From Gracilaria domingensis (Eukaryota; Rhodophyta; Florideophyceae; Gracilariales; Gracilariaceae): 64,000 nucleotides of DNA. This document shows positions 1-64,000 of the stretch, piece after piece. Positions within the stretch are counted from its first letter, which is position 1; each line of letters begins with the position of its first letter. Position numbers and translations under genes: made by a program. The notes under the pieces were generated by a model. That model did no database searches. It was not told the origin of the DNA and worked only from the letters and a program-made list of their open reading frames with translations. The stretch covers positions 1-64,000 of the forward strand of contig VCMS01000164.1 of NCBI GenBank assembly GCA_022539475.1. Direction: 5' to 3'.

Positions 1-59
1 GGAAAGGACCAGTCTGGGGATCGAACGCCAGCAAGCTCATCCGAGAATACTAAGGCTGG

Positions 60-600
60 AATATTCACTTGCGGCAGTACCCCCGAGCGCCACCACCGCG
101 ACCGCAGTTACTCAAAACATCATGATCAAACCCAGACCTCATCTTCAGAATTTCTTCATCCGCTGTTGCATATAACATCTTCCTTCGCACAGTCCACATT
201 CCTCGATAGCACCATCACAGAAAGCCGTAAACGGACACGAAGTTAGTAGCCATACTCAAAACAACCAGGAAGCGTTTCTTCGATACCTGAACCTCTTACC
301 TCTCCATCCCATTCAGTCCCAATCACCATCCATACAGTTTCATCGCGGCACCGCACACAAACACACATTGAAAACAGTTAGTACCCATAGCGCACACGCA
401 ACCCTTGAATGCGATATCTCTCTACCTTTTCAAATCCTCCAGTTCTCGTATCCAAACACACCTTCACGTCCCTATTCAAGAATCAAGACCCTGCAAGAAG
501 CAGTAATGAGACACACAGTTAGCAATCAGATAACACACACGAACTTCTTTTCAATACGTTACATACCTCTCCATGTCTTCCAGTCCTGATAATTCGACAC
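60..600. repeat. Degenerate tandem repeat, unit about 140-145 bp
   Basis: Three related blocks start near 231, 371 and 516. Each opens with a GTTAGTA/GTTAGCA-like word and runs into a pyrimidine-rich stretch ending near ACCTCTCCATC...TCCAG. A fourth, weaker unit may precede them. The only ORF here (368-589) is short and of low complexity and is not supported as a gene. The block may be subterminal repeat DNA of the transposon that follows, but that is inference. Confidence 0.45.
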
Positions 601-1238
601 ATTCACGGTCTACCGCTCCGCCATCTACCCTCAAGGCCGCCCTGTGCCACAGTTTCCAACCCAATTCAATGGACGACCCAAAATTCAGTAAGCCAGAACT
701 AAACCGCAGCAGTTAGTCGTTAGAACCTCGCTAATTAAGTTCTAAACGCGACTCCAGTGAGAATTGTAGTACATTTCTCACTCGAGTCGCTCTTAGAGCG
801 TAATTGACGACGTACCTTACGAGGGCGCACATGCGTTCCTAGCACCTTCGCTCGCTCTCTGTAAATCCCTCGCGGCAAACGGGGTCAGGAAGAACTAGAT
901 CCCATAAAAACCGTAGTTAGAGAGTGAACCGTACCAGTATGTCACTCGCATGATCTCCATAATAGTCGTTCGCTTGTTACTCGTACATCGGTCGCATTGA
1001 ACAAGGTCAGAAACTAATAAGACGGCAGTAAGAGTCGAGACCGTTACGAATTTGACGTACCCCTATAGAACTTGCGTGATCTGGAAGATAATGTGTTGGA
1101 GAGAGGGGCCATGATCAGAGCCCACGTCGCACTCTTCAGGCCCGAGCCATGCCAGTTTCCTGAGTGCTCCAGTGCAGCACTAGCTACGTCTAGTGTAGAG
1201 CTTACGCTGCCGCAAAGTATGGTCTCCAAAATTTAGGA
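601..1238. other. Non-coding stretch left of transposon copy A
   Basis: I see no supported gene. Short words such as ACTCGAGTCGC and CTCGCATGATC recur loosely, as in subterminal regions of CACTA-type transposons, but no clean terminal inverted repeat or target duplication could be recognised. Confidence 0.3.
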
Positions 1239-1689
1239 ATGTTACTTTTCAGTTTTTCACCATTCCTTCCCTCCTCGACGTACTCATGTCATATCGTGAT
1301 GTACGTAAACCATCACGTGCATGGCGCCGATTTGACTCTCCCTATATTATCCCCCACACGGTACGTCAACAAGTTCCTCCAAGTTGCAACACTGCACCAT
1401 AGACTTCCGCTCCTCACATCCAACGTTCCAACCAACCCCCTCCTCCACCTCCCAGCCGTACTGCATCATGTACATCTCTTGTTTCCCACGCTGCGCCTTT
1501 CACACAGACTCTGTCGCCTTCCTCGCGCAACATCAGAGACGTTGCAGACACCGGCATGACCCAAACCCTTTTCTGACTCCTGCAGCCCCCCGCGGTTCCC
1601 TCTTCCCCCCCGAACGAAACGTTGCCGACTCAGTAGTTCCAAACCATATCTCTCTTCTTCCTCCAACCGCCCCTCCGATAATGTAGCAC

Positions 1690-4670
1690 TCGCTACTGAC
1701 GAATCGTACGAAGAACAGCAGCTTGCTCTCTCCATACGTTCTTCCGACGCAGCACATCTAGCCACACCACAATCCCCATTCAATTTTCAATCCCTCTCTG
1801 TAGGTTCCGGTCATGCCCTCTTCCCGTCCGCTCCAAGTGATATCGTTCACAATCTTGTCACATACATTTCCTCCATCACTACGAAACTCGGAAAGCGCTT
1901 CGTAGACGAGCTTATCAACATTCTCAGGCAGTCCAACTTTCCCCAATCTCTTCTCGAAACCTTCACCACCCCCGCTTCTGAGTGTCTCAAACTACACTCC
2001 AAAATCTTTGAACAGACCGTGAGCTCTATTGGCGTCACCTCCACCACCATTCATGACAACAACAGTCAGTTCTCTGCCACCCTCTATGTGAAGGACACCA
2101 TTCAAGTCCTTCAACAACAACTTCGCCTAGCATCTCATGAGAACGCCTTCTTTCACCCAATTCTCCACGCCTCCCGCACTGTAACCGACGCATTTGCGCA
2201 TCTCATGGCCTCCAAACTCGAACATGACGGCGTTCCCGCTCTCCAAAAGCACATCGCACATTCCCCAAACCCAGGAGTAATCTGGCATAATCTCACCACT
2301 AGTGGTATAGACTCTTTCGTCGGCATGCTTCAACTTCACTCCGATAAGTCCTCCACCACGCTAAAAAGCTCCTCTGTCACATCATGCCACCTCCATATTA
2401 CGTTTCTCAAATTCAAGGACTCTTTCCGCAGAAAATGTATCACACACCACCACACTCTCGTCGGCTACATTCCCACTTCCTTCACATCCTGCTCCTCCGA
2501 TTCCTCCTCCACCGACACCCACTCTTTGGAAATTGGCCCGTTTTCGTCGAACATAACTCGCGTTGTGCGCATGGAGCTCATTCAGAAGTCCTTGGAAACT
2601 ATCCTCAAACCTCTGTACGACATATGCATAAAAGGCTTCCCCTTCAGAGACGCCAAGGGAGTCCTTCGTCAGTGTCATCTCATCATCGCTAGCTATAGCG
2701 CTGACATTCCCGAAGCAAAGAAAATTCTCGCTGTCCTACATGGCACAAAACCAAACAGGCCCTGTCAGAGAGGACTTATCCCTCGTTCGCAACTCAACAT
2801 CTATCAACCCATTCTCAATGAGCGAACCGTCACACACTTCAGCAACGAGAAAGAAACACCAGGGTCTACTTGCCGACACTGAGCAGGCTCTGCTCTTCAG
2901 CAGACTTTGAGTGGCAAGGACCCTGAGAAATGAAGCTGTTGCACTACTCCAAACCACCTCCTTATCCTCTTACAAGTCCTTTCTCGAATCATTCCCTATG
3001 GTCAATGTCTCCGAACTGCTCACTCCTTGCTAAATCTTCTCCTTCGAGCCCCTTCATAACTTTCATCTCGGAATCTCTAAAGTTATCAAACTCTCTTCAA
3101 TTGACCGCCTCAAGTCCGATTCGCTTCAAACTTCTGTTCGGTCTCAGGGAAACTCGAGGTTTTTCAAGACCGTTCTAACTTCTATTCTAAGCCACGCCTA
3201 AGTCATTCTCGCAGACATTGAGCGCTCTTATCCAGCATCCGGACTTTAAATTGACTTCTCCACATCCAAAAAAGAAAAGTCTCTCAACGGTTTCTTCACG
3301 ACAGACGGCATCAGGGGTATGTTGGAAGCCAAGGAGTGCCGTTCCCTTGATATGGTGTTCCCTTTCATTGGCGCGTTCTTCGACTGCTGTTGTGGTGAGG
3401 AATCCTCCGCCCCTATTACCACCGTGTTCACATCCTAACCTCATCAATAACGTCCTACGCTACAATACCGATCCGGAATGGACGGAGCATCGGATAAATG
3501 CAGTGGAAACTATGACCAAGAACTTCAAGTTTCACACAGTCTCCATTCTCGGCCCGTACCAAGCTTCCAACTTTCTTACTCTTAAATTCTACCTCCTTGA
3601 CCACATCATTCCAGACATACGGCGATACGGAGGCCTGCACTTCGACGATGCGGGCGTGTATGAACATGCTCATCTTCTCTTTAAGAACTACTATCGTCGA
3701 ACTTCTCGAAGGCGAACTACAGCTCATAAGGAAACGGTGAACGCCATTCAAGAGTCGCAGGACTATTTGCAATCCCTTTCGTTCAGAAGTCACTTCTCTG
3801 TCTTCTCCAACTCTTGCAGCCCTTCCATCAACCGCTTTCAGGCAATGGTTTGCCACGGTAACTCCTTCTCACTCTTTGACATTAGCACAGCTGACAAGTA
3901 CCTACGATGGCATCCACATGTATCTTTTTCGGCTCTGGCAGAACTTTTCTCGACAAACCCACTGCAGTTCATCAACCTAATATCTCGCGACGCCTTCACT
4001 TCTTTCCGCACTTTTTGTGTAGAAACCACTCAACAGCTGAATAACCATCAGAACATCAAACTCCCTGTCCTTAATTCCGCATACGTTCTTAGAGGCTTTT
4101 GCCCCTCTCTGGATGATTACGATCGGGATCTTCGATGCATAAGATTGAGAAAGCCCGATGTACAATTATGTGAACGAATCTTCGCTACGACCTCCTTCGG
4201 ACCTTCCAAGTTGCCTAAGTTCTCCACGGTTCTCGTGCACGGAACACCCTCTCCCAACTGTACGTTTTCCACAGCTTAGGTATGCAAAGTATTTGCATTG
4301 CTTTGCGTCAGGGACAAGACTTTTGACAACTCTGAATCGGAGCTCGCTTTCGTTCGTTTCTTCGAAGTTACAAAGTCTTTGGATAACTTTGATGAAACTC
4401 TGAACTGTATATCACTCTTTTTGGGCTACAGACGACGAGCATGATCACACCGTGCATCCAAGTACGTCAAGGATGAAACCTAGTTCTGCTACGGTGTCTT
4501 TTTGGTTCAGGCGTATCCCGTTCTCCTCAATCAAAGGCTCCATACACGTTGTTTGCCAAAACTACTCTGTCCGACCATTATTGCCTTCCCTTTACTGGCA
4601 ATTCCATCGTTTCTACATTAACAGATTTTATCGTAACCTTCGAGTTCACATTCATCATACTCGTACTACG
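1690..4670 (+). pseudogene. Plavaka/CACTA-like DDE transposase, degraded (copy A)
   Basis: The longest open part, 2019-2882 (287 codons), aligns by eye along its length with the copy B transposase. Both share an FSATLY...QLxLAxxENxFFHPI block, a DKSSTTLK block, and the ADIPEAK...LHGTK motif that corresponds to the ADxPEA...C-rich region of Plavaka/Tnp2-type transposases. Downstream, a conserved FEPLHNxHLGISK block (about 3040-3080) and an ILADIERSYPA block (about 3204) occur in shifted frames, and C-terminal-looking sequence persists to about 4670. This copy keeps the 3' half that is missing from copy B. The zinc-finger-like N terminus seen in copy B was not found here. Several stops and frame changes make it non-functional. 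The family call comes from motif memory, not a search. Confidence 0.6.
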
Positions 4671-4701
4671 TAACATTCGTAACATAAACTGTTCATGTAC
4701 T

Positions 4702-7212
4702 TTAGATATTCTCCTCCTCGTCTTCCATCTCGTGCTCATCGTCCACGCCTTCCCCGTCTCGTTCCCTACTTTGTTCCCAGACATTCGGACTACAATCGAT
4801 CACATTATTATCTCGGATTTCATCGATTGCTCTTATAGGGGAGTATACTCGATCCGATGGGTCACAATAACCAATATAGCAATCCAATACGGCTCAAAGA
4901 TGTTCCATAATCTCTTCGATGCGTACATCTTCTCGATCAGCTAGATATAGCTTCTTCGTAGACGGCATTTACTATGCCACAGTTCCCACATGGTCATCAT
5001 TTCCATAGGGTGGATCTTGAGCCATTGAGTCGTTCCTGAACTCCGTTCCAAAGTTCTGCTCCATTTTCATTTGCACAGCCATCAGTACACTTTCCAACCT
5101 CTGTGTAACATACTTTCGGAAGAAGTTGGAGAACAACACCTGCCTTTTACCCCCCCCCCCGCCCTCTTTCAAACTCTGTAGCTCGAAAAACTGACGCGAT
5201 CCAAGCGTCTAGACGCGCCAACTGCACTATTGTGCAATCCACTGGGTCCATGTCAGCCGCATTTCTCGAGTCTTTTTAGTTTACATCGTAACCCAGAATC
5301 TCCTGTAAGACCTGTAGGCTTAGAACGTTTCTTAACAGCAAGTCTTGGAGCTTGTTCTCTTCGCCACGCATTTTGAACCCGGAGCATGATATGTCCTCTC
5401 TTTCGGATGTTCTCCATGTTGAGAGAATCTCACACCCTTTGGCATCAAGCGGCAGAAGCTTCTCCCGTAGTTCCTTCGCTTGTTTTAGGTATACGCTCCT
5501 CTCCCTCTCATGAGATGGTGTCTTCACCAATATGCCATACCCTAGCCCCATCAACAACTTCTCCTTCGCATGGCGTTCGAACCCCCAGCGCATTGCCCAA
5601 GGCCTGCCTCAACCTCTTCCGTAAGAAAATGTCTCTTGTCAGATGTCTGATGCATTCCTCTTCCATCTTCATCTCCCGGATGGATTACCAACGAGGTTTC
5701 ATTACCTCCGTCTCCACGATTTGCATCACCAAGTTATGACCCGTACAACGAATCGATTAAGTATAGGCTCTCATCTCCATCGCGACCTCCATTTGACAGC
5801 GTGGAACAATCTATTTCCCATCAACGACCAGGACACTGTACTCAGTCTCACGTCCGAGTGTCTTACTTCGATTTCCCCAGTTTCTCACCGGTGAACTCAT
5901 CTCGAAGCACAATTTACTTGTCTCGTATTTCGCGTATAGCAGTATGGACTCGTATACTGTCTTCGCTACCGCTACATAAGCGTCGTTCACATCCATCTCG
6001 TATATTTTCCTTCCCCTGTGAGAATCACGCTCCATCCGTGTTGCTTCTCGCTTCAGTGCCTCTCGAAGTGATTTTACTAGAACATCTTGGTCCTCGACAT
6101 TTAGCTCTAGTTCCGTCATGCGTTTCTGTGCTATTCGTACGCGCAGACTTTGATTATCCTCGGCTACTCGAAAGAGATCCGCTTTCAAGTCTCCAATCTT
6201 GTCCAACACCTCGTACCGTGCCGCTAGGCTTTCATCTTCTTCACCTCCTTCGTCTACACCAGCATGAGCACGAGATGGAAGCTACGTTTAATTTTCCGGG
6301 GACCTGCCACGTTACGACCCCTTTCGTTCCATGTCTCTCTTAGTAATTCTGACTCATCTCTCTCCGTTCCGTACGCATCTCGCCAAAGGAAGTCGAGGTC
6401 GAACCCTTCCTTCTCATTTGGTTGAGCCTATTCTGCGATGGTACGAACGTACGAGGAGCAGGCTGTATCTCGTCGACTTCTTCCTCGTTCGTACGACGTT
6501 CGGGATGAATGGAGTCGTTTCTTTTCCCGAAACTTTTCCTCGATGGTGCAGGCGCACGTACAGAGGACTGTATATTATCGAGTTTTTCCTCGTCATTAGC
6601 ACGATCGGCATGAAGGGAATCGTTCCGATTTTTTATCTCCCTTCGCGATGTTGCGAGCGCACGTACAGCGGGCTGTATATCATCGGCTTCTTCTCCGTCC
6701 CTACCACGTAGAGGTTGAATGGAATCGTTTGTAATGCGCCTCGTTCTACCAGGTGAGATTGCTCTTTCATGTCTGTCCAACTCTTCTTCGATGACATTGT
6801 TTCTCAAATTTCTAGCCCGTTTTCCTTTCGCTCTCGTACCTCTCTCTGCAACATTCCTTTCAACATTCGCATCATCGATGATTCTTGGCACATCCTTCGC
6901 AGCCATGTGTCGTGTAACAAGCCCGCCCACTGAGCTGTGATGTGGTAACACTACTTCGCTCTCTGTCACTTCCGTTGGGGTCGTATTAACACCCAGCTTC
7001 GATTTCGGTTTTGCCTTCGTAGCCCGGAGTGCTGACTTTAAACCAGACTTCTTTCCAGTAAGCCCGACACGGGGAGCTCGTCGTCGAGTACTTCTTCGGG
7101 TCGCAGCAGGCGGAGGGGTTTTGCGCTTAGCTACGCCAATACCATATCGCGGGATTGTTTGGGATCCCTTCCTTTCTCGGTTGTCCCCCTTGCTGGATTT
7201 ATGTGGAGCCAT
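4702..7212 (-). pseudogene. Coiled-coil/basic-repeat protein of transposon copy A, broken
   Basis: The 5' part (7212-6340, 290 codons) starts at an ATG with a Lys/Arg-rich head (MAPHKSSKGDNRERKG, then a TRRSTRRRAPR patch) and continues into about four degenerate repeats of some 30 residues, each with a core like NDSIHPERRTNEEEVDEIQ. Downstream on the same strand, 6209-5811 reads as a coiled coil (LDKIGDLKADLFRVAEDNQS onward), 5593-5276 as another charged helical segment, and 4887-4702 as an acidic tail ending EDEEENI before a stop. These pieces lie in different frames, and a poly-C run sits near 5150. They may be one broken gene or a gene with introns. There is no counterpart in copy B. I do not recognise the family; a chromatin or DNA-binding accessory role is only a guess from composition. 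Confidence 0.4.
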
Positions 7213-8985
7213 GATTGGGCTTCAGAATCGTGTGAAAAGAAACGGAGTATGTTCGGATTATGAAGTAGGAAAGCGGAAGCTTCTGGAGTGAGATAATGGT
7301 GACTTCTACTCGCCTAGCATTCATCCAAAATATGTCCAAGCTTACTGACTTTCGAGGAGAGTTTCTACCCGCAAAATGAACCAAAAGCCTGGCGTTCGCG
7401 CAGATTTTCTTTCCAAGCGTGTATCACTCTGGTCTAGCGCTGAAACATGTTGGAAACCATGGAGCGAGTCAACTCAGATGCGATGTGCGATAACAACAGG
7501 GGGCGAAGATGAAACAGGATATTCGAATGGGTTGCCTGTGCTCTTCCAATATGGAACGAAGGCTGCAAGAGAACACGGTGATTTCTGGCGTCGATTGAAA
7601 ATGACGAATGCTCGTGGACCGATTGTTTTGGCCGTCAACAGACTTTGAGGCGCGTCGGCACCAAGATTTCTGCCGTTCGTTGAACAGATTCACAGCAAAG
7701 CTTTATGGGCAGTGATTTTCATCTTTTACCGAAGAAGAAGTTTTCAATCAATGGTTTACAACGAGCGCCACAGTGCGCGCCCCCCTTCTATCCCGCAACC
7801 TTTACAGAGCTCTTCCTTTGGTCGCACTGTTCTTGTCTCGTAAGTTTCTCTCGTTTGTACTGGTGTTTCTGTCGCAGGTAGACCCCCGACATGCGTTCAA
7901 ACTTCAGTGGCTTATAAGGTTTGCTTCTGGGAGCTCTGGTCAGGAATAAGAGCTCGCGTACTTGTCATCTGAATATCGATCTTCGCCGTTAATTTTTGGC
8001 GAGGAGACGTGTTTCTTCTGATCTGGGCTACAGCTCTGCGCAAAAACCGAGTTCAAGCCGTCACGTCTAATGAAGAGGTGTGGGCCTGTGTACTCAACAT
8101 TTCGCAATGTTGAGTAACGAAAGCACTCAAGATGGCTAACTCAAACCACCATCGCGCTGTCAGGATCATCCTTACCTCTTTCGCTAATATTCATAGCTAT
8201 ACATGGAAATACGAGCTCATGCTATTCTTCAAGCTCTAATGGTAGCGCAGGAGGCCCTTTCTGCTCCATTTCGTCACTGTCGCCTGCCGCCAGTCATTGC
8301 TAGCGATCAAAACGAGTTGAATCATGGAGGAGGTTCCAGCAAAGCATTATATTACAATTCAGTTCGATGATGAATGTGGAGGACCTTACAAGCCAACGAT
8401 GGCTTGATTGCGATGCAGGTACCGGGATTAAAGACTTCATTTCTGCACTACGCGCCAAGCAGGGCGTGGGAGTAAATTGGTTGATGGTCATCCCCCCCAA
8501 AATCGGACAAAGACCTTCTTCAAGCAAATGTGACGGCTCTGAAGGCCGGGTCTCAGAAGTAGAGTAGGCGGTGTGATTCTGGACATAATGTGAATGTAGA
8601 CTAATAAAGCGAAGATTTCGATCTATAACTACAAGAATTGTTCTACTTAAGTTTTGGCGTCGACTAAGTTTGGCATGCTTCTAGCGCAAATGTTGTTTGC
8701 TACTTGTAACCATCTTGTGGGTGTGCTAAATTTGAAATTTTGACATGTGGCGTACCCGACTCAGACTCCTGGCCAACAAATGTAGCACAAATCGAGACAA
8801 GTGTATCACTTGTACGTCAATTGCAACCACCCTTAGCAGTTTTGTATTAAATTTGCAGCAAATTTTGTACGCCACTAGTAGATAACATTAGTACGCCAAT
8901 AGCGGCAGTATTGTAGTTATTTATTTCTTCTAGGGAAATACAATACAACAGTTTGTACTAGGTCAAATTATAAAGCATGGGAGAG
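7213..8985. other. Spacer inside transposon copy A
   Basis: No convincing gene. Small ORFs at 7376-7648 and 8367-8567 have no recognisable motif and no counterpart in copy B. The 8640-8940 part is AT-rich. Confidence 0.35.
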
Positions 8986-10915
8986 TTACAAATACCTCTC
9001 CCATGGATAGCTGGGTCCATAGTCTACGTAAAGTTCGTCGTGTTCATGAATATCCTTTATAGCTGTCACCAACAGTAGTCTATAGCTTGGGAGTGTACTC
9101 AATGTGGTAGTTTGATGCTCGGAGGGCTGTCGAATAATAACGTCTGGTAGGCAGCCTTGGTAAGGCACCATATCGGTCAAATCTTTCTCTTCGTCTCCAT
9201 CCCCGTGCATCATTGATATAGCCTGCTACATAGAAAGGAGCGGGTACTACCCAGGCAATCGAAGTATTGATTTCGGAATCATAGTGAGGAAACGTGCTTT
9301 ACATCTGCCCTTTCAGCTTCACTTCCATGCAATACCTCCTGAAACGAGAAACGGTGGCACCGAGCATTCCGCTTCCGTATTTCATCTGTGTTGCATTGCA
9401 TCGGCTTATGTCATGATATACCAATATCGCATAGAAGTGCCCAAAAACCTCTCCTTCCGAGAACGATCTACTACTGAACACTCTATCTCCACTCATGGGG
9501 TGTTTGATATTTGATTTCTCCCTGTACAACCATAAACCTGGTGCTTCAACGGCGAGCAAACTCTGTACATCCATCGTCTCCAATGTGCCTTGGAAATTCA
9601 GAGGCCACTCGTGCACCGGTTTCTTCTTGTGCTGCGCCATGAGACTCGGTTCTCTGCAGAAAGTTGCGATGTAGGAGTTGATATGGAACGGGAAACATTT
9701 GTATGGCGGGAATCCTTTCAGTGCGGTCCATATCGGCGAGGTTCTTTGCTTCCCTCCCGGGAACTTTGTCTGTACTAAATACGAGGCTTGAACGACCTCA
9801 TAACTGACAGCTATTCTTGCGTTGAACTCGTTACGCCAAACCTTCCTCGCATAGATCACTGCAGCATTTTGTTCAGCATGAGCGAAGCACTGCTCATCCC
9901 TCTCATATCCAATGAAGCGTCGGGACTCTTCCATGTCCATGCACGCCGAGGCACCGGAAAGTATTCCACTATAGGAATCAACCACAACGTCCCCGGGATT
10001 TGAGAACCTGGCAATGAGTTCTTTCAGCAGTGCCCTCGGTTTCTGTTCGAAGCAAACCTGAACCGACTGTATTTTGGAACGCTTTTCTACCCTCCAACGG
10101 AGTCCTTCACCATCCTACAGATGCAGAACCTGATCCATAATGAAGTAATGCCCGCGGTATTGCGTGGGAACGTATTTGAAGTTTTTGTAGTTCACCATCA
10201 CCCTCTGCTCCTCGTACGAATTTTCATTCCGGACTCCGTGCACGGCATACTCGGTTGCAGAGAATAACCGTGTTGTGTTCCTTCCGGGGTTCTTGAAGAT
10301 TTGCGTAAGAGAGCGAATGAATTTATTCGGTGTCGGGTCAACTAAGAACGAAGCACTTTGCCTCCCCACCACATTCTCCGATTTATGCTCACGTAGAATC
10401 TCCTCCCAGTCCGCGAAATGTTCGATAGTACAGAATAATATAAAATGACCGCCATGGCAAAGCATTGGGGCCATCATTCATGCAGTATTAAGCATATCTT
10501 CGTCGAGCTTAAGCTCATCATGCTAACTGTCACGTATACCATAAGGTGGGTCCGTGAGTCCGAGTTGAACATTGCCTTCTAGGAAATTATCGGAAGAGAA
10601 CAGTGTACCATGAGCCTCCACTAACTCTTCATAAGCAACGCAAGGCATAGAGAACTGTTGCTCCATGTTCTTTTTGAGCACAACCTGAGCCTTCGTCTTC
10701 CTTACATCGCCAAATTCGTGAGGTGGAAGAATACCATCAGGAACATTAGAAAGTGGGTGCGATCCATCGTCTTCCTCATCCGTATCGTCTATGAAAAGAA
10801 CACCCACTGGATCCGGGTCTGCACCGGATGTTTTACCGGATGTTTCACCCACCTCCTTAGCCGTTGGCCTCGAGGAAATGGTTCTTTGTACGGTAATCGG
10901 ATCCTCAATTTTCAC
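8986..10915 (-). pseudogene. DNA amino-methyltransferase-SET fusion, degraded (copy A)
   Basis: Four blocks on one strand follow the copy B protein. 10915-10523 ends in LTDPPYGIRDS, the DPPY catalytic motif of N6-adenine/N4-cytosine methyltransferases. 10477-10115 has the GGHFILFC strand and a TEYAVHGV block. 9985-9299 has the VDSYSGILSGASA motif (AdoMet-binding FxGxG-like) and the start of a SET domain (SNIKHPMSGDRVF, GEVFGHFYAILVY). 9213-8986 ends with a SET C-terminal ELYVDYGPSYPW. The first three blocks share one reading frame and are interrupted only by stops (near 10520, 10478 and 10115); the last block is in another frame. DPPY before the FxG motif is the beta-class order. The motifs are conserved but the gene is broken. 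Confidence 0.7.
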
Positions 10916-11121
10916 CGTGACCGTATTGCTTCCTTCCTGACGTCCTGACGGAGTGGCCCGGTGTGCGCTTTCGGCCGTAAGCGCTGGACAGCCACTACAC
11001 CCAGGATGCCTGCTGGGAAGCTCTCAGGTTCAGCTGGACAATAGCGGTACGAAGAGTAGCCAAATACTCATCGGAGAAAACATCAAAACGAGATAGAAGC
11101 CGTGTCCGAAGTTTTCTTCGA

Positions 11122-12822
11122 ATGCCTTCCAGCAGTTCCCACTTGGTAGTAGCGGAAATTTTGTACAGAATAGAGCGACCGGTATGGACGACATTCTCCT
11201 TGGAGCCACGGATACGGGTTTCTGTCACGCGTGAGACTGTAACCAATGCAGCGTCCACGACAGGAAGGAAACGAGTGCGTATGGCGGAAACACCAAAACC
11301 TCGGCGTACACCCAGTGGGAAGCGGTTGCCACCTCAGGTAGCCCAGAACAAAATACCGGGCAAGCAACAGAAGAACAAAGTGGGAAAAGAAGTACCGCCT
11401 CCAGCACCTGATCCTGTGCCTAAAACTCATCTAAGCAACACCAGGGTGGTACAATGGTAGGACCTGCACAATTGACCATAACTCCAGAGAGTGCGGTCTC
11501 TGCATTACAGAAGGAAATAGCGCTAAATGTGAAGTCTGGGTCGTCAAGAAATAGCACTGCTAAAGCGATTACAATGGCTGGCAGTCGCAGCGGAGCTAGG
11601 ATGGAAGTTGTGGATGTGCATGAAGTGGATGATAATGACGTTGTCTTGGTGAAGGAGAGCTTGGCTGGAAACGCCAATGGTCTATTCGACGAAGGTGATG
11701 AATTACCTTTGGATGACGTGGATATGAGGCTGGCAACGCTCAGATTCAAGTTGGCCTATTATGAGTACGAGTCCATGAAGGTCGACATCAACCTAATCAG
11801 AATCCCGGACGCAACTGTGAGAGGGACAGTTCGGGAGCATGTTGAAGCTCTGAAGGCGGAGATTCGAAGGGAAGGGTTTCTTCAAACCCTTGGAACGATG
11901 AGTGTTGCTATTTTGGTCACGGATAGGTCCGAGAAGTAGATGGTGGAGGGCGATCGCGTGAACGTTGCGTGTATCCTCATAGATGGGGCTCATCGTCTTG
12001 TGGCAATCAAGGAGCTATGTAAAGATGATGCAAAAATAAAGAAACTGTGCGAAGGAGCTACCGTTTCCTTATGGAGGAGAAAGGATGGACAAAGCTTGAA
12101 CACGAGGGAGCTTCTGAGCCTGGGTAATGCTTTCAACGATGGACTGAAGCAGGCCCGACTTATGAACTTCGCCGACAAGGTTTATTCCATTGTATCCTTT
12201 ATAACCACGATGATTGAAGAGGAGAAGAAAGCGTTGAACAACATGAAAAGGACTGCTGTAGCGGGTGCTTTAAGTGTATGCGGAATAATAGGCCAGTGTC
12301 ATATAAGGCATCCTGCAGAAGCATTTGCAAAGTGTGTGTCGGGAGTATAATGAGATTGGTATTACATGTATCTCCAGTGATGAGTTCTCTTCTATCGATG
12401 AGGACACAATCGATTTCACCCTGGACGCTCTGGCAGCATATTTTGCGAGGAGAAGAGAGTCCAAACTGAAGGTCCGCTTTGAAGACATACGGAAGTATTT
12501 TTTTATATGCTGCCGGTCCCTAAATGAGCTGGCCGTTGAAGTATCAAAAAGAAAGAGACTCTCTTTGAAGGAAGTGTGCGAGATGCAAATTGGAGCCACT
12601 AGGTTTGACAAAATCAGCCTTTGTGAGTATCTTGCGGGACAAGCCGCACGCGTGGAAATTGCAGCGACAAAGAAGCTTTGGGGCCGGAAGATATCGAGAA
12701 GGGTGACATATGCTCGTGAAAAGCTGAAGAAGTCCATCGAGGTGGATTTCAATTCGATTGTGGGGCCGTCTGCTACGGCGGGAGGGAGGAAGACGACCAC
12801 GACTACAACCCAAGTCACTTAA
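11122..12822 (+). pseudogene. ParB-like protein, degraded (copy A)
   Basis: Divergent from the methyltransferase-SET gene, about 200 bp away. A basic N-terminal segment (11122-11460) is followed by 11454-11939 and 11940-12350, which share one frame and are separated by a single TAG. The ParB/sulfiredoxin-fold signature reads VDINLIRIPDATV...HVEALKAEI (strand and helix) and then CILIDGAHRLVAI, matching the ParB 'GHRR' region and copy B's CFIVDGLHRLKAI. The stretch 12325-12822 corresponds to the helical C-terminal half (LAAYFARRRESK..., KVRFEDIRKYFF). In bacteria and phages ParB-type domains bind and cleave DNA or act as CTP-switch clamps. The role here is inferred. Confidence 0.6.
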
Positions 12823-13260
12823 CCCGATACTCGGGCGTCGCGTTCTAAAATTATCAAGGAGAAGAATGCCGGGGAAGATGTTCAGAAAATGGGACACGAC
12901 GTTGTTTTAGTGGAACCAAGTGGTGCGGGATTAAGAGGGGGCACCAAAGGAAGCCGTCGACGAAGAAAGATGATGAGCGGTAACAACCCCAGGGCTCAAA
13001 AGAAGGCGAAAGTAAGCAAAGTGCACCAAGATGAAACATTCGTCATCAATCATCTGCGTAAGCTCGGAGGGAAAGAGGTCAGAAGCTTCCTCAAAGCTCA
13101 TCAAATCTCCTTCATCAGCGACAAGGACTCTGATTCAGCGCTGAATGTTGAGACGCGGGCAGACGACATGGATCCTTTCGACGATACAGGCCCGGAAAGT
13201 CTACCCCCGGGGCTGAAGAAAGCAGACGAAGGACCCTACGAGGAAGGAATTCGTGGTTGA
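12823..13260 (+). CDS. Basic linker ORF of transposon copy A
   Basis: The first ATG is at 12889 (123 codons), but the same frame continues upstream without interruption to the ParB stop at 12820-12822, so ParB and this ORF are separated only by that TAA. It has a Lys/Arg-rich patch (RRRRK, AQKKAKVSK), a helical middle (INHLRKLGGKEVRSFL) and an acidic end (DPFDDTGPESLPPG) that resembles a block in copy B near 36480. No known family recognised. It could be the C-terminal part of the ParB protein or the N-terminal part of the dioxygenase protein. Confidence 0.4.
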   Translation, partial: PDTRASRSKIIKEKNAGEDVQKMGHDVVLVEPSGAGLRGGTKGSRRRRKMMSGNNPRAQKKAKVSKVHQDETFVINHLRKLGGKEVRSFLKAHQISFISDKDSDSALNVETRADDMDPFDDTGPESLPPGLKKADEGPYEEGIRG

Positions 13261-14520
13261 AATTGTTGAAAGCCGTTCCTACCAGGCGGCCTGCTGAAGT
13301 GGACGGGATTAAGTCTGTATATCCGTGGATGGATGCGATACATCTCGGGAAGGAACACGGAGGGCATTTGCTAGAGCCGAGGGACTTTAAAGGAGTACAT
13401 CATGCTCTGTTTTGGAGGCTGCGTATCAGGATCAGAAGCTTCTCAACGAGGGGGTAAGACAGGGGGAGATTGATGATGGGACCTTATGGGCAGAGGCAGT
13501 GAAGAACGATTCCGTCGCGTATATTTATTTTAAGAACAAGAAGGCTGAACTTCGGGAGAGGTTTCTGTATTCTAGAAGGCCTTGCTTGTGACAAAGACCC
13601 TTTGAAGATGGCTGTGAGGCCTAGCAATATCATCGATGCGGATTTAAGCGTCGACTTACTGGAATTCTTTAAGAAAAAATTCTAAGAAGCCCCAGACCTC
13701 AGGGTACCGGAAAATCGAACTACATGGATTTCTATAATCAATGCGGACAGCGGCAGGTACATGACGACGAGAAGAGGTATAGTGGACGACATGGAGAGTA
13801 GAACGGAGAGGCATTTGCTTGTGAAGAAGAGGGCGTTGTTAGATGCTCGGCTTGGTCAGATACGTGCGGCGTTGGGGCTACGAGACAACAAGCAATCGAA
13901 TTAGAGAATGTATGCACCGGAGACCAGAGGGAGGATCTTAGGGGACGGAGTGGCTTGGCAGCGACAGCAACTACATACCGACTTCGAGACCTTGACAAAC
14001 GAAGACAAGCTGGAGAACCCGGGTTACTTTGTGATGGTCTCCGAAACTGTGTCGTTCCCACTTTGGATATGTGAAGGATACCACAGTCAATTTGCTGTAA
14101 CATCAAAAGCATTTGAAGGGTTGGCACGAGGAATGGTTGTGAGAAAGCTCTTTATCCTACCTATGTCTGTGTTTATTGGGAGAGGGGATGTATTTCATGC
14201 CGTGCGGGCACTAAAGATGGCAGATTTCCGGAAAACCCACTGTTCGCTACCATATGTATACGGTACCAAAGAAGTACAGTCAGAAGGATGCAGTTCATCT
14301 GAATCACCATTTTCGACCGACATTTGTGGAAGAAGACGACCTCATAGGAATGAAGGACAACGCAGGTGGTCCTGCGGTGGACATGGAATTGGTTGAAGAT
14401 GGGAAGTACGAGGACGAAAAGGATGCGTTGATTGTCGAGGAAGGGAACAGCGACGAAGAAGACGAGAACTGTGAAGCGCAGGGGATAAAAGAAGTGAAAG
14501 AGGATGGGGATGAGAACTGA
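13261..14520 (+). pseudogene. 2OG-Fe(II) dioxygenase-like protein, degraded (copy A)
   Basis: The 13257-13457 piece (WMDAIHLGKEHGG...KGVHHALFW) aligns with the start of copy B's dioxygenase block. The core ORF 13908-14396 begins MYAPETRGR and contains QLHTDF (HxD metal ligands, residues 23 and 25 from that ATG), PGYFVM, and FIGRGDVFHAV (distal His). The C-terminal part continues in another frame from 14254 (MYTVPKKYSQKDAVH... HFRPTFVEED) and ends in a very acidic tail at 14517. A TAG lies directly before the MYAPE ATG, in frame with the preceding ALGLRDN segment. The motif order fits the double-stranded beta-helix 2OG oxygenase superfamily. Whether the substrate is DNA or protein is unknown. 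Confidence 0.6.
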
Positions 14521-14754
14521 AGGAGCGAGGAATTTATGAATTTATGATATTGTATTTGACGAGTGGATATCCAGAGATGTCGTCACCATGTTTTGTTGTT
14601 GCTGAAGATATTGATTGTTGTTTTGCGTAGGAACATATGTCACAAGTGCTATATATATGTCCATGTGTTTCCGCAAACGGACTTCATTAAGAAGGAGTTA
14701 AATGTTTGTTCTTTACCTATGTAATACTAGTAACTATCGTAGTTAGTGTCTAAA

Positions 14755-15789
14755 TTATTTCTCTAATAGATGCCAATTCTGGGCTCCAAGATGCTCCCTG
14801 AGTTCACACAAGAACCTCTTGAGTTTGACCCGTGGTTCGTACTTGACGATACCCGCACACACAAGAAGGGAAACGAATACGGTGTTTGTAAGAACAGAGA
14901 GAATTTCTCCGTACCTACGAAAGGCTGATGATTCTAGCCACTCAGAAAGCGCATGGGCGAAGAATACTAGGACCACTCTGTTCAAAAACATTCTGATGGA
15001 GAGCAGTACATCATGGAAAAAGAGAGCCTCTTTGACGGGGCGTAGGGCGCAACGGATGTAGATACAGAGCCTTTTCCATCGATTTCCTACGCGGTGCGAG
15101 AGCGATATAATGTTGCTAAAGGTGTTGCCTGCTGAGTAGAAGATATAGAGTGCGTTCACGACGATAATGAATAGGTCGAATAGAAATCCACCTGGAGAAA
15201 ACGCTCTAGAGGCTGTTCTGACAGATTCTATAGGTTTAGAGGGGGATGGCCGGAGTTAATAGGGCACGAAGATGAAGAGATTGAGAGCGAAAAGGCCATC
15301 GACCGCTATACCCAAGTATTTATTCCTCAATATGAAGGAGGTGCTCGTCATGTGCGAAGGAATCATCGGTCCGAGAGCTAGGGTACCGTATCTTGTGGAA
15401 TGTACGGAAAAGGAAAGGTCGAAGAGAGTAATGTGTAACATGGTTTCCAGAATGCTATATGGAATGGTGAAACCTCGCTGAGCATGGCGGGAGGAGCGGT
15501 TGAATAGATACGCTTGGGCCAAGACGTGCTTGATGATACCGTAAAGTGCGCCTATGGCTAGCGTTAACAACGAAGGAAATAACACCATTGAAAGTAGCGA
15601 AATCATGCTAAGAGGATTCTGAGAGTAGAATCTTGACTGATATATAGAATTCGAAAGCTCTGGGAGAGTTTGAATAGCGTGAGTAAAGCGTAGGTGCCCC
15701 AGAATACTTTCGTGACGGGGTGTGTCATTTAGAATTTTATAAAGCTCATTGAGATCATTCTGCAGTGCGGGAGTGATGAGAGTTTGCAC
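14755..15789 (-). pseudogene. Multi-pass membrane protein, one in-frame stop
   Basis: Two ORFs, 15789-15256 and 15159-14755, lie in the same frame and are separated by a TAA at 15258-15256 and about 95 bases that also read open. The protein has several hydrophobic segments: one around PLSMISLLSMVLFPSLLTLA, one after the stop (FLFDLFIIVVNALYIFY), and VLVFFAHALSEW plus VFVSLLVCAGIV near the end. I do not recognise the family. It converges with the dioxygenase ORF of transposon copy A, but it has no counterpart beside copy B, so it is probably a host gene at the insertion site. The stop could be a true lesion or an assembly error. Confidence 0.45.
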
Positions 15790-16703
15790 CCTACGAATGT
15801 GAGCTTCTTCAGCATCGATGTCGTACTTTAACTAAGAACAGTTGGTTAAAGTGATGTACCGTGCATGCGGGAAAGCATCCAGGTGGATACGTACGAAACG
15901 CAGTTGATTGTTTAGCTTGATTTACCTTATTTGGTGTGTCTTGCGAAAAACCAATGCGGAACAGTTTCGTTTTCGAATTCGTACCAAAGGAGAGTAGAGG
16001 GGGGTTTGAATGGTTGTAGAAATGCGGTAAATTCATTCATTAGAACGTTAACTGTTTGTCAGTTCCAATACATAGGAAAACACCTCTACTATTACGCTTT
16101 TTTAAAAGTGGAGGCTACTAATATTTAGAGAACATGGCTTTCATAAACGATTGATTAGACTGGTTGCTTTTACACTATACTATGAGACGAGACAGTGATA
16201 TAAGTAAGTAATAAGGTACATGAATGATGATGAAATGGTAATATGAAGAGGGGGAGATGGTTGAAAACTGGGGAAATGGGCTTCGGTTTATGAAATTATT
16301 TTTGGGAAACAATGCTACACAGGTATAGGAACGGGTGCTAGGCAGTCGTACTGAAAGCGGGTACATATAGGACAGGGTTCTCGTCCGGTTGTAAATTCAT
16401 GGAGCGCCTACGCACGAATAGAGTTTCGTTTTCTCCCGTTTCGGATCCCTTCCGTTTCGGAACTCTTCCGTTTCCGGTCCCCTCTGTTCCCATTCCGTTC
16501 GGTTCCCTTTTTTACCGTTTCCTTTAACTTCTTCCTACCAATACCTTCCGGATCATTGAAATCTGGTGATGAGCGGCTAGTCTCATTCAAACCTGAATTG
16601 TCTGTGAGATCCCAGCGATGGGGAGACGTCGCATAAGAAGATTAAGAGGATTTTTGCGGAAGAAAATGAGAGAGAGGACAAGGGTGAGCTTGAATGGTGG
16701 TCG
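15790..16703. other. Intergenic, with a short CCGTTTCGG-type repeat
   Basis: No gene supported. Around 16430-16510 a pyrimidine-rich word close to CCGTTTCGGA/CCCTTCCG recurs five or six times with variation. Confidence 0.35.
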
Positions 16704-16706
16704 ATG

Positions 16707-17096
16707 ACGATGTTGGGGTGCACAGGGGCGATGGGGACCCGCATTGGTGAGGACGTGCGTCGACTGGCGAAGAAGTTCCCAGGATTTGTTGCTAGGGAGC
16801 TGAGGGGATTGAAGGATGGGCAAAAAGAGTTGATGGGTCGAGGGCAGGAGCTGGAGAGAAAGATGAAGGAACTCAGAGAGAAGCGGGACGATGTAATTGA
16901 AGTCAGACGTACTCCCGTGACTTCTGCGCTGAGAAATGTGAACGGCGTCGGGGTCGGCGTCGGGGTCGATGGGGCTAATGTGGATGCAGATGAGGACGCG
17001 AGGAACTTTTTGCCGGCTACGGAGAGTTTGGGTGAGGATGAAATTGTTGCGGGTAATAAAGGAAAGAAGAGAGGCCGAAAGAGGAAGTACGGGTAG
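16707..17096 (+). CDS. Small coiled-coil, Lys/Arg-rich hypothetical protein
   Basis: An ORF of about 129 codons from an ATG at 16707. It has a helical charged stretch (ELMGRGQELERKMKELREKR), a short Val-Gly repeat (NGVGVGVGVDG) that comes from a GTCGGGGTCG-like DNA repeat, and a basic end (GKKRGRKRKYG) that could be a nuclear localisation signal. The layout loosely resembles the coiled-coil protein at 42873-43802 (coiled coil, then a basic tail), but no clear alignment was seen. No function assigned. Confidence 0.35.
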   Translation, partial: TMLGCTGAMGTRIGEDVRRLAKKFPGFVARELRGLKDGQKELMGRGQELERKMKELREKRDDVIEVRRTPVTSALRNVNGVGVGVGVDGANVDADEDARNFLPATESLGEDEIVAGNKGKKRGRKRKYG

Positions 17097-17208
17097 AAAA
17101 TGCCAATCGTGGCGAGGAAGCTAGAGATAGAGAAGGATGAAGTGAGGCCGAAGGATGGAAAGTAGGAGAAGGAGAATATGGTGAAGAAGAAAAAGACTAG
17201 GGTTGCGT

Positions 17209-18389
17209 TCAGGTGTGTTCCGAAGCCGGTGTAGAAGGGAGGAATCGTTGTGAGATATCAGTAGAAATGGAGCTGGGAAGATGTGGAGGAAGAGAGAAAG
17301 GAGGAGGAAGCGGCCGATCATCACGTATTTGTGCCCTGTTCCGCTGGGTGAAATCAACGTTCATTTCGGAAAAATGATGTTGCTTATATGGGACATTCTG
17401 GTGACGGTCGGGCAACCTCAGAAGCGTTCTGTCGGCCTCGTCCACAGAACACTCCTGTCCAGAGTTGCACTCTTTGCCAATGCACAGCTCTACGTGCACT
17501 TCTTGTCGCAGAACCAAGTGACTCTCACATATGTTCATAATGACTACAACGTAGTCGTTCATGTACGTTAGAAACATTTGTTCCCAGTTGAGACTTTTAA
17601 TGCACTCTCCTGTGCATCTTCCTAAGGATCGTTCTGCGGTAATTTGTCCATGCCCTCTTGGGAGCATTCTACCAGGAACCACTCACGAATTCTGTGACAT
17701 AGGATGATTTCATCATTGAAATCTTTGCTGAGATTCATCTCAATCTCTAGAAGAAGACAGGATAAGAACACCTAGTACATGTTCTCTAGTTTGTCACAGG
17801 CTTCATCATTTAGTAAATGTTTTACAACTAACCCGTTACAGCTCACAAAAGTCTCAGCGAAATTTTGCGAAGAAGCGTATGACTTCAGGTCTTTGTGTAA
17901 TCTTCGCACTCCTTTCGCCCAATGAGGCCATTGAGCTCGTTTGATTCCACCTTTCTCTCCATTACAAAGATCCTGTATGTGTCGAGAAACCTTCATATGA
18001 AGAAAACCAAGCGCGTAAATACTAACCTCCTTCTTGTTCGAATCAACTCTCTCCAAAATTGGTAAACCTGGAATCCTGTCCGCATCAAACTCCTTCAAAT
18101 GAGCCAAGTATATGCGCAGTTGAGCACGGCACTTCTTTCGAGCCGCTCGCGATGCAGCGCTCCAACAATTGTCGTAATCGATATTTGATTTGAGTACACC
18201 AGAATCGAACAAGTGCTTGGCAGGTACAACGCTTTCCGAGATTACGCTTCCATCGTTATTCTTTTCAACATCATTTTCGCGGCCGAATGCTTTAGTTTCC
18301 AGCAAAGATGCCCAGAGAGGCACCTTGATGCGCCAGGAACGTCCCGATGATGCACGTTGGATGTCTTGGCGGGCAATATGATGCGTCAA
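17209..18389 (-). CDS. Unrecognised host-like protein, possibly frame-shifted
   Basis: 18389-17772 (205 codons) reads as an ordinary globular or helical protein (ISESVVPAKHLFDSGVLKSN..., KKCRAQLRIYLAHLKEFDAD, GVRRLHKDLKSYASSQNF) and ends ACDKLENMY. Downstream, an EMNLSKDFNDEIILCHRIRE stretch and the ORF 17682-17209, with Cys-rich text (ELCIGKECNSGQECSVDEAD), continue on the same strand in other frames. No family was recognised. They may be one gene with a break or two small genes. Confidence 0.35.
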
Positions 18390-18587
18390 TGATGCACATT
18401 GGAAGAAAGTTCATTTTTTGGAAAGGAAATAGGCGCAGCCTGGATGCGCCCAAGATACGCCTCATGTGTCTTCGTGCGCATTTAAAATCGCTCCGAGCTG
18501 CTCGGAGCCATGCGGTGCCCTGCCAGTGCTTCACTGCTCACTGAATAGTGCGCTACTAGCAGCTCTTGAGCTGAAACTAGCTACTCT

Positions 18588-19497
18588 CTATTCGTAGAAG
18601 GCTACTTGTTCGCCCAGTCGCTTTCGAATTGAGACGGCGCGTAACGCAAGCCATTCAACATGCTCAAAGAGTGACGAACAGCGCCACCCTGATACGCACA
18701 CCCCACGCGTGGCGTCGTCGACCACTGCCAGCGGATGGCGTGGTGGCCGTACCTCGCCGGCCGCGCTCTGACGCAAACCGACCATCTGAATCCTTCCCCG
18801 CTTCACGCGGCGCGCGTAATGCGAGCACACATTTGGCCCGCTGAACGAGCGGCGCAGGACGCACGCACAGTTAGAAACCGCACCGCCCGCTGCGTGCAAC
18901 ACAGGCGGTCGGTCCTGCGCTGGCGCGAGGCCGGTGCGTACTCGAGTGCATTGATGTGGCGCAGGCGCGCGCGCAATGGCAGACGCACGTCTCCAGTCGA
19001 CAGTCTCACCTTCAGTATGGGGGCGTGGGCCATTATGTCGCGCAGCGGCTGCATCAGCAGCAGGCGCTCCTGCGGCGCGCCGTACGTGGCATCGTCCATG
19101 ATGGCGGCGCGAAGCAGCGAGCATTGCAGACGTAGCTGGTGGCGGCGCCCGCTCTCACGGCGCAGCTGCGACGGGCTTACCTTGCCCCCGTGCGGCATGC
19201 TGTACGCGAGCACGAAGACTTGCATGGTGGAAGCGCGGCCGTTTGGGGTGAGCGAAAAACGGATGTCACCAACGAGCGATCCGATGGACGCGCGCACATG
19301 CCGGTCTGTAGCCCAGACGTGCCTGTGCACCAGCGGTACGTAACACGGCGTGGTGTGCGGCGCCTTCTCGGCCGCTGCCACACAAAGTGCTGCACCTGCT
19401 TGGCCATGATGAGCTTGGAGTCGCCGTCGATGCGAACGTCAGATTGCATGACAACAAACGTCAGATTGCATGACAACAGCCGCTTTCGCGCGCGCAA
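18588..19497 (-). CDS. GC-rich unrecognised gene, probably multi-exon or broken
   Basis: The minus-strand frame 19381-18803 has protein-like text (HRHVWATDRHVRASIGSLVG, DIRFSLTPNGRASTMQVFVL, LLRAAIMDDATYGAPQERLL) and is more natural than the opposite strand. Upstream, SKLIMAKQVQHFVWQ (about 19440-19390) and downstream SLFEHVEWLALRAVSIRKRL (18680-18590) look like further coding parts in other frames. GC content is well above the flanks. A 22-bp segment containing AACGTCAGATTGCATGACAA is tandemly duplicated at 19436-19480. Family unknown. Confidence 0.35.
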
Positions 19498-19937
19498 TGG
19501 GAGAGCAGCGCCTCCAGGTGCTGCGCCACTTGCGGCGCTTTGCGGACGCTGCGCGTAGCATCCTCGTCATCGTGCTGGCGCGGTGGCAGCCCGCTATCCG
19601 ACGGTGCGTCGAGAGCCACGCATCGAGAGCCGCCTGTATGACAGTGGGTACAAGCCGATTTGGGCCGCACGGTGGCTGCGGCAAAGGGGTCAGCGAAGGC
19701 GGCAGCCAAGGCGGCGGCCCTGACTGCGGCGGCTATGACAGAAACGCTTGCGCAACCCGTGCCACGTGCTAGATTACATGACCCGCTTGGGAAGCGGGTC
19801 GATATGTGACATCGGCTTCGCTTGCTGCACCGCGCCTCGTCACGCAGCGCCACGAACCCCCTTATGTCCGTTACTGTCGGGCACGCACACGGGTTTGGGA
19901 AGCACAGCTGCTGCCTTCCACCTCGATCAGCGCCGCC

Positions 19938-20213
19938 ATGTCCACCGTTACGGCCCTCCTCTCCGCCGCGTTGCTGGCCCTCAGCGTGGCCTCTTCCTTC
20001 TTCCCGCACGCGCGCGCGCATGGCGAGCGGCTGAAAACCGCCGGGAACCTGCTGCTCAGCTCTGAGGTGCACGAATCATCTCCAACCAGGTACCGCGCGA
20101 GCAGCGCTGTAACAAACAGTTGCGCACCTTTGATTGCGCTTGCAACAATGTTCAAAACGCGCCCTAGGGCTATGCCACTTCCAGTCGTCTTTCGCCTTGA
20201 GATCTTTATGTAA
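19938..20213 (+). CDS. Short ORF with N-terminal signal peptide
   Basis: From ATG 19938 the ORF begins MSTVTALLSAALLALSVASS, a hydrophobic core followed by a plausible cleavage region before HARAHGERL, so a secreted or ER-targeted product is likely. A CCAACCAG|GTACCG sequence near 20089 could be a splice donor, in which case the rest of the 91-codon ORF is intronic. No family recognised. Confidence 0.35.
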   Translation: MSTVTALLSAALLALSVASSFFPHARAHGERLKTAGNLLLSSEVHESSPTRYRASSAVTNSCAPLIALATMFKTRPRAMPLPVVFRLEIFM

Positions 20214-20246
20214 TGCAAGGCGTTTTTCAGATCCCTTCCGGCACCC

Positions 20247-21695
20247 ATGGTCAAGTTTTTCTCTCGCACTTCATCTCCACTTTCGCTCGATAGTGTGGTG
20301 TCATCGCCCCCCAGCACCCCGCCCAAGACTTGCTTGCACTCGCCCCTGCGTGGGGAGCGTCTTCGCCACAGTGCCCCGCCCTTTTTCGAGGGCTGGGCCA
20401 ACTTTAGGGTTCTTCCTGCCTGAAAGGCGCATCTTCGATGTTGCAATTTATCCGGCCCATACCCCAGATACTCCACCACTCCTGACCATCCCATTCTTGG
20501 GGGCTGCATCACCGTGTATGGCGCTCAGGTGGCCAGTGAAGAGTTCATCACGGTCTGAATCTCTTTAAAGACCTCGCAGGCTCGAATTTATACATACGCG
20601 GAGTCGAGACAGGATCATGTTCACTTTTTCCAGCAGTTGCTCTCGGCGTCCAATCGAAGCTTGACCAGTGTGTACAAGTTTCGCAATGATCTAGGTGACT
20701 CGGGGTTGGGACGATGTAGTGCTGCCGTCGATTTGCACACGAGGCTTTCTTTTTGTGTCAAGGTTACTAACAAGGCAAAACGAAGCGCTTCACAGGTCGC
20801 ACAGGCCATGAACGAGGCCGTTACACTGCTTTGTATGCCTGATCACCGCAATATCGTTCCAATTCTCGATGTGTTCGAGAGTGCGCGTACTCTGTACCTC
20901 GTTACCGACTATGCTGATGCTAACACCCTAACGGAGGTGGTTCAGTATCGAGGTATGCTATGTAAGGCTGATGTGGCTACAATTGTATCTGGTTTGCTTC
21001 GCGCTTTGGTCCATATGCAGCACTCACAACTCGTTCACAGACTCATCTGTCCCGATAATATATTGTTGTTACCACATCATGACAACATCGCCGTGCCTGT
21101 TTTGCACAACTTCGAGTATGCCGTCTCAAACGCCGACCTAAAGGATAGCACAAGTATGTCGAAGTGCTATTCAGAACATGGACCTTTATCATTATCGCAG
21201 CTGGCCTATATAGCTCCGGAAGTTGCACGAGGTGACGTTGGTGATTCTCAACAAGATGTGTGGTCAGTCGGCATTCTTATGCATTTTTTGCTTGTCGGAT
21301 GCACTCCGTTTGACGATAATCTATCACGTTTGGACAACCTTACCCGCACAATTGCGTCCACCAGGGGGAAACCTACTTTTTCGGGTGCGCTATGGGGCGG
21401 AGTTACTTCTGGAGCGAAAGATCTTTGTGCTAGTTTGTTACATTCGAATGCTAAGTACCGTGTTAGTGCGTCGGACGCACTACTTCACCCTTGGCTTAGC
21501 TTATACAACAGTATTGCCTCACACTCTCTCCTCTCCATGTGCAATACCTTCTTCATTATTCATATTCCTGTATGTCGCGTTTTGTTGCTCTATATCTTAA
21601 CCTCATTTCTCGCAGAGCTTAGTTCCTTTCCCCTTGATATACCTTTTACGCTCCTGACTTTTGTGCAACTATTCCCTACGAGCTATAAGAGTTGA
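20247..21695 (+). CDS. PH-domain pseudokinase, host gene with frame lesions
   Basis: The kinase part (20637-21695) has the beta3 lysine (FCVKVTNK, Lys42 of that ORF), a catalytic loop HRLICPDN in which the Asp of HRD is Leu, an HNFE sequence where DFG should be, YIAPEVARG as the APE motif, and DVWSVG of helix F. Loss of both catalytic Asps predicts a pseudokinase. The same frame extends upstream without an intron into a PH-like domain: FFEGWANF (about 20390), RRIFDVAIYP and PLLTIPFL in a neighbouring frame, GGCITVYGAQ, then RIYTYAESRQDHVHFFQQLL, the typical final PH strand and helix. Stops lie at 20421-20423 and 20556-20558 and two compensating frame changes fall between. The start chosen is the ATG at 20247. 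It resembles CaMK/AGC-like PH kinases in layout. The C terminus after the kinase fold is hydrophobic. Confidence 0.6.
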
Positions 21696-21844
21696 AGGCG
21701 CCTCTCCTTTGTACAAAGTATATAACTGAAATGCTCCTGGTCTCCTCTCATCACCTAGTCAGCGCTCGCCTTGTTTCCCCTCATAACGTGGCCCGCAACA
21801 GATAAACTTCACACTGAACAGGCACATCGTTCCCTTCTCCTTGT

Positions 21845-22174
21845 TCAGACATCAGCTCGCTTGCTTGGAGATACAGCGGGCGACGCAGAAACACTGCCTC
21901 GTTGTTCCGATGAGCCTTCCACATTCTTTGAAAGACTGACAAAGGTCGCATCCAACTCGCTTATCTTGGCTTCCATCTGGTCGATCTGAGTAAATACGTT
22001 GTCCGAAAACGATTTGAAACTTGATTGCATCTCGGATAACAGTTGTTGTCACTCAGGTCCAATTTGTCTGTGCGACTCGATTTCGGCGTCATTCACTGTC
22101 GGACTGGCGGGAATGTCCGTCGACTTCACTGGCTGTGCTTCATCTTGAACTCGCTTTGGTTCAGCGGAGTTCAT
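21845..22174 (-). pseudogene. HSBP1-like coiled-coil protein with one in-frame TGA
   Basis: From ATG 22174 one frame runs to the stop at 21845-21847, broken only by a TGA at 22051-22049. After it, QQLLSEMQSSFKSFSDNVFT and QIDQMEAKISELDATF match the trimeric coiled coil of heat shock factor binding protein 1 (LLQQMQ..F..MS..I..KIDEM..RIDELE). HSBP1 binds the heptad repeats of heat-shock factor trimers and also helps assemble the WASH complex. The upstream 41 codons are Glu/Pro/Ser-rich and the tail is Ser-rich, both longer than the short family core. The TGA may be a true nonsense mutation or a sequencing error. Confidence 0.5.
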
Positions 22175-22407
22175 TGTAGCGGTGTCGAAGCGGGGAGACT
22201 CGGACGGAACGGCGCTTAACCGCTCCGCAAGCTGGCACCTTCGCTGTGGTTGCGGGTGAGACGGCAGTCGCGGCGTCCAGCAGTGATGGGGACGTGAAGG
22301 CGAGCTGTGACGTCATTGTTGATGGAATTGCCTTTTCTTAGGACAGAATTGCATTACACGTAGATCTGCGCTGGCCATTCCTCGCCTCGCGCTTCCGTTG
22401 TTGGGAT

Positions 22408-22944
22408 TTGATGATGCGCTCATCGGTCACGGCGACGGCGATGATGGTGGAATACGGCCACCGACAAGTGGTGAGATCTCATCATCGTCCATGCCATTCC
22501 CGTCACTTCACCGGTACCGTTGGTACCAACTTGCACAGTATCAACGTGTTTGTTTGCTTCACGCAAATTCATCAGCGCAAGCATCAGCGTTTTGCAGCTG
22601 GGACCGTCGTAGCAAAACAGCAACACAACGGCTATTTCCGTCAGTTGGTCGGACACGAGTGGCGCAAGAAGAGAGGCCCATCTGAGAGAAAACTACCGCT
22701 GGCCCCGTTCTTTACGCTAGCATTTATCGGTCGACTGTTCTCTTTGCTCTTAAAGCCAAACTGGTTCCCATTTGGATTCATTACCGTTGAAGATAGAGAT
22801 TCAACTTCCTCAGGCGAATATTTGTTCAGCAGCTTCCTTTTATGGTTCAAGTGCTTGGCTCCTGCATCGATGGATCTATTCCAACTAAAAACACATGAGT
22901 TCTACATCTTGGTTAGCATAGCAACTATACGCTATGTGACATAA
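22408..22944. other. Ambiguous coding potential on both strands
   Basis: A 178-codon plus-strand ORF and two minus-strand ORFs (22850-22641 and 22656-22420) overlap here. The minus text (NKYSPEEVESLSSTVMNPNG) looks somewhat more protein-like. No family recognised and no decision possible. Confidence 0.2.
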
Positions 22945-25840
22945 GTCGGTGAGTCTTCTTCCCATAGATGCTCTCGAGTGATTCCACTCAGAATTACATC
23001 AGACGGTTACATTTTGCAGCTGCTTTCCTCAATCTACTTGGATTGAGGCCTATGGTCTGTTACTTCGTTTGTGCTTCTCTTGTCAGGAAGATCTCCACTC
23101 CTTCCACCAAATGAGGTTTGGTGGTGAGGCCTTCATGGTGAGCATTTCCATGAAATGCGCTCGGAATGCTTACAACGTTGTCACTCTGTCTTGTAACAGT
23201 TACATTAACTACATCGGATTGCGATATCATGGATCCAGATCACTGCACCTTTGAACACAGAAGTTTCTATTAGGTCCACCGAGGCCCCTTCTATAGTGTT
23301 TTGTTTACTGCTCTATACCGTCATTCCTCTTATCACTTGTTACCAAGAGAAGATGTCGTTACTACAAACCCATGGTACTGCTGTAGTCTGTGAGTTGATT
23401 TTCGAAGATGCTGGAGTATCTATACTATTGACAACTGATCTGGTATGTGTTTGGGCCCCATCTCTTCTGGTGCTCTTGTCCAACATGGATGCGCTATTGC
23501 ATGACGCCATCTTATGAGCACAAATCACGAATTCAACAATATCAGACAAACAGTGTGGTGGAGTAAGATGGACGAGTGGACCTTCCATGACCCCATGAAC
23601 GTGAACACATCCGTGCGTGTACGGACGTATCCGTCATCATCTCGTTTGCAACATTCCACTATCTCCCCCCCCCGCAGGAGTACGTCATTTCTCCTTCCTA
23701 ACGTTCAAAACAATATATTGGTGCGAACTGCAAACCATGAGTTGGTTTTCGTGCAGCGGCGAATACGTAATCTGCGTCAAGAAACACGATATCGTGTACT
23801 CGGCCATGAGTAGCGACATGTTTACGTTGTCAACTATCAAACATGTGAGCAGTCCGCGAAACGGTGTGCAGACCATGAAACGGTCGGGTAAACGACACTC
23901 TTACTACATTGCAATAATGTGTACCTTCGTATATAAAACTCGCAGTGGTGTCGTTTAAGAACTCGAACGTCTCTGCCATTGTCAATCAGAGATGTTAATT
24001 CTTTGATGTAGTGCTTATTAAGCTATTGAGTTGTGTCAACTGTGGCTTCTGTTCTCGATCACTCATATCTTAATATGAGGAACGATCCCTCTACTGATCG
24101 TAACGCACCGCGTTTTGGCGGGCAAAAGTCCAAATGAACTCCAAATACGCTTGAAGTACTTCCCGCTAGCAGTGGGCTTATTGCTTGCAAAAGCTTTGGT
24201 CTTTCTGTCACAAGTCCGTTGTCGTCTCGGCAGAAAATTTCCCGCCTTCATTATCCCTCGTGCGTATCAAACGCTTGCTTCAGCCAGGTATCTCGTGACT
24301 TTCATTGTGACCATGTGTATGAAAACATATATTTCTGTTGACTGATGTACAACGTGCATGTCTTTAACTCTCAGGACATTTCAATTGGTCTCACCCTATA
24401 ATATAATATCTGCGCGTATCTTGTACACACTCATGCTTTCACAGACGAAAAGCTCATGGGCGCCGACACGGGCAGCGCGCCACACGCAAGCGAATGGGAC
24501 ACCAGCTCTGCTTCTGTTTGTACGAGAGAATCTGCATGTCTCGAGCCAAGAGGTAGTGCGAAACTATTGAAGGTGCTCTAATGCATGCGGAACAAGGCGT
24601 TTCAGGACGTCTTTTTCCAATTCCCGTCAGGCAGGGAACGTGGAAAGTGTATGTCACGTTCCTATACACATCAGATCCAGAGTTCTTGAAACTAATACGT
24701 CTTCGCTTTGAAAAGAGTATAACGACAAAGTCCGTCGAATATGGGGCGCGGAGTAGAAAAATAGTAGAGGTGTTCCAACATGTGGTGACCAATGTCACCT
24801 CACTACAGAAGCGGGAAGGTGAGCACAAGCCTGTCCTGCAACTGTCACACTATAAGTGCACTTATCTAGAACGAGAGCCAGCACCAGTAGTCACGAGACA
24901 TGTAGTAGTCTCGGTAAACATAATTTTACTCAAATGACAATCTCATGTACAATGGAGCGTTATCAGCTTCATATCAACAGTCTAATGGTACAAGTGAATT
25001 TGTATCACAAGGGTAGACTTCTACTACCCCGTAACCTATGTTGGCACCAGTCGGGACATAGCTATATGATATGCTTAACATGGGGAAAAGACAATCAGAT
25101 GGAGCGCAAGATAATGTGCCCCACGGCTAGAAGATAGCGGGGTACTGCGGTCGTCATCTCCTTGAATTGTCGCACGATTATAGCCGCCGAGCGTTCGTGC
25201 AACCAATGCACCCTACCCAGAAAGAAACGTCCAAATGTCGAGTGCTGGTACAAAGCACGCAGCGGCGACAACATAGCGACTGCCATGGGCTTTGGTATGA
25301 TGTCTGTATAGACAGATACAATGATACCGTCGACTGACAGAGAACCTGACATAGTAATAGGGGAATACATACCCTTCATCATATGCTCCTCAATGGCCAG
25401 TACGAGTGCAAGACCGCGTCTGTCTCTTGCAGATGCTAGTTTTTGGCGAGGGTCGTCCAGAAATTGGCAAGGGTCGTCCAGTAAATTTTTTGAAAAAATA
25501 TCGAGATCAATTATTTCAAAATCTGCAGATAATTGCTTGGGTCGTCCAGAATCGCTGTGCAGTAAATACTGGTGGGTTTTCCACTCGTGCTAGTTCTTTA
25601 GTCAAGGGCTACCTGAACTGTATTTCGCGAAGTCTAGGTTCAGTTTCCATTAAGGTGCACATTACACGATACCTTCTGCGGAATGATACCCTGCAACGCA
25701 TGGAATACTAGTGCTAGTACAGATGATGCCCATTATGAAATCATACCGTTTTATTCGTATCTATTCTTCTATCGACCGCTTTTGCTAACCACTACTTCGC
25801 TATATTACATGTACCATTTCCCCATGATGGATCGGGTGTA
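22945..25840. other. Largely non-coding region
   Basis: No recognisable gene. One plus-strand ORF at 24581-24937 has protein-like text (TWKVYVTFLYTSDPEFLKLI, RKIVEVFQHVVTNVTSLQ) and could be a gene fragment, but no family is seen. The word GGTCGTCCAG recurs three times at 25451, 25474 and 25540. Confidence 0.3.
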
Positions 25841-25847
25841 GGCGCAA

Positions 25848-25999
25848 TCTGCGGCAGATGCCGCAGAGGGCACCTGCACCATAGTGCTGGATCGGTAGAA
25901 CACATACGCACTCCGAGAGGATGAGGCGCGAAGCGCCTCATCCTCTCCGTTCCTCATGTAGGGAACCATGCCCAGATGCATGGTTCCCTACTTGAGGAA
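25848..25999. repeat. Three consecutive hairpin-forming palindromes
   Basis: Perfect 9-bp arms at 25848-25856/25859-25867 (TCTGCGGCA). Perfect 15-bp arms at 25915-25929/25933-25947 with a 3-base loop (GAGAGGATGAGGCGC). Arms of about 22 bp at 25950-25971/25978-25999 with one mismatch. GCACCTGCACC-like words flank the group on both sides (about 25870 and 26000). No gene overlaps. Confidence 0.7.
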
Positions 26000-26229
26000 C
26001 CTGCACCTGCAACTCGTGAGCTACGTACGCATCAAAAGTCATTTACCTGTATACGCAAGCAGAAAGTATCCATAAGTTAGTCAATGATCCGTTAGATACA
26101 TTTGAAATGCGATGGAAAGTACCATTGATAAAACAAAACAGAAACGTTGCGCTAGAAAAGTCGAGGGACCTGGTAACTTGCAAACGGAAGAAGAAGCAGG
26201 AAAGGGATCGGTTAGATTACAAGCCCACC

Positions 26230-26750
26230 ATATCATCGTAAACCGCGAAAGGTGTCGAAGCGAGAACTCACAAGCAACGACACCAAGAATACCCATGCAG
26301 CAAACATACCGCAAAATGCGATAAACGAGAGAGCAGCCTATGTCGCAACCAAGTACCAGAATCGACTATCCCGCAAGCCAGTCAACCAAGATCGCCAATA
26401 CAAGAAGATCAACGTAAGGCGCGAGAAGAGAGGCGAGTCTATGAGGCAACCAAGTCAAACCATATCGCCAATGCACCAAAAGTAACGCAAGACGCGATAA
26501 GAGAGAGACCATCCTATGGCGCAACCTAGTCAACCAAGATTGCCAATGATGAACCTATCGCCCGAGCCAGTCAACCAATATCAACCAATATCGCCAATAC
26601 ACCAAAAGCAGCGCAAGACGCGAGAAGAGAGAAGAGTCTATGGCGGAACCAAGATCGCCAACAAACTAAAAGTAGCGCAAGATTCGAGAAGCTAGAGACG
26701 CCTATGGCGCAACAAAGTGAACCAAGATCGGCAATACCGCGTGATAGGTT
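26230..26750. repeat. Degenerate minisatellite
   Basis: Repeated modules with GAAGAGAGA, CTATGGCGCAACC, AGTCAACCAAGATCGCCAAT and ACCAAAAGTAACGCAAGACG recur in the same order about five times, with unit length near 90-110 bp and internal deletions. ORFs here are by-products of the repeat. Confidence 0.6.
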
Positions 26751-26899
26751 ACACGAGCAGTCAGAGATCGATCTTGAGAGACGAAATGAAACTGGTTGCG
26801 TACTTACAGTCGTTGTGGACGTCGGAAGAAATACAAAGGACGCACGTCAAATAGTGGTTACCTTCAATCACGTCAATGTTAGTAGCAAGACGTAGAACA

Positions 26900-27469
26900 A
26901 GATGGAACATATCGTAAGCAGAACGTAGTTGAACAAATGGAACGAGTTGGAGGCTGAAAACGGGAACCCGGTAACCCAAAGCTTATTTTCTGCCGTTTAC
27001 ATGTCGAATAGCGCGAAAAAACGTGGTGAGGATGGGTTAGTTTAGAGCAAAGATACATAGAAGAATATGGAAGAGAACCTACGAAAAGACTGCACGGAAT
27101 ACATCCGTGAGATACGGATGACTCCGTCCTACTTTTTTCCGCCCTCTACTTTAAGGAACCTCCATAAAGTACAGGGAGGAAAAAAGAAGGACGGAGCGGA
27201 GTATAACGCGAGGATGTGGATGGCACGGATCACGACGGTAAGGGAAGGTCGGACGTCGGAGGCGCGGCGGCGGCGGCGGAGGGAAGAGATTTATTTTTCT
27301 GTGCGAGATTGGACAGGTGTACAGCGTACAACGTTGCGAAACCACAGGTTTATAACCAGTGGTAGATAATACGAGAAGTACACCCTTGTGTTGAGGTCGA
27401 CGTGTACCTACGTTCCTTTTTGAACGAAAGCACGTGATTTGAACTCAAAATATATTCTCCGTTCTCAGC
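26900..27469. other. Spacer upstream of transposon copy B
   Basis: No gene supported. A GGCGGCGGC run lies at about 27262. No clear terminal inverted repeat for the element was found. Confidence 0.3.
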
Positions 27470-29434
27470 ATGACGTCGATCTTGACTGTCGCTCGACCTC
27501 CTTCTCCCTTCGGACGCCCTTCCCTTGCAGTCTTTGTCGTCGTTTCTCGTTCAGTTCTTCTTCCCATGGTCTACTACTGTACACATAAGAAGCGTGGGTG
27601 CCCCTTCGTTACTCGCCGAGGAGTCTTATCCCTTCAACAGCATGTCAACCATTGCCCGTTTCGTCTGAAAGCAGCGCTGGAAGACGACAATAGCCGGCCC
27701 ATTCGGAGAAGCAAGCGTCTCAAGCTTTCCGCACCCGCGCCCGCATCTTCCGAAACGGTCACTGCCCCTTGTCGCCTTCCCGAGCCTCCAGTGTCCGAGG
27801 ACATCGTCGACCCCACTCCGTGCGCCCCTCCCATTCCGGACACTTTGCATTGTGTTTCTCCTTCCCCGGCTCCCGCGTCATTAGAGCGAGAACACGGAAG
27901 CAGTTCCCGCCCAGTGCCTTCTGAGGAGGCCCTCGGTGATTTGCATATGGATTATCTCACGGTTTGTCTGGCTTCAGTAGCTTCCAACCTTGGTCATCGT
28001 GAGGCGGACGAGCTAATTGGGCTACTTCGGGACCCGCGATTCTCGCAAAAGCGATTCAACGAGACCATAACAAGTTCCAAGCGCTGTACAGAACTGAAGA
28101 AGGCCATTTTCGAACGATACGCCTCAAAGGACGGTTTCAATCGCAGAACTGTCTCGCCAGAAGGATGTAAGTTCAGCGCCACCCTCTACACGAGAGACCC
28201 CGTTCAGACACTTGTGAAACAGCTCCAGTTGGCTAACAACGAAAACACATTCTTCCACCCTATACCTCAGACCCACTCCACGAAAATATCTCACCCCATG
28301 TCCGGCTCTCTCGCAAGAGACGCCACCTCAAAACTTAAGGAAATGGTCATGGGCTCTTTGGATAGTAGAATAGTGTGGTACTCCCAAGAAATAAGTTACA
28401 GTGAATCTTTCGTAGGTCTTCTGCAGGTATACACCGATAAGTCTTCAACAACTCTAAAGCAAACATCGGTTACCGCCTATCCTCTTCACCTCATATTTCT
28501 CAACTTCTCCGACCAGCTTCGCCGTAAGTGTATCCGTGATGACCTCACAGTAGTGGCATACTTCCCTACCACACTGATCGAGGTTTCCGCATCTGAAGCA
28601 GACGCAATGCCATTTGTTTCTAGCAAGTCTCTACGCGAGTCCAGGATGCAAATCCTTCAAGAATCTCTTCGTCAAGTCCTGGAGCCCATTCTAAATCTCA
28701 CGCAGAAAGGTTTTCAGTTCATCGGCGAAGACAAACTAAGTCGAGTGTGCCATCCTCTGCTTGCAAGTTATTGTGCGGATATTCCTGAGGCTAAGGACAT
28801 TCTGTCTATTCTTCATGGCACCAAAACGGAAAGCCCGTGTCATAGATGCAAAGCCCCTCGCTCATCTTTATGCAGTCCTATTCCCACCTCATTCAACGGA
28901 CGTTCTCAAAAGCACACGAAAAGCATCCGAAAGACATACACAGCTATCTTGCAACATGCACAAAAAGACGAGGCGGAAAGACGTCCACGTCGTGCGAGGG
29001 AGAGGAGATCTCAAGCGGATACTCTGATGCGTTCAAATTCCATATCTCTCATTCCTTCGTTCCTCGAAACTTCCGTAAGCCTTGGAATGATCCCGGGATT
29101 GTCTCCATACAGTCTGTTCTCATTCGAACCATTACACAACTTGCATCTCGGCATCTCAAAGTTGATAAAAACGGCCACAATCGAGAGACTGCAGTCAGAC
29201 ACCCTGTGCACCACATTAGGAACATCTGCATCGCGTTCATTACATGTACAACAACGCGTATTGCAGGCAGCTGCAACACTCACAAGCATATTTACTTTGT
29301 ATTCGCTACTGAACTCATCTATTGCTCCAATGTCAGAGCCCAGTCCCAGGCGTACTGCTCTCCGTAGTCGAAATACAACTCTTCGCCCCTCTCAATATCT
29401 CTTACTGCTCTACAACGAAGTAGAGCATAGTTAG
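27470..29434 (+). CDS. Plavaka/CACTA-like DDE transposase, C-terminally truncated (copy B)
   Basis: 654 codons. A second in-frame ATG (27566) starts MVYYCTHKKRGCPF, giving a compact Cys/His cluster (C-x7-C ... QQHVNHCPF) like the N-terminal zinc finger of Plavaka-type transposases, followed by a basic RRSKRLKLS patch. The core has FSATLYTRDPVQTLVKQLQL, ENTFFHPI, SYCADIPEAKDILSILHGTK with a nearby CHRC pair, and SFEPLHNLHLGISKLIK. In Plavaka/Tnp2-type transposases these blocks surround the catalytic acidic residues. Similarity to copy A stops near codon 610, and the last codons read through the opposite-strand SET gene, with a 116-bp tail overlap at 29319-29434. The catalytic C-terminal part is therefore missing and this copy is unlikely to transpose by itself. 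The family call rests on recognition, not a search. Confidence 0.65.
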   Translation: MTSILTVARPPSPFGRPSLAVFVVVSRSVLLPMVYYCTHKKRGCPFVTRRGVLSLQQHVNHCPFRLKAALEDDNSRPIRRSKRLKLSAPAPASSETVTAPCRLPEPPVSEDIVDPTPCAPPIPDTLHCVSPSPAPASLEREHGSSSRPVPSEEALGDLHMDYLTVCLASVASNLGHREADELIGLLRDPRFSQKRFNETITSSKRCTELKKAIFERYASKDGFNRRTVSPEGCKFSATLYTRDPVQTLVKQLQLANNENTFFHPIPQTHSTKISHPMSGSLARDATSKLKEMVMGSLDSRIVWYSQEISYSESFVGLLQVYTDKSSTTLKQTSVTAYPLHLIFLNFSDQLRRKCIRDDLTVVAYFPTTLIEVSASEADAMPFVSSKSLRESRMQILQESLRQVLEPILNLTQKGFQFIGEDKLSRVCHPLLASYCADIPEAKDILSILHGTKTESPCHRCKAPRSSLCSPIPTSFNGRSQKHTKSIRKTYTAILQHAQKDEAERRPRRARERRSQADTLMRSNSISLIPSFLETSVSLGMIPGLSPYSLFSFEPLHNLHLGISKLIKTATIERLQSDTLCTTLGTSASRSLHVQQRVLQAAATLTSIFTLYSLLNSSIAPMSEPSPRRTALRSRNTTLRPSQYLLLLYNEVEHS

Positions 29435-32400
29435 AAAGGTCTGACTTGAACTGTATCACGGACTTCGCTTCCACCACCTGCACATTGGCACTTCGAGTCC
29501 TGTTTGACCGGGGCTCCGATAAATCGGGATCCCCGGCATGATATCCGGCGTCGTTAATGTAGCCCCCGATACAAAAAGGCGCCGGGACAATGTAGACTTC
29601 GCTCTCCTTTCTATCCTGAGCCTGTCCTGGTCTGTTCCTCAGGTGCAGAAACTCCGTACCAGTCACAGTGACCATCATAGAAAACAACTTGTACCGCACT
29701 GGAGTTGCTCCGAGACAGCCACTTCCATACGTTAAGTGTCTTTCCTTCCGGTTCGTCAGATCCGTGTATACCAAAGTTCCATAGAAATGACAGATAGTTT
29801 CCCCAGCCAATATCTTATGTTCCGTGAACACCCCCATACCAGCACGGGGATGTCGGATCTTAGAAGATGCTATATGTAAGCGATATCGATTGGCTTCAAC
29901 AGTCAACAGCATATGCATATCCATAAGATTCAGAGCTCCTCGGTACTTCTCCTCCCAAAGATCTACAGTACGCTCTCCACACTTGTCGACAAAGTCCCAG
30001 TCCTTCCAGTATCTTCCTAGGAACTGAGTAATATGTCCAGGCATCACTTGGTACTGGGGGTAACCAAATGGAGCCTCCCATTCAAGCCGACCTCGGTCCC
30101 GATGTGGAACCCGTTCATAGGTCGTTGAAGCCGCATCCACCACCTCCTGTTCAACCAGGATGTCATTCTTCCCCCCCCGAATAACTTCGGCCATAAGAGT
30201 CGTTAGATGGTGCTTCGCATGGCTGAAACATGGCCTATTCTTCTCGCACCCCAAGAACTTCCTATGCTTTGTCAGCGATAGGCACGCCATACCCGTAGAA
30301 AAAGTTCCCGCGAACATGTCCATGACAAGATCACCCGGTCTTGTGAAGCGACATATCAACTCCTTCATCAACTCCCTCGACTTCTGCTCCGGTCTCATGT
30401 ACTGCCCACCTGGTACTGAGCTACCTGGCTCATGTACCTTCCATGTCAACCACTCCCCCGCCCTCGGTTTGGGCACCCGGTCAATTACATTCCTGTTAGC
30501 CGGGAAAGTGGAAGGAATGAAATTGTTCTCCTCAAATGGAGTAAGACTGGCTTCCTCCGATGGTCGCAATCCACGCTTCACCCCATGAACGGCGTACTCC
30601 GTTACAGGCTGTATCCCAAACTTCCGTGGATTCCCTCCAACATTACTGCGATCCCGGATGAACACCAGTGGATTCGCATCCACTTTAAACGAAGGCATGA
30701 GTTCTGGTTTACCTTCGCTTCCAGCTTCATCTTTCGTACTCGCCGTTTCCGAAAGTATCCTGTGCCACACATGAAACTGTGCCATGGCACAGAATATAAT
30801 GAAGTGCCCACCTGACCGAAGCGCGGAACTTATTAAGTCAGCCGTACGGATCATGTCTTCCTCACTGAAGACATCGTGACCACTATTCCGTTTGTTCCTC
30901 TTCCTTCGAGTGTTAAAGGGAGGGTCTGTTAGGACAAGCTGTGCCTCACCCCATAAAATCTCACTCTGATTCACAAACGTTTCGTGTGTGTGCCTCAGGT
31001 CCTTCATGTCACAGTTGTACGCTACAAAGTGTGACTTTCTCATCCCCTTCCACACCTTGTCCATATTCATTCGAAGGAGACTGGATATCCCCTTCATGGG
31101 CGGCTCAATACCAGTCTTTTGGATGTTGTAACCAGCAACCCGAGATTCATGCTCCGCAAGATTCACCGGCTTCTCGAACTCGTCGCTATCGGAGCTCACG
31201 AGGTTCATATACTCTCGACGAGGTGGGGGTGGGGCAGACTTGGTCGAAGAAGGTTCGGCATTACCGGAAGTTTTAGGGGTTTTCGTCAGTTCAATATCAG
31301 GTTTCGCGTGAATGCCGACATGGAACCCTGCCGCATGACGCATATCCTGTATCGGTTTCCATAGCAACTCCGAAAACTTCTGAAATCGAGCAGGCAACTC
31401 ACCGGAGTCAGAGCTAGATACGGTATCCATCCGTATCTCCGAAAACTCTATCCAGTTCCTCATCTGATCAACCCGTAAGCTATAGAGGCTATCGTGGGTG
31501 CATATGGTTTCGAGGTCTGTCAAAAACTCCTTAGCCAGTATTCGCAGGTTTGTATCGCATTCATCACTCAAGGTCTCCACCGATCCACTAGTACTGCTCT
31601 GTGGCACATCCTTTGTGTTGAATCGAGTACTCTGGCTCGGCGGGGCATAACCAGACTCCCGTGTCTCTAGCGCTGTATACTTCAACGTCTGCATATTCAT
31701 GTAAATGTATGGTTTCACCATGTGCTGAACGTTCGTGTATCCAAGATGAGCCGCAAAACAACTCCATGCCCATACGACCTCACTGATACCGAATCCCAGT
31801 CGATCACAGTTGTCTTTGGAGAACGACGTAAAAGTGGGTATGTACACAGCTGGTGCATGGTTCACTTTTCGTTTCTTTTTCGGTTGTTTCTTCTTCATCA
31901 TTCGGATGTTGTCGTTCTCTCCCATTATGTGGCCGAGGTATGATAAGTATATAACGACCTCAAATGGGTTCACAGCTGTTGGTGGGATGAACACTGTCGT
32001 CTTCAGAACCTGCTTTCTCCTGGTCATGAAATAACCAACCAGGCATCGCACCGGTAGGTATATACCCATATCCATAGAGAGAAGGAAAAAATCGCGCAGT
32101 CTCTGGTCCTCATCCCCGTCCTTCTTGTCAAGAAGCTTCGTTACAAGATATCGCTGTTCCACAGGTTTGTTATTCACAACACTCTTTCGCAGCTGTTGCA
32201 GTGTCAAGTTCTGCAGGTTCTTGGAGTTAGTGGCCTCCTCAAACATCTTCCTTGCCTCCGGAATATCCTTATAGTTCTCGGCGCAGAACTCTATTAACCC
32301 TCTAAACCCCACGTCCCGTGGCCGATCAGGGCCTCCATCGCTGTTTGCCAAAGCATCGCGAAGAACCAAGAAAAGTCTGACATATGCATGGAACGCCGGA

Positions 32401-32456
32401 GGCGGAGCACTCATGTCGATAGGATGTATCTCCTCTCCAACATCGGTGGAATCCAT
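29319..32456 (-). CDS. DNA amino-methyltransferase fused to SET domain (copy B, intact)
   Basis: 1045 codons from ATG 32456. Residues 192-198 read PKKKRKV, identical to the classical SV40-type nuclear localisation signal. LVLTDPPF (DPPF at 511-514) is the catalytic motif IV and GGHFIIFC the next strand. Further on, TRPGDLVMDMFAGTFSTGMA (D713-G722) is the AdoMet-binding motif, followed by KFLGCEKN. Motif IV before motif I is the beta-class order of prokaryotic N6-adenine/N4-cytosine methyltransferases. From about 866 a SET domain follows: SKIRHPRAGMGVF, GETICHFYGTLVY, a GYINDAGYHAGDPDL block at the usual NHS position, and AVRDIERGEELYFDYGEQY. The N-terminal 480 residues are not recognised. The gene is divergent from ParB. 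No lesion is seen, unlike copy A. Predicted role: nuclear DNA methylation combined with protein-lysine methylation. Confidence 0.85.
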   Translation of the reverse strand: MDSTDVGEEIHPIDMSAPPPAFHAYVRLFLVLRDALANSDGGPDRPRDVGFRGLIEFCAENYKDIPEARKMFEEATNSKNLQNLTLQQLRKSVVNNKPVEQRYLVTKLLDKKDGDEDQRLRDFFLLSMDMGIYLPVRCLVGYFMTRRKQVLKTTVFIPPTAVNPFEVVIYLSYLGHIMGENDNIRMMKKKQPKKKRKVNHAPAVYIPTFTSFSKDNCDRLGFGISEVVWAWSCFAAHLGYTNVQHMVKPYIYMNMQTLKYTALETRESGYAPPSQSTRFNTKDVPQSSTSGSVETLSDECDTNLRILAKEFLTDLETICTHDSLYSLRVDQMRNWIEFSEIRMDTVSSSDSGELPARFQKFSELLWKPIQDMRHAAGFHVGIHAKPDIELTKTPKTSGNAEPSSTKSAPPPPRREYMNLVSSDSDEFEKPVNLAEHESRVAGYNIQKTGIEPPMKGISSLLRMNMDKVWKGMRKSHFVAYNCDMKDLRHTHETFVNQSEILWGEAQLVLTDPPFNTRRKRNKRNSGHDVFSEEDMIRTADLISSALRSGGHFIIFCAMAQFHVWHRILSETASTKDEAGSEGKPELMPSFKVDANPLVFIRDRSNVGGNPRKFGIQPVTEYAVHGVKRGLRPSEEASLTPFEENNFIPSTFPANRNVIDRVPKPRAGEWLTWKVHEPGSSVPGGQYMRPEQKSRELMKELICRFTRPGDLVMDMFAGTFSTGMACLSLTKHRKFLGCEKNRPCFSHAKHHLTTLMAEVIRGGKNDILVEQEVVDAASTTYERVPHRDRGRLEWEAPFGYPQYQVMPGHITQFLGRYWKDWDFVDKCGERTVDLWEEKYRGALNLMDMHMLLTVEANRYRLHIASSKIRHPRAGMGVFTEHKILAGETICHFYGTLVYTDLTNRKERHLTYGSGCLGATPVRYKLFSMMVTVTGTEFLHLRNRPGQAQDRKESEVYIVPAPFCIGGYINDAGYHAGDPDLSEPRSNRTRSANVQVVEAKSVIQFKSDLSNYALLRCRAVRDIERGEELYFDYGEQYAWDWALTLEQ

Positions 32457-32804
32457 CGCTTCAGCGCAAACAACGGAGGCGAGCCTTTAAAAGGCGACTT
32501 ACGCTGGGCACCCCCGCTTTCGGCAGCTCCTCCCAGCGCACTGCCAGTCTCGTCCGTGTCCGTGTCCGCTCGGAGCGATAGCGTCGCGTGTCGGAGCGAT
32601 AGCGTCGCGTGTCGGCCACGTCGCGATTCGGAGCTATTGCAACGGTCCCGTATTGTGCTAAAAGTCGCGGATCAAGTGGGTGTGAAGCGCTAGTTTTCTC
32701 TAGTTTGATATATGTGTACGGCGTGTGCAGCGAAATCACTGCCGGAAGTGCCGGGAGGAGTGTTTTGGGAGGTCTCCGGAAGGCGCCGGAATGTGACCAG
32801 AACG

Positions 32805-32988
32805 TGCCCGCGGGCGGGGGGGTCCGGTCGTGTTAGGGTAGGTACCCTAACACAACCGGACCCCCCCGCCCGCGGGCATAAAATCGCACATTTTTCAAAA
32901 AATCGTCCAAAATGTGCCCGCGGGCGGGGGGGTCCAGTCGTGTTAGGGTACCTACCCTAACACGACCGGACCCCCCCGCCCGCGGGCA
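32805..32988. repeat. Palindrome pair P1 and P2, 74 bp each, 110-bp period
   Basis: P1 is 32805-32878 and P2 is 32915-32988. Each has outer arms TGCCCGCGGGCGGGGGGG and their complement around a core TCGTGTTAGGGTA(G/C)(G/C)TACCCTAACAC. Starts are exactly 110 bp apart; the 36-bp spacer (AAATCGCACATTTTTCAAAA inside) is the reverse complement of the spacers between P3-P5. The palindromes may be protein-binding sites or cruciform-forming structures. Confidence 0.85.
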
Positions 32989-33272
32989 CGTTTTCGACGA
33001 TTTTTTGGCACCCTCCGGAGACCTCCCAAAACACTCCTCCCGGCACTTCTTGTACCCACTGCGTCACCTCAGTGAACCATCCCGGAAATTAGGGAGTGTC
33101 TGGAGGGTGGAGAAGACGGGATGGTCACCTCAGTGCACCATCCCGGAAATTAGGGAGTGTCTGGAGGGTTAAGATGACGGGATGGTGCACTAAGGTGACG
33201 CAGTGGGTACAGGAAGTGCCGGGAGGAGTGTTTTGGGAGGTCTCTGGAGGGTGCCAGAATGTGGCCAGAACG

Positions 33273-33566
33273 TGCCCGCGGGCGGGGGGGGTCGGTCGTG
33301 TTAGGGTAGGTACCCTAACACAACCGACCCCCCCCGCCCGCGGGCACGTTTTGGGCGATTTTTTGAAAAATGTGCGATTTTATGCCCGCGGGCGGGGGGG
33401 GTCGGTCGTGTTAGGGTAGGTACCCTAACACGACCGACCCCCCCCGCCCGCGGGCACGTTTTGGGCGATTTTTTGAAAAATGTGCGATTTTATGCCCGCG
33501 GGCGGGGGGGTCCGGTCGTGTTAGGGTACCTACCCTAACACGACCGACCCCCCCCGCCCGCGGGCA
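33273..33566. repeat. Palindrome array P3, P4, P5, 74 bp each, 110-bp period
   Basis: P3 is 33273-33346, P4 33383-33456 and P5 33493-33566, so starts are 110 bp apart twice. The core again pairs GTGTTAGGGTA with TACCCTAACAC, sometimes with GTCGGTCG instead of TCCGGTCG on one arm. The 36-bp spacers read GGGCGATTTTTTGAAAAATG in this orientation, opposite to the P1-P2 spacer, so the two groups form inverted arms. Confidence 0.85.
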
Positions 33567-33698
33567 TAAAATCGCAACATTCCGGTGCCTTCCCGGGACC
33601 TCCCAAAACACGCCGCCGCGCAGTGATTTCGCTACACCCGGCCGCCGGTACGTTGGCGCCGCTGTCAACGTGTATTGTCGGAGTAGGCGTACATGGAA

Positions 33699-33864
33699 NN
33701 NNNNNNNNNNNNNNNNNNNNNNNNNNNNNNNNNNNNNNNNNNNNNNNNNNNNNNNNNNNNNNNNNNNNNNNNNNNNNNNNNNNNNNNNNNNNNNNNNNNN
33801 NNNNNNNNNNNNNNNNNNNNNNNNNNNNNNNNNNNNNNNNNNNNNNNNNNNNNNNNNNNNNNNN
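33699..33864. other. Assembly gap (166 N)
   Basis: The run of N falls inside the right arm of the inverted repeat, which fits an unresolved palindrome. True length here is unknown, so symmetry of the two arms cannot be fully judged. ORFs crossing it are artefacts. Confidence 0.95.
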
Positions 33865-33996
33865 AAGTGCGCTGGGAGAGCTGCCGAAAGCGGGGGTGCC
33901 CAGCGTAAGTCGCCTTTTAAAGGCTCGCCTCCGTTGTTGTATCGTCCGAGCGAGCGTATTGTTGATATACACCTTTCACTGCAATAGCTGTTCAAC

Positions 33997-36020
33997 ATGA
34001 AGCCAACTCGTGTTCGAAAGCGTACGCAAAGCGTGACTCCTCGCACTCGGCGGAGCACTCGATTATTGCAAGGTGGAATGCGGGTTTCTCTGCAGATGGA
34101 TATTGAGGATGAAGGAAAGGTGATAGTCGGGGAAGCGTTGTTGCATGGAATTGGAAGTGTTCTACGCCGCGAGTTGCACGGGAAGCAATTGGACCAGGTC
34201 TTGTGGTGGTTCATAATATTCTCATCAGTCGAAGCGGTCAGACGTTCTACCCTTACCGGGCGGAGGGCCTGGATCTTCCACAATATATCCAGGATCTCCG
34301 GACGGCCGCTCCTTGGGATGAGAAAATGATGGAACCGGTGGCAGCCAGCATTCCGGCGTCGAAGCGAGGAACGGTGAGCGCTATGAGTGAGGTGATGACG
34401 CCGACAAGCCGCACGGAGCCAATTCGAAGTTCATCAACACCGAGAGGTAGCGCATCAGTAGCACCTCCGCGGGCAGGTCCGTCGTCTGTTACGAAGCGGT
34501 CTATGGAGACGAGAGCATCCCCAGCTACGAAGCGGACAGGTCAAACAAAGTCTACCTCCGCTACGAAGCCCACTGCGTCGAAAAGGGCTTCTCCTGCGAT
34601 GAATCAGACCGTCGACACAAGGGGATCTTCTGCGTCGAAACAGACGGTTCAGCAGGGGACGGCTGTGCAAGAGGAGGAAGATGAGATCATGAAAGGTCCC
34701 CTTCCAGACGCGGATGCGCAATCCGCGCAAGGAGCTGGTCCATCTGTACCCCAAACTGCACCAGAAACTGCGGAGCAGCAGGACGATGACGTTGTGCTTC
34801 TGTCCGCAAGAATGGCACGTTCAAGTGTTTCTGGCGAGCGGTCTGGAACACAAGGGACACCTACTCGGAGCAAGACGTACAGACGAATTCGTCAGAAGGT
34901 ACCAAAGGTGAACCTCAATCAGTACCGGATGGTTGTTGTTACTGTTGACATCACTCTGGTGGACACTCCGCCCAATTTACTCCGTGGAGTAAGTAAACGC
35001 CACGTTGAAGCCCTTGTGAAGAGTATGGAGGAGCGGGGGATATTGCAGTCGATGGGTTCTCCAGTGGTGGCCTTACAAGATGCTACTACGGGAGAGAGGG
35101 ATACTGACAAGGGACGCCTAACGAAGAAGTGCTTCATTGTAGATGGTTTGCATCGTCTGAAAGCTATACAATATTTGGCAGCGACTGGTGCACCGAAGTG
35201 GAAGCGATTAGCCAAGTTTTGGCGTTGCAATCTGCTGATACGAAGAGATGGGAGGCCCATTGGGATGAAGGAATTGTTATGTGTTGCTTCGTACCTCAAT
35301 GAGTCGACGAGTACCATGCGAAGGATGATGTTTGCAGACAAGATACACTCTATAGTTAGTGTGGTCGCCATTCTAATTGAAGATGTTGAGGGGGTGACGC
35401 CGGCAGACGTGGATCCTGCAGAAGTGACAGAAGTGTTGAAGGAGAGCCAACTGATTGGGACTGTGCAAGAGCGTCAGTACCTGAGATATGCCAATGTCGC
35501 CCTGCAACTCATGTCTCGTGAGGGAATGCTGGCCCATTTCGAGGATATATGTGAGACTGTGAGTGACATAGGTCTCACACATCTGTCCCATACTCCGCTA
35601 TATGTTTTGGATGCGGAGGAGTTTTCCTTCATTCTTGATTGTCTTCAGATGTTTCTATTGAAGGGCAAGTCGACGAAGACAAAGCAATGGAAAAGCTTTG
35701 AGGAGGTTCGAGGTTTCTTTTATGATAGAGCAGTGTCTCTGTTCCGCGCGGCTAGAGCAGTGAGGAATGAACTGAACGAGGAAGAGTCCATGGAAGTGTT
35801 CCTGAAACGCGAAGTCAGTCTTTCTGCTCCATCGAATGAAGATGACGTTGAAGACCCAGACAACAACGCAGCTGTGTATCAGTTCCTTTTGGGACAAGTT
35901 GTGAACTTCAACACATTGCCGCGTGTTCGGAGCAGGACGAACTCAATTAGAACTGCCACGACTTCCGTTCAGAATCGATTGCGGACGATGCTCAAGGTAA
36001 TTCCGCCCCCGCACCAGTGA
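33997..36020 (+). CDS. ParB-like protein of transposon copy B
   Basis: ATG 33997 opens a basic N terminus (MKPTRVRKRTQSVTPRTRRS) that runs 110 codons. The main frame (to 36020) is another one, readable from about 34203, so a frame change or small intron lies near 34200. In the 605-codon main frame, a low-complexity Ser/Thr/Ala-rich linker (repeats of PATKRT and ASKR type) is followed by the ParB/sulfiredoxin fold: YRMVVVTVDITLVDTPPNLL (about 241 on), HVEALVKSMEERGILQSMG, and CFIVDGLHRLKAIQYL (310-325; Asp314, Gly315, His317, Arg318 at the ParB GHRR position). A helical C-terminal half follows. ParB domains bind parS-like palindromes and often accompany methyltransferases in phages; here the palindromic array is directly upstream. 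DNA binding is inferred. Confidence 0.7.
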
Positions 36021-36562
36021 AGCAGTCCGTGACGAAGAGGAGGACTCCCGCTGCTGCTGCTGCAACATCTGCCAGTGAAGAAGGGGAGCCGCGAAGAAGT
36101 GCACGAGAACGGGCGCAGGTGAGTTATAGGGAAATTGAGCACGGCCGAAATCGAGGTGCCATAGAAGTTCTGGATAGCTCTGAAGAAGAACAGCGGGCTC
36201 CGCCGAGGAAGAAACGGAGAAAGACTTTCACACAACAGATGAGATCTACTCTGAACAGCATGACACCGGATGACCTGATGTCTCAACTAAATGAACATGT
36301 GCTGAGAGGAAGGTCGATGAAGGTTCAGTTCGTGGCATTGGGAGAGGGAGCGAATGCAGAGAACGCAGGCAGTTCTGCATTTGTGGATGACGATGAGCTT
36401 CTTTCTGTGACAGTTCCACGGGTTGTCACCGTCGAGAAGATGCTGCGCCAGACGATCAGCAAGAGACAGGTGGGGGGTCATTTGATGACGAGTTACCTAC
36501 AGCTCTTCCGGAATCTGAGGAGCACGGACTTGTTCGAGGTGACCCATATGATGGCCCACTGA
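36017..36562 (+). CDS. Basic linker ORF of transposon copy B
   Basis: Overlaps the end of the ParB frame by 4 bp (GTGA), and its frame also reads open upstream of that point, so it may be the continuation of the ParB protein in a shifted frame. It contains an Ala-rich stretch, RRSARERAQVSYREIEHGR, an acidic/basic switch (LDSSEEEQRAPPRKKRRKTF, a likely nuclear signal) and a helical TLNSMTPDDLMSQLNEHVL. Near 36475 a neighbouring frame (SFDDELPTALPESEE) aligns better with copy A than the annotated one, pointing to another small indel. It has no recognised family. Confidence 0.45.
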   Translation: MKQSVTKRRTPAAAAATSASEEGEPRRSARERAQVSYREIEHGRNRGAIEVLDSSEEEQRAPPRKKRRKTFTQQMRSTLNSMTPDDLMSQLNEHVLRGRSMKVQFVALGEGANAENAGSSAFVDDDELLSVTVPRVVTVEKMLRQTISKRQVGGHLMTSYLQLFRNLRSTDLFEVTHMMAH

Positions 36563-36569
36563 ACCCATC

Positions 36570-37908
36570 ATGGTGCGGGTATGCCAGGCTGAGACCGCAG
36601 GAATGGCAGGGAAGAACGTAATTGAGCACAAGGACCCCTGGCTCAGAGTCATTCACTTGCCGAAGGGACATAGGTCGGAGCTGCTAAGTGTCTCGAATCT
36701 CAGAGATGTACACCATCTTGTCTTTTGGCACGCTGCAAGGGCTGAACATCGCCTACGGGCGGAGACATTTGGTATGCAGTATCCTCGTACTCGACCGACA
36801 GGTATGGATGATGAAGAGGTGCTGTGGGTTGCTGCGAAGGAGCATGACGAATTTGGGCAAATGTTCTTCGCCCGAATGCAAGCTGAGCTAAGGCAGAATG
36901 GATATTGCGTGCTTGATGGCTTTGCGACGGATAATGGTGTCCCTAAATGGGAGGAGTTGGAAGAAGTTCGGGAGTTCGGAGATGTGTCGGGGAAGTTGGT
37001 GGACTTCTTCGAGAATGAGTATGGAGCGATGCCGGATATACGGAAAGGAGAGGAACAGAAGTCGTTTGTTCAAATAATCAACGATGATGAAGGATGGAAG
37101 GACGGTAGCGATGGACCATTTGAGGGGAGAGTGATGTCGACACGTTGGGGTACGGTGGAGAAGCCGGAGGATAATGAGGAGCTCAGGTGGGTTGTAAGAT
37201 CGCGTGCTTTACTTGATGTTCGAATGGGTACAATTGCTGCGGCTTTGGGACTATGGGACAATGAAGGGAAGCTGTGAAGATGTACACTCCGAAAACTGGT
37301 GGTCGATTTCTGGGGACGACGAGAAAGTGCAAGCGCCAGACGCTGCACACCGACTTCAGTGGTCTGGTTACGAAGGAAACAATGAATACTGGCAACCCCG
37401 GATACTTTGTAATGGCCTCTGGGAAAGAGGGCTTTCCTCTCTGGGTGAGCGCTGGAAGCCATCAACTGGTGGGGATGAACAACCAACAGTTGCGAGTGAT
37501 GTCGGAGGTGTATCCAGCGAAGAAGATAATCATCCCACCGTACTCTGTATTCGTGGGCCGTGGTGATGTGACACATGCTGGAGCAAGTGGGAAGGACAAG
37601 GTGGATAGGCCCGAGTCTATGGATTTGCTGGTTAGATACCACATGTACATGGTACCAGAGGGCTACGCACTACCTGATGCTGTTCACGGGTGCGGGATTT
37701 CCGACCCACGTTTGTCAATGGTGACGAGGAGGAGGAGGCGGAGGATGAACTGTTGTCCGATAAGGAGGGTGGGGCGGTTGACATGGACGAAGACCAAGTG
37801 GTCGTGGAGATTGGTGTGGAAGCGGACGCCGGTAGAACCGAAGTGCTCGAGAGTAGTAGTGATGACGATTTGCCAATAATGAGGCTGCGAGCGCCTCGAA
37901 GTGGATGA
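36570..37908 (+). CDS. 2OG-Fe(II) dioxygenase-like protein (copy B), split over frames
   Basis: First ORF 36570-37277: a KDPWLRVIHLPKG start, RDVHHLVFW, then LRQNGYCVLDGF, a common N-terminal strand in 2OG oxygenases, ending AAALGLWDN. Second ORF from ATG 37280: MYTPKTGGRFLG, QTLHTDFSG (His23 and Asp25, HxD), PGYFVMASGKEGFPLWVSAG, IIIPPYSVFVGRGDVTHAGA (His99) and LLVRYHMYM (Arg119). HxD...H...R with this spacing fits the Fe(II) and 2-oxoglutarate ligands. An acidic C terminus continues in a third frame from about 37690 (FRPTFVNGDEEEEAEDELL), as in copy A. The stop-then-ATG junction near 37277 is found in both copies. Candidate roles: oxidising methylated DNA or methyl-lysine. The element family and substrate are unproven. 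Confidence 0.65.
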
Positions 37909-38208
37909 GAATGAGATGATTAGTAAATTATGTGTGTCTTGCGAGTATTAAGAGTAGTATACTATTACAAGGCTATACATATGAACATAGAAAAGGTGCG
38001 GCAGGCTGGTAATTGAACAAATGTCAAACGTCTTTGGTCCAGTTGCGTCTAATTGCAACATGCCAAATGCTCGGTATCGTTAACATCATTGGTGGCACCA
38101 TTCAATTCGCAATTGAACATGTAGCGTCCTAACACTTCTGAAACTGCACTTAAGGTTGCTTTTAAGAGAAGTATATGCAGTTCCTGTCTATGCGGTACTT
38201 GTGGCAGT

Positions 38209-39069
38209 ATGGTGACTGTATCAGGAAAAATGGCAGAGGAACAGAGAGACTTGGCGGAAATTTCACCAAATACCTTGTCTAAGTTCATATATGCCAATGG
38301 TTACGGTATATTAAGTTCCGTTGATGGAACGTTGAGAAGAGAAGGAGAGTCAATTCCAGAAGAAGTTGTGAAGTGTATGAAGTTCATTGACGAACGTGTT
38401 GGTTTCGGACTTGTCACAGGGGGTGATGTGGGCGACGTGGAGGGGAAAATGGAAGGACTCGGAGACTATAAGTTTGGTGTCTCGGCGAATCATGGAGCTT
38501 TCCTGCGTTTCTCTGACGAGAGGGAAATTAAGGGTGCATTCAATGATCACACCCTTGACCACACTGTTGACGGACTACTGTTCCTGGCAAGGGATTTGAA
38601 TAGGAGGCATGGTATTGTGAATGATGATGACAAGGGGTTCGTGGAGACCAGAAGTGATAGTGGCCTTCCCAATTTCGTGTACAACAAACTGTGGCAGTGG
38701 AAAGAAGAAGTGGATTCTGCTATTGGGGACCTGTTGCAGAAGATGGATGCGTTTGTTATCTATCCCGGCGATAAAAGTTGCGAAATTGTGGACAAGCGAT
38801 ACACAAAAGGAAGCGGAGGAGAAAATCTTGTGGATAATGAACCGAGATTTATTGATACGGATGACGTCGTGACGTTCGGAAGTGCTTTGAGCGACGGGCC
38901 TTTGCATGAGGTAGGCGTGTACGGCGTTCACGTCAAAGAAGATTGTATCCCGGGTGGAGTACACAACCTGTTCGAAAGCGTGGAGGATGTACATTCGACA
39001 ATTATGTTGGTGGCTCTGTTGTACGGCTACGAGGAAAAGCAGCACGATAAAAACCACCATGATTCATAA
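38209..39069 (+). CDS. HAD-superfamily phosphatase-like protein lacking the nucleophile Asp
   Basis: 286 codons. The first HAD motif reads GILSSVDGTLRR, where the catalytic DxD should be DVDGT, so the nucleophile Asp is Ser. Motif II region is GFGLVTGGD, and the C-terminal metal-binding area reads VTFGSALSDGPLHE. The fold resembles Cof/sugar-phosphatase-type HAD proteins (with a cap inserted around 110-200). A paralogue with an intact first motif lies tail to tail at 40070-39265. Loss of the nucleophile suggests a catalytically dead or non-phosphatase member. Expected cytosolic; no signal peptide seen. Confidence 0.7.
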   Translation: MVTVSGKMAEEQRDLAEISPNTLSKFIYANGYGILSSVDGTLRREGESIPEEVVKCMKFIDERVGFGLVTGGDVGDVEGKMEGLGDYKFGVSANHGAFLRFSDEREIKGAFNDHTLDHTVDGLLFLARDLNRRHGIVNDDDKGFVETRSDSGLPNFVYNKLWQWKEEVDSAIGDLLQKMDAFVIYPGDKSCEIVDKRYTKGSGGENLVDNEPRFIDTDDVVTFGSALSDGPLHEVGVYGVHVKEDCIPGGVHNLFESVEDVHSTIMLVALLYGYEEKQHDKNHHDS

Positions 39070-39264
39070 AAGGGTATTGAGATATACACGACACTTTTAT
39101 TACTGAGATCTCATATCATAGCTAAGTATTAAGGGCATCGTAGCACTTGAAACAAATTCCAAGAGCATTTCTAAACCTTTGACACTTGCATTTTCTGTAC
39201 CCGTACAGTTCTGCCACCCTTCTGATGGTCTCATGCACGTCCTCCACGCCATCAACAAGATATG

Positions 39265-40070
39265 TTACCGCTGCTGATGGTCTTCTCCCTTCACATGAAC
39301 TGCCAGGGTTGCCATTTCATATAGAGGGCCATCATTGGAAGCATTCCCGAAAGCAACGATTAAATGTGTGTCGAACTGGGGGTCGTTTTCAACCAAGGCT
39401 AGCGCCCCACTATTTTTCGTGAAACGAATGTCCCCTATATCACAGTTTTCATCCTGAGGGTACGCAACCAGGTTCGGAAAGGATGTCAACACTTTTGAAA
39501 TACCGGAGTTAACTTCTGTTTTCCACTTCGACAGTCCATTGTACGTGAAGTTAGGGAGTCCACTGTCTTTTCTAGTGCTCACCACTGCTTGTTGACGCTC
39601 TTCGTGAAGTCCGTGCGATTCATTTAAGGAGAGTGCAAGTCTCTCAAGTTCGGCTGCACATCTTTGTAGCCTTCCCTGTCAAGGTCCTGATCAATTTCGG
39701 TACCATTGGATAATCTCACCCGTGCGCCTTGGTTTCCAGAGATGCCAAAAGTGTAGCCACCCAGGTGCTCCATGAAACTCTCGGCATCCTCTATATCTCG
39801 CCCAGTAGCAATTCCGAAACCAACGCGTGCGTTGATGTACTTCATGCATTTGACTGTTTCGGCAGGAATGTTCTCCCCAGCTCTTTTCAGAGTACCGTCA
39901 ACATCACTAATCACGGCGTAGCCATTTTCGAATATTTCGTTAGCCAGCTGCTGAGGAGTTACTTCTTGGGCTCTAACTTCTGAGTTATACATGTTTTGAA
40001 AGCTTTCGAAAGGGTTCGTTTTGCAAATGGGTGTGGGTATACGAATGAGAAGGATGTGATTGATGTTCAC
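39265..40070 (-). pseudogene. HAD-superfamily phosphatase-like paralogue with one frame break
   Basis: The 5' part (40070-39624) contains AVISDVDGTLKR with both Asps of the DxD motif, GFGIATGRDIED and TFGISGNQGA. The 3' part (39585-39265, another frame) contains KDSGLPNFTYNGLSKWK and VAFGNASNDGPLYEMA, the metal-binding motif. One frame change lies between about 39625 and 39665; around it the shifted frame aligns with the neighbouring paralogue. The two genes are convergent and clearly related along their length, so an inverted duplication is likely. Either this copy is a recent pseudogene or the break is an assembly error. Confidence 0.65.
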
Positions 40071-40618
40071 AAGGTGTTTCGTAGTATAAAAAGAGTCTAC
40101 GAACGACCATATACGGGTATTGTAGTACTGTTTTAAAACGTTACTAGGAGGAGAAGTTTTTGCATCGATTTGAAGTAAAGAAAGGATGATTTAGTCATAA
40201 ATTATATGTACGGGTTCAAGTGGGTAAAGAAAACTGTAAATATCTTTACATGAGCTTAGAAATCAAGAAGAGTAAAACAACCTCCATTATGGGTTGAAAC
40301 CCATAAAAGGTTTACCTTACTTTATACGGGTGCCCCAAGTAATGCAAACGCTTAGTTCTTCAGAAATATCACAATTTTTGTACCTGTTTCGTTACTAGTA
40401 TCGTGCACTTTAATGATATGGAATGACCATTTTCTATCTAGCAAAATCTTAGCGAAGTATTAGTGATAACGGATGTAGGATTTAAAGGGGCATATTTGAA
40501 CCACAGAAGGACGAACAATATAAGTAATGTAATAGGAACAGGTCATTTCGATAAAGTAACTTTTATGTTTAACTATCTCTAAAAGGTTTACAACACCGAA
40601 AAGTCATGTGTTCGAACC
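40071..40618. other. Intergenic, AT-rich
   Basis: No gene or repeat recognised. Confidence 0.4.
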
Positions 40619-41522
40619 TCAAAGCTGGGGGAATGGGGAGGGGGATAACTTTTCCTTAACAACGTTGACGTAGTTTGTATGAAAAGGAGCGGGGTCACCG
40701 CCTACAATGTTTCTTTCTTGGCGGGAAAAGTCGTAGAAGTACGCGTTCCTAAACTGAAAGTCGGAGAAAGAAGTAGGGAAGCCAATGAGAGTTTTCCCAT
40801 ATGCAAGAAGTCGCCCAACGGTCTCTTCCAGGTTGAAAGTAGTACCTGTCTTAAGCGAAACTATCTTCAACAGCTCTTTCATTATTGTGAGCACAACCGT
40901 ACTGCACTCCGTAGCGACTACGTCCATAGGAATGAAACCTCTTGAGGCCCCGACGATGTTGAACGCTGATAGCCACACGAGCTTCTCATAATAGCTTACG
41001 AGAAATGTGTCTTCGTCGACAACCGCGCAAGTGAGACCCATAGACCTAAACCTGTCTGCAACGTTGGAGGCCCACTTTCCTGTTGCGACAGTGAGACCAT
41101 CCGGACTTTGAGGAGTGACACCATCCTGCGGAGCTGCGTTTCTTGAGGGGACACCAACGTATAGGACAACTTTTGAACATTTGTCCACACCGAGCTTCGA
41201 AAGCAATGGTATGATGTCTCCATTCTGGAAGAAAACGAGATTCTCTCTGAGCGAATAAGGGCAAGCCTGAATTACGGTCTCCAGGGTGTTCGTTCTTCCA
41301 CAAACTAGTATCGGTACATCAGAAAGATGAGAGGTAGCAGCCATGCTGCAGAATTCGTGTGCGGAAATGACCGTATCTTCTTCGTTCGCCAGCATGGTAC
41401 CTATACGCCCCCTTCCAACAATAACGGCCCGAGTCGTTCGGGCGGGAGATGAGGCCTGAGGGACGTCAGAGTATCTGGGACTCGGAGGCGGAGTGGGAGG
41501 CATGTCGGACTGGGAGTTCATT
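40619..41522 (-). CDS. Ketopantoate-reductase-like (PanE/ApbA-type) dehydrogenase
   Basis: Start chosen at ATG 41522 (MNSQSDMPPTPPPSPRYS); the longer open frame upstream is low-complexity and probably untranslated. About 300 codons. A Rossmann dinucleotide motif reads AVIVGRGRIGTML, followed by VPILVCGRT, LVFFQNGD (the NG strand typical of the family) and, at the start of the helical C-terminal domain, EKLVWLSAFNIVGASRG, which parallels the KxxxNxxxN region of ketopantoate reductases. The FNIVGA segment keeps the Asn. Family members use NADPH; the substrate here is uncertain because many eukaryotic homologues are uncharacterised. A Pro/Ser-rich N-terminal extension is unusual. Confidence 0.6.
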
Positions 41523-41921
41523 GCAAGTGTTTGATTGTTTTTGTGTGACGATAAAAAGGGAAGATGGGGCGGAGAACTGCTGGGGTAAAGAGTAATACGT
41601 AAGTACAAACGGTTGGGAAGCGCAGAACGGGAACATGGTTCACTTTGTGAAAGTGAGCGAAATGTATGATATGTGATTGTACTGAATGAATGATAGGCCT
41701 TGTATGAGACGACAAGCCACAAAGTGTGATGATCTTTTATGAAAGGTAGGTGGAAGAGTAAAAAGTGTGCCATGAATGAAACTGATTTCGAACCTGAGTT
41801 GTAAAGTAGTTGTAAAGTACGAGTTACGGGGAGCTTGAATACAGGATGAAAGGAGCCATTTTGGCTTCATAAATGAGGTGAACGGGTTTTATAGCTTCAA
41901 TCGGATTGCCATAATTAAAAG

Positions 41922-42239
41922 GATGGAGTTGGATTGCGCCCGAATACGTCTATAAAGGTCGTAGAAGCACTTATGAAGGAAGGAGTTGTAGACATGTTAT
42001 TGTTGATGACGGTGGAGCCAGGGTTTGGAGGACAGGCGTTTATGGAGGGTGTTCTTGATAAGGTGCGACATGCAAGGGAGTTGTACCCAAGAATAGGGAT
42101 ACAGGTGGATGGAGGTATTGGACTGAGTACTGTGAAAGCAGTAGTGAAGGCCGGTGCAAACATTTCAGTTGCAGGATCTGCCATCTTTGGCTCGAGTAAC
42201 CCAGCTCATGTCATAGCTGGTTTTCGAAAGATTGGTTAG
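41922..42239 (+). pseudogene. Ribulose-phosphate 3-epimerase, 3' fragment
   Basis: The frame after a TAA near 41915 reads GVGLRPNTSIKVVEALM, then VDMLLLMTVEPGFGGQAFM, IGIQVDGGIGLSTVKAVVKA and NISVAGSAIFGSSNP. These are the diagnostic C-terminal strands of D-ribulose-5-phosphate 3-epimerase (TIM barrel, pentose phosphate/Calvin cycle), including the phosphate-binding GG and the catalytic Asp of VDGG. Full-length enzymes are about 220 residues; only the last 105 or so are present and no N-terminal part is found upstream. It could be a truncated copy or a last exon after a distant intron. Confidence 0.8.
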
Positions 42240-42299
42240 AGATAGTAGCATAAAATTATTGTTTATTACATTGTTACCTTTACGTGTTATCACAACTAA

Positions 42300-42640
42300 A
42301 TTCTCCGTCTCCATTGGAGATGTATTTCTCTTGTATGACAACCGGGAAAGGATGTGAGAGAACATAAATATATCCCCAGTGGACGCTGAGAGGGAGGATG
42401 AACTACTCTACGTGCTATCATTGTTACCCATCCGGTGTCGAGTGGTGACATATTCTTTTTTTGTCACAACCCACAAAGGATGTGACGGAAGAAGAACATG
42501 CCCCCAGTCGAGACAGAGGGTGAGCAACTCTAAGTACAATCACTAGTCCCTAGCTTGCCTCCACTGGCAATATCTTCCTGTTTTGCTATAACCATCGAGT
42601 GGGGTTATGGTGGAAGAGAAAAATATCGCCGGTCGAGGCG
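42300..42640. repeat. Degenerate tandem repeat, about 120-bp unit, three units
   Basis: Three blocks share the order TTCTCTTGT/TTTTTGTCACAAC, GGAAAGGATGTGA, GAACAT...CCCCAGT, GAGACAGAGGG and CTACGTGCTATC-like words, starting near 42305, 42440 and 42560. No gene overlaps. Confidence 0.5.
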
Positions 42641-42776
42641 AGGTGGGTGGGGACTATGTGAAGAGGGGACAGAGAGATGGCGCTTAAATAGTGGAAGGTG
42701 CGGAGGTGTACAGTGGATGTTTTGGCGGGAAATGGGATGAGGGAAACAGGGACAATCATGGTGCTGGATATAGCCC

Positions 42777-44200
42777 GTGTGGTTGGACAGTGGGGGTGGA
42801 CAGCACAGTTTAGCTCGATTGCACTGTATCGCAGCGGAAACTTCGATCCAACTACTACTTCTTCTTCTGAATATGTCGAACGGATACGTGAAGGATGAGG
42901 AGCTGTGGGTGCTGTTGGAGGGGAAGGAGGTACCGCAGACGCCGTCACCAAAGCGGGAAGAGGACGTGATTACGGCGGCTGGTCGGATGTCGCAGAAGAA
43001 GGAAGTGGCTGAGGAAGGAAAGAAGTGTGAGGCGAGGAGAGGGGATGGTGATGAGGTGGAGAAGGGGGTAGAATTGGAGGTGGAGGGGGTCGCAATGGAG
43101 AGAAGGGGTGCGGTGCATCTGAGTCAGTTAGAGGTTGGAGACCAGATAGAGAGTGGGGGCGGAGAGGGTGACAGGGAGATGCGGTTTGTGGGGGAGATGA
43201 AGGCGAGGGTGGGGATGTTGGGGTTGGTGATGAAGGAGCAACTGGACGATGGAATTGTGGAGATTGTAACGGAAATGGGCGGTGTGGTGCTGAGTGGGGA
43301 TGGTAGTGGTGTTTCGGTTGAGGCGATTTCGAGCTTGCGGAATTCGTTGTCGGTATTGGGAGTGGAGATGAGAAATCATGTGTATGGGATAGTGGAGTGT
43401 GCGGGAAGGGAGGTTGGAGAGTTGCGGGAGGAGAATAGGGTTCTGAACGAGAGGTTGGACGTGCTGGAGAAGGAGGTGAAGGAGCTGTGCAAGAGGCAAA
43501 GATTGGTGGAAGAGGAGAGGGTGAAAGGAGGTGTGGAGGGAAAGACGGAGAAGGGAAGTGTGGGAAGGGTGGCGGTGCAGAAGGGGTCTCCTGTGACACC
43601 GAAGACAAAGGGTGGTGGGGTTGGGGATGGGAAGAGCCGTCTGAAGAAGAGGCGTAAGGAGATGAAGAAGGTGGTGGAGGAGGTGCCGCGGGAGGGAGTG
43701 GGAGCTCCGGTGGTGACTGGGTTTAGGAGTGCGGCGGAGGTAGCGCGGACTGCGAAGGGGAATCTGAGGGGACAGGAGGAGAGAAGGATGGGAGGGATTT
43801 GAAGCCGTTTTGGGGCGAGGCGGGTATACGAGAAGGGGGAGAGTTGTGCACCTGACTTCTACAAAATGAACGCGTGATGGGCGAGAAATGCGTAAATAGC
43901 GGGGGTGGTGTGGACTGGGAAGAAGTGATGGGATGATTGAGGTGGGATGAGTTGCGATTGGCATTGCAACATGGGAGAAAATGGAAACGCAAACTAGCAC
44001 GAGTGCAGTTTTGAGAGAGGGTCGCGGAAAAGAGTGAATGGGGTGGTGCGGCGAAGTAGAACCTCTACAAAAACTAGGGGACCCAAGCACTAAACTGCGC
44101 GAAATGGAATTTAATATTCCAAAATTTCTTAATTTTTTGAGTGCCAGCCTCTGCTACCCCCTCGCGCGCCCCAAATAGCCCCAAAACTAGCTTAGTTTCC
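42777..44200. repeat. Left arm of a large inverted repeat
   Basis: Most of this arm (from the coiled-coil gene to about 44200) is repeated in inverted orientation at 46140-47110. Corresponding blocks include GAGTGCCAGCCT with CTCGCGCGCCCCA, GGAATTTAATATT, GGTGGGATGAGTTGCGATT-like sequence and the coiled-coil coding part. The left arm carries an intact ORF; the right arm copy is degraded. Confidence 0.7.
42873..43802 (+). CDS. Coiled-coil protein with basic tail, mobile-repeat encoded
   Basis: About 309 codons from ATG 42873 (MSNGYVKDEELWVLLEGKEV). Strongly charged, Glu/Lys/Gly/Val-rich. A long coiled coil runs through REVGELREENRVLNERLDVL to VKELCKRQRLVEEERV, and a basic tail (KSRLKKRRKEMKK) could be a nuclear signal. 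No enzyme motif is visible. A broken homologue lies in the opposite arm of the inverted repeat (47099-46445), so the gene belongs to a repeated, probably mobile sequence. Function unknown. Confidence 0.5.
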   Translation: MSNGYVKDEELWVLLEGKEVPQTPSPKREEDVITAAGRMSQKKEVAEEGKKCEARRGDGDEVEKGVELEVEGVAMERRGAVHLSQLEVGDQIESGGGEGDREMRFVGEMKARVGMLGLVMKEQLDDGIVEIVTEMGGVVLSGDGSGVSVEAISSLRNSLSVLGVEMRNHVYGIVECAGREVGELREENRVLNERLDVLEKEVKELCKRQRLVEEERVKGGVEGKTEKGSVGRVAVQKGSPVTPKTKGGGVGDGKSRLKKRRKEMKKVVEEVPREGVGAPVVTGFRSAAEVARTAKGNLRGQEERRMGGI

Positions 44201-44439
44201 AAAGCGAACAGACTATATTCCACTTTGCAGAACACAGACGTATACTACTGCATAAAACACTCTCCTAAGACCTACATAATGATTTCTAAGTATTACGTTG
44301 CAATATGCTCTCCTGATAAACAAAACACACATATTGCGTGTCATACGTGCCGAACTGGAAGCAAGCATCTCCACGCAAATGCAATGATCAAATAATTGCA
44401 AGTGCAAATTATCACGCAAACTTCTTACTTCTCCGTTTT

Positions 44440-46000
44440 TCTTATGCTGAAATAATCTACAGCACGTCCTTGGCCAGGAGCAAGTGTCAGATCCGGTCTC
44501 AGTTCCTACCAACCTGGGAGGTTGAAAAGGCAATTGAGAAGGAGAAGGCGGTTTACAACGCACGATGTAGGCAAATTCGTCGAGTATCTCTCCCGGAACA
44601 TGCCAACATTTTCAGCTCTCACCACTTCTTTCAAATGAAGGACGTCGGCGTGAATTTTGCGTTGCGTCATAAGTGCCTATCGGTCTCTCATGGGAATAGA
44701 GAGAAGGAGAAGGAGGGCATACGGAAAGATTCGTCTTCTGCTCAATTTTCCGCTATACAGACAATTTTATCCATAGCAACCACTCTTAGTCTTCTTTTAG
44801 CAACCAATGATATCAATGAAGCCTTTCTTCAAGGCGTTGAACTTACGCGAGACATCTACATGATCCATCCAAAGGCTTGAGGAGAGCAAGGCGACGCTTG
44901 AAAACTCTTAGCTTCAACTTACGGGCTCGTCGAGTCCGGACGCCTTCGGCAACTCGCAGTGGAGAAGTGGTTGGCAGAGAACAACGTGGAGCAAGTACCC
45001 GGACTTCCATAACTATTTGTTCTCCGGAACAAAGACGGCTCTATAAGGTTAGTGATGACTAGAGTATTCGATCATATGCTCTTAGCCGGGCATGCCAGAC
45101 CTCTAAAACTTCTATGCCAACATTAGCAGCACATTTACCGTTTGTAAGTTCGATAGTTCGGAGAAACTCATGTTCAACTTCGGATCCTGTGACACGAAGA
45201 TAAATCCATTTCAGTGAACATGGAAGAGTATATGGGTGGCATAACCAAGCTTCCCATCACGAGGGAGCGCCGCAAGTGTTGCAATTAACCATGCACATCG
45301 GATGAGAGGACCGCCTTTCTTGGGCTGACCGGTTCCCTTAAATGCCTCGGTCATGGAGTGCTACCGCAAGCTTCCTTCGCCACTAGCTATTTGCAGCAAA
45401 GAACAGAAAAGTTGCTAGTCACCGATCTTATCCTCTCGAACCAGGTTCTGGGAGAGATCCTGGCTCTCAAGCCCGAGTTCAGATGCCGTCTTCCTGCCTC
45501 CCTAAATACTGCTCCGCGATAAATTGCTTTCTCGGATGCTAGCCAAGAAAAACGGTAATATGGACAAACAGGTTATAACTCCAGGCTTTTCATGCCAGTG
45601 GGGGCTGGAAGTGCTATCTTCTATGCACTGGATTGGATGAGCTCGAGGCAATCGAGAGTTTCTTTCAGTTCGATTGGAGCCGAGATCCTCCCGGCTGCAC
45701 TCTCAGCTGACCGTGGAGGTTCAATGTCAAGCTCCATCTTGATGATATATAATACAAAGGAGACTCTTCCGTTCGTCTTAACGGTGGATTCCGAAGGTCT
45801 CTATTCGACCATAACCCTTCTACACAACACAAAGGCAAAGATTATCGCCTCCGACCAACCGTCGCAAGGCTCAAGGACTCTTTCGAGACTGGCGGAATAT
45901 CCATTCTTCAATGGATTCAAGGCTAGATAAATCTTGCAGACGCGTTGAAGATGCGGAATGTGGTCGTGTTTTGCAAACTGAACGAAGTTATCTGCGACGG
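44440..46000 (+). mobile_element. Ty1/copia retrotransposon fossil
   Basis: A remnant of reverse transcriptase (LLATNDINEAFLQG at about 44805-44850, then IYMIHP) and of RNase H (DWMSSRQSRVSFSSIGAEIL at about 45625) in the order and spacing of Ty1/copia pol. No flanking LTRs were recognised. It is broken, with several breaks, and looks old. It occupies the loop of the large inverted repeat. Confidence 0.6.
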
Positions 46001-46139
46001 ACTAATTAAAGAAAGTGTCTTTCAGAACGCGAGGAGGGTCTCAAGCGCACTGGCATAGTCGATGGGTGGAGAGTTCACTTGGGAGAATCTGATATCGCGT
46101 GTGTTCCGCAAAGTGGTATATTTTCTGTTCGCTTTGGAA

Positions 46140-47110
46140 ATTAATCTAGTTTTTGCGCTATCTGGGGCGCGCGAGGCGGTGGCATAGGCTGGCACTCAAA
46201 AAAATAAGAAATTTTGTAATATTAAATTCCATCCCTTGCAGGTTAAAGTTGGGGTCTCCTAGTTTTTGTTGAGGTTCTGCCGTTTTGCACCGTCTCATCT
46301 GCTCTTTTCGGCGACCATCTCTCAAATCAGCGTTTGTGTTAATTTGCGTTTTCACTTTTCTCCGTGTTGGGATGCAAATCGCAACTCATCCCACTTCAAT
46401 GATCCCACCGTTCCATCCCATCCATATCGGCCTCATTCTTTACTCAATTTTCGCCAATCACGCGTTCGGATCCTTCCTCTCCGTCTCCCCAAAAGTTATT
46501 TTGGAGAAGAACGGGCGGCAACGCTCTCCAATCCCGTACACCTGCCTCGCCCCAAAATTGCTTCTCATTCTTTCCCGTTCTTCTCTCCTCCTGAACCCTC
46601 AGAATCCAGTCCATCATTTGCAGTGCCATGCCCTACTTCAAAATCCGGTCAAAACCGGAGCCTCGATGGCCTCCCGCGGTACCTCTTTCATCACCTTTCT
46701 CTTCTACTTACGCGTCTTTTTCAGAAAACTCTTCTCGTCTTCGAACTTACCACCCTTCGCCTTCGGTGTCACAAATGACCGCTTCTGTGCCGCAACACTT
46801 CTCCCGCGTGCCATCTCTGCCTCTCCTTCCATATCAAATTTCAACCTTCTCTCTTCCACCAACCGTTGCCTCCTGGCGAACTATTTCGCCACCTTCTCCA
46901 ACACGTCCATACGTTTCTTAAGGACCGTATTCTCCTCACGCAACTGCTCTAGGTCTCTTACCGCAGAAGATAATATACAACACACATTATATCTCATCTT
47001 CATCCGTTTTACCGACAAAGAACTGCGCATGATCAATATCGTTTGAACCAAAAGCTCACTACCAGCCCCACTCAGCAGCACTCCGCCCATTTCACTCACA
47101 CTCTCTACGA
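46140..47110. repeat. Right arm of the large inverted repeat
   Basis: Inverted copy of 42777-44200, shorter because of internal deletions. The innermost part (CTGGGGCGCGCGAGGCGGTG, then GGCTGGCACTC) mirrors 44130-44180. Confidence 0.7.
46445..47099 (-). pseudogene. Degraded copy of the coiled-coil gene
   Basis: 47099-46881 reads MGGVLLSGAGSELL and LEQLREENTVLKKRMDVLEK, close to the left-arm protein's MGGVVLSGDGSGVS and ELREENRVLNERLDVLEK. The rest of the gene is recognisable only in pieces in other frames. Host-strand plus ORFs over the same bases are shadows. Confidence 0.6.
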
Positions 47111-47698
47111 TGCAATAGTATAATTAAAAGCCATAAAAGTCCCACACTTGCCTTTATCTTTGTTACAAAAAACTCTCTGTGTATTTTTGCTTTAATCTCC
47201 AAATAGTCTTCAATTTAACTCCCTTAGATGCATCGCTCTCTTACCTTCTATTATGAAAACCTCTTCCTTCGATTTTACACCTGTCCGCACTACATCACCA
47301 ATTTTCCTCTTCTTGGCAAATATACAATCTTCATCTACCACTTGCTTGTAGTACAACATCCGAACCGCCTTCAAAATGGCTTTATATCCGTCTGTCTGCG
47401 GTCCAATGGCTTAGGGTGCTTATTACCCTTACCAAATTAATTGCACATAATTAAAACACAGAGCTCCAACTAAATTGAAGACGTCAATGCCATAAGGTGC
47501 AAGGAAAAAGTGTTGAGCTCTTCAACCTTCTGATCTTGTTTTGCGCTTTTTGTTCACCTGAATTCGTCCCCTTCCTCTTATGAGAGTTCTCATTGTACGC
47601 TTTTCTGTACAAATACTCATCTGTCACTAGTTAGTTTCCACTAATTACCTTCCTAAAATATCATTAAATAGCTTTTTTAAGCACCTTGCCTTGATGGA
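47111..47698. other. AT-rich intergenic stretch
   Basis: No supported gene, repeat or RNA recognised. Confidence 0.35.
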
Positions 47699-47850
47699 TT
47701 ACTCTCCCATCGAAGGATGAGAAAACTTTAAGGCCGCCTTCAACAATTCACATTTCTTTTTCAAGTTTTGCACGGCAGGGCCGCTTCTTTTCACTGGCTG
47801 TTGTTTCCCAAAGCGCCATGCAATAGTTGTTAATCGTTCTTGTGACATAT
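47699..47850 (-). pseudogene. 3' part of an ORF interrupted by the LTR element
   Basis: Ends FSHPSMGE before a stop. Basic, helical text: SQERLTTIAWRFGKQQPVKR and KKKCELLKAALK. Its other part lies beyond the retrotransposon, at 53252-53410 (minus); the reading frame matches across the 5-bp duplicated target. A second frame over the same bases is also open, so which one is coding is uncertain. No family recognised. Confidence 0.35.
47846..47850. repeat. Target-site duplication CATAT, left
   Basis: The same 5 bases follow the right LTR at 53252-53256, as expected for an LTR element insertion. Confidence 0.85.
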
Positions 47851-48202
47851 TGTTGTATGATTTCAGCAGCTGTATTGAGCATGCGCGCAAATGCGCGTGT
47901 ACATTTGCGCATTTGCTCTGCTACTGTGTACTCGTGTACAGTGCACTGTACTTAACGCTTTAGTGATAGTCTTGCGTGAGGAACGTATTGCGTGCCTACG
48001 CGCTGACGCAAGTTTCTGTCGTGAGATAGCAATCACTTGTTGACTCAGCTGACAACTGAGTCAACAAGGGGCAAACATAAAAGCTCCCCACTTCGTGGGG
48101 ACAACCCGAAAAAGATGAAGGCGAGATCTGACGGGTGTGCCCTCCACGATCCTGCGTGAGTCGTTCGCTGCGCGATTCAGCGGTGTCCAACACTGAACAA
48201 CA
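47851..48202 (+). repeat. 5' LTR
   Basis: 352 bp, TGTTGTATGATTTCAGCAGC start, ...ACTGAACAACA end. It contains a GCGCAAATGCGCG near-palindrome and a GTACAGTGCACTGTAC palindrome-like block. Confidence 0.9.
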
Positions 48203-48264
48203 AAGCGCTTTGTTCTATCGAAAGAGCAACAGTGTGAGACATTGCAAACGTCGTGCAACGAACC

Positions 48265-49881
48265 ATGGCTACCTCAAACTACGGAGTCGTTTCCGTCATT
48301 CAGCCGACACTTCTCAAGACAGTAGACCAGCCGTCCCTGATCAAATTTGAGACCGAGTACGCTGCGTACCGCACCAAGGTAGACGACGTGAACAAGGATC
48401 GCGATGTTGCTTCCAAACTCTCTCTTGCCTCTATCAAGGACTGCGTAGACGCCCCAACACTTCACGCTCTCTGCATTATGGGAGAAATTGAAGGGGCAAC
48501 TACTGTGGAGGAGGCCACTGATGACATGGTCAAGTCTTGGTTTGACAAGGCATCTCTTTCAGCCCCGAAAGACCTTTCAGAGCGCATCGATTCTACGCTT
48601 CGTTCCGTTTCTTTCAAACCGAACAAAGAGGATCCCGCTGGGGGTGTCGCTAATTTCATTATTGAAGTTATCACGGGCTTGGATCGGAACAACGCTTCGG
48701 AGGTTTTGAAGGACGCCGACATGGCAAAGAAGTTTATTGATCGCCTTGTCAACAAGTTCAAACCTGAAGTGCATCAGGAGCGTATCAAGATGTTGCGAAG
48801 AGGTTGGAAGAAGGACCAGCTGGCCAACATCAAGCTCTTCAAAGATGAAGTCTCGAACATTGCACTCGAAATTTCTCTGACTGAGGCCGCCCTCTCCCGC
48901 CTTAACCCTTCGAAATCCCGTAGCCTACGCAACAACGCGCGTGGTGACGGGGTTGAGAAGAAATCATCTGGCGCTGACAGTAGGCATTCCGGCCAAACCA
49001 CCAAGCAGACCCAGCATTCCGGCAAGCGAAAGCGGACGGAGTGGAGCCAACCTTGTCTAAACAAAGACTGCGACGGCATTCATCCTCTCAAAGACTGCCC
49101 AAACACTTCGACAGATCGGAAGAAAGAAATCTTCGTGAAGCATTACGGTAAGAAGGAGACAAAAACAGCAAAGAACATGAAGCAGTCAACTTCAATGGTC
49201 ACTGCCGCTCCTAGCAACTCTTCCGGACGCTTCCGTGTGGCTATGGAGAATGCAGTGTTTGAAACTCTACTTAGGGACTCTGGCGCGGACTTTAGCGCAA
49301 TCGACGAAACCCTGTTCACCAAGGTAACAAACGCTGTGGAGGGTCTCTCTGTACAGACGTTGCAGAAACCCGTCGCACTTGCTGAAGCTTTCCAAACCGA
49401 GGGAGATACTTCAGTTTTCGCCTCACGAACTGTCGTGCTGACAATCACGATATATCTCCCTGGTACTAACATCCCAGTTCGAGTACGGGGTGTCGAGTTT
49501 TACGTTGTCGATCAACCGATGGATGAGATCCTTCTGGGGCGCCCATACTTGATTTCGATTGGGTTCAACCTCCAAGATCACCTCATTCGCGTTAAAGGAG
49601 ACATTCATAACCAGGAGGTCAACGATCTCAACCCAGCACAGTTCAAATTTGCTTCCGCAAAGTATCAAGGTCTGTCCTACACGGACTCGGATGACGACCC
49701 GATAGAGTTGCCCGAATGTTTGGCGGCGGGCATCGGAGCCGACGGCAAGGAGTCTATCGACAACGCGTTCGAGCGGATCGTGAACGAAGCTCGCAGCAAC
49801 GGCATGTCACAGGAAGGTATTGAGCGAGTTTCCTCACTCCTCGAAGATTACCGCGACGTTTTCCGCATCAAGCTGGGGTAA
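48265..49881 (+). CDS. gag-protease region of the Ty3/gypsy element
   Basis: Begins at ATG 48265 (MATSNYGVVS). The middle carries a zinc-knuckle-like CLNKDCDGIHPLKDC, and a retropepsin motif LLRDSGADFSAID lies near 49267-49305. The 5' part is the capsid-like gag region. This region reads open; pol follows downstream. Confidence 0.8.
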   Translation: MATSNYGVVSVIQPTLLKTVDQPSLIKFETEYAAYRTKVDDVNKDRDVASKLSLASIKDCVDAPTLHALCIMGEIEGATTVEEATDDMVKSWFDKASLSAPKDLSERIDSTLRSVSFKPNKEDPAGGVANFIIEVITGLDRNNASEVLKDADMAKKFIDRLVNKFKPEVHQERIKMLRRGWKKDQLANIKLFKDEVSNIALEISLTEAALSRLNPSKSRSLRNNARGDGVEKKSSGADSRHSGQTTKQTQHSGKRKRTEWSQPCLNKDCDGIHPLKDCPNTSTDRKKEIFVKHYGKKETKTAKNMKQSTSMVTAAPSNSSGRFRVAMENAVFETLLRDSGADFSAIDETLFTKVTNAVEGLSVQTLQKPVALAEAFQTEGDTSVFASRTVVLTITIYLPGTNIPVRVRGVEFYVVDQPMDEILLGRPYLISIGFNLQDHLIRVKGDIHNQEVNDLNPAQFKFASAKYQGLSYTDSDDDPIELPECLAAGIGADGKESIDNAFERIVNEARSNGMSQEGIERVSSLLEDYRDVFRIKLG

Positions 49882-52860
49882 GATCCACCAGTCGACGTTC
49901 CACCTCTCCAAATCACACCCGTCGAGAACTCGAAACCATATAGGTCTCCTCAACGACGTTATGTTCCCCAACAGAGGGAGTTTATCGTGCAGACCACTCG
50001 AGAACTCGAGGCTGTAGGAGCCATCTACAAGAATCCATCGGCTTGGTGGGCTTCGCCGGCCCTCGCCGTTCCGCAACCAGGTTCATCGAAGCTTCGCTTC
50101 ACAGTAGACCTCCGCGGACCAAACGCACGCACAGTGCCAGTCCAATCGGCCATGCCACACCTCGAATCCAAGTTCCAAGACGTGGCAGGAAGCACTTGCT
50201 TTGCAAATGTCGACCTCGCTCATGGGTACTGGCAAGTCCCATTGGCACCGCAATCACAGGAAATGATGTCCATACAGACACCAATCGGAATTTACTCTTC
50301 CAAACGCCTACTCCAAGGCGGGAGTGACTCCGGTAATCACTTTCAAGTGGTACTTGCACATAAATTCGAAGGTCTGGTCGACAACTTCCTATAGTCGATC
50401 GATGACTTCCTCTTCTACGCCAAGAAAGAAAGGGAGTTACTGGACAACCTTGAGTCATTCCTACTGGTCTGCAAAGAGATCGGACTCAAGGGACAGGCCG
50501 AGAAAACGAGATTTTTCGCACGCGAAGTTCAATTTTGCGGACGCACTGTAACAGCAGAAGGAGTTCAGTATCATCCTCGACACTACGACGCACTCGTCTC
50601 GATGAGAACCCCGACTCTGGCCAGTTACCTGCAACAATTCGTTTGCGCTACCAACCGGATGAGGAACAGTATTCCAGCATACTCCGAACGAATTGCCCCG
50701 CTGCATCACCTACTTGAATAATGCTCTTCAAAAGTAGGCAAGCGAAACAAACGAGCCCTTCGCAACCTCTCCCTCGGCAACCTATGGGGCGCCAAGCATG
50801 AATCCGATTTCACAGATATCAAGCAACAACTAGCTGCATCTGTCGAACTCGCTCATCCCAAGAGTGATCATCAGCTTTGCCTTTTCACTGATGCGTCCGA
50901 GACACACTGGGCTGCCGTACTGACCCAAGTACCGAACGAAGACCGACACAAACCCTTCACCGAACAGAAGCATGAGCCTCTCTGTTTTCTTTCTGGTAGC
51001 TTTTCGGGATCAGCAGCCAACTGGTCCGTGCCAGAGAAGGAAGGCTACTCTATCGTAGAGGCCATGTGCCGACTCGATTCTCTTGTGTATGGACGAGAGG
51101 TGAACATTTTCACAGACCACGCCAACCTCGTGTATCTGTATGACCCGTACGGAAAGAATCCTGGCATCTCGAAGCATACAGCAAGTAAGCTGATGAGATG
51201 GGCTCTCAACCTCAGTGCTTTTCGCTACGTTGTGGAGCACTTGCCGGGCGAGGAGAACGTTTGGGCCGACATGCTAACTCGATGGGCTGTCAACCCTGCA
51301 CGGGAAGTCAGAGCAGCAGCGCTTCTCAGGGCGAAAGCTCTCATGGTCGGTCCGATTGACCCTGGCTCGCATACAAAATTAGATTGGCCCTCACTAAAGG
51401 AGATCAAAGAAGAGCAGTCATCAGCGTCGGAAACACAACCGCGTGGATTCAAAGACGGCCCCGACGGCGTTCGGAATGATCGAGGTGTCATGTGGATACC
51501 ACGGGACAGCAGCCTAATGAAGCTCAGGGTTATTGTTGCCGCCCACAACGGGCACGGTGGCCACAGAACTGCAAACGTGACACTCGCTACCACGAAATCA
51601 TACTTTTATTGGAAAGATATGGACAAGGACTTGAAGTCTTTCGTCAGCACCTGTCTGCACTGTCTCTCCACCGATTCGGCAAGGTCCATCCTACGTCCAC
51701 TTGGCCATGCCCTACACGCTGACCTCCCAAATAAGCTTCTTCATTTCGATTACTGTTACATTTCTCCTGCAGAAAACGATTTTCTTTATGTACTTGTGCT
51801 CAAGGACGACCACAGTGGGTATGTGTGGTTATTGCCGACTACGAAAACTACTGCTGAAGTCGTCGCAGAAAGTCTTATCAAGTAGTTCGCAGCGTTCGGT
51901 GTAGTGCAACAGTGGGTCTCCGACCGCCGTTCGCATTTCAAGAATGAAGTCGTACGGATTCTCCGCGAGCGCACCAAGTCTACTCATCATTTCACTCTCG
52001 CGTACTGTCCTTGGTCGAACGGAACCGTCGAGGTAGTATGTCGAGAGCTTCTTCGAGCCACCCGCGCCCTACTTTCGGAGTACCAACTGCCGCACAGCTG
52101 CTGGCCAAGCATAATGCCAGTCGTTCAGTCTGTGCTCAACAATTCTCTACTTGCACGTCTGGGTTATCGTTGTCTTCTAACGGTGTTCACTGGACACGAG
52201 CAGGACACACGACTCGCTGCTATCACACGCAAAGTAGGCGAGGAGGCGAAAGTCTTTGACATTGCCGAAATCAGGGCCGCACAATTGCGAAACATCGAGG
52301 ATGTACACAACGCTCTTGAACGCATGCACAAAGACGTGGCCTTGCGTGCCTCAAAGAAGCGGCGACAGGCAGAAGAGTCTCATAATCGGAAGACAAAAGT
52401 GCTTCCGATCAACTTCACTGTCGGAGATTTTGTACTGAGAGGTGTTTTGCAGCGCGAGCGCATGCGCAAACCATTTTTGAAATGGATGGATCTATACCGT
52501 GTTTTAGAATGCCGCTCGGAATACATATTCCTGATTTGTTGGACGGCTCGAAGCAAGAAGTGCATGGCCGCAGGTTGAAGATGTTTCGTAACAAGGACTT
52601 TCAGGTCACCGAAGAGCTTCGAAATTATTTGTCCTATCAGCAAGGAGAGTTGCTTGTGATCGACCGCTTCGATGATATTCGCCGCAAGCAGGGACGCATC
52701 GAGCTTCAGGTGAAATGGCGCGGATTCTCTGCGGAAGAGATGGACTGGGTCAGCCTTGAATCCTTGCAAAAAGACGTCCCTAAGTTGATTCAGGAATACT
52801 TGGAGGACGTGAGGAAGTCGGGTACTCAGCGCCAACGCAATCTCGCTGATTCTCTCTAAG
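49882..52860 (+). pseudogene. pol region of the Ty3/gypsy element, broken
   Basis: Recognisable domains in order: reverse transcriptase (FANVDLAHGYWQVPLAPQS at about 50195), RNase H (LFTDASETHWAA at about 50884), integrase zinc finger and core, and a chromodomain-like end (VKWRGFSAEEMDWV). A few breaks interrupt it. Confidence 0.8.
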
Positions 52861-52899
52861 TAATCTTCTACGGTTTGCACCTAGAACATTACGGGGCGC

Positions 52900-53251
52900 T
52901 GTTGTATGATTTCAGCAGCTCTATTGAGCATGCGCGCAAATGCGCGTGTACATTTGCGCATTTGCTCTGCTACTGTGTACTCCTGTACAGTGCACTGTAT
53001 TTAACGCTTTAGTGATAGTCTTGCGTGAGAAACGTATTGTGTGTCTACGCGCTGACGCAAGTTTCTGTCGTGAAATAGCAATCACTTGTTGACTCAGCTG
53101 ACAACTGAGTCAACAAGGGGCAAACATAAAAGCTCCCCACTTCGTGGGAACAACCCGAAAAAGATGAAGGCGAGATCTGACGGGTGTGCCCTCCACGATC
53201 CTGCGTGAGTCGTTCGCTGCGCGATTCAGCGGTGTCCAACTCTGAACAACA
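52900..53251 (+). repeat. 3' LTR
   Basis: 352 bp, same start and end as the 5' LTR, about nine differences. Confidence 0.9.
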
Positions 53252-53410
53252 CATATTCATCAGTGATAGGATTGCTAGAAGCATGGTTGGCGGATGTGGA
53301 TTGCTGGTCGAGCGTGGACGATGAGTGCTCCTGACGGAATTGGGAGGATTGTGAAGCAGAAATGTTCGGCTGTGTTGCGAAGCAGCTGTGAACTGTTTTA
53401 GGCGATTCAT
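53252..53410 (-). pseudogene. 5' part of the ORF interrupted by the LTR element
   Basis: Starts at ATG 53410 (MNRLKQFTAASQHSRTFLLH) and is in frame with 47850-47699 across the insertion. Another frame here is Ser/Gln-rich and also open. The right target duplication CATAT occupies 53252-53256. Confidence 0.3.
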
Positions 53411-53972
53411 TATGTACGCCTGTTTTACAGCTGAATGCAGACTCCGTTTGTGTCGTTATGAACGGTTTATGATAAAGTTGATGGTTGTTGTGTTTTTAGT
53501 AGACGTTTACTCGCAGAGATTGGAATGCAAGTGAGCAGGACGATGCAAGCTGCAGATTGTTTTCGTTTTATTTCGCAGGGACATGGTCTACATGTGATGG
53601 ACTGCGGGGCATAAGTAGTGCGAAAGGGACGACCTGCTGTGTGCTTGCTCTCGTGAAAAGCAAGGCAAGCACAATAGCTAGGATGTTGTATGGCAGTTAA
53701 AAGTGGAGAGTTATAGTTTTACTTCTGGTTTGAACGGTTGAAATCAAACTCAACCACGCTTATAAGAGTGAAGATCTCGAGCACTGGAGTCTTTTTCAAA
53801 AGCACGGAGAAGAACTCGCATGAGCGTGAAGTCACCACTGCGCACGACCAACGTTGTGCTCTTCACTCGACAAATGCGCACGAGAGCGAATTGTACGTGC
53901 ACGCATCGACGCACACGTGTATACATCTTGTACTGAAAAGGGGCCGAAAGATAGGCAGCACAGCTACGCCAC
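53411..53972. other. Intergenic
   Basis: No supported gene. GC content rises sharply from about 53850, marking the start of the host-gene island. Confidence 0.3.
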
Positions 53973-54379
53973 GTGCGCGCCACCCGCACAGCGCAGCTGT
54001 GGGTTCGGCAACAATCTATCAAACAGCGCCCATTCGCATCGGCGGTCTCGCTCGCCGCACGCTCGCGAGCTGCTCATCGCCGCCAGCCGAACACTATCGG
54101 CGGCGCCGCGTGGGAGCCCAACATTTCGCACGTGCAGAGAGTCACCGACCTGTACCGCGCCGCACTGCGCACGTCGCGCGACTGGACCAATGACTACGGC
54201 ATGTGGGTCAAGGAGTGCGAGCGGATTCAGCAGCGTTTTCGAGCCAACGCTTGCGGAGAATGGTATGGAGGAGCTGTTTAGTATGAGACATCCGGATCCT
54301 TACATTCAGATCTATAAGCCGGGCTCTTCTAGCTATCAACAATATGTGCCGCCGCCTCCGGAGGTTTGTTTTGCCCTTT
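53973..54379 (+). CDS. Complex I LYR-family subunit (NDUFB9/B22-like), one frame break
   Basis: NDUFB9 is an accessory subunit of the mitochondrial NADH:ubiquinone oxidoreductase membrane arm that binds acyl carrier protein through its LYR motif. Here HVQRVTDLYRAALRTSRDW carries LYR, followed by IQQRFRANA, the conserved RxRFExN region. The C terminus, in a frame shifted by one base, reads MEELFSMRHPDPYIQIYKPG and VPPPPEVCF, matching the HPDPYI...PPPPE tail of the family. Start taken at ATG 53973; residues before LYR are basic and may be a mitochondrial presequence. The single frame change near 54245-54252 is either a recent lesion or a one-base assembly error. Confidence 0.75.
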
Positions 54380-54653
54380 GACTGCGCGTCGCTGCCGTCC
54401 TCATTGCGTGCTTTTGCAAACTCGCTTTCGTTCGATTCTGTGTCACTGTTTTGTTAGCTTACCCACAAGTCCATGTCTCCACCACATGAAGCAATTCAGT
54501 AGTTCAGTACCAAATATTCAACGGTAGAACAAAACCACAGTGCTTCATCAACGTTTTTGTCATCTTGTACACATCATCTTTGACCACACCATCCCGAGCC
54601 GTTTTCTTTCTGCGAGTCCCCGCGGAGCCATCTAAAAACACCGAAAACCACAA

Positions 54654-56076
54654 TCAATGGTGCCAAATCTTCACCAGCTTATCCTTGCTCGCAGAAACAG
54701 CTCTCTTCCCATCCGTACTTCAATCCACCATGAACACCCCATCATTAAATCCAGGCAGATCCATCTTCAATTTCTTCGTCCCCACATCCCAAACCTTGCA
54801 CGTAATATCCTTCAAACCGCTCACCAACACCCGTCCATCCGCCGACCAAACCACTCGATAAAGGGCCGCAACATGTCCGCGAAAAGTGAAGCAAAACTTG
54901 CTAGTCTTTCCATCCCAAAGTCTCACACTCTTGTCAAAACTGGCCGACGCGATATACCGCCCATCCGGACTGAACGCCACGCAGTTGACCAGCTGCTGAT
55001 GGCCGGTCATTGGCGAAATGGGTTTTATGCTCTGGTGTGTTTCCGAACGTCTTCCCACAGCATCAGAGTGAAATCATCGAACTCACTCACTATAAGTTGC
55101 TTCCCGCCCGTACTTTGCCGTTTCAACTTTTCATAGCGCTCCAACGCCTCTTCTTGCGACAACTTGACCGGCGTGTATCCGTTCTGCTCGTCCAGTGATG
55201 CAAACGCAACGCACGTGCGCACGTAGTCGGTAGAAAGCGTGATGGAATTCACCCAGTGAGCATGTGCATTTATAGTAGACCCAGATGAGCCAGTATCAGC
55301 ATTCCAGACCTTTATACTACGATCCTTAGGAGCAGAATAGATAAAACCGTTTCCACTCCACACAACAGTCGTGACGGCAGCAGTATGTCCCCCGAGCATC
55401 TTTGCCGCGCTCATGCTAGCCACGTTCCTAATCTTCAACGTACCATCTTTCGAAACAGACACCACCAAACAACATCGTTCATCCAAATGATATGGCTTCC
55501 AACAAAAACCTGTCACCCATTTGCGATGGGAAGCCAAGCTCTTACCCCTTCCTTTCTCAACGGTCCAGATCCACACCCGACCGTCCTTCGAAGCAGAAGC
55601 CAATCGACTCCCCTCTGAAGAAAACACCAACGCCAGCACCCAATCGCGATGACCAACCAAAGAAAGCTTCGGCAACTGCGCCTCCGCACTCCACATCCTG
55701 ACGGTAGTATCGCCAGAACCCGTCGCTATCAAGCGACAATCCGGCGAGAAACACGCCACCAAAACCGCCTCCTTGTGTCCCGATAAGCTTGCACTACATC
55801 TCGAAACAGGCCGCACGCGAAACAACGACAGCGGCACCAATTCCAGCTGCGTCACTCTCTCTCTCACATGCGAAGCAGCCTTCAAAGTGGCTTCCAAGGT
55901 TTCGGTCAGCGGCTCGCGCGATGAGCGCAGAAAGAAAGCATACGGCAACGGCGTTTCATTGTTCAGAAGGTGGTTGAGCAATTCCCCGCGAGTTGCTTGG
56001 GGGTGAAACCCAGTCGTACGTCAATCACAGTGCGTACCGAGTCGCACTCTTGCGAAAAAAGTTGCACGAGTTGCGC
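54654..56076 (-). pseudogene. Notchless/NLE1 WD40 ribosome-biogenesis factor, broken
   Basis: NLE1 (yeast Rsa4) is a nucleolar WD40 protein that links Rea1/midasin to pre-60S particles. The 5' end (about 56070-55990) reads VRTVIDVRLGFTPKQLA, the NLE (UBL-like) domain; after a one-base frame change PLPYAFFL follows, then FRVRPVSRCSASLSGHKEAV and a series of WD repeats (TGSGDTTVRMW, SASKDGRVWIW, SVSKDGTLKI, APKDRSIKVWNA), SEFDDFTLMLWE, a second frame change near 55040, then MTGHQQLVNCVAFSPDGRYI, ASFDKSVRLWDGKT and KDKLVKIWHH at the end. A TGA at 54722-54720 replaces the Trp normally found in VDWS. The gene is recognisable over its whole length, but it has two frame changes and one stop. Confidence 0.85.
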
Positions 56077-56476
56077 TTAAGGGCGCGCGCGGCGCGTCGT
56101 CGGCGCCATCCGACTGCACCGCGCGCCGCCCAACCCGGCTAAGAAGATAGCGCAGAATCAGACGCAGTATGGAAGACTCAATGACCACGCCGCCGTGCAC
56201 ATGGCACGTGACGCATGTTTTCGAGCAGACATACACAGCAGTAGCGGCCCCAGCCTGTGGCCCATTTGCCGCAGAGGCGTCTCGCGACACCTCCTCCAGC
56301 CGACTATTGGCGATGATAGCAACTGTCGATTCACGTGCTGATCTCCGCTGTCCGCCATCATTTGCCGATGCCGCGCCACTGTCGCGTGACGCGTCCCACC
56401 CTCACGGTGTGCTCGCGGCCGTTCGCCATGAAGGCGACGTGCTTCCTCCCGCCGCTTCCGTCGCTTTCGACCGGCA

Positions 56477-56872
56477 GATGTCACGCCGTCACGCACGCTC
56501 TCCTTCGCATCGCGCTCATTCCCCCCCGCCCCGCACGCCGTGTTTGCTTGTAGAGCGGCGCGACTGCTCATGCTGCCGGCGCTCACCGACGCGTTGCGCG
56601 ACGCGCAGCTCACGCGGGCGATCCTCGGCGCCGTCAGGCTGTCGCTGGTTGTCTGGCAACGGGGAACAGCGCTTGGGATGGTGTCTTCTGGCACTACGAG
56701 GAAGATTATCCACATCAGTTGCGGGTCGGCTTTCCTTGCGTTTTGGCCGCTGTATGGCGCGATCACCCACACGCGTCTGTGTGCCGCCTGCGTCCCGCTG
56801 CTGTTCTTCGCTGTGCTTGTAGTGTGTGGCTTGTCGTCGCACGAGCGACATCGATACGACCGGTTGCGGTGA
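56477..56872 (+). CDS. Phytol-kinase-like first exon
   Basis: The frame DVTPSRTLSFASRSF...VFACRAARLLMLPAL (Ser/Arg/Ala-rich, like a plastid transit peptide) leads into SLVVWQRGTALGMVSSGTTR and RKIIHISCGSAFLAFWPLYG, then CAACVPLLFFAVLVVCGLS. RKxxHxxxGxxFxxxWPL and the following hydrophobic segment are typical of phytol/dolichol-kinase-type CTP-dependent polyprenol kinases (VTE5 family), which act in plastid membranes to recycle phytol for tocopherol synthesis. A splice donor-like GTGAGT follows at 56873. The remaining transmembrane part was not found downstream, so the gene is partial here or broken. The exact start is not fixed. Confidence 0.5.
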   Translation, partial: DVTPSRTLSFASRSFPPAPHAVFACRAARLLMLPALTDALRDAQLTRAILGAVRLSLVVWQRGTALGMVSSGTTRKIIHISCGSAFLAFWPLYGAITHTRLCAACVPLLFFAVLVVCGLSSHERHRYDRLR

Positions 56873-56879
56873 GTCTGTT

Positions 56880-57249
56880 GCGCATGTGCAATCGATTCGT
56901 CGCGCAGTGCATGCGCTCTCCTCAGACACAGCCTCAAAACGTGATCCAGCGTGATTCGCAGGCCACAGAACGACGCCACGTCTTTCTTGGAAGTGCCCCG
57001 AGCCAATCTGGCGCCGGCGTCGGCCGCCACCAGCGCCGTCGTGGAGTGCAGCGCATTCAGTTCGTTAATCGCCTTGTTGAGCCGGCTAGCAATGCTCGAC
57101 AGCTGCACCAAGCAGGTGTCGCCACGCCGCGAACGGGCCAGCGGCGACGTCGTGAGCAGTGTGTCTGCGACAGCAAGCTGTCCGTGGTAAGAAACACGCT
57201 GCGCGGCAGCAGCGGCTTGTCCGACGAGTCCGACGAAGACGCGCTGCAT
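56880..57249 (-). CDS. Antisense ORF, unrecognised Ala/Leu-rich protein
   Basis: From ATG 57249: MQRVFVGLVGQAAAAAQRVS, then CLVQLSSIASRLNKAINELN, VAADAGARLARGTSKKDVAS and LRITLDHVLRLCLRRAHAL. The text looks protein-like (amphipathic helices) although no family is recognised. The open frame continues both ways because the DNA is GC-rich, so its limits are uncertain. It faces the phytol-kinase-like exon. Confidence 0.3.
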
Positions 57250-57299
57250 GGCGGCGACGACGGTGGCGACAGGAGCGGTTAGACGGCGTGAACACGGGC

Positions 57300-57939
57300 G
57301 ACACGGAGTGCGGCGAGTCGGACTGCGCGCGGGCGCGCGCGGGCGCGCGCGGGCGCCCGCTTGGGCGGCGGGGCGGGAGACAGTGGGCGTGGGCCGCTTG
57401 CAGAGAAGGAGGAAGAAGAGATTGAGGAAATGATGACGGGCGAGGAAGGAGGGCTGAGGGAGGGAGAGTAGGGCGCGCTTATTGACGGAGACGATGGCAC
57501 GCGGCGCATGGTGCGGAGGAGGTGGCCTGTGACGCAAGGCGAAACAGCGGCACGTGCAGGCCGCGTTTGCGCGTTAGCATGGAGTGCTAAGTGGGCGGGT
57601 GGGCGCGCGGGGGGGGGGGGCGTCGGAAAGCTGCGGACAGGCGAGAGTGGTGGCGCGCTGCGCCGCCACTCTCATCTACGCTTGCGCTGCTACGCAGTGC
57701 GAGCGCGACAAGTCGGTGCGCAGCATTTCAGCGGGAGAAATTCCACTTGCTTTCAGTCGCATCTTGCAGCTCTCATTGGTGTACAAAGGTTTGTACGAGA
57801 AGGTTTATGCGGCTATTTACATCATGTCTACAGACGTTGCTCTCCCTTAAACAGTTTCTATTGTTGCTGTGTTATTCATAGGCACTACGTTAGCGTTTGA
57901 CAGCCCCCGCACGTAGCCCTGTACATGCGTTCAGTTACA
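57300..57939. other. GC-rich intergenic region
   Basis: Contains a (GCGCGCGGGC)n-like simple repeat at 57329-57358 and a G-run at 57609-57620. No gene supported. Confidence 0.4.
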
Positions 57940-60846
57940 TTATACGCGAGCGATGTTCTTGTAGCGGTGCATCTGCCACTGACGTACAATGTTCCACCCA
58001 GCCCCCATGTTGTACTCCTCTGCCGCGCCAAACTCACTCCCCGACTCAGTCTTCATCTCCACCTGTTCCTTCAGTTGCAGCACTCGCTCGCCCTTCATTT
58101 GCTCGTGCCGCACGTCTCCAGCGTCGTTCTCGTCTCTGCTATCAGTATTCTCAGTCTTGACACATCTCGGGCCTCGAGAGTCGCCGTCCCGAGAGGAGCA
58201 CTCACGTGCCGGAGCCCACGGCAACCCCGGCAAGCGGAGGAACATCCAAGGATGCCTCACCGGCATGTCCACATCAAAGCTTTGCCTCAGCTCCGAGCTG
58301 GTAGCAGTGTGGCGCAGCCGCCGTTTCTCTTTTTCGCCTGTCTCACCGACAGAAATCTCCACATCCGTCAGCGGCTCCTGCTGACAAGCGTCAACGGACG
58401 ACAGGATCTCATCCGCAAAGTTCACGTGCAACCGCTGCTTGTTGCGCTGCTTTCGAGACTTGTTCGTCCGACGCACGCCGTTTGCGAGCCTATTCTTTCG
58501 CAGCACACGTGGCTCCGGCCCGGACATCACGTCGAGGTTCTCGTCCTGGAACAGCGCCCCGTTCACCTCCGGCATCAGCGAGCGCGGTCTCCCGAACGTC
58601 AGATTGTTGCCATACGAATGCACAGTCTCTTCTTCCACCACTTCATCCCGCTGACGCCGCAACTTGCGCATGTTTGAGAACGGATGCACTCGACGTTGTG
58701 ACACCGTCTCTGGACCTAACAGCACGCCAGGGTCTTCGCCATCGTCGTAAAGGAATTCCCTCACTGCGTGCATCCTCTTGAAATGGGACAGTAGCAGCGC
58801 ATTCCTTGCTCCATTGCTTGGAACAAACGGCACTATGTCTTCCTCCATGTCAGTAACATCGTCGACGGCGCCACGCGCTTGAACAACGAACGCTCTCGTG
58901 CTTCAGCAGCTCGCCTTCGACGCCGACGCGCGTTGTCGCTTTGCACAATGCCAAAAGTCAGGTCGCGCTCTTCATCGCTTTCCCATTGCATGTACATCTG
59001 TGTTTGCACAAAAGAGCGGAGAAGAGTTCCAGACTCCTTCCTGGTAGTCGAAGTAGGCGAGAGGATGCTCGTTGCAACAGTTGGAAGAATCGTTGGCCTC
59101 GCGTCCACTGCCCCTTGGTCCATTACCGCTCCCTCAACTGAAGGTAGGTCCTCTAGCAGTTCCGCAAAGAACTTGCACATGGCCTTGTTGAGCGCGGTGA
59201 ACGCCTCGGTGCTAATAAAGGTGTCCATTGAAGATGGACCAGGGTTGGTGAGCTTGTTCAACTTGCTGTGAAAACGAGTCCTCCACATGGTGGAGGTCTG
59301 AAACCTTGAAGAAAAGTCCTCTTGCAGTAGAGTAGTAGACCTAGATAAAGGGCTGTCGAAGTCGTGGCCATCGTCGTCAACTGGTCGCCATCACAAGAGA
59401 CAGCAGACTTGATCATCGACATCGAGTTTTCTGCCAGGTTGAGACGCAGACGGTTGCGCGTACAGGCGCTCTTGATGCGAGTAAAACGGCGTGTGAGCCG
59501 ATTGCGCAAGCGACGCGGAATATGCTTCGATATGTCCTGAGGCTCCGGATGCGACACCACTTTGTAGCTTTGCATGTGTGCAAACACGAGCTCATCCACC
59601 AACGGAAGCCCTACCGCCTCCGGGTAGAACTCGTCGAGTATGCCATCCAAATACGGTATTGGCGCGCCCAACACGTGCAAGTAGCGTGAGGAAAGAATAG
59701 GTGAGAGGATATGAGGCCATTCGAAAGGGCGAAGCAAGTCTTTGAGAACGGGAACCGCTCCGGACACGAGCGAACTGGAAGCCCCTACTATACACACATG
59801 ACGTTACACAAGAAGAGCTGTGATCAACACCACTATATCGCGCACCGAGAAGTTAAAAAATAGTAGAAAGGCATGCGCGAGTTGCGGCAAGCGGGAAAGC
59901 TTGTCCTTCGCCGCGGCTTTGTTGAGCTCCTCGGGGCTTGGGACGTCATTGTCCAGCATTGCAAAATCTGGGAACATCTCCCCAATGCGCGCGCGCACAG
60001 CTGCAGTGAGACTAGCAACCGCAGTAGGAGATTTGTCTTCGTTCTTGAGGGTGTTTGAATCGGCGGACGTATCAGCTGAGGGCAACGGAGCAGCCGGCGT
60101 AATTCTGCCGAAAGAATTGGTAGACGGTGTATGACGAAACGTAGAATGCGTCGATGCGGGCGGCTGCTCGTCGGCGCGGGGCGCAGGGTTGAGCGCCGTA
60201 AAATCAGGGAGCGACGAGAAGCGGATGTTGGCCAGCAGCAAATGGGCGTGCTGTGCGGGCGGCGGCACCGGCTCTGAGGGGCTGTACCATGAGAGCAACA
60301 CATGTTCATCACCTTGATCTCAGATTCGAGGATGCGGTCGCGGTGGATTCGAACCTTTTGGCGTTGAATACGCCCTATCCATGTTTCGCCTTCACGATGG
60401 TGTCGAGAAGATCTGTGAGTCGCAACCGCTGACATTTCGTTGCGCGTCTGCAACAAATGAAGCGCTCGCAAAACGCCCAGCGACGTGGACTGAAAGAGCG
60501 TTTTTCTGATATCAAACGGGATTAGAAATGACGATTCCCTTGCTACTGTGAAGCACCGCACGGGCACAATCCCTCCACACAACTCAATAGGATCAGACAA
60601 CTCTCTAGTCACCCTAGCAGTGAATTTGTGGCCCACAAAATGTACTTTGGGATCTTTCAACAAGAAAGGAAGATCAGTTGCAAAATCACCAGAAGTAACA
60701 GTGTTTGCGCTCACAGAAGTTAAACTTAAATTTAGTTTCTCCGTTATCCAGTGCAGATGCTTCAAGACTTCAATGACCGATGCTATAGATGGCACTAAAC
60801 CAGTCGCCGACAGCTTTTGAAGTGAAAGGATAAGTTTGTCTGACAC
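57940..60846 (-). pseudogene. DENN-domain protein (Rab GEF type), several frame lesions
   Basis: DENN proteins activate Rab GTPases. The central DENN part (59797-59258) reads CIVGASSSLVSGAVPVLKDL and LLRPFEWPHILSPILSSRYL with APIPYLDGI, the family's SSxL...L.PFxW.H...P.L...L...AP.P block. Just upstream, FNFSVRDIVVLITALLV precedes a TAA (59806-59804) at the place usually occupied by Glu before RHV. The dDENN part (about 59340-58860) reads LLQEDFSSRFQTSTMWRTRF, ALNKAMCKFFAELLEDLP and LLRSFVQTQMYMQW. The upstream segment 60846-60310 is a likely uDENN/linker, and 58848-57940 (DDVTDMEEDIVPFVPSNGAR onward) a low-complexity C-terminal region, each in another frame. At least three frame changes plus one stop are present. 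Confidence 0.7.
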
Positions 60847-60879
60847 TGTTATATCATCCTGTACTTCCTCGGAAGCTTA

Positions 60880-62518
60880 GGCTTCCCATTGAGAAAAAAC
60901 GAGAGCTCTTGAGTGGAGATGAAACGTAGGCTACCAACTCTTATGGGACCCCTACCGGTTTGGTAACCGGTGCTATGCGAGTAAGAGATGTTGTCAGCCA
61001 ACGCTGCAACGTAGAAACGAAAGTTACCATCACGAGGGGGGAGCTTGGAAGAGTGGGACGGGAAGCAGCACTGCGAGGAAATCGGTGGCGGACGGGGTTT
61101 ACGGCGGCGTCGCGGCGGGAACGCGAACGCGTGGAAGGAGGTTTGCTGGCGACGGGTTGTTGCAGACGGGCGTCACCAGAGCTACGAGAAGCGAGCTTCT
61201 CCGAGGAAGGAACCGCAAAGCTCCTTTTTAAGTGGTTTTAGATTGAATGAAATCTAAAAATAAGCTTTAATATTATGCTAAAAAGCACATCCATAATATG
61301 CGTGAAAAGGTGGATTGTTTGAACTTCTTTTCAAGTTGAAAAAACTATTTTTCTGTAAACATTTAAAACAGAAGTATTGATACACAACTTTAACTCTCAA
61401 CACACATACAGCACTAATAATATGGCTTTTTAATACATAAATGTTTTAGAAATTGATTTTGGTTTTGATTCTAGTTCCCCAGGCTTTTACGACACGCTGT
61501 TCAACGTGTCTACCATACCAATTCAATCCGCACTTTTGGAGACGCATAATAGGCAGCCCCTCACAATTCTTTTCCGACTCAAACCACTCGCCTTTCCCAC
61601 CAGCACTTTATCACCAAGCCACAGACTGCGCTGCACCAGTAGCTTGCATTGAACGCGATGCGGCCGTAATCATTCCTCCGATGCAAATCGGTCTGGAAGT
61701 TGCGCCTAAATGTCCTCCATCAACGCTTCCAAGCTTCTGAATATCGAACTCACAAGCACAACCCCAACATCGTTGACAACCACACTGTCCCTACTCATCT
61801 CCATAGCTCTCTCCGCGAGTGCCTGAATTGGGAAAGAAATCAACAATATCATACTTTCAAACACTCTCTTTCAATAAAGAAATGAGGTCTACCATGTGTA
61901 GGGAGTATCTGCGTACATATTTTGACAAGATTTAACGTGACTGTAAGTAAGAATTGCATGAGAAAAGGTTCTGACACTGCACTACTTTGCTTATTTAACT
62001 GCTATGGGTTCTAAAAGGTTCGAACATGACAAAGTGAAGCAATCGATACATGGCGAATTTTGTTCCATTGTAAACATTTCAATAAAACAACTAACAGATC
62101 TTTGATGTACTCTATGCAGTACGTAGCGGGGCTTTAATACTTTGCTCAAATAATGTCTCCAATTGTTATATTGTGCTTAACGAAACGCTTAATATGCGCC
62201 AATTTGGCGAATATTTGCTTTTAAAGAAGCATCAAACAATCTTGTTATACAATATTTTAAAAACCGGTTTACAACGTCTTGCTAGTGCGGCTCTAGGTTA
62301 CAGGCGTGGGACAAGAGAAACTCCATCAAATCATCACACTTGGAGCAAGAGCTGGGTAAACTTAAGCACTTTTTACTTAGCTTCTCTAATAGCAGTAAAC
62401 AAGTGAGATTGCTTGCTTTCGTCACCTTACGACGTGTTCCAATCTTTTCGGAACAGCAATGCCAAGTTTTACGTACAAATGTTGTCAGTAACATACTGCA
62501 GTACAAAGTCTTGCATTT
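60880..62518. other. AT-rich, nearly gene-free stretch
   Basis: No supported gene. Small ORFs at 60960 and 61453 are not protein-like. Confidence 0.35.
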
Positions 62519-62701
62519 TTAAAATTTCCCGCATCCCTTTAAACATTGCCAACGCTTTGGACATATGTAGTTATTTTCGTAAAGCCTGTTAGTAAGAAAC
62601 ATGTACAATTTGGGCACTACGTTACGTGCAAGTCCAAATTCGCCGCCAACAAGGATTTTTGTTTTGCTTAATTTTAATTCGTTGGATGTGTGTTGATCCA
62701 T
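62282..62701 (-). pseudogene. Possible FLYWCH-type zinc-finger fragment
   Basis: From ATG 62701: LSKTKILVGGEFGL, then TNRLYENNYICPKRWQCLKG, resembling the NR...Y.C....C pattern of FLYWCH fingers found in Mutator-like transposases and their relatives. Downstream frames give ARLCTAV-like text and Ser/Leu-rich pieces in broken frames. It is short and degraded; the assignment is tentative. Confidence 0.3.
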
Positions 62702-62999
62702 TGTAGGGTGTCTCTCCGAAAAGGGACCAAAATGCGGCGTGTGACACGGTGCATATTTATAGCGTTTTATTTTGCTGTTTACTTCTTTTTTCTAAGAAAA
62801 GTACTTAGTTCTATATATAAGCGGTAGAATTCAGACTTGTAGGAAATGGAAAATTAGAACTTCCCAAAAACAGCTTCAGATAGCCGAAAAAGTATCTTTT
62901 ACTTGAGCAAAAGCGTTGATTAGCTCTACTTTAGCTCAGCCCGGTTGTGAATAGAAGCTTTACTATCAGACATGTCATAATGTCCTTCTGTCGTACTGG

Positions 63000-63334
63000 C
63001 AGCGGGCGAGGTCAAGTTGTGTTAGGGTCGCTACCCTAACACAACTTGACCACCCTGCCCGCGGGCACGTTACGTTTTGGCTGGCGTTGCGGGCGGTGTG
63101 TGTTTTGGGAGGTCTGTGGACGCTACCAGAATGAGGCGAAAATATGCCCGCGGGTGGCGGGGGGCGGGGGAGGGGGGGGTCGGTCGTGTTACGGTAGGTA
63201 CACTAACACGACCGGACCCTCACGCCCACGGGCATGAAATCGCACAGCCAAATCGTGTTCGCGGGCGGGGGGGGTCTCGTCGTGTTAGGGTACCTACCTT
63301 AACACAACCGACCCGCCCCCCCCGCCGGCGGGCA
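63000..63334. repeat. Second palindrome array (three units)
   Basis: Q1 about 63000-63066 (core GTGTTAGGGTCGCTACCCTAACAC), Q2 about 63145-63234, Q3 about 63256-63334, with Q2 and Q3 starting 111 bp apart. Outer arms (GCCCGCGGGC) and core match the array at 32.8-33.6 kb but with more mismatches, so these are older or less conserved copies. The right flank (CTCCCAAAACACTCCCCGCG, then CACCCGCCCGCCAACACGTG) corresponds to the sequence right of P5 at 33600-33680. Confidence 0.75.
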
Positions 63335-63501
63335 CGTTCTGGCCACATTTTGGAACCTTCCCGAGAACTCCCAAAACACTCCCCGCGCACTTTGCGCACC
63401 CATTACGCTGCACCCGCCCGCCAACACGTGTACGTCGCTGTCTACGTGAATTGGCCGGAGGAGAAAAAGCTGTACATAATTAAGAGTATATTTTGAGTAT
63501 T

Positions 63502-63729
63502 ATGAGCGCTCTAAAAGCACGATTGGAGAGCGCGACCATTGCTCGCAAGAACATAAATCCACTAAAACTCTTTGTTCGCGGACAGATTTTGAAGTTATCT
63601 TGCATCGTTCCGAGACTTCGCAAAGGACACTATGCTCAATTACTCGCGGTCATTTTGTTGCGAGTATGGTATACATTCATCAAACAAGAATCAACTAGTT
63701 TTTGTATCCAATTGATCCTCAACTGGTAA
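63502..63729 (+). CDS. Short unrecognised ORF next to the second array
   Basis: 75 codons from ATG 63502: MSALKARLESATIARKNINP, LRKGHYAQLLAVILLRVWYT. Basic with one hydrophobic stretch. It begins about 170 bp right of the palindrome array, the position held by the ParB gene at copy B, but it does not align with ParB. Function unknown. Confidence 0.25.
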   Translation: MSALKARLESATIARKNINPLKLFVRGQILKLSCIVPRLRKGHYAQLLAVILLRVWYTFIKQESTSFCIQLILNW

Positions 63730-64000
63730 GATAATACGCGACCTTGTGTTTGCTACAATTTGTGTACTTACTGACAATCCACACTATGTACACTGGTCAA
63801 AGCGGCGAGATGACGAACTAAGAAAGCGCGTCAAAAGCCGATAAAGCCGGTAATGCGCCGCGATTAGCTGCAGAGAAGCAGAGAGACGACAGTAGGTAGC
63901 TCCTTAAATACTCGCCACCATCGTTTCCGGAAAAGATACAAATTCTAGCGATGATATAGATGAGTTATTATCGTATAGCATGGGCGCATCGGCTCTGGTG
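63730..64000. other. Intergenic to window end
   Basis: No supported gene. Confidence 0.3.

Follow-up and report, generated by a model that had tools for sequence, protein, structure and literature searches.

What use does a DNA transposon have for a DNA methyltransferase, a SET domain, a ParB-like protein and a probable dioxygenase, all carried together with its transposase? This question is raised by a stretch of 64,000 nucleotides, hereafter the window, in which a sequence-only reading had recognised two diverged copies of such an element. Our analysis retains much of that reading while redrawing the element, its genes and some of the functions assigned to them.

The element, its ends and its travelling genes

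By its homology limits against three other copies (C106, C50 and C187), the element occupies positions 25417 to 44240 on the plus strand (18,824 bp), and not only 27470-37908 as initially delimited. Its termini, 5'-CGTCTGT...ACAGACG-3' in the window copy, fall in short, imperfect terminal inverted repeats at 25417-25436 (left, plus strand) and 44221-44240 (right, minus strand), and were seen in 19 of the 20 end stretches fetched from other loci. Of the three copies read through, C106 (with an N gap) and C187 measure ~22.5 and 22.8 kb, the size that full copies attain, and C50 ~19 kb, again with an N gap. At the deletion junction 29241-29242 the window copy is without ~4 kb, comprising the 3' half of the transposase and most or all of a neighbouring gene, X; the missing DNA is present in all ten other copies fetched, among them the three read through. 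A start of the element at this break was ruled out, as homology continues upstream. Plavaka elements have target site duplications of 2 bp (or 2-3 bp). Comparison with an empty site reveals a 2-bp AT duplication at the C158 copy, and the flanks of C187 are AA; in four of the six copies for which both ends were read, namely the window copy, C106, C50 and C137, the flanks do not match. The same empty site rules out a CG target with CG duplication, the CG being part of the element. Over the length of a 501-bp probe the likeness is 99-100% in no fewer than 40 copies, so the element may have been active recently.

The 5' part of the transposase gene (27470-29241, plus strand; a 1082-aa open frame in C187) matches the Pfam profile PF18759 (Plavaka) with E values of 3.4e-19 for the window ORF and 6.1e-24 for a second family, B, that is 69.7 and 85.3 bits, above the curated cutoff of 26.3. 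Plavaka transposases have C(2)C and H(3-4)H motifs between the second D and the last E; a CHRC sequence shared by transposases of family B and of the family of the window copy, W, fits the first of these. The termini match neither TGT..ACA nor CATCA..TGATG, the ends of PlavakaA and PlavakaB, and the element is therefore filed under neither group. The host is a red alga, either Gracilaria domingensis itself or a species very near to it, and the element reads as a giant DNA transposon of Plavaka-like type; the fungal frame of the earlier reading does not fit this bearer, and a fungal origin is rejected, since the dioxygenase part has a 97% match to a G. domingensis protein.

Representatives of three families, W, B and A, have a common gene order: transposase forward, gene X and the methyltransferase-SET (MTase-SET) gene in reverse, and the ParB-dioxygenase gene forward. 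Family A is represented in the window by a degenerate copy (copy 1, plus strand, its genes spanning 1468-14517) with transposase at 1468-4646 (plus), gene X at 4744-6218 (minus), MTase-SET at 8998-10735 (minus) and ParB-dioxygenase at 11322-14517 (plus). Between the regions at 1.2-14.5 and 27.5-37.9 kb blastn gives no alignment, and tblastx finds them colinear, mostly at 30-50% at the amino acid level, which is far beyond chance and bears out the claim of two diverged copies of like order and orientation. Two more frames lie towards the right end of W: a HAD-like ORF (38125-39069, plus strand), found in the W copies read, with a PF08282 match of 6.1e-5 for C187 and without the first Asp of motif I, and a 415-aa frame (40622-41866, minus strand). 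C187 has both of these ORFs of 38.1-41.9 kb as well, but neither was seen in copy 1 or the stretch read from C12.

Do these genes travel together across the genome? Linkage was counted for families A and B, omitting family W matches and other matches of at most 35% identity; the 109 (of 150), 95, 116 and 91 (of 104) matches retained were merged, in the same order, into 101 (methyltransferase), 87 (dioxygenase), 102 (ParB) and 88 loci. The counts hold among the matches listed, and some contigs end inside elements. On this basis one or more partners are in place at 85 of the 101 methyltransferase loci and none at 16; the transposase accompanies 55, ParB 57, the dioxygenase 45 and all three 21, against 0, 0 and 0 in a wrong-strand control for the partners. 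Among the same matches, the dioxygenase follows ParB by 0.95-1.6 kb at 79 of 102 ParB loci, and 8 of the 87 dioxygenase loci lack both a methyltransferase and a ParB in their neighbourhood. Independence of these genes from the transposase and from each other, which would have spoken against the set as a unit, is largely not what the genome presents, and the linked set is borne out across the genome for families A and B.

Two fusion genes

The MTase-SET gene (29319-32456, minus strand), aligned across three families, is an intact frame of 1045 aa in the window. Its beta-class amino-methyltransferase domain (30228-30941, minus strand; LTDPPF, later FAG) matches PF01555 (N6_N4_Mtase; 3.5e-15 in the window, with 57 and 54.5 bits against a cutoff of 26.7), phrog_67 (3.5e-23) and eight PDB profiles (DpnA twice, CcrMI, MboIIA, RsrI twice and two labelled 'Methyltransferase'). 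With DPPF/Y ahead of motif I, it shares both sequence and domain order (motif IV ahead of I) with the beta-class adenine methyltransferases DpnA, CcrM, MboIIA and phrog_67; in contrast to DpnA, CcrM and MboIIA, it resides in a eukaryotic transposon, is fused to SET and has an altered motif I. The canonical form of this motif is FxGxG, and here it reads FAGTFSTG in W and YSGTFSCA in B, so the enzyme can be called adenine-type by resemblance only. The SET domain (29361-29840, minus strand) matches PF00856 at 1.4e-7 in the window and 6.1e-9 in C187, with 32.3, 36.7 and 23.7 bits against a cutoff of 22.4. SET proteins have as hallmarks NHxCxPN and a catalytic Tyr; here DYG is retained and a YINDA..NV pattern stands in place of NHxCxPN. 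A protein-database search with MTase-SET returned no matches. Both domain assignments are well supported, and the one protein looks able to methylate DNA as well as histones.

The second gene (33997-37687, plus strand) is split by frameshifts into several frames in the window, and forms a single open frame of 1240-1327 aa outside it (1240 aa in C69). Such intact copies rule out two genes, and the ParB-like and dioxygenase proteins formerly listed separately are fragments of one fusion. For its first part, a low-confidence model suggests a ParB-N/sulfiredoxin fold (domain at 34930-35310, plus strand). This part has a match to phrog_3264 at 5.9e-4 in the window and 7.8e-4 in C69, with no match to that profile in family B and none to Pfam ParB; a PDB profile search with the ParB alignment and a protein-database search with the ParB ORF found nothing, and Foldseek gave nothing at E<=0.001, its two best rows being KorB and a ParB-N domain.

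The second half is probably a 2OG-Fe(II) dioxygenase, with a core at 37265-37687 (plus strand), and the one feature pointing to this is an HxD..H..R motif (HTD at 37346-37354, H at 37574, R at 37634). All three families, A through its copy 1, keep HTD and the distal His at a normal spacing of 76 residues; W and B also keep the Arg, which in W follows after another 20. The motif is complete in B and in W (window and C187; P0001 except for the Arg), and copy 1 has lost the frame ahead of the Arg. This conservation argues against the alternative that the half is no active dioxygenase but an inactive or different fold, retained for structure or DNA binding, which we hold to be unlikely though deserving of attention: Pfam, PHROG and PDB profiles give no support to the dioxygenase, a PDB profile search with its alignment gives six 5'-nucleotidase chains (E 0.25-0.28), its AF2 model has a pLDDT of 30 and no fold support, and metal ligands are altered in P0002 (HxD to RxD) and C69 (distal His to Lys). 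Of the domains that the sequence-only reading had named for profile searches, Plavaka, N6_N4_Mtase and SET were found, but no Pfam ParB and no 2OG profile.

The CCGCGG array and the possible roles of the cargo

The two fusion genes diverge from a promoter region at 32469-33938 (33699-33864 being N in the window), in which an inverted repeat, perfect over 61 nt and 98.6% over 74 nt, lies 13 and 58 nt off the two ATGs and encloses an array of five near-perfect palindromes (32797-33622). Within each palindrome two CCGCGG cores are separated by 62 bp, a spacing that in C187 is 59-62 bp. The regions of W, B and A hold 10, 4 and 5 CCGCGG, against means of 1.39, 0.49 and 0.59 and maxima of 5, 3 and 4 in 200 shuffles, and in the 20 kb of C12 all four CCGCGG fall in this region. 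Inverted repeats with CCGCGG cores are present between the divergent genes at the loci read, and may be ParB sites. We do not favour the array being an independent dispersed repeat: of its 40 loci, 26 have a W neighbour in place, and the other 14 have none among the matches listed. An array remnant also lies at 63.0-63.5 kb of the window.

What could such a set do for its bearer? Our main reading, to which we give a probability of about one half, is that the element brings with it a kit for DNA modification and chromatin, by which its copies are marked as 'self'. The ParB part would load on the CCGCGG arrays and position the dioxygenase on the element; MTase-SET, as one polypeptide, would place 6-methyladenine on element DNA and methylate nearby histones; copies so marked would stay expressed and transposition-competent; and the mark reset by the dioxygenase would be 6mA or some other methylation instead of 5mC at CpG. 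A more elaborate version is offered tentatively: a self-addressed write-and-reset system, with a parS-like array, a ParB clamp spreading the dioxygenase and MTase-SET coupling 6mA to histone methylation, might give the element a chromatin domain of its own without host machinery.

An unlikely alternative, though one deserving of attention, is that the kit regulates transposition instead of averting silencing, adenine methylation setting its timing and the ParB-dioxygenase clamp marking or pairing the ends or conferring target immunity. Dam methylation times the transposition of IS10, and the adenine type of the methyltransferase, the ParB-like fold adjoining the array and the mutation patterns described below, which give no sign of CpG 5mC silencing to escape, would all suit this explanation; yet it leaves SET and the dioxygenase unexplained, and the element ends have no CCGCGG cluster.

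Less probable still is a TET-like dioxygenase erasing host CpG 5mC from the element, in the way suggested for the TET+ transposons of fungi. Fungal transposons, Plavaka among them, do carry TET/JBP genes (PMC12730594), the HxD..H..R motif would be in keeping, and CpG observed/expected is 0.92-0.94 in the elements, slightly below the 1.04-1.10 of the remaining window. However, TET similarity could not be demonstrated, and across ten family-A loci the transition rate is 0.040 at CpG versus 0.036 at non-CpG C/G, an absence of excess that rules out 5mC-driven decay. Mutation patterns show no sign of 5mC silencing, and the 'oxidative demethylase' of the sequence-only reading is unsupported as an enzyme acting on CpG 5mC.

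Comparison of family A with family B shows purifying selection on MTase-SET, with a dN/dS of 0.07-0.10 in six of seven pairs (two of the six values are identical, and the seventh pair is saturated). Captured passengers without function for the element are the least probable explanation, already unlikely for MTase-SET: the two additional frames at the right end of W, HAD-like and 415-aa, do resemble captures, and family A copies compared among themselves show decay, at a dN/dS of 0.55-0.80, but order and strands are the same in the representatives of three families and the A-B constraint stands against it, even if for ParB-dioxygenase only pN 0.50 < pS 0.80 is demonstrable.

Relation to known elements

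With PlavakaA and PlavakaB (Kojima 2025, PMC12730594), the points of likeness are PF18759, matched well above the cutoff, and possibly a CHRC fitting C(2)C and, at the clearest site, a 2-bp duplication; the present element differs in its red algal bearer, its CGTCTGT..ACAGACG ends, its MTase-SET and ParB-dioxygenase cargo and its size of ~22.5 kb. The same paper describes TET+ fungal transposons, dioxygenase-coding DNA transposons that include Plavaka; the dioxygenase on a DNA transposon is alike, without a TET relationship for the present element. It also cites SET genes carried by HarbingerS and MuDR families in Phytophthora, comparable in having SET on a transposon; the passage on them mentions no DNA methyltransferase fusion. 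Sola1-1_Ec32 of the brown alga Ectocarpus is a 21.5-kb DNA transposon with an accessory gene joining ParB-like and N4/N6 DNA-methyltransferase domains (PMC12477816). It too is a giant algal DNA transposon combining ParB with a methyltransferase, its accessory gene opposite to the transposase strand; but there the two domains form one protein in a Sola1 element, whereas here ParB is joined to a probable dioxygenase and the methyltransferase to SET, beside a Plavaka-type transposase. Red algae are also known to have giant EnSpm elements that bear accessory genes (Petroll et al. 2025, on Bostrychia, as cited in PMC12477816), resembling the present one in host group, giant size and accessory cargo, and that work may already cover relatives of the present element.

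No transposon with MTase-SET or ParB-dioxygenase is named in the titles, abstract openings and passages covered (PMC12477816, PMC13297926, PMC12633428, PMC11244446, PMC12502185 and PMC12695648). The earlier statement that no described element has this combination therefore stands for the exact fusions in that literature, but not for its broader theme, an algal transposon with ParB and amino-methyltransferase and giant red-algal elements with accessory genes being in print (PMC12477816). Relative to that literature, what is new is the Plavaka-type vehicle, the MTase-SET and ParB-dioxygenase fusions and the candidate cis-acting site, which widen the known algal ParB-methyltransferase theme. If the fusions work as their domains suggest, one polypeptide would write both DNA adenine and histone methylation, and a clamp of bacterial partition type would guide an enzyme that erases a mark to a eukaryotic mobile element, raising the question of whether transposons bring their own methylation (6mA) with them.

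Gene order and fusions in the element families

In the genome examined (77.9 Mb in 680 contigs, the window being C164:1-64000), Pfam searches of the window ORFs find a Plavaka transposase at 27470-29431 (E 3.4e-19) and a single minus-strand ORF at 29322-32456 combining a DNA methylase (E 3.5e-15) with a SET domain (E 1.4e-7), the MTase-SET fusion. These domains of the sequence-only reading are thus supported, whereas the ORFs further downstream have no credible Pfam match. The gene order it saw in two diverged copies, at 1.2-14.5 and 27.5-37.9 kb, is confirmed: the copies are colinear by tblastx while giving no mutual blastn alignment.

The element in contig C187, which belongs with the second window copy to family W, carries the transposase at 3534-6779 (plus strand, 1082 aa), then on the minus strand gene X, in two to three frames and with nothing above the Pfam cutoff, followed by MTase-SET, and on the plus strand a ParB-dioxygenase gene, beyond which lie a HAD-like ORF (PF08282, 6.1e-5) and a 415-aa frame. 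The order of the four genes is identical in a second family (B), represented by the C12 element: transposase at 2475-5804, gene X at 5827-8516 and MTase-SET at 8842-12195, both on the minus strand, and ParB-dioxygenase at 13035-16850, in several frames. Window copy 1 (1468-14517) represents a third family (A) and retains all four genes in unchanged order, though with stops. In the window, 39191-39965 holds a second HAD-like gene piece, inverted and broken, beside the first (49-55% aa).

The separate ParB and dioxygenase ORFs first described in the window arose because frameshifts split what is elsewhere one fusion frame. In searches of the same genome, the open frames hit by the ParB and dioxygenase queries agree in length in seven contigs (C434, 1326; C61, 1327; C140, 1326; C20, 1248; C446, 1246; C146, 1290; C69, 1240), and the two loci read, L069 (C69) and L070 (C434), have both parts in one frame. 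Searched as profile A1, the dioxygenase part matches P0001 (FGB62_128g110 hypothetical protein [Gracilaria domingensis]) with an identity of 97%, and P0002 with one of 43%; the former match, to a red alga, shows the earlier fungal frame to be wrong and the host to be G. domingensis or a very close relative.

Extent, termini and linkage across the genome

The 40 matches scored for a 501-bp MTase query, out of 243 candidates, are all 99-100% identical. Homology of the window to three copies read through, in C187 (22.8 kb), C106 (22.5 kb) and C50 (about 19 kb, the latter two N gap included), extends from 25417 to 44240; about 4 kb of these copies is absent from the window copy at 29241, a stretch present in all 10 other copies fetched. 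The element begins CGTCTGTCTCTTGCAG.. and ends ..CTTTGCAGAACACAGACG; at sites picked by end-sequence searches these termini were seen in 19 of 20 short stretches, ten of them left ends and nine right ends; the exception is C16, whose left end does not match.

The empty-site search covered the joined flanks of two copies. Those of the C158 copy belong to a dispersed repeat: among the 40 matches listed, 36 cover the whole query, at 75-85%. The three of these that were aligned are short of exactly four letters, accounted for by a 2-bp duplication (AT) and one CG belonging to the element, so that the element here reads CG...CG with a 2-bp target duplication. The C187 copy has AA on either side. 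Four of the six copies with both ends read (window, C106, C50 and C137) have no duplication, and two relatives of the C50 left flank do not continue into its right flank; some copies may therefore be rearranged.

First-look candidates number 610 and 643 for the end probes against 243 for the MTase one, a hint that internally deleted derivatives exist, though these are candidates rather than matches and the probes differ in length. The right 1 kb or so of the window copy (43246-44236) matches 46100-47119 inverted, at 72%, with a similar terminus near 46096, where the end of a related family adjoins. Further on, pieces of integrase and RNase H (51028-51882) lie between direct repeats of 352 bp (47851-48202 and 52900-53251, 97%); the region 47851-53251 is probably an LTR retrotransposon.

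Linkage was counted on merged rows of families A and B, as lower bounds, some contigs ending inside elements. Among the matches listed, at least 85 of 101 MTase loci have a partner at the expected place and strand: the transposase at 55 or more, ParB at 57 or more, the dioxygenase at 45 or more, and all three at 21 or more; the wrong-strand control gave 0 for each partner. The dioxygenase follows ParB by 0.95-1.6 kb at no fewer than 79 of 102 ParB loci. The genes thus mostly travel together, as had been claimed, but not invariably: among the matches listed, 16 MTase loci have no partner, and 8 of the 87 dioxygenase loci lack both MTase and ParB in their vicinity. In some contigs (C141 against C164) one decayed element occurs in matching copies that are oppositely oriented, as though the assembly had retained duplicated haplotypes.

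A palindrome array between the divergent genes

Between the divergent start codons of MTase-SET and ParB-dioxygenase, family W has five near-perfect palindromes with ten CCGCGG (mean of 200 shuffles 1.39, maximum 5). The CCGCGG stand in pairs with a spacing of 62 bp (59-62 in C187), and a perfect inverted repeat of 61 nt, at distances of 13 and 58 nt from the two start codons, encloses the array; within this region 33699-33864 reads N in the window. The corresponding region of family B (C12) has two perfect palindromes, 76 and 46 bp long, that contain four CCGCGG (shuffle mean 0.49, maximum 3) in pairs 62 and 60 bp apart, and the 20 kb of C12 contains neither CCGCGG elsewhere nor other perfect palindromes with arms of at least 10. 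Family A (C157) has five CCGCGG in inverted repeats (shuffle mean 0.59, maximum 4) without the 62-bp pairing, and degenerate copy 1 of the window has none in this region. Families A and B have GAGTTCATAGCCGAGATCAT in common; the W sequence differs outside the CCGCGG core. Among the 40 top-scoring array loci of the genome, at least 26 have a listed W gene in place. At 63002-63463 lies a diverged copy of the W array, close to which the window showed no W gene.

Bacterial partition sites consist of a palindrome array beside the ParB gene. By this analogy, we propose that the ParB part of the element would bind the adjacent array as its candidate site.

Selection and possible function

Between families A and B, MTase-SET proteins are 65-69% identical, with pS of 0.72-0.74, near saturation, and dN of 0.20-0.24; dN/dS is 0.07-0.10 in six of seven pairs (five distinct, L038 and L039 giving identical values), the seventh not being computable. 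Within family A it is 0.55-0.80 (six comparisons with L036). Family W differs from the others to saturation (33-38% aa), and for ParB-dioxygenase the W-B comparison says only that pN (0.50) is below pS (0.80).

The suggested oxidative demethylase, in the sense of an eraser of CpG 5mC, finds no support: at ten family-A loci CpG transitions give no decay signal (0.040 vs 0.036 at other C/G). CpG observed/expected differs little between the elements (0.92-0.94) and the remainder of the window (1.04-1.10). The parts are best accounted for by an element that marks itself; the main rival is that adenine methylation regulates transposition. Kojima 2025 (PMC12730594) treats dioxygenase-coding fungal DNA transposons, Plavaka among them, and PMC12477816 describes a 21.5-kb Sola1 transposon of the brown alga Ectocarpus with an accessory gene that joins ParB-like and N4/N6 DNA-methyltransferase domains. 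Relatives of the present element may already be described in the red-algal paper cited in PMC12477816, and, as far as the surveyed portions of the literature go, its new parts are the two fusions and the array.
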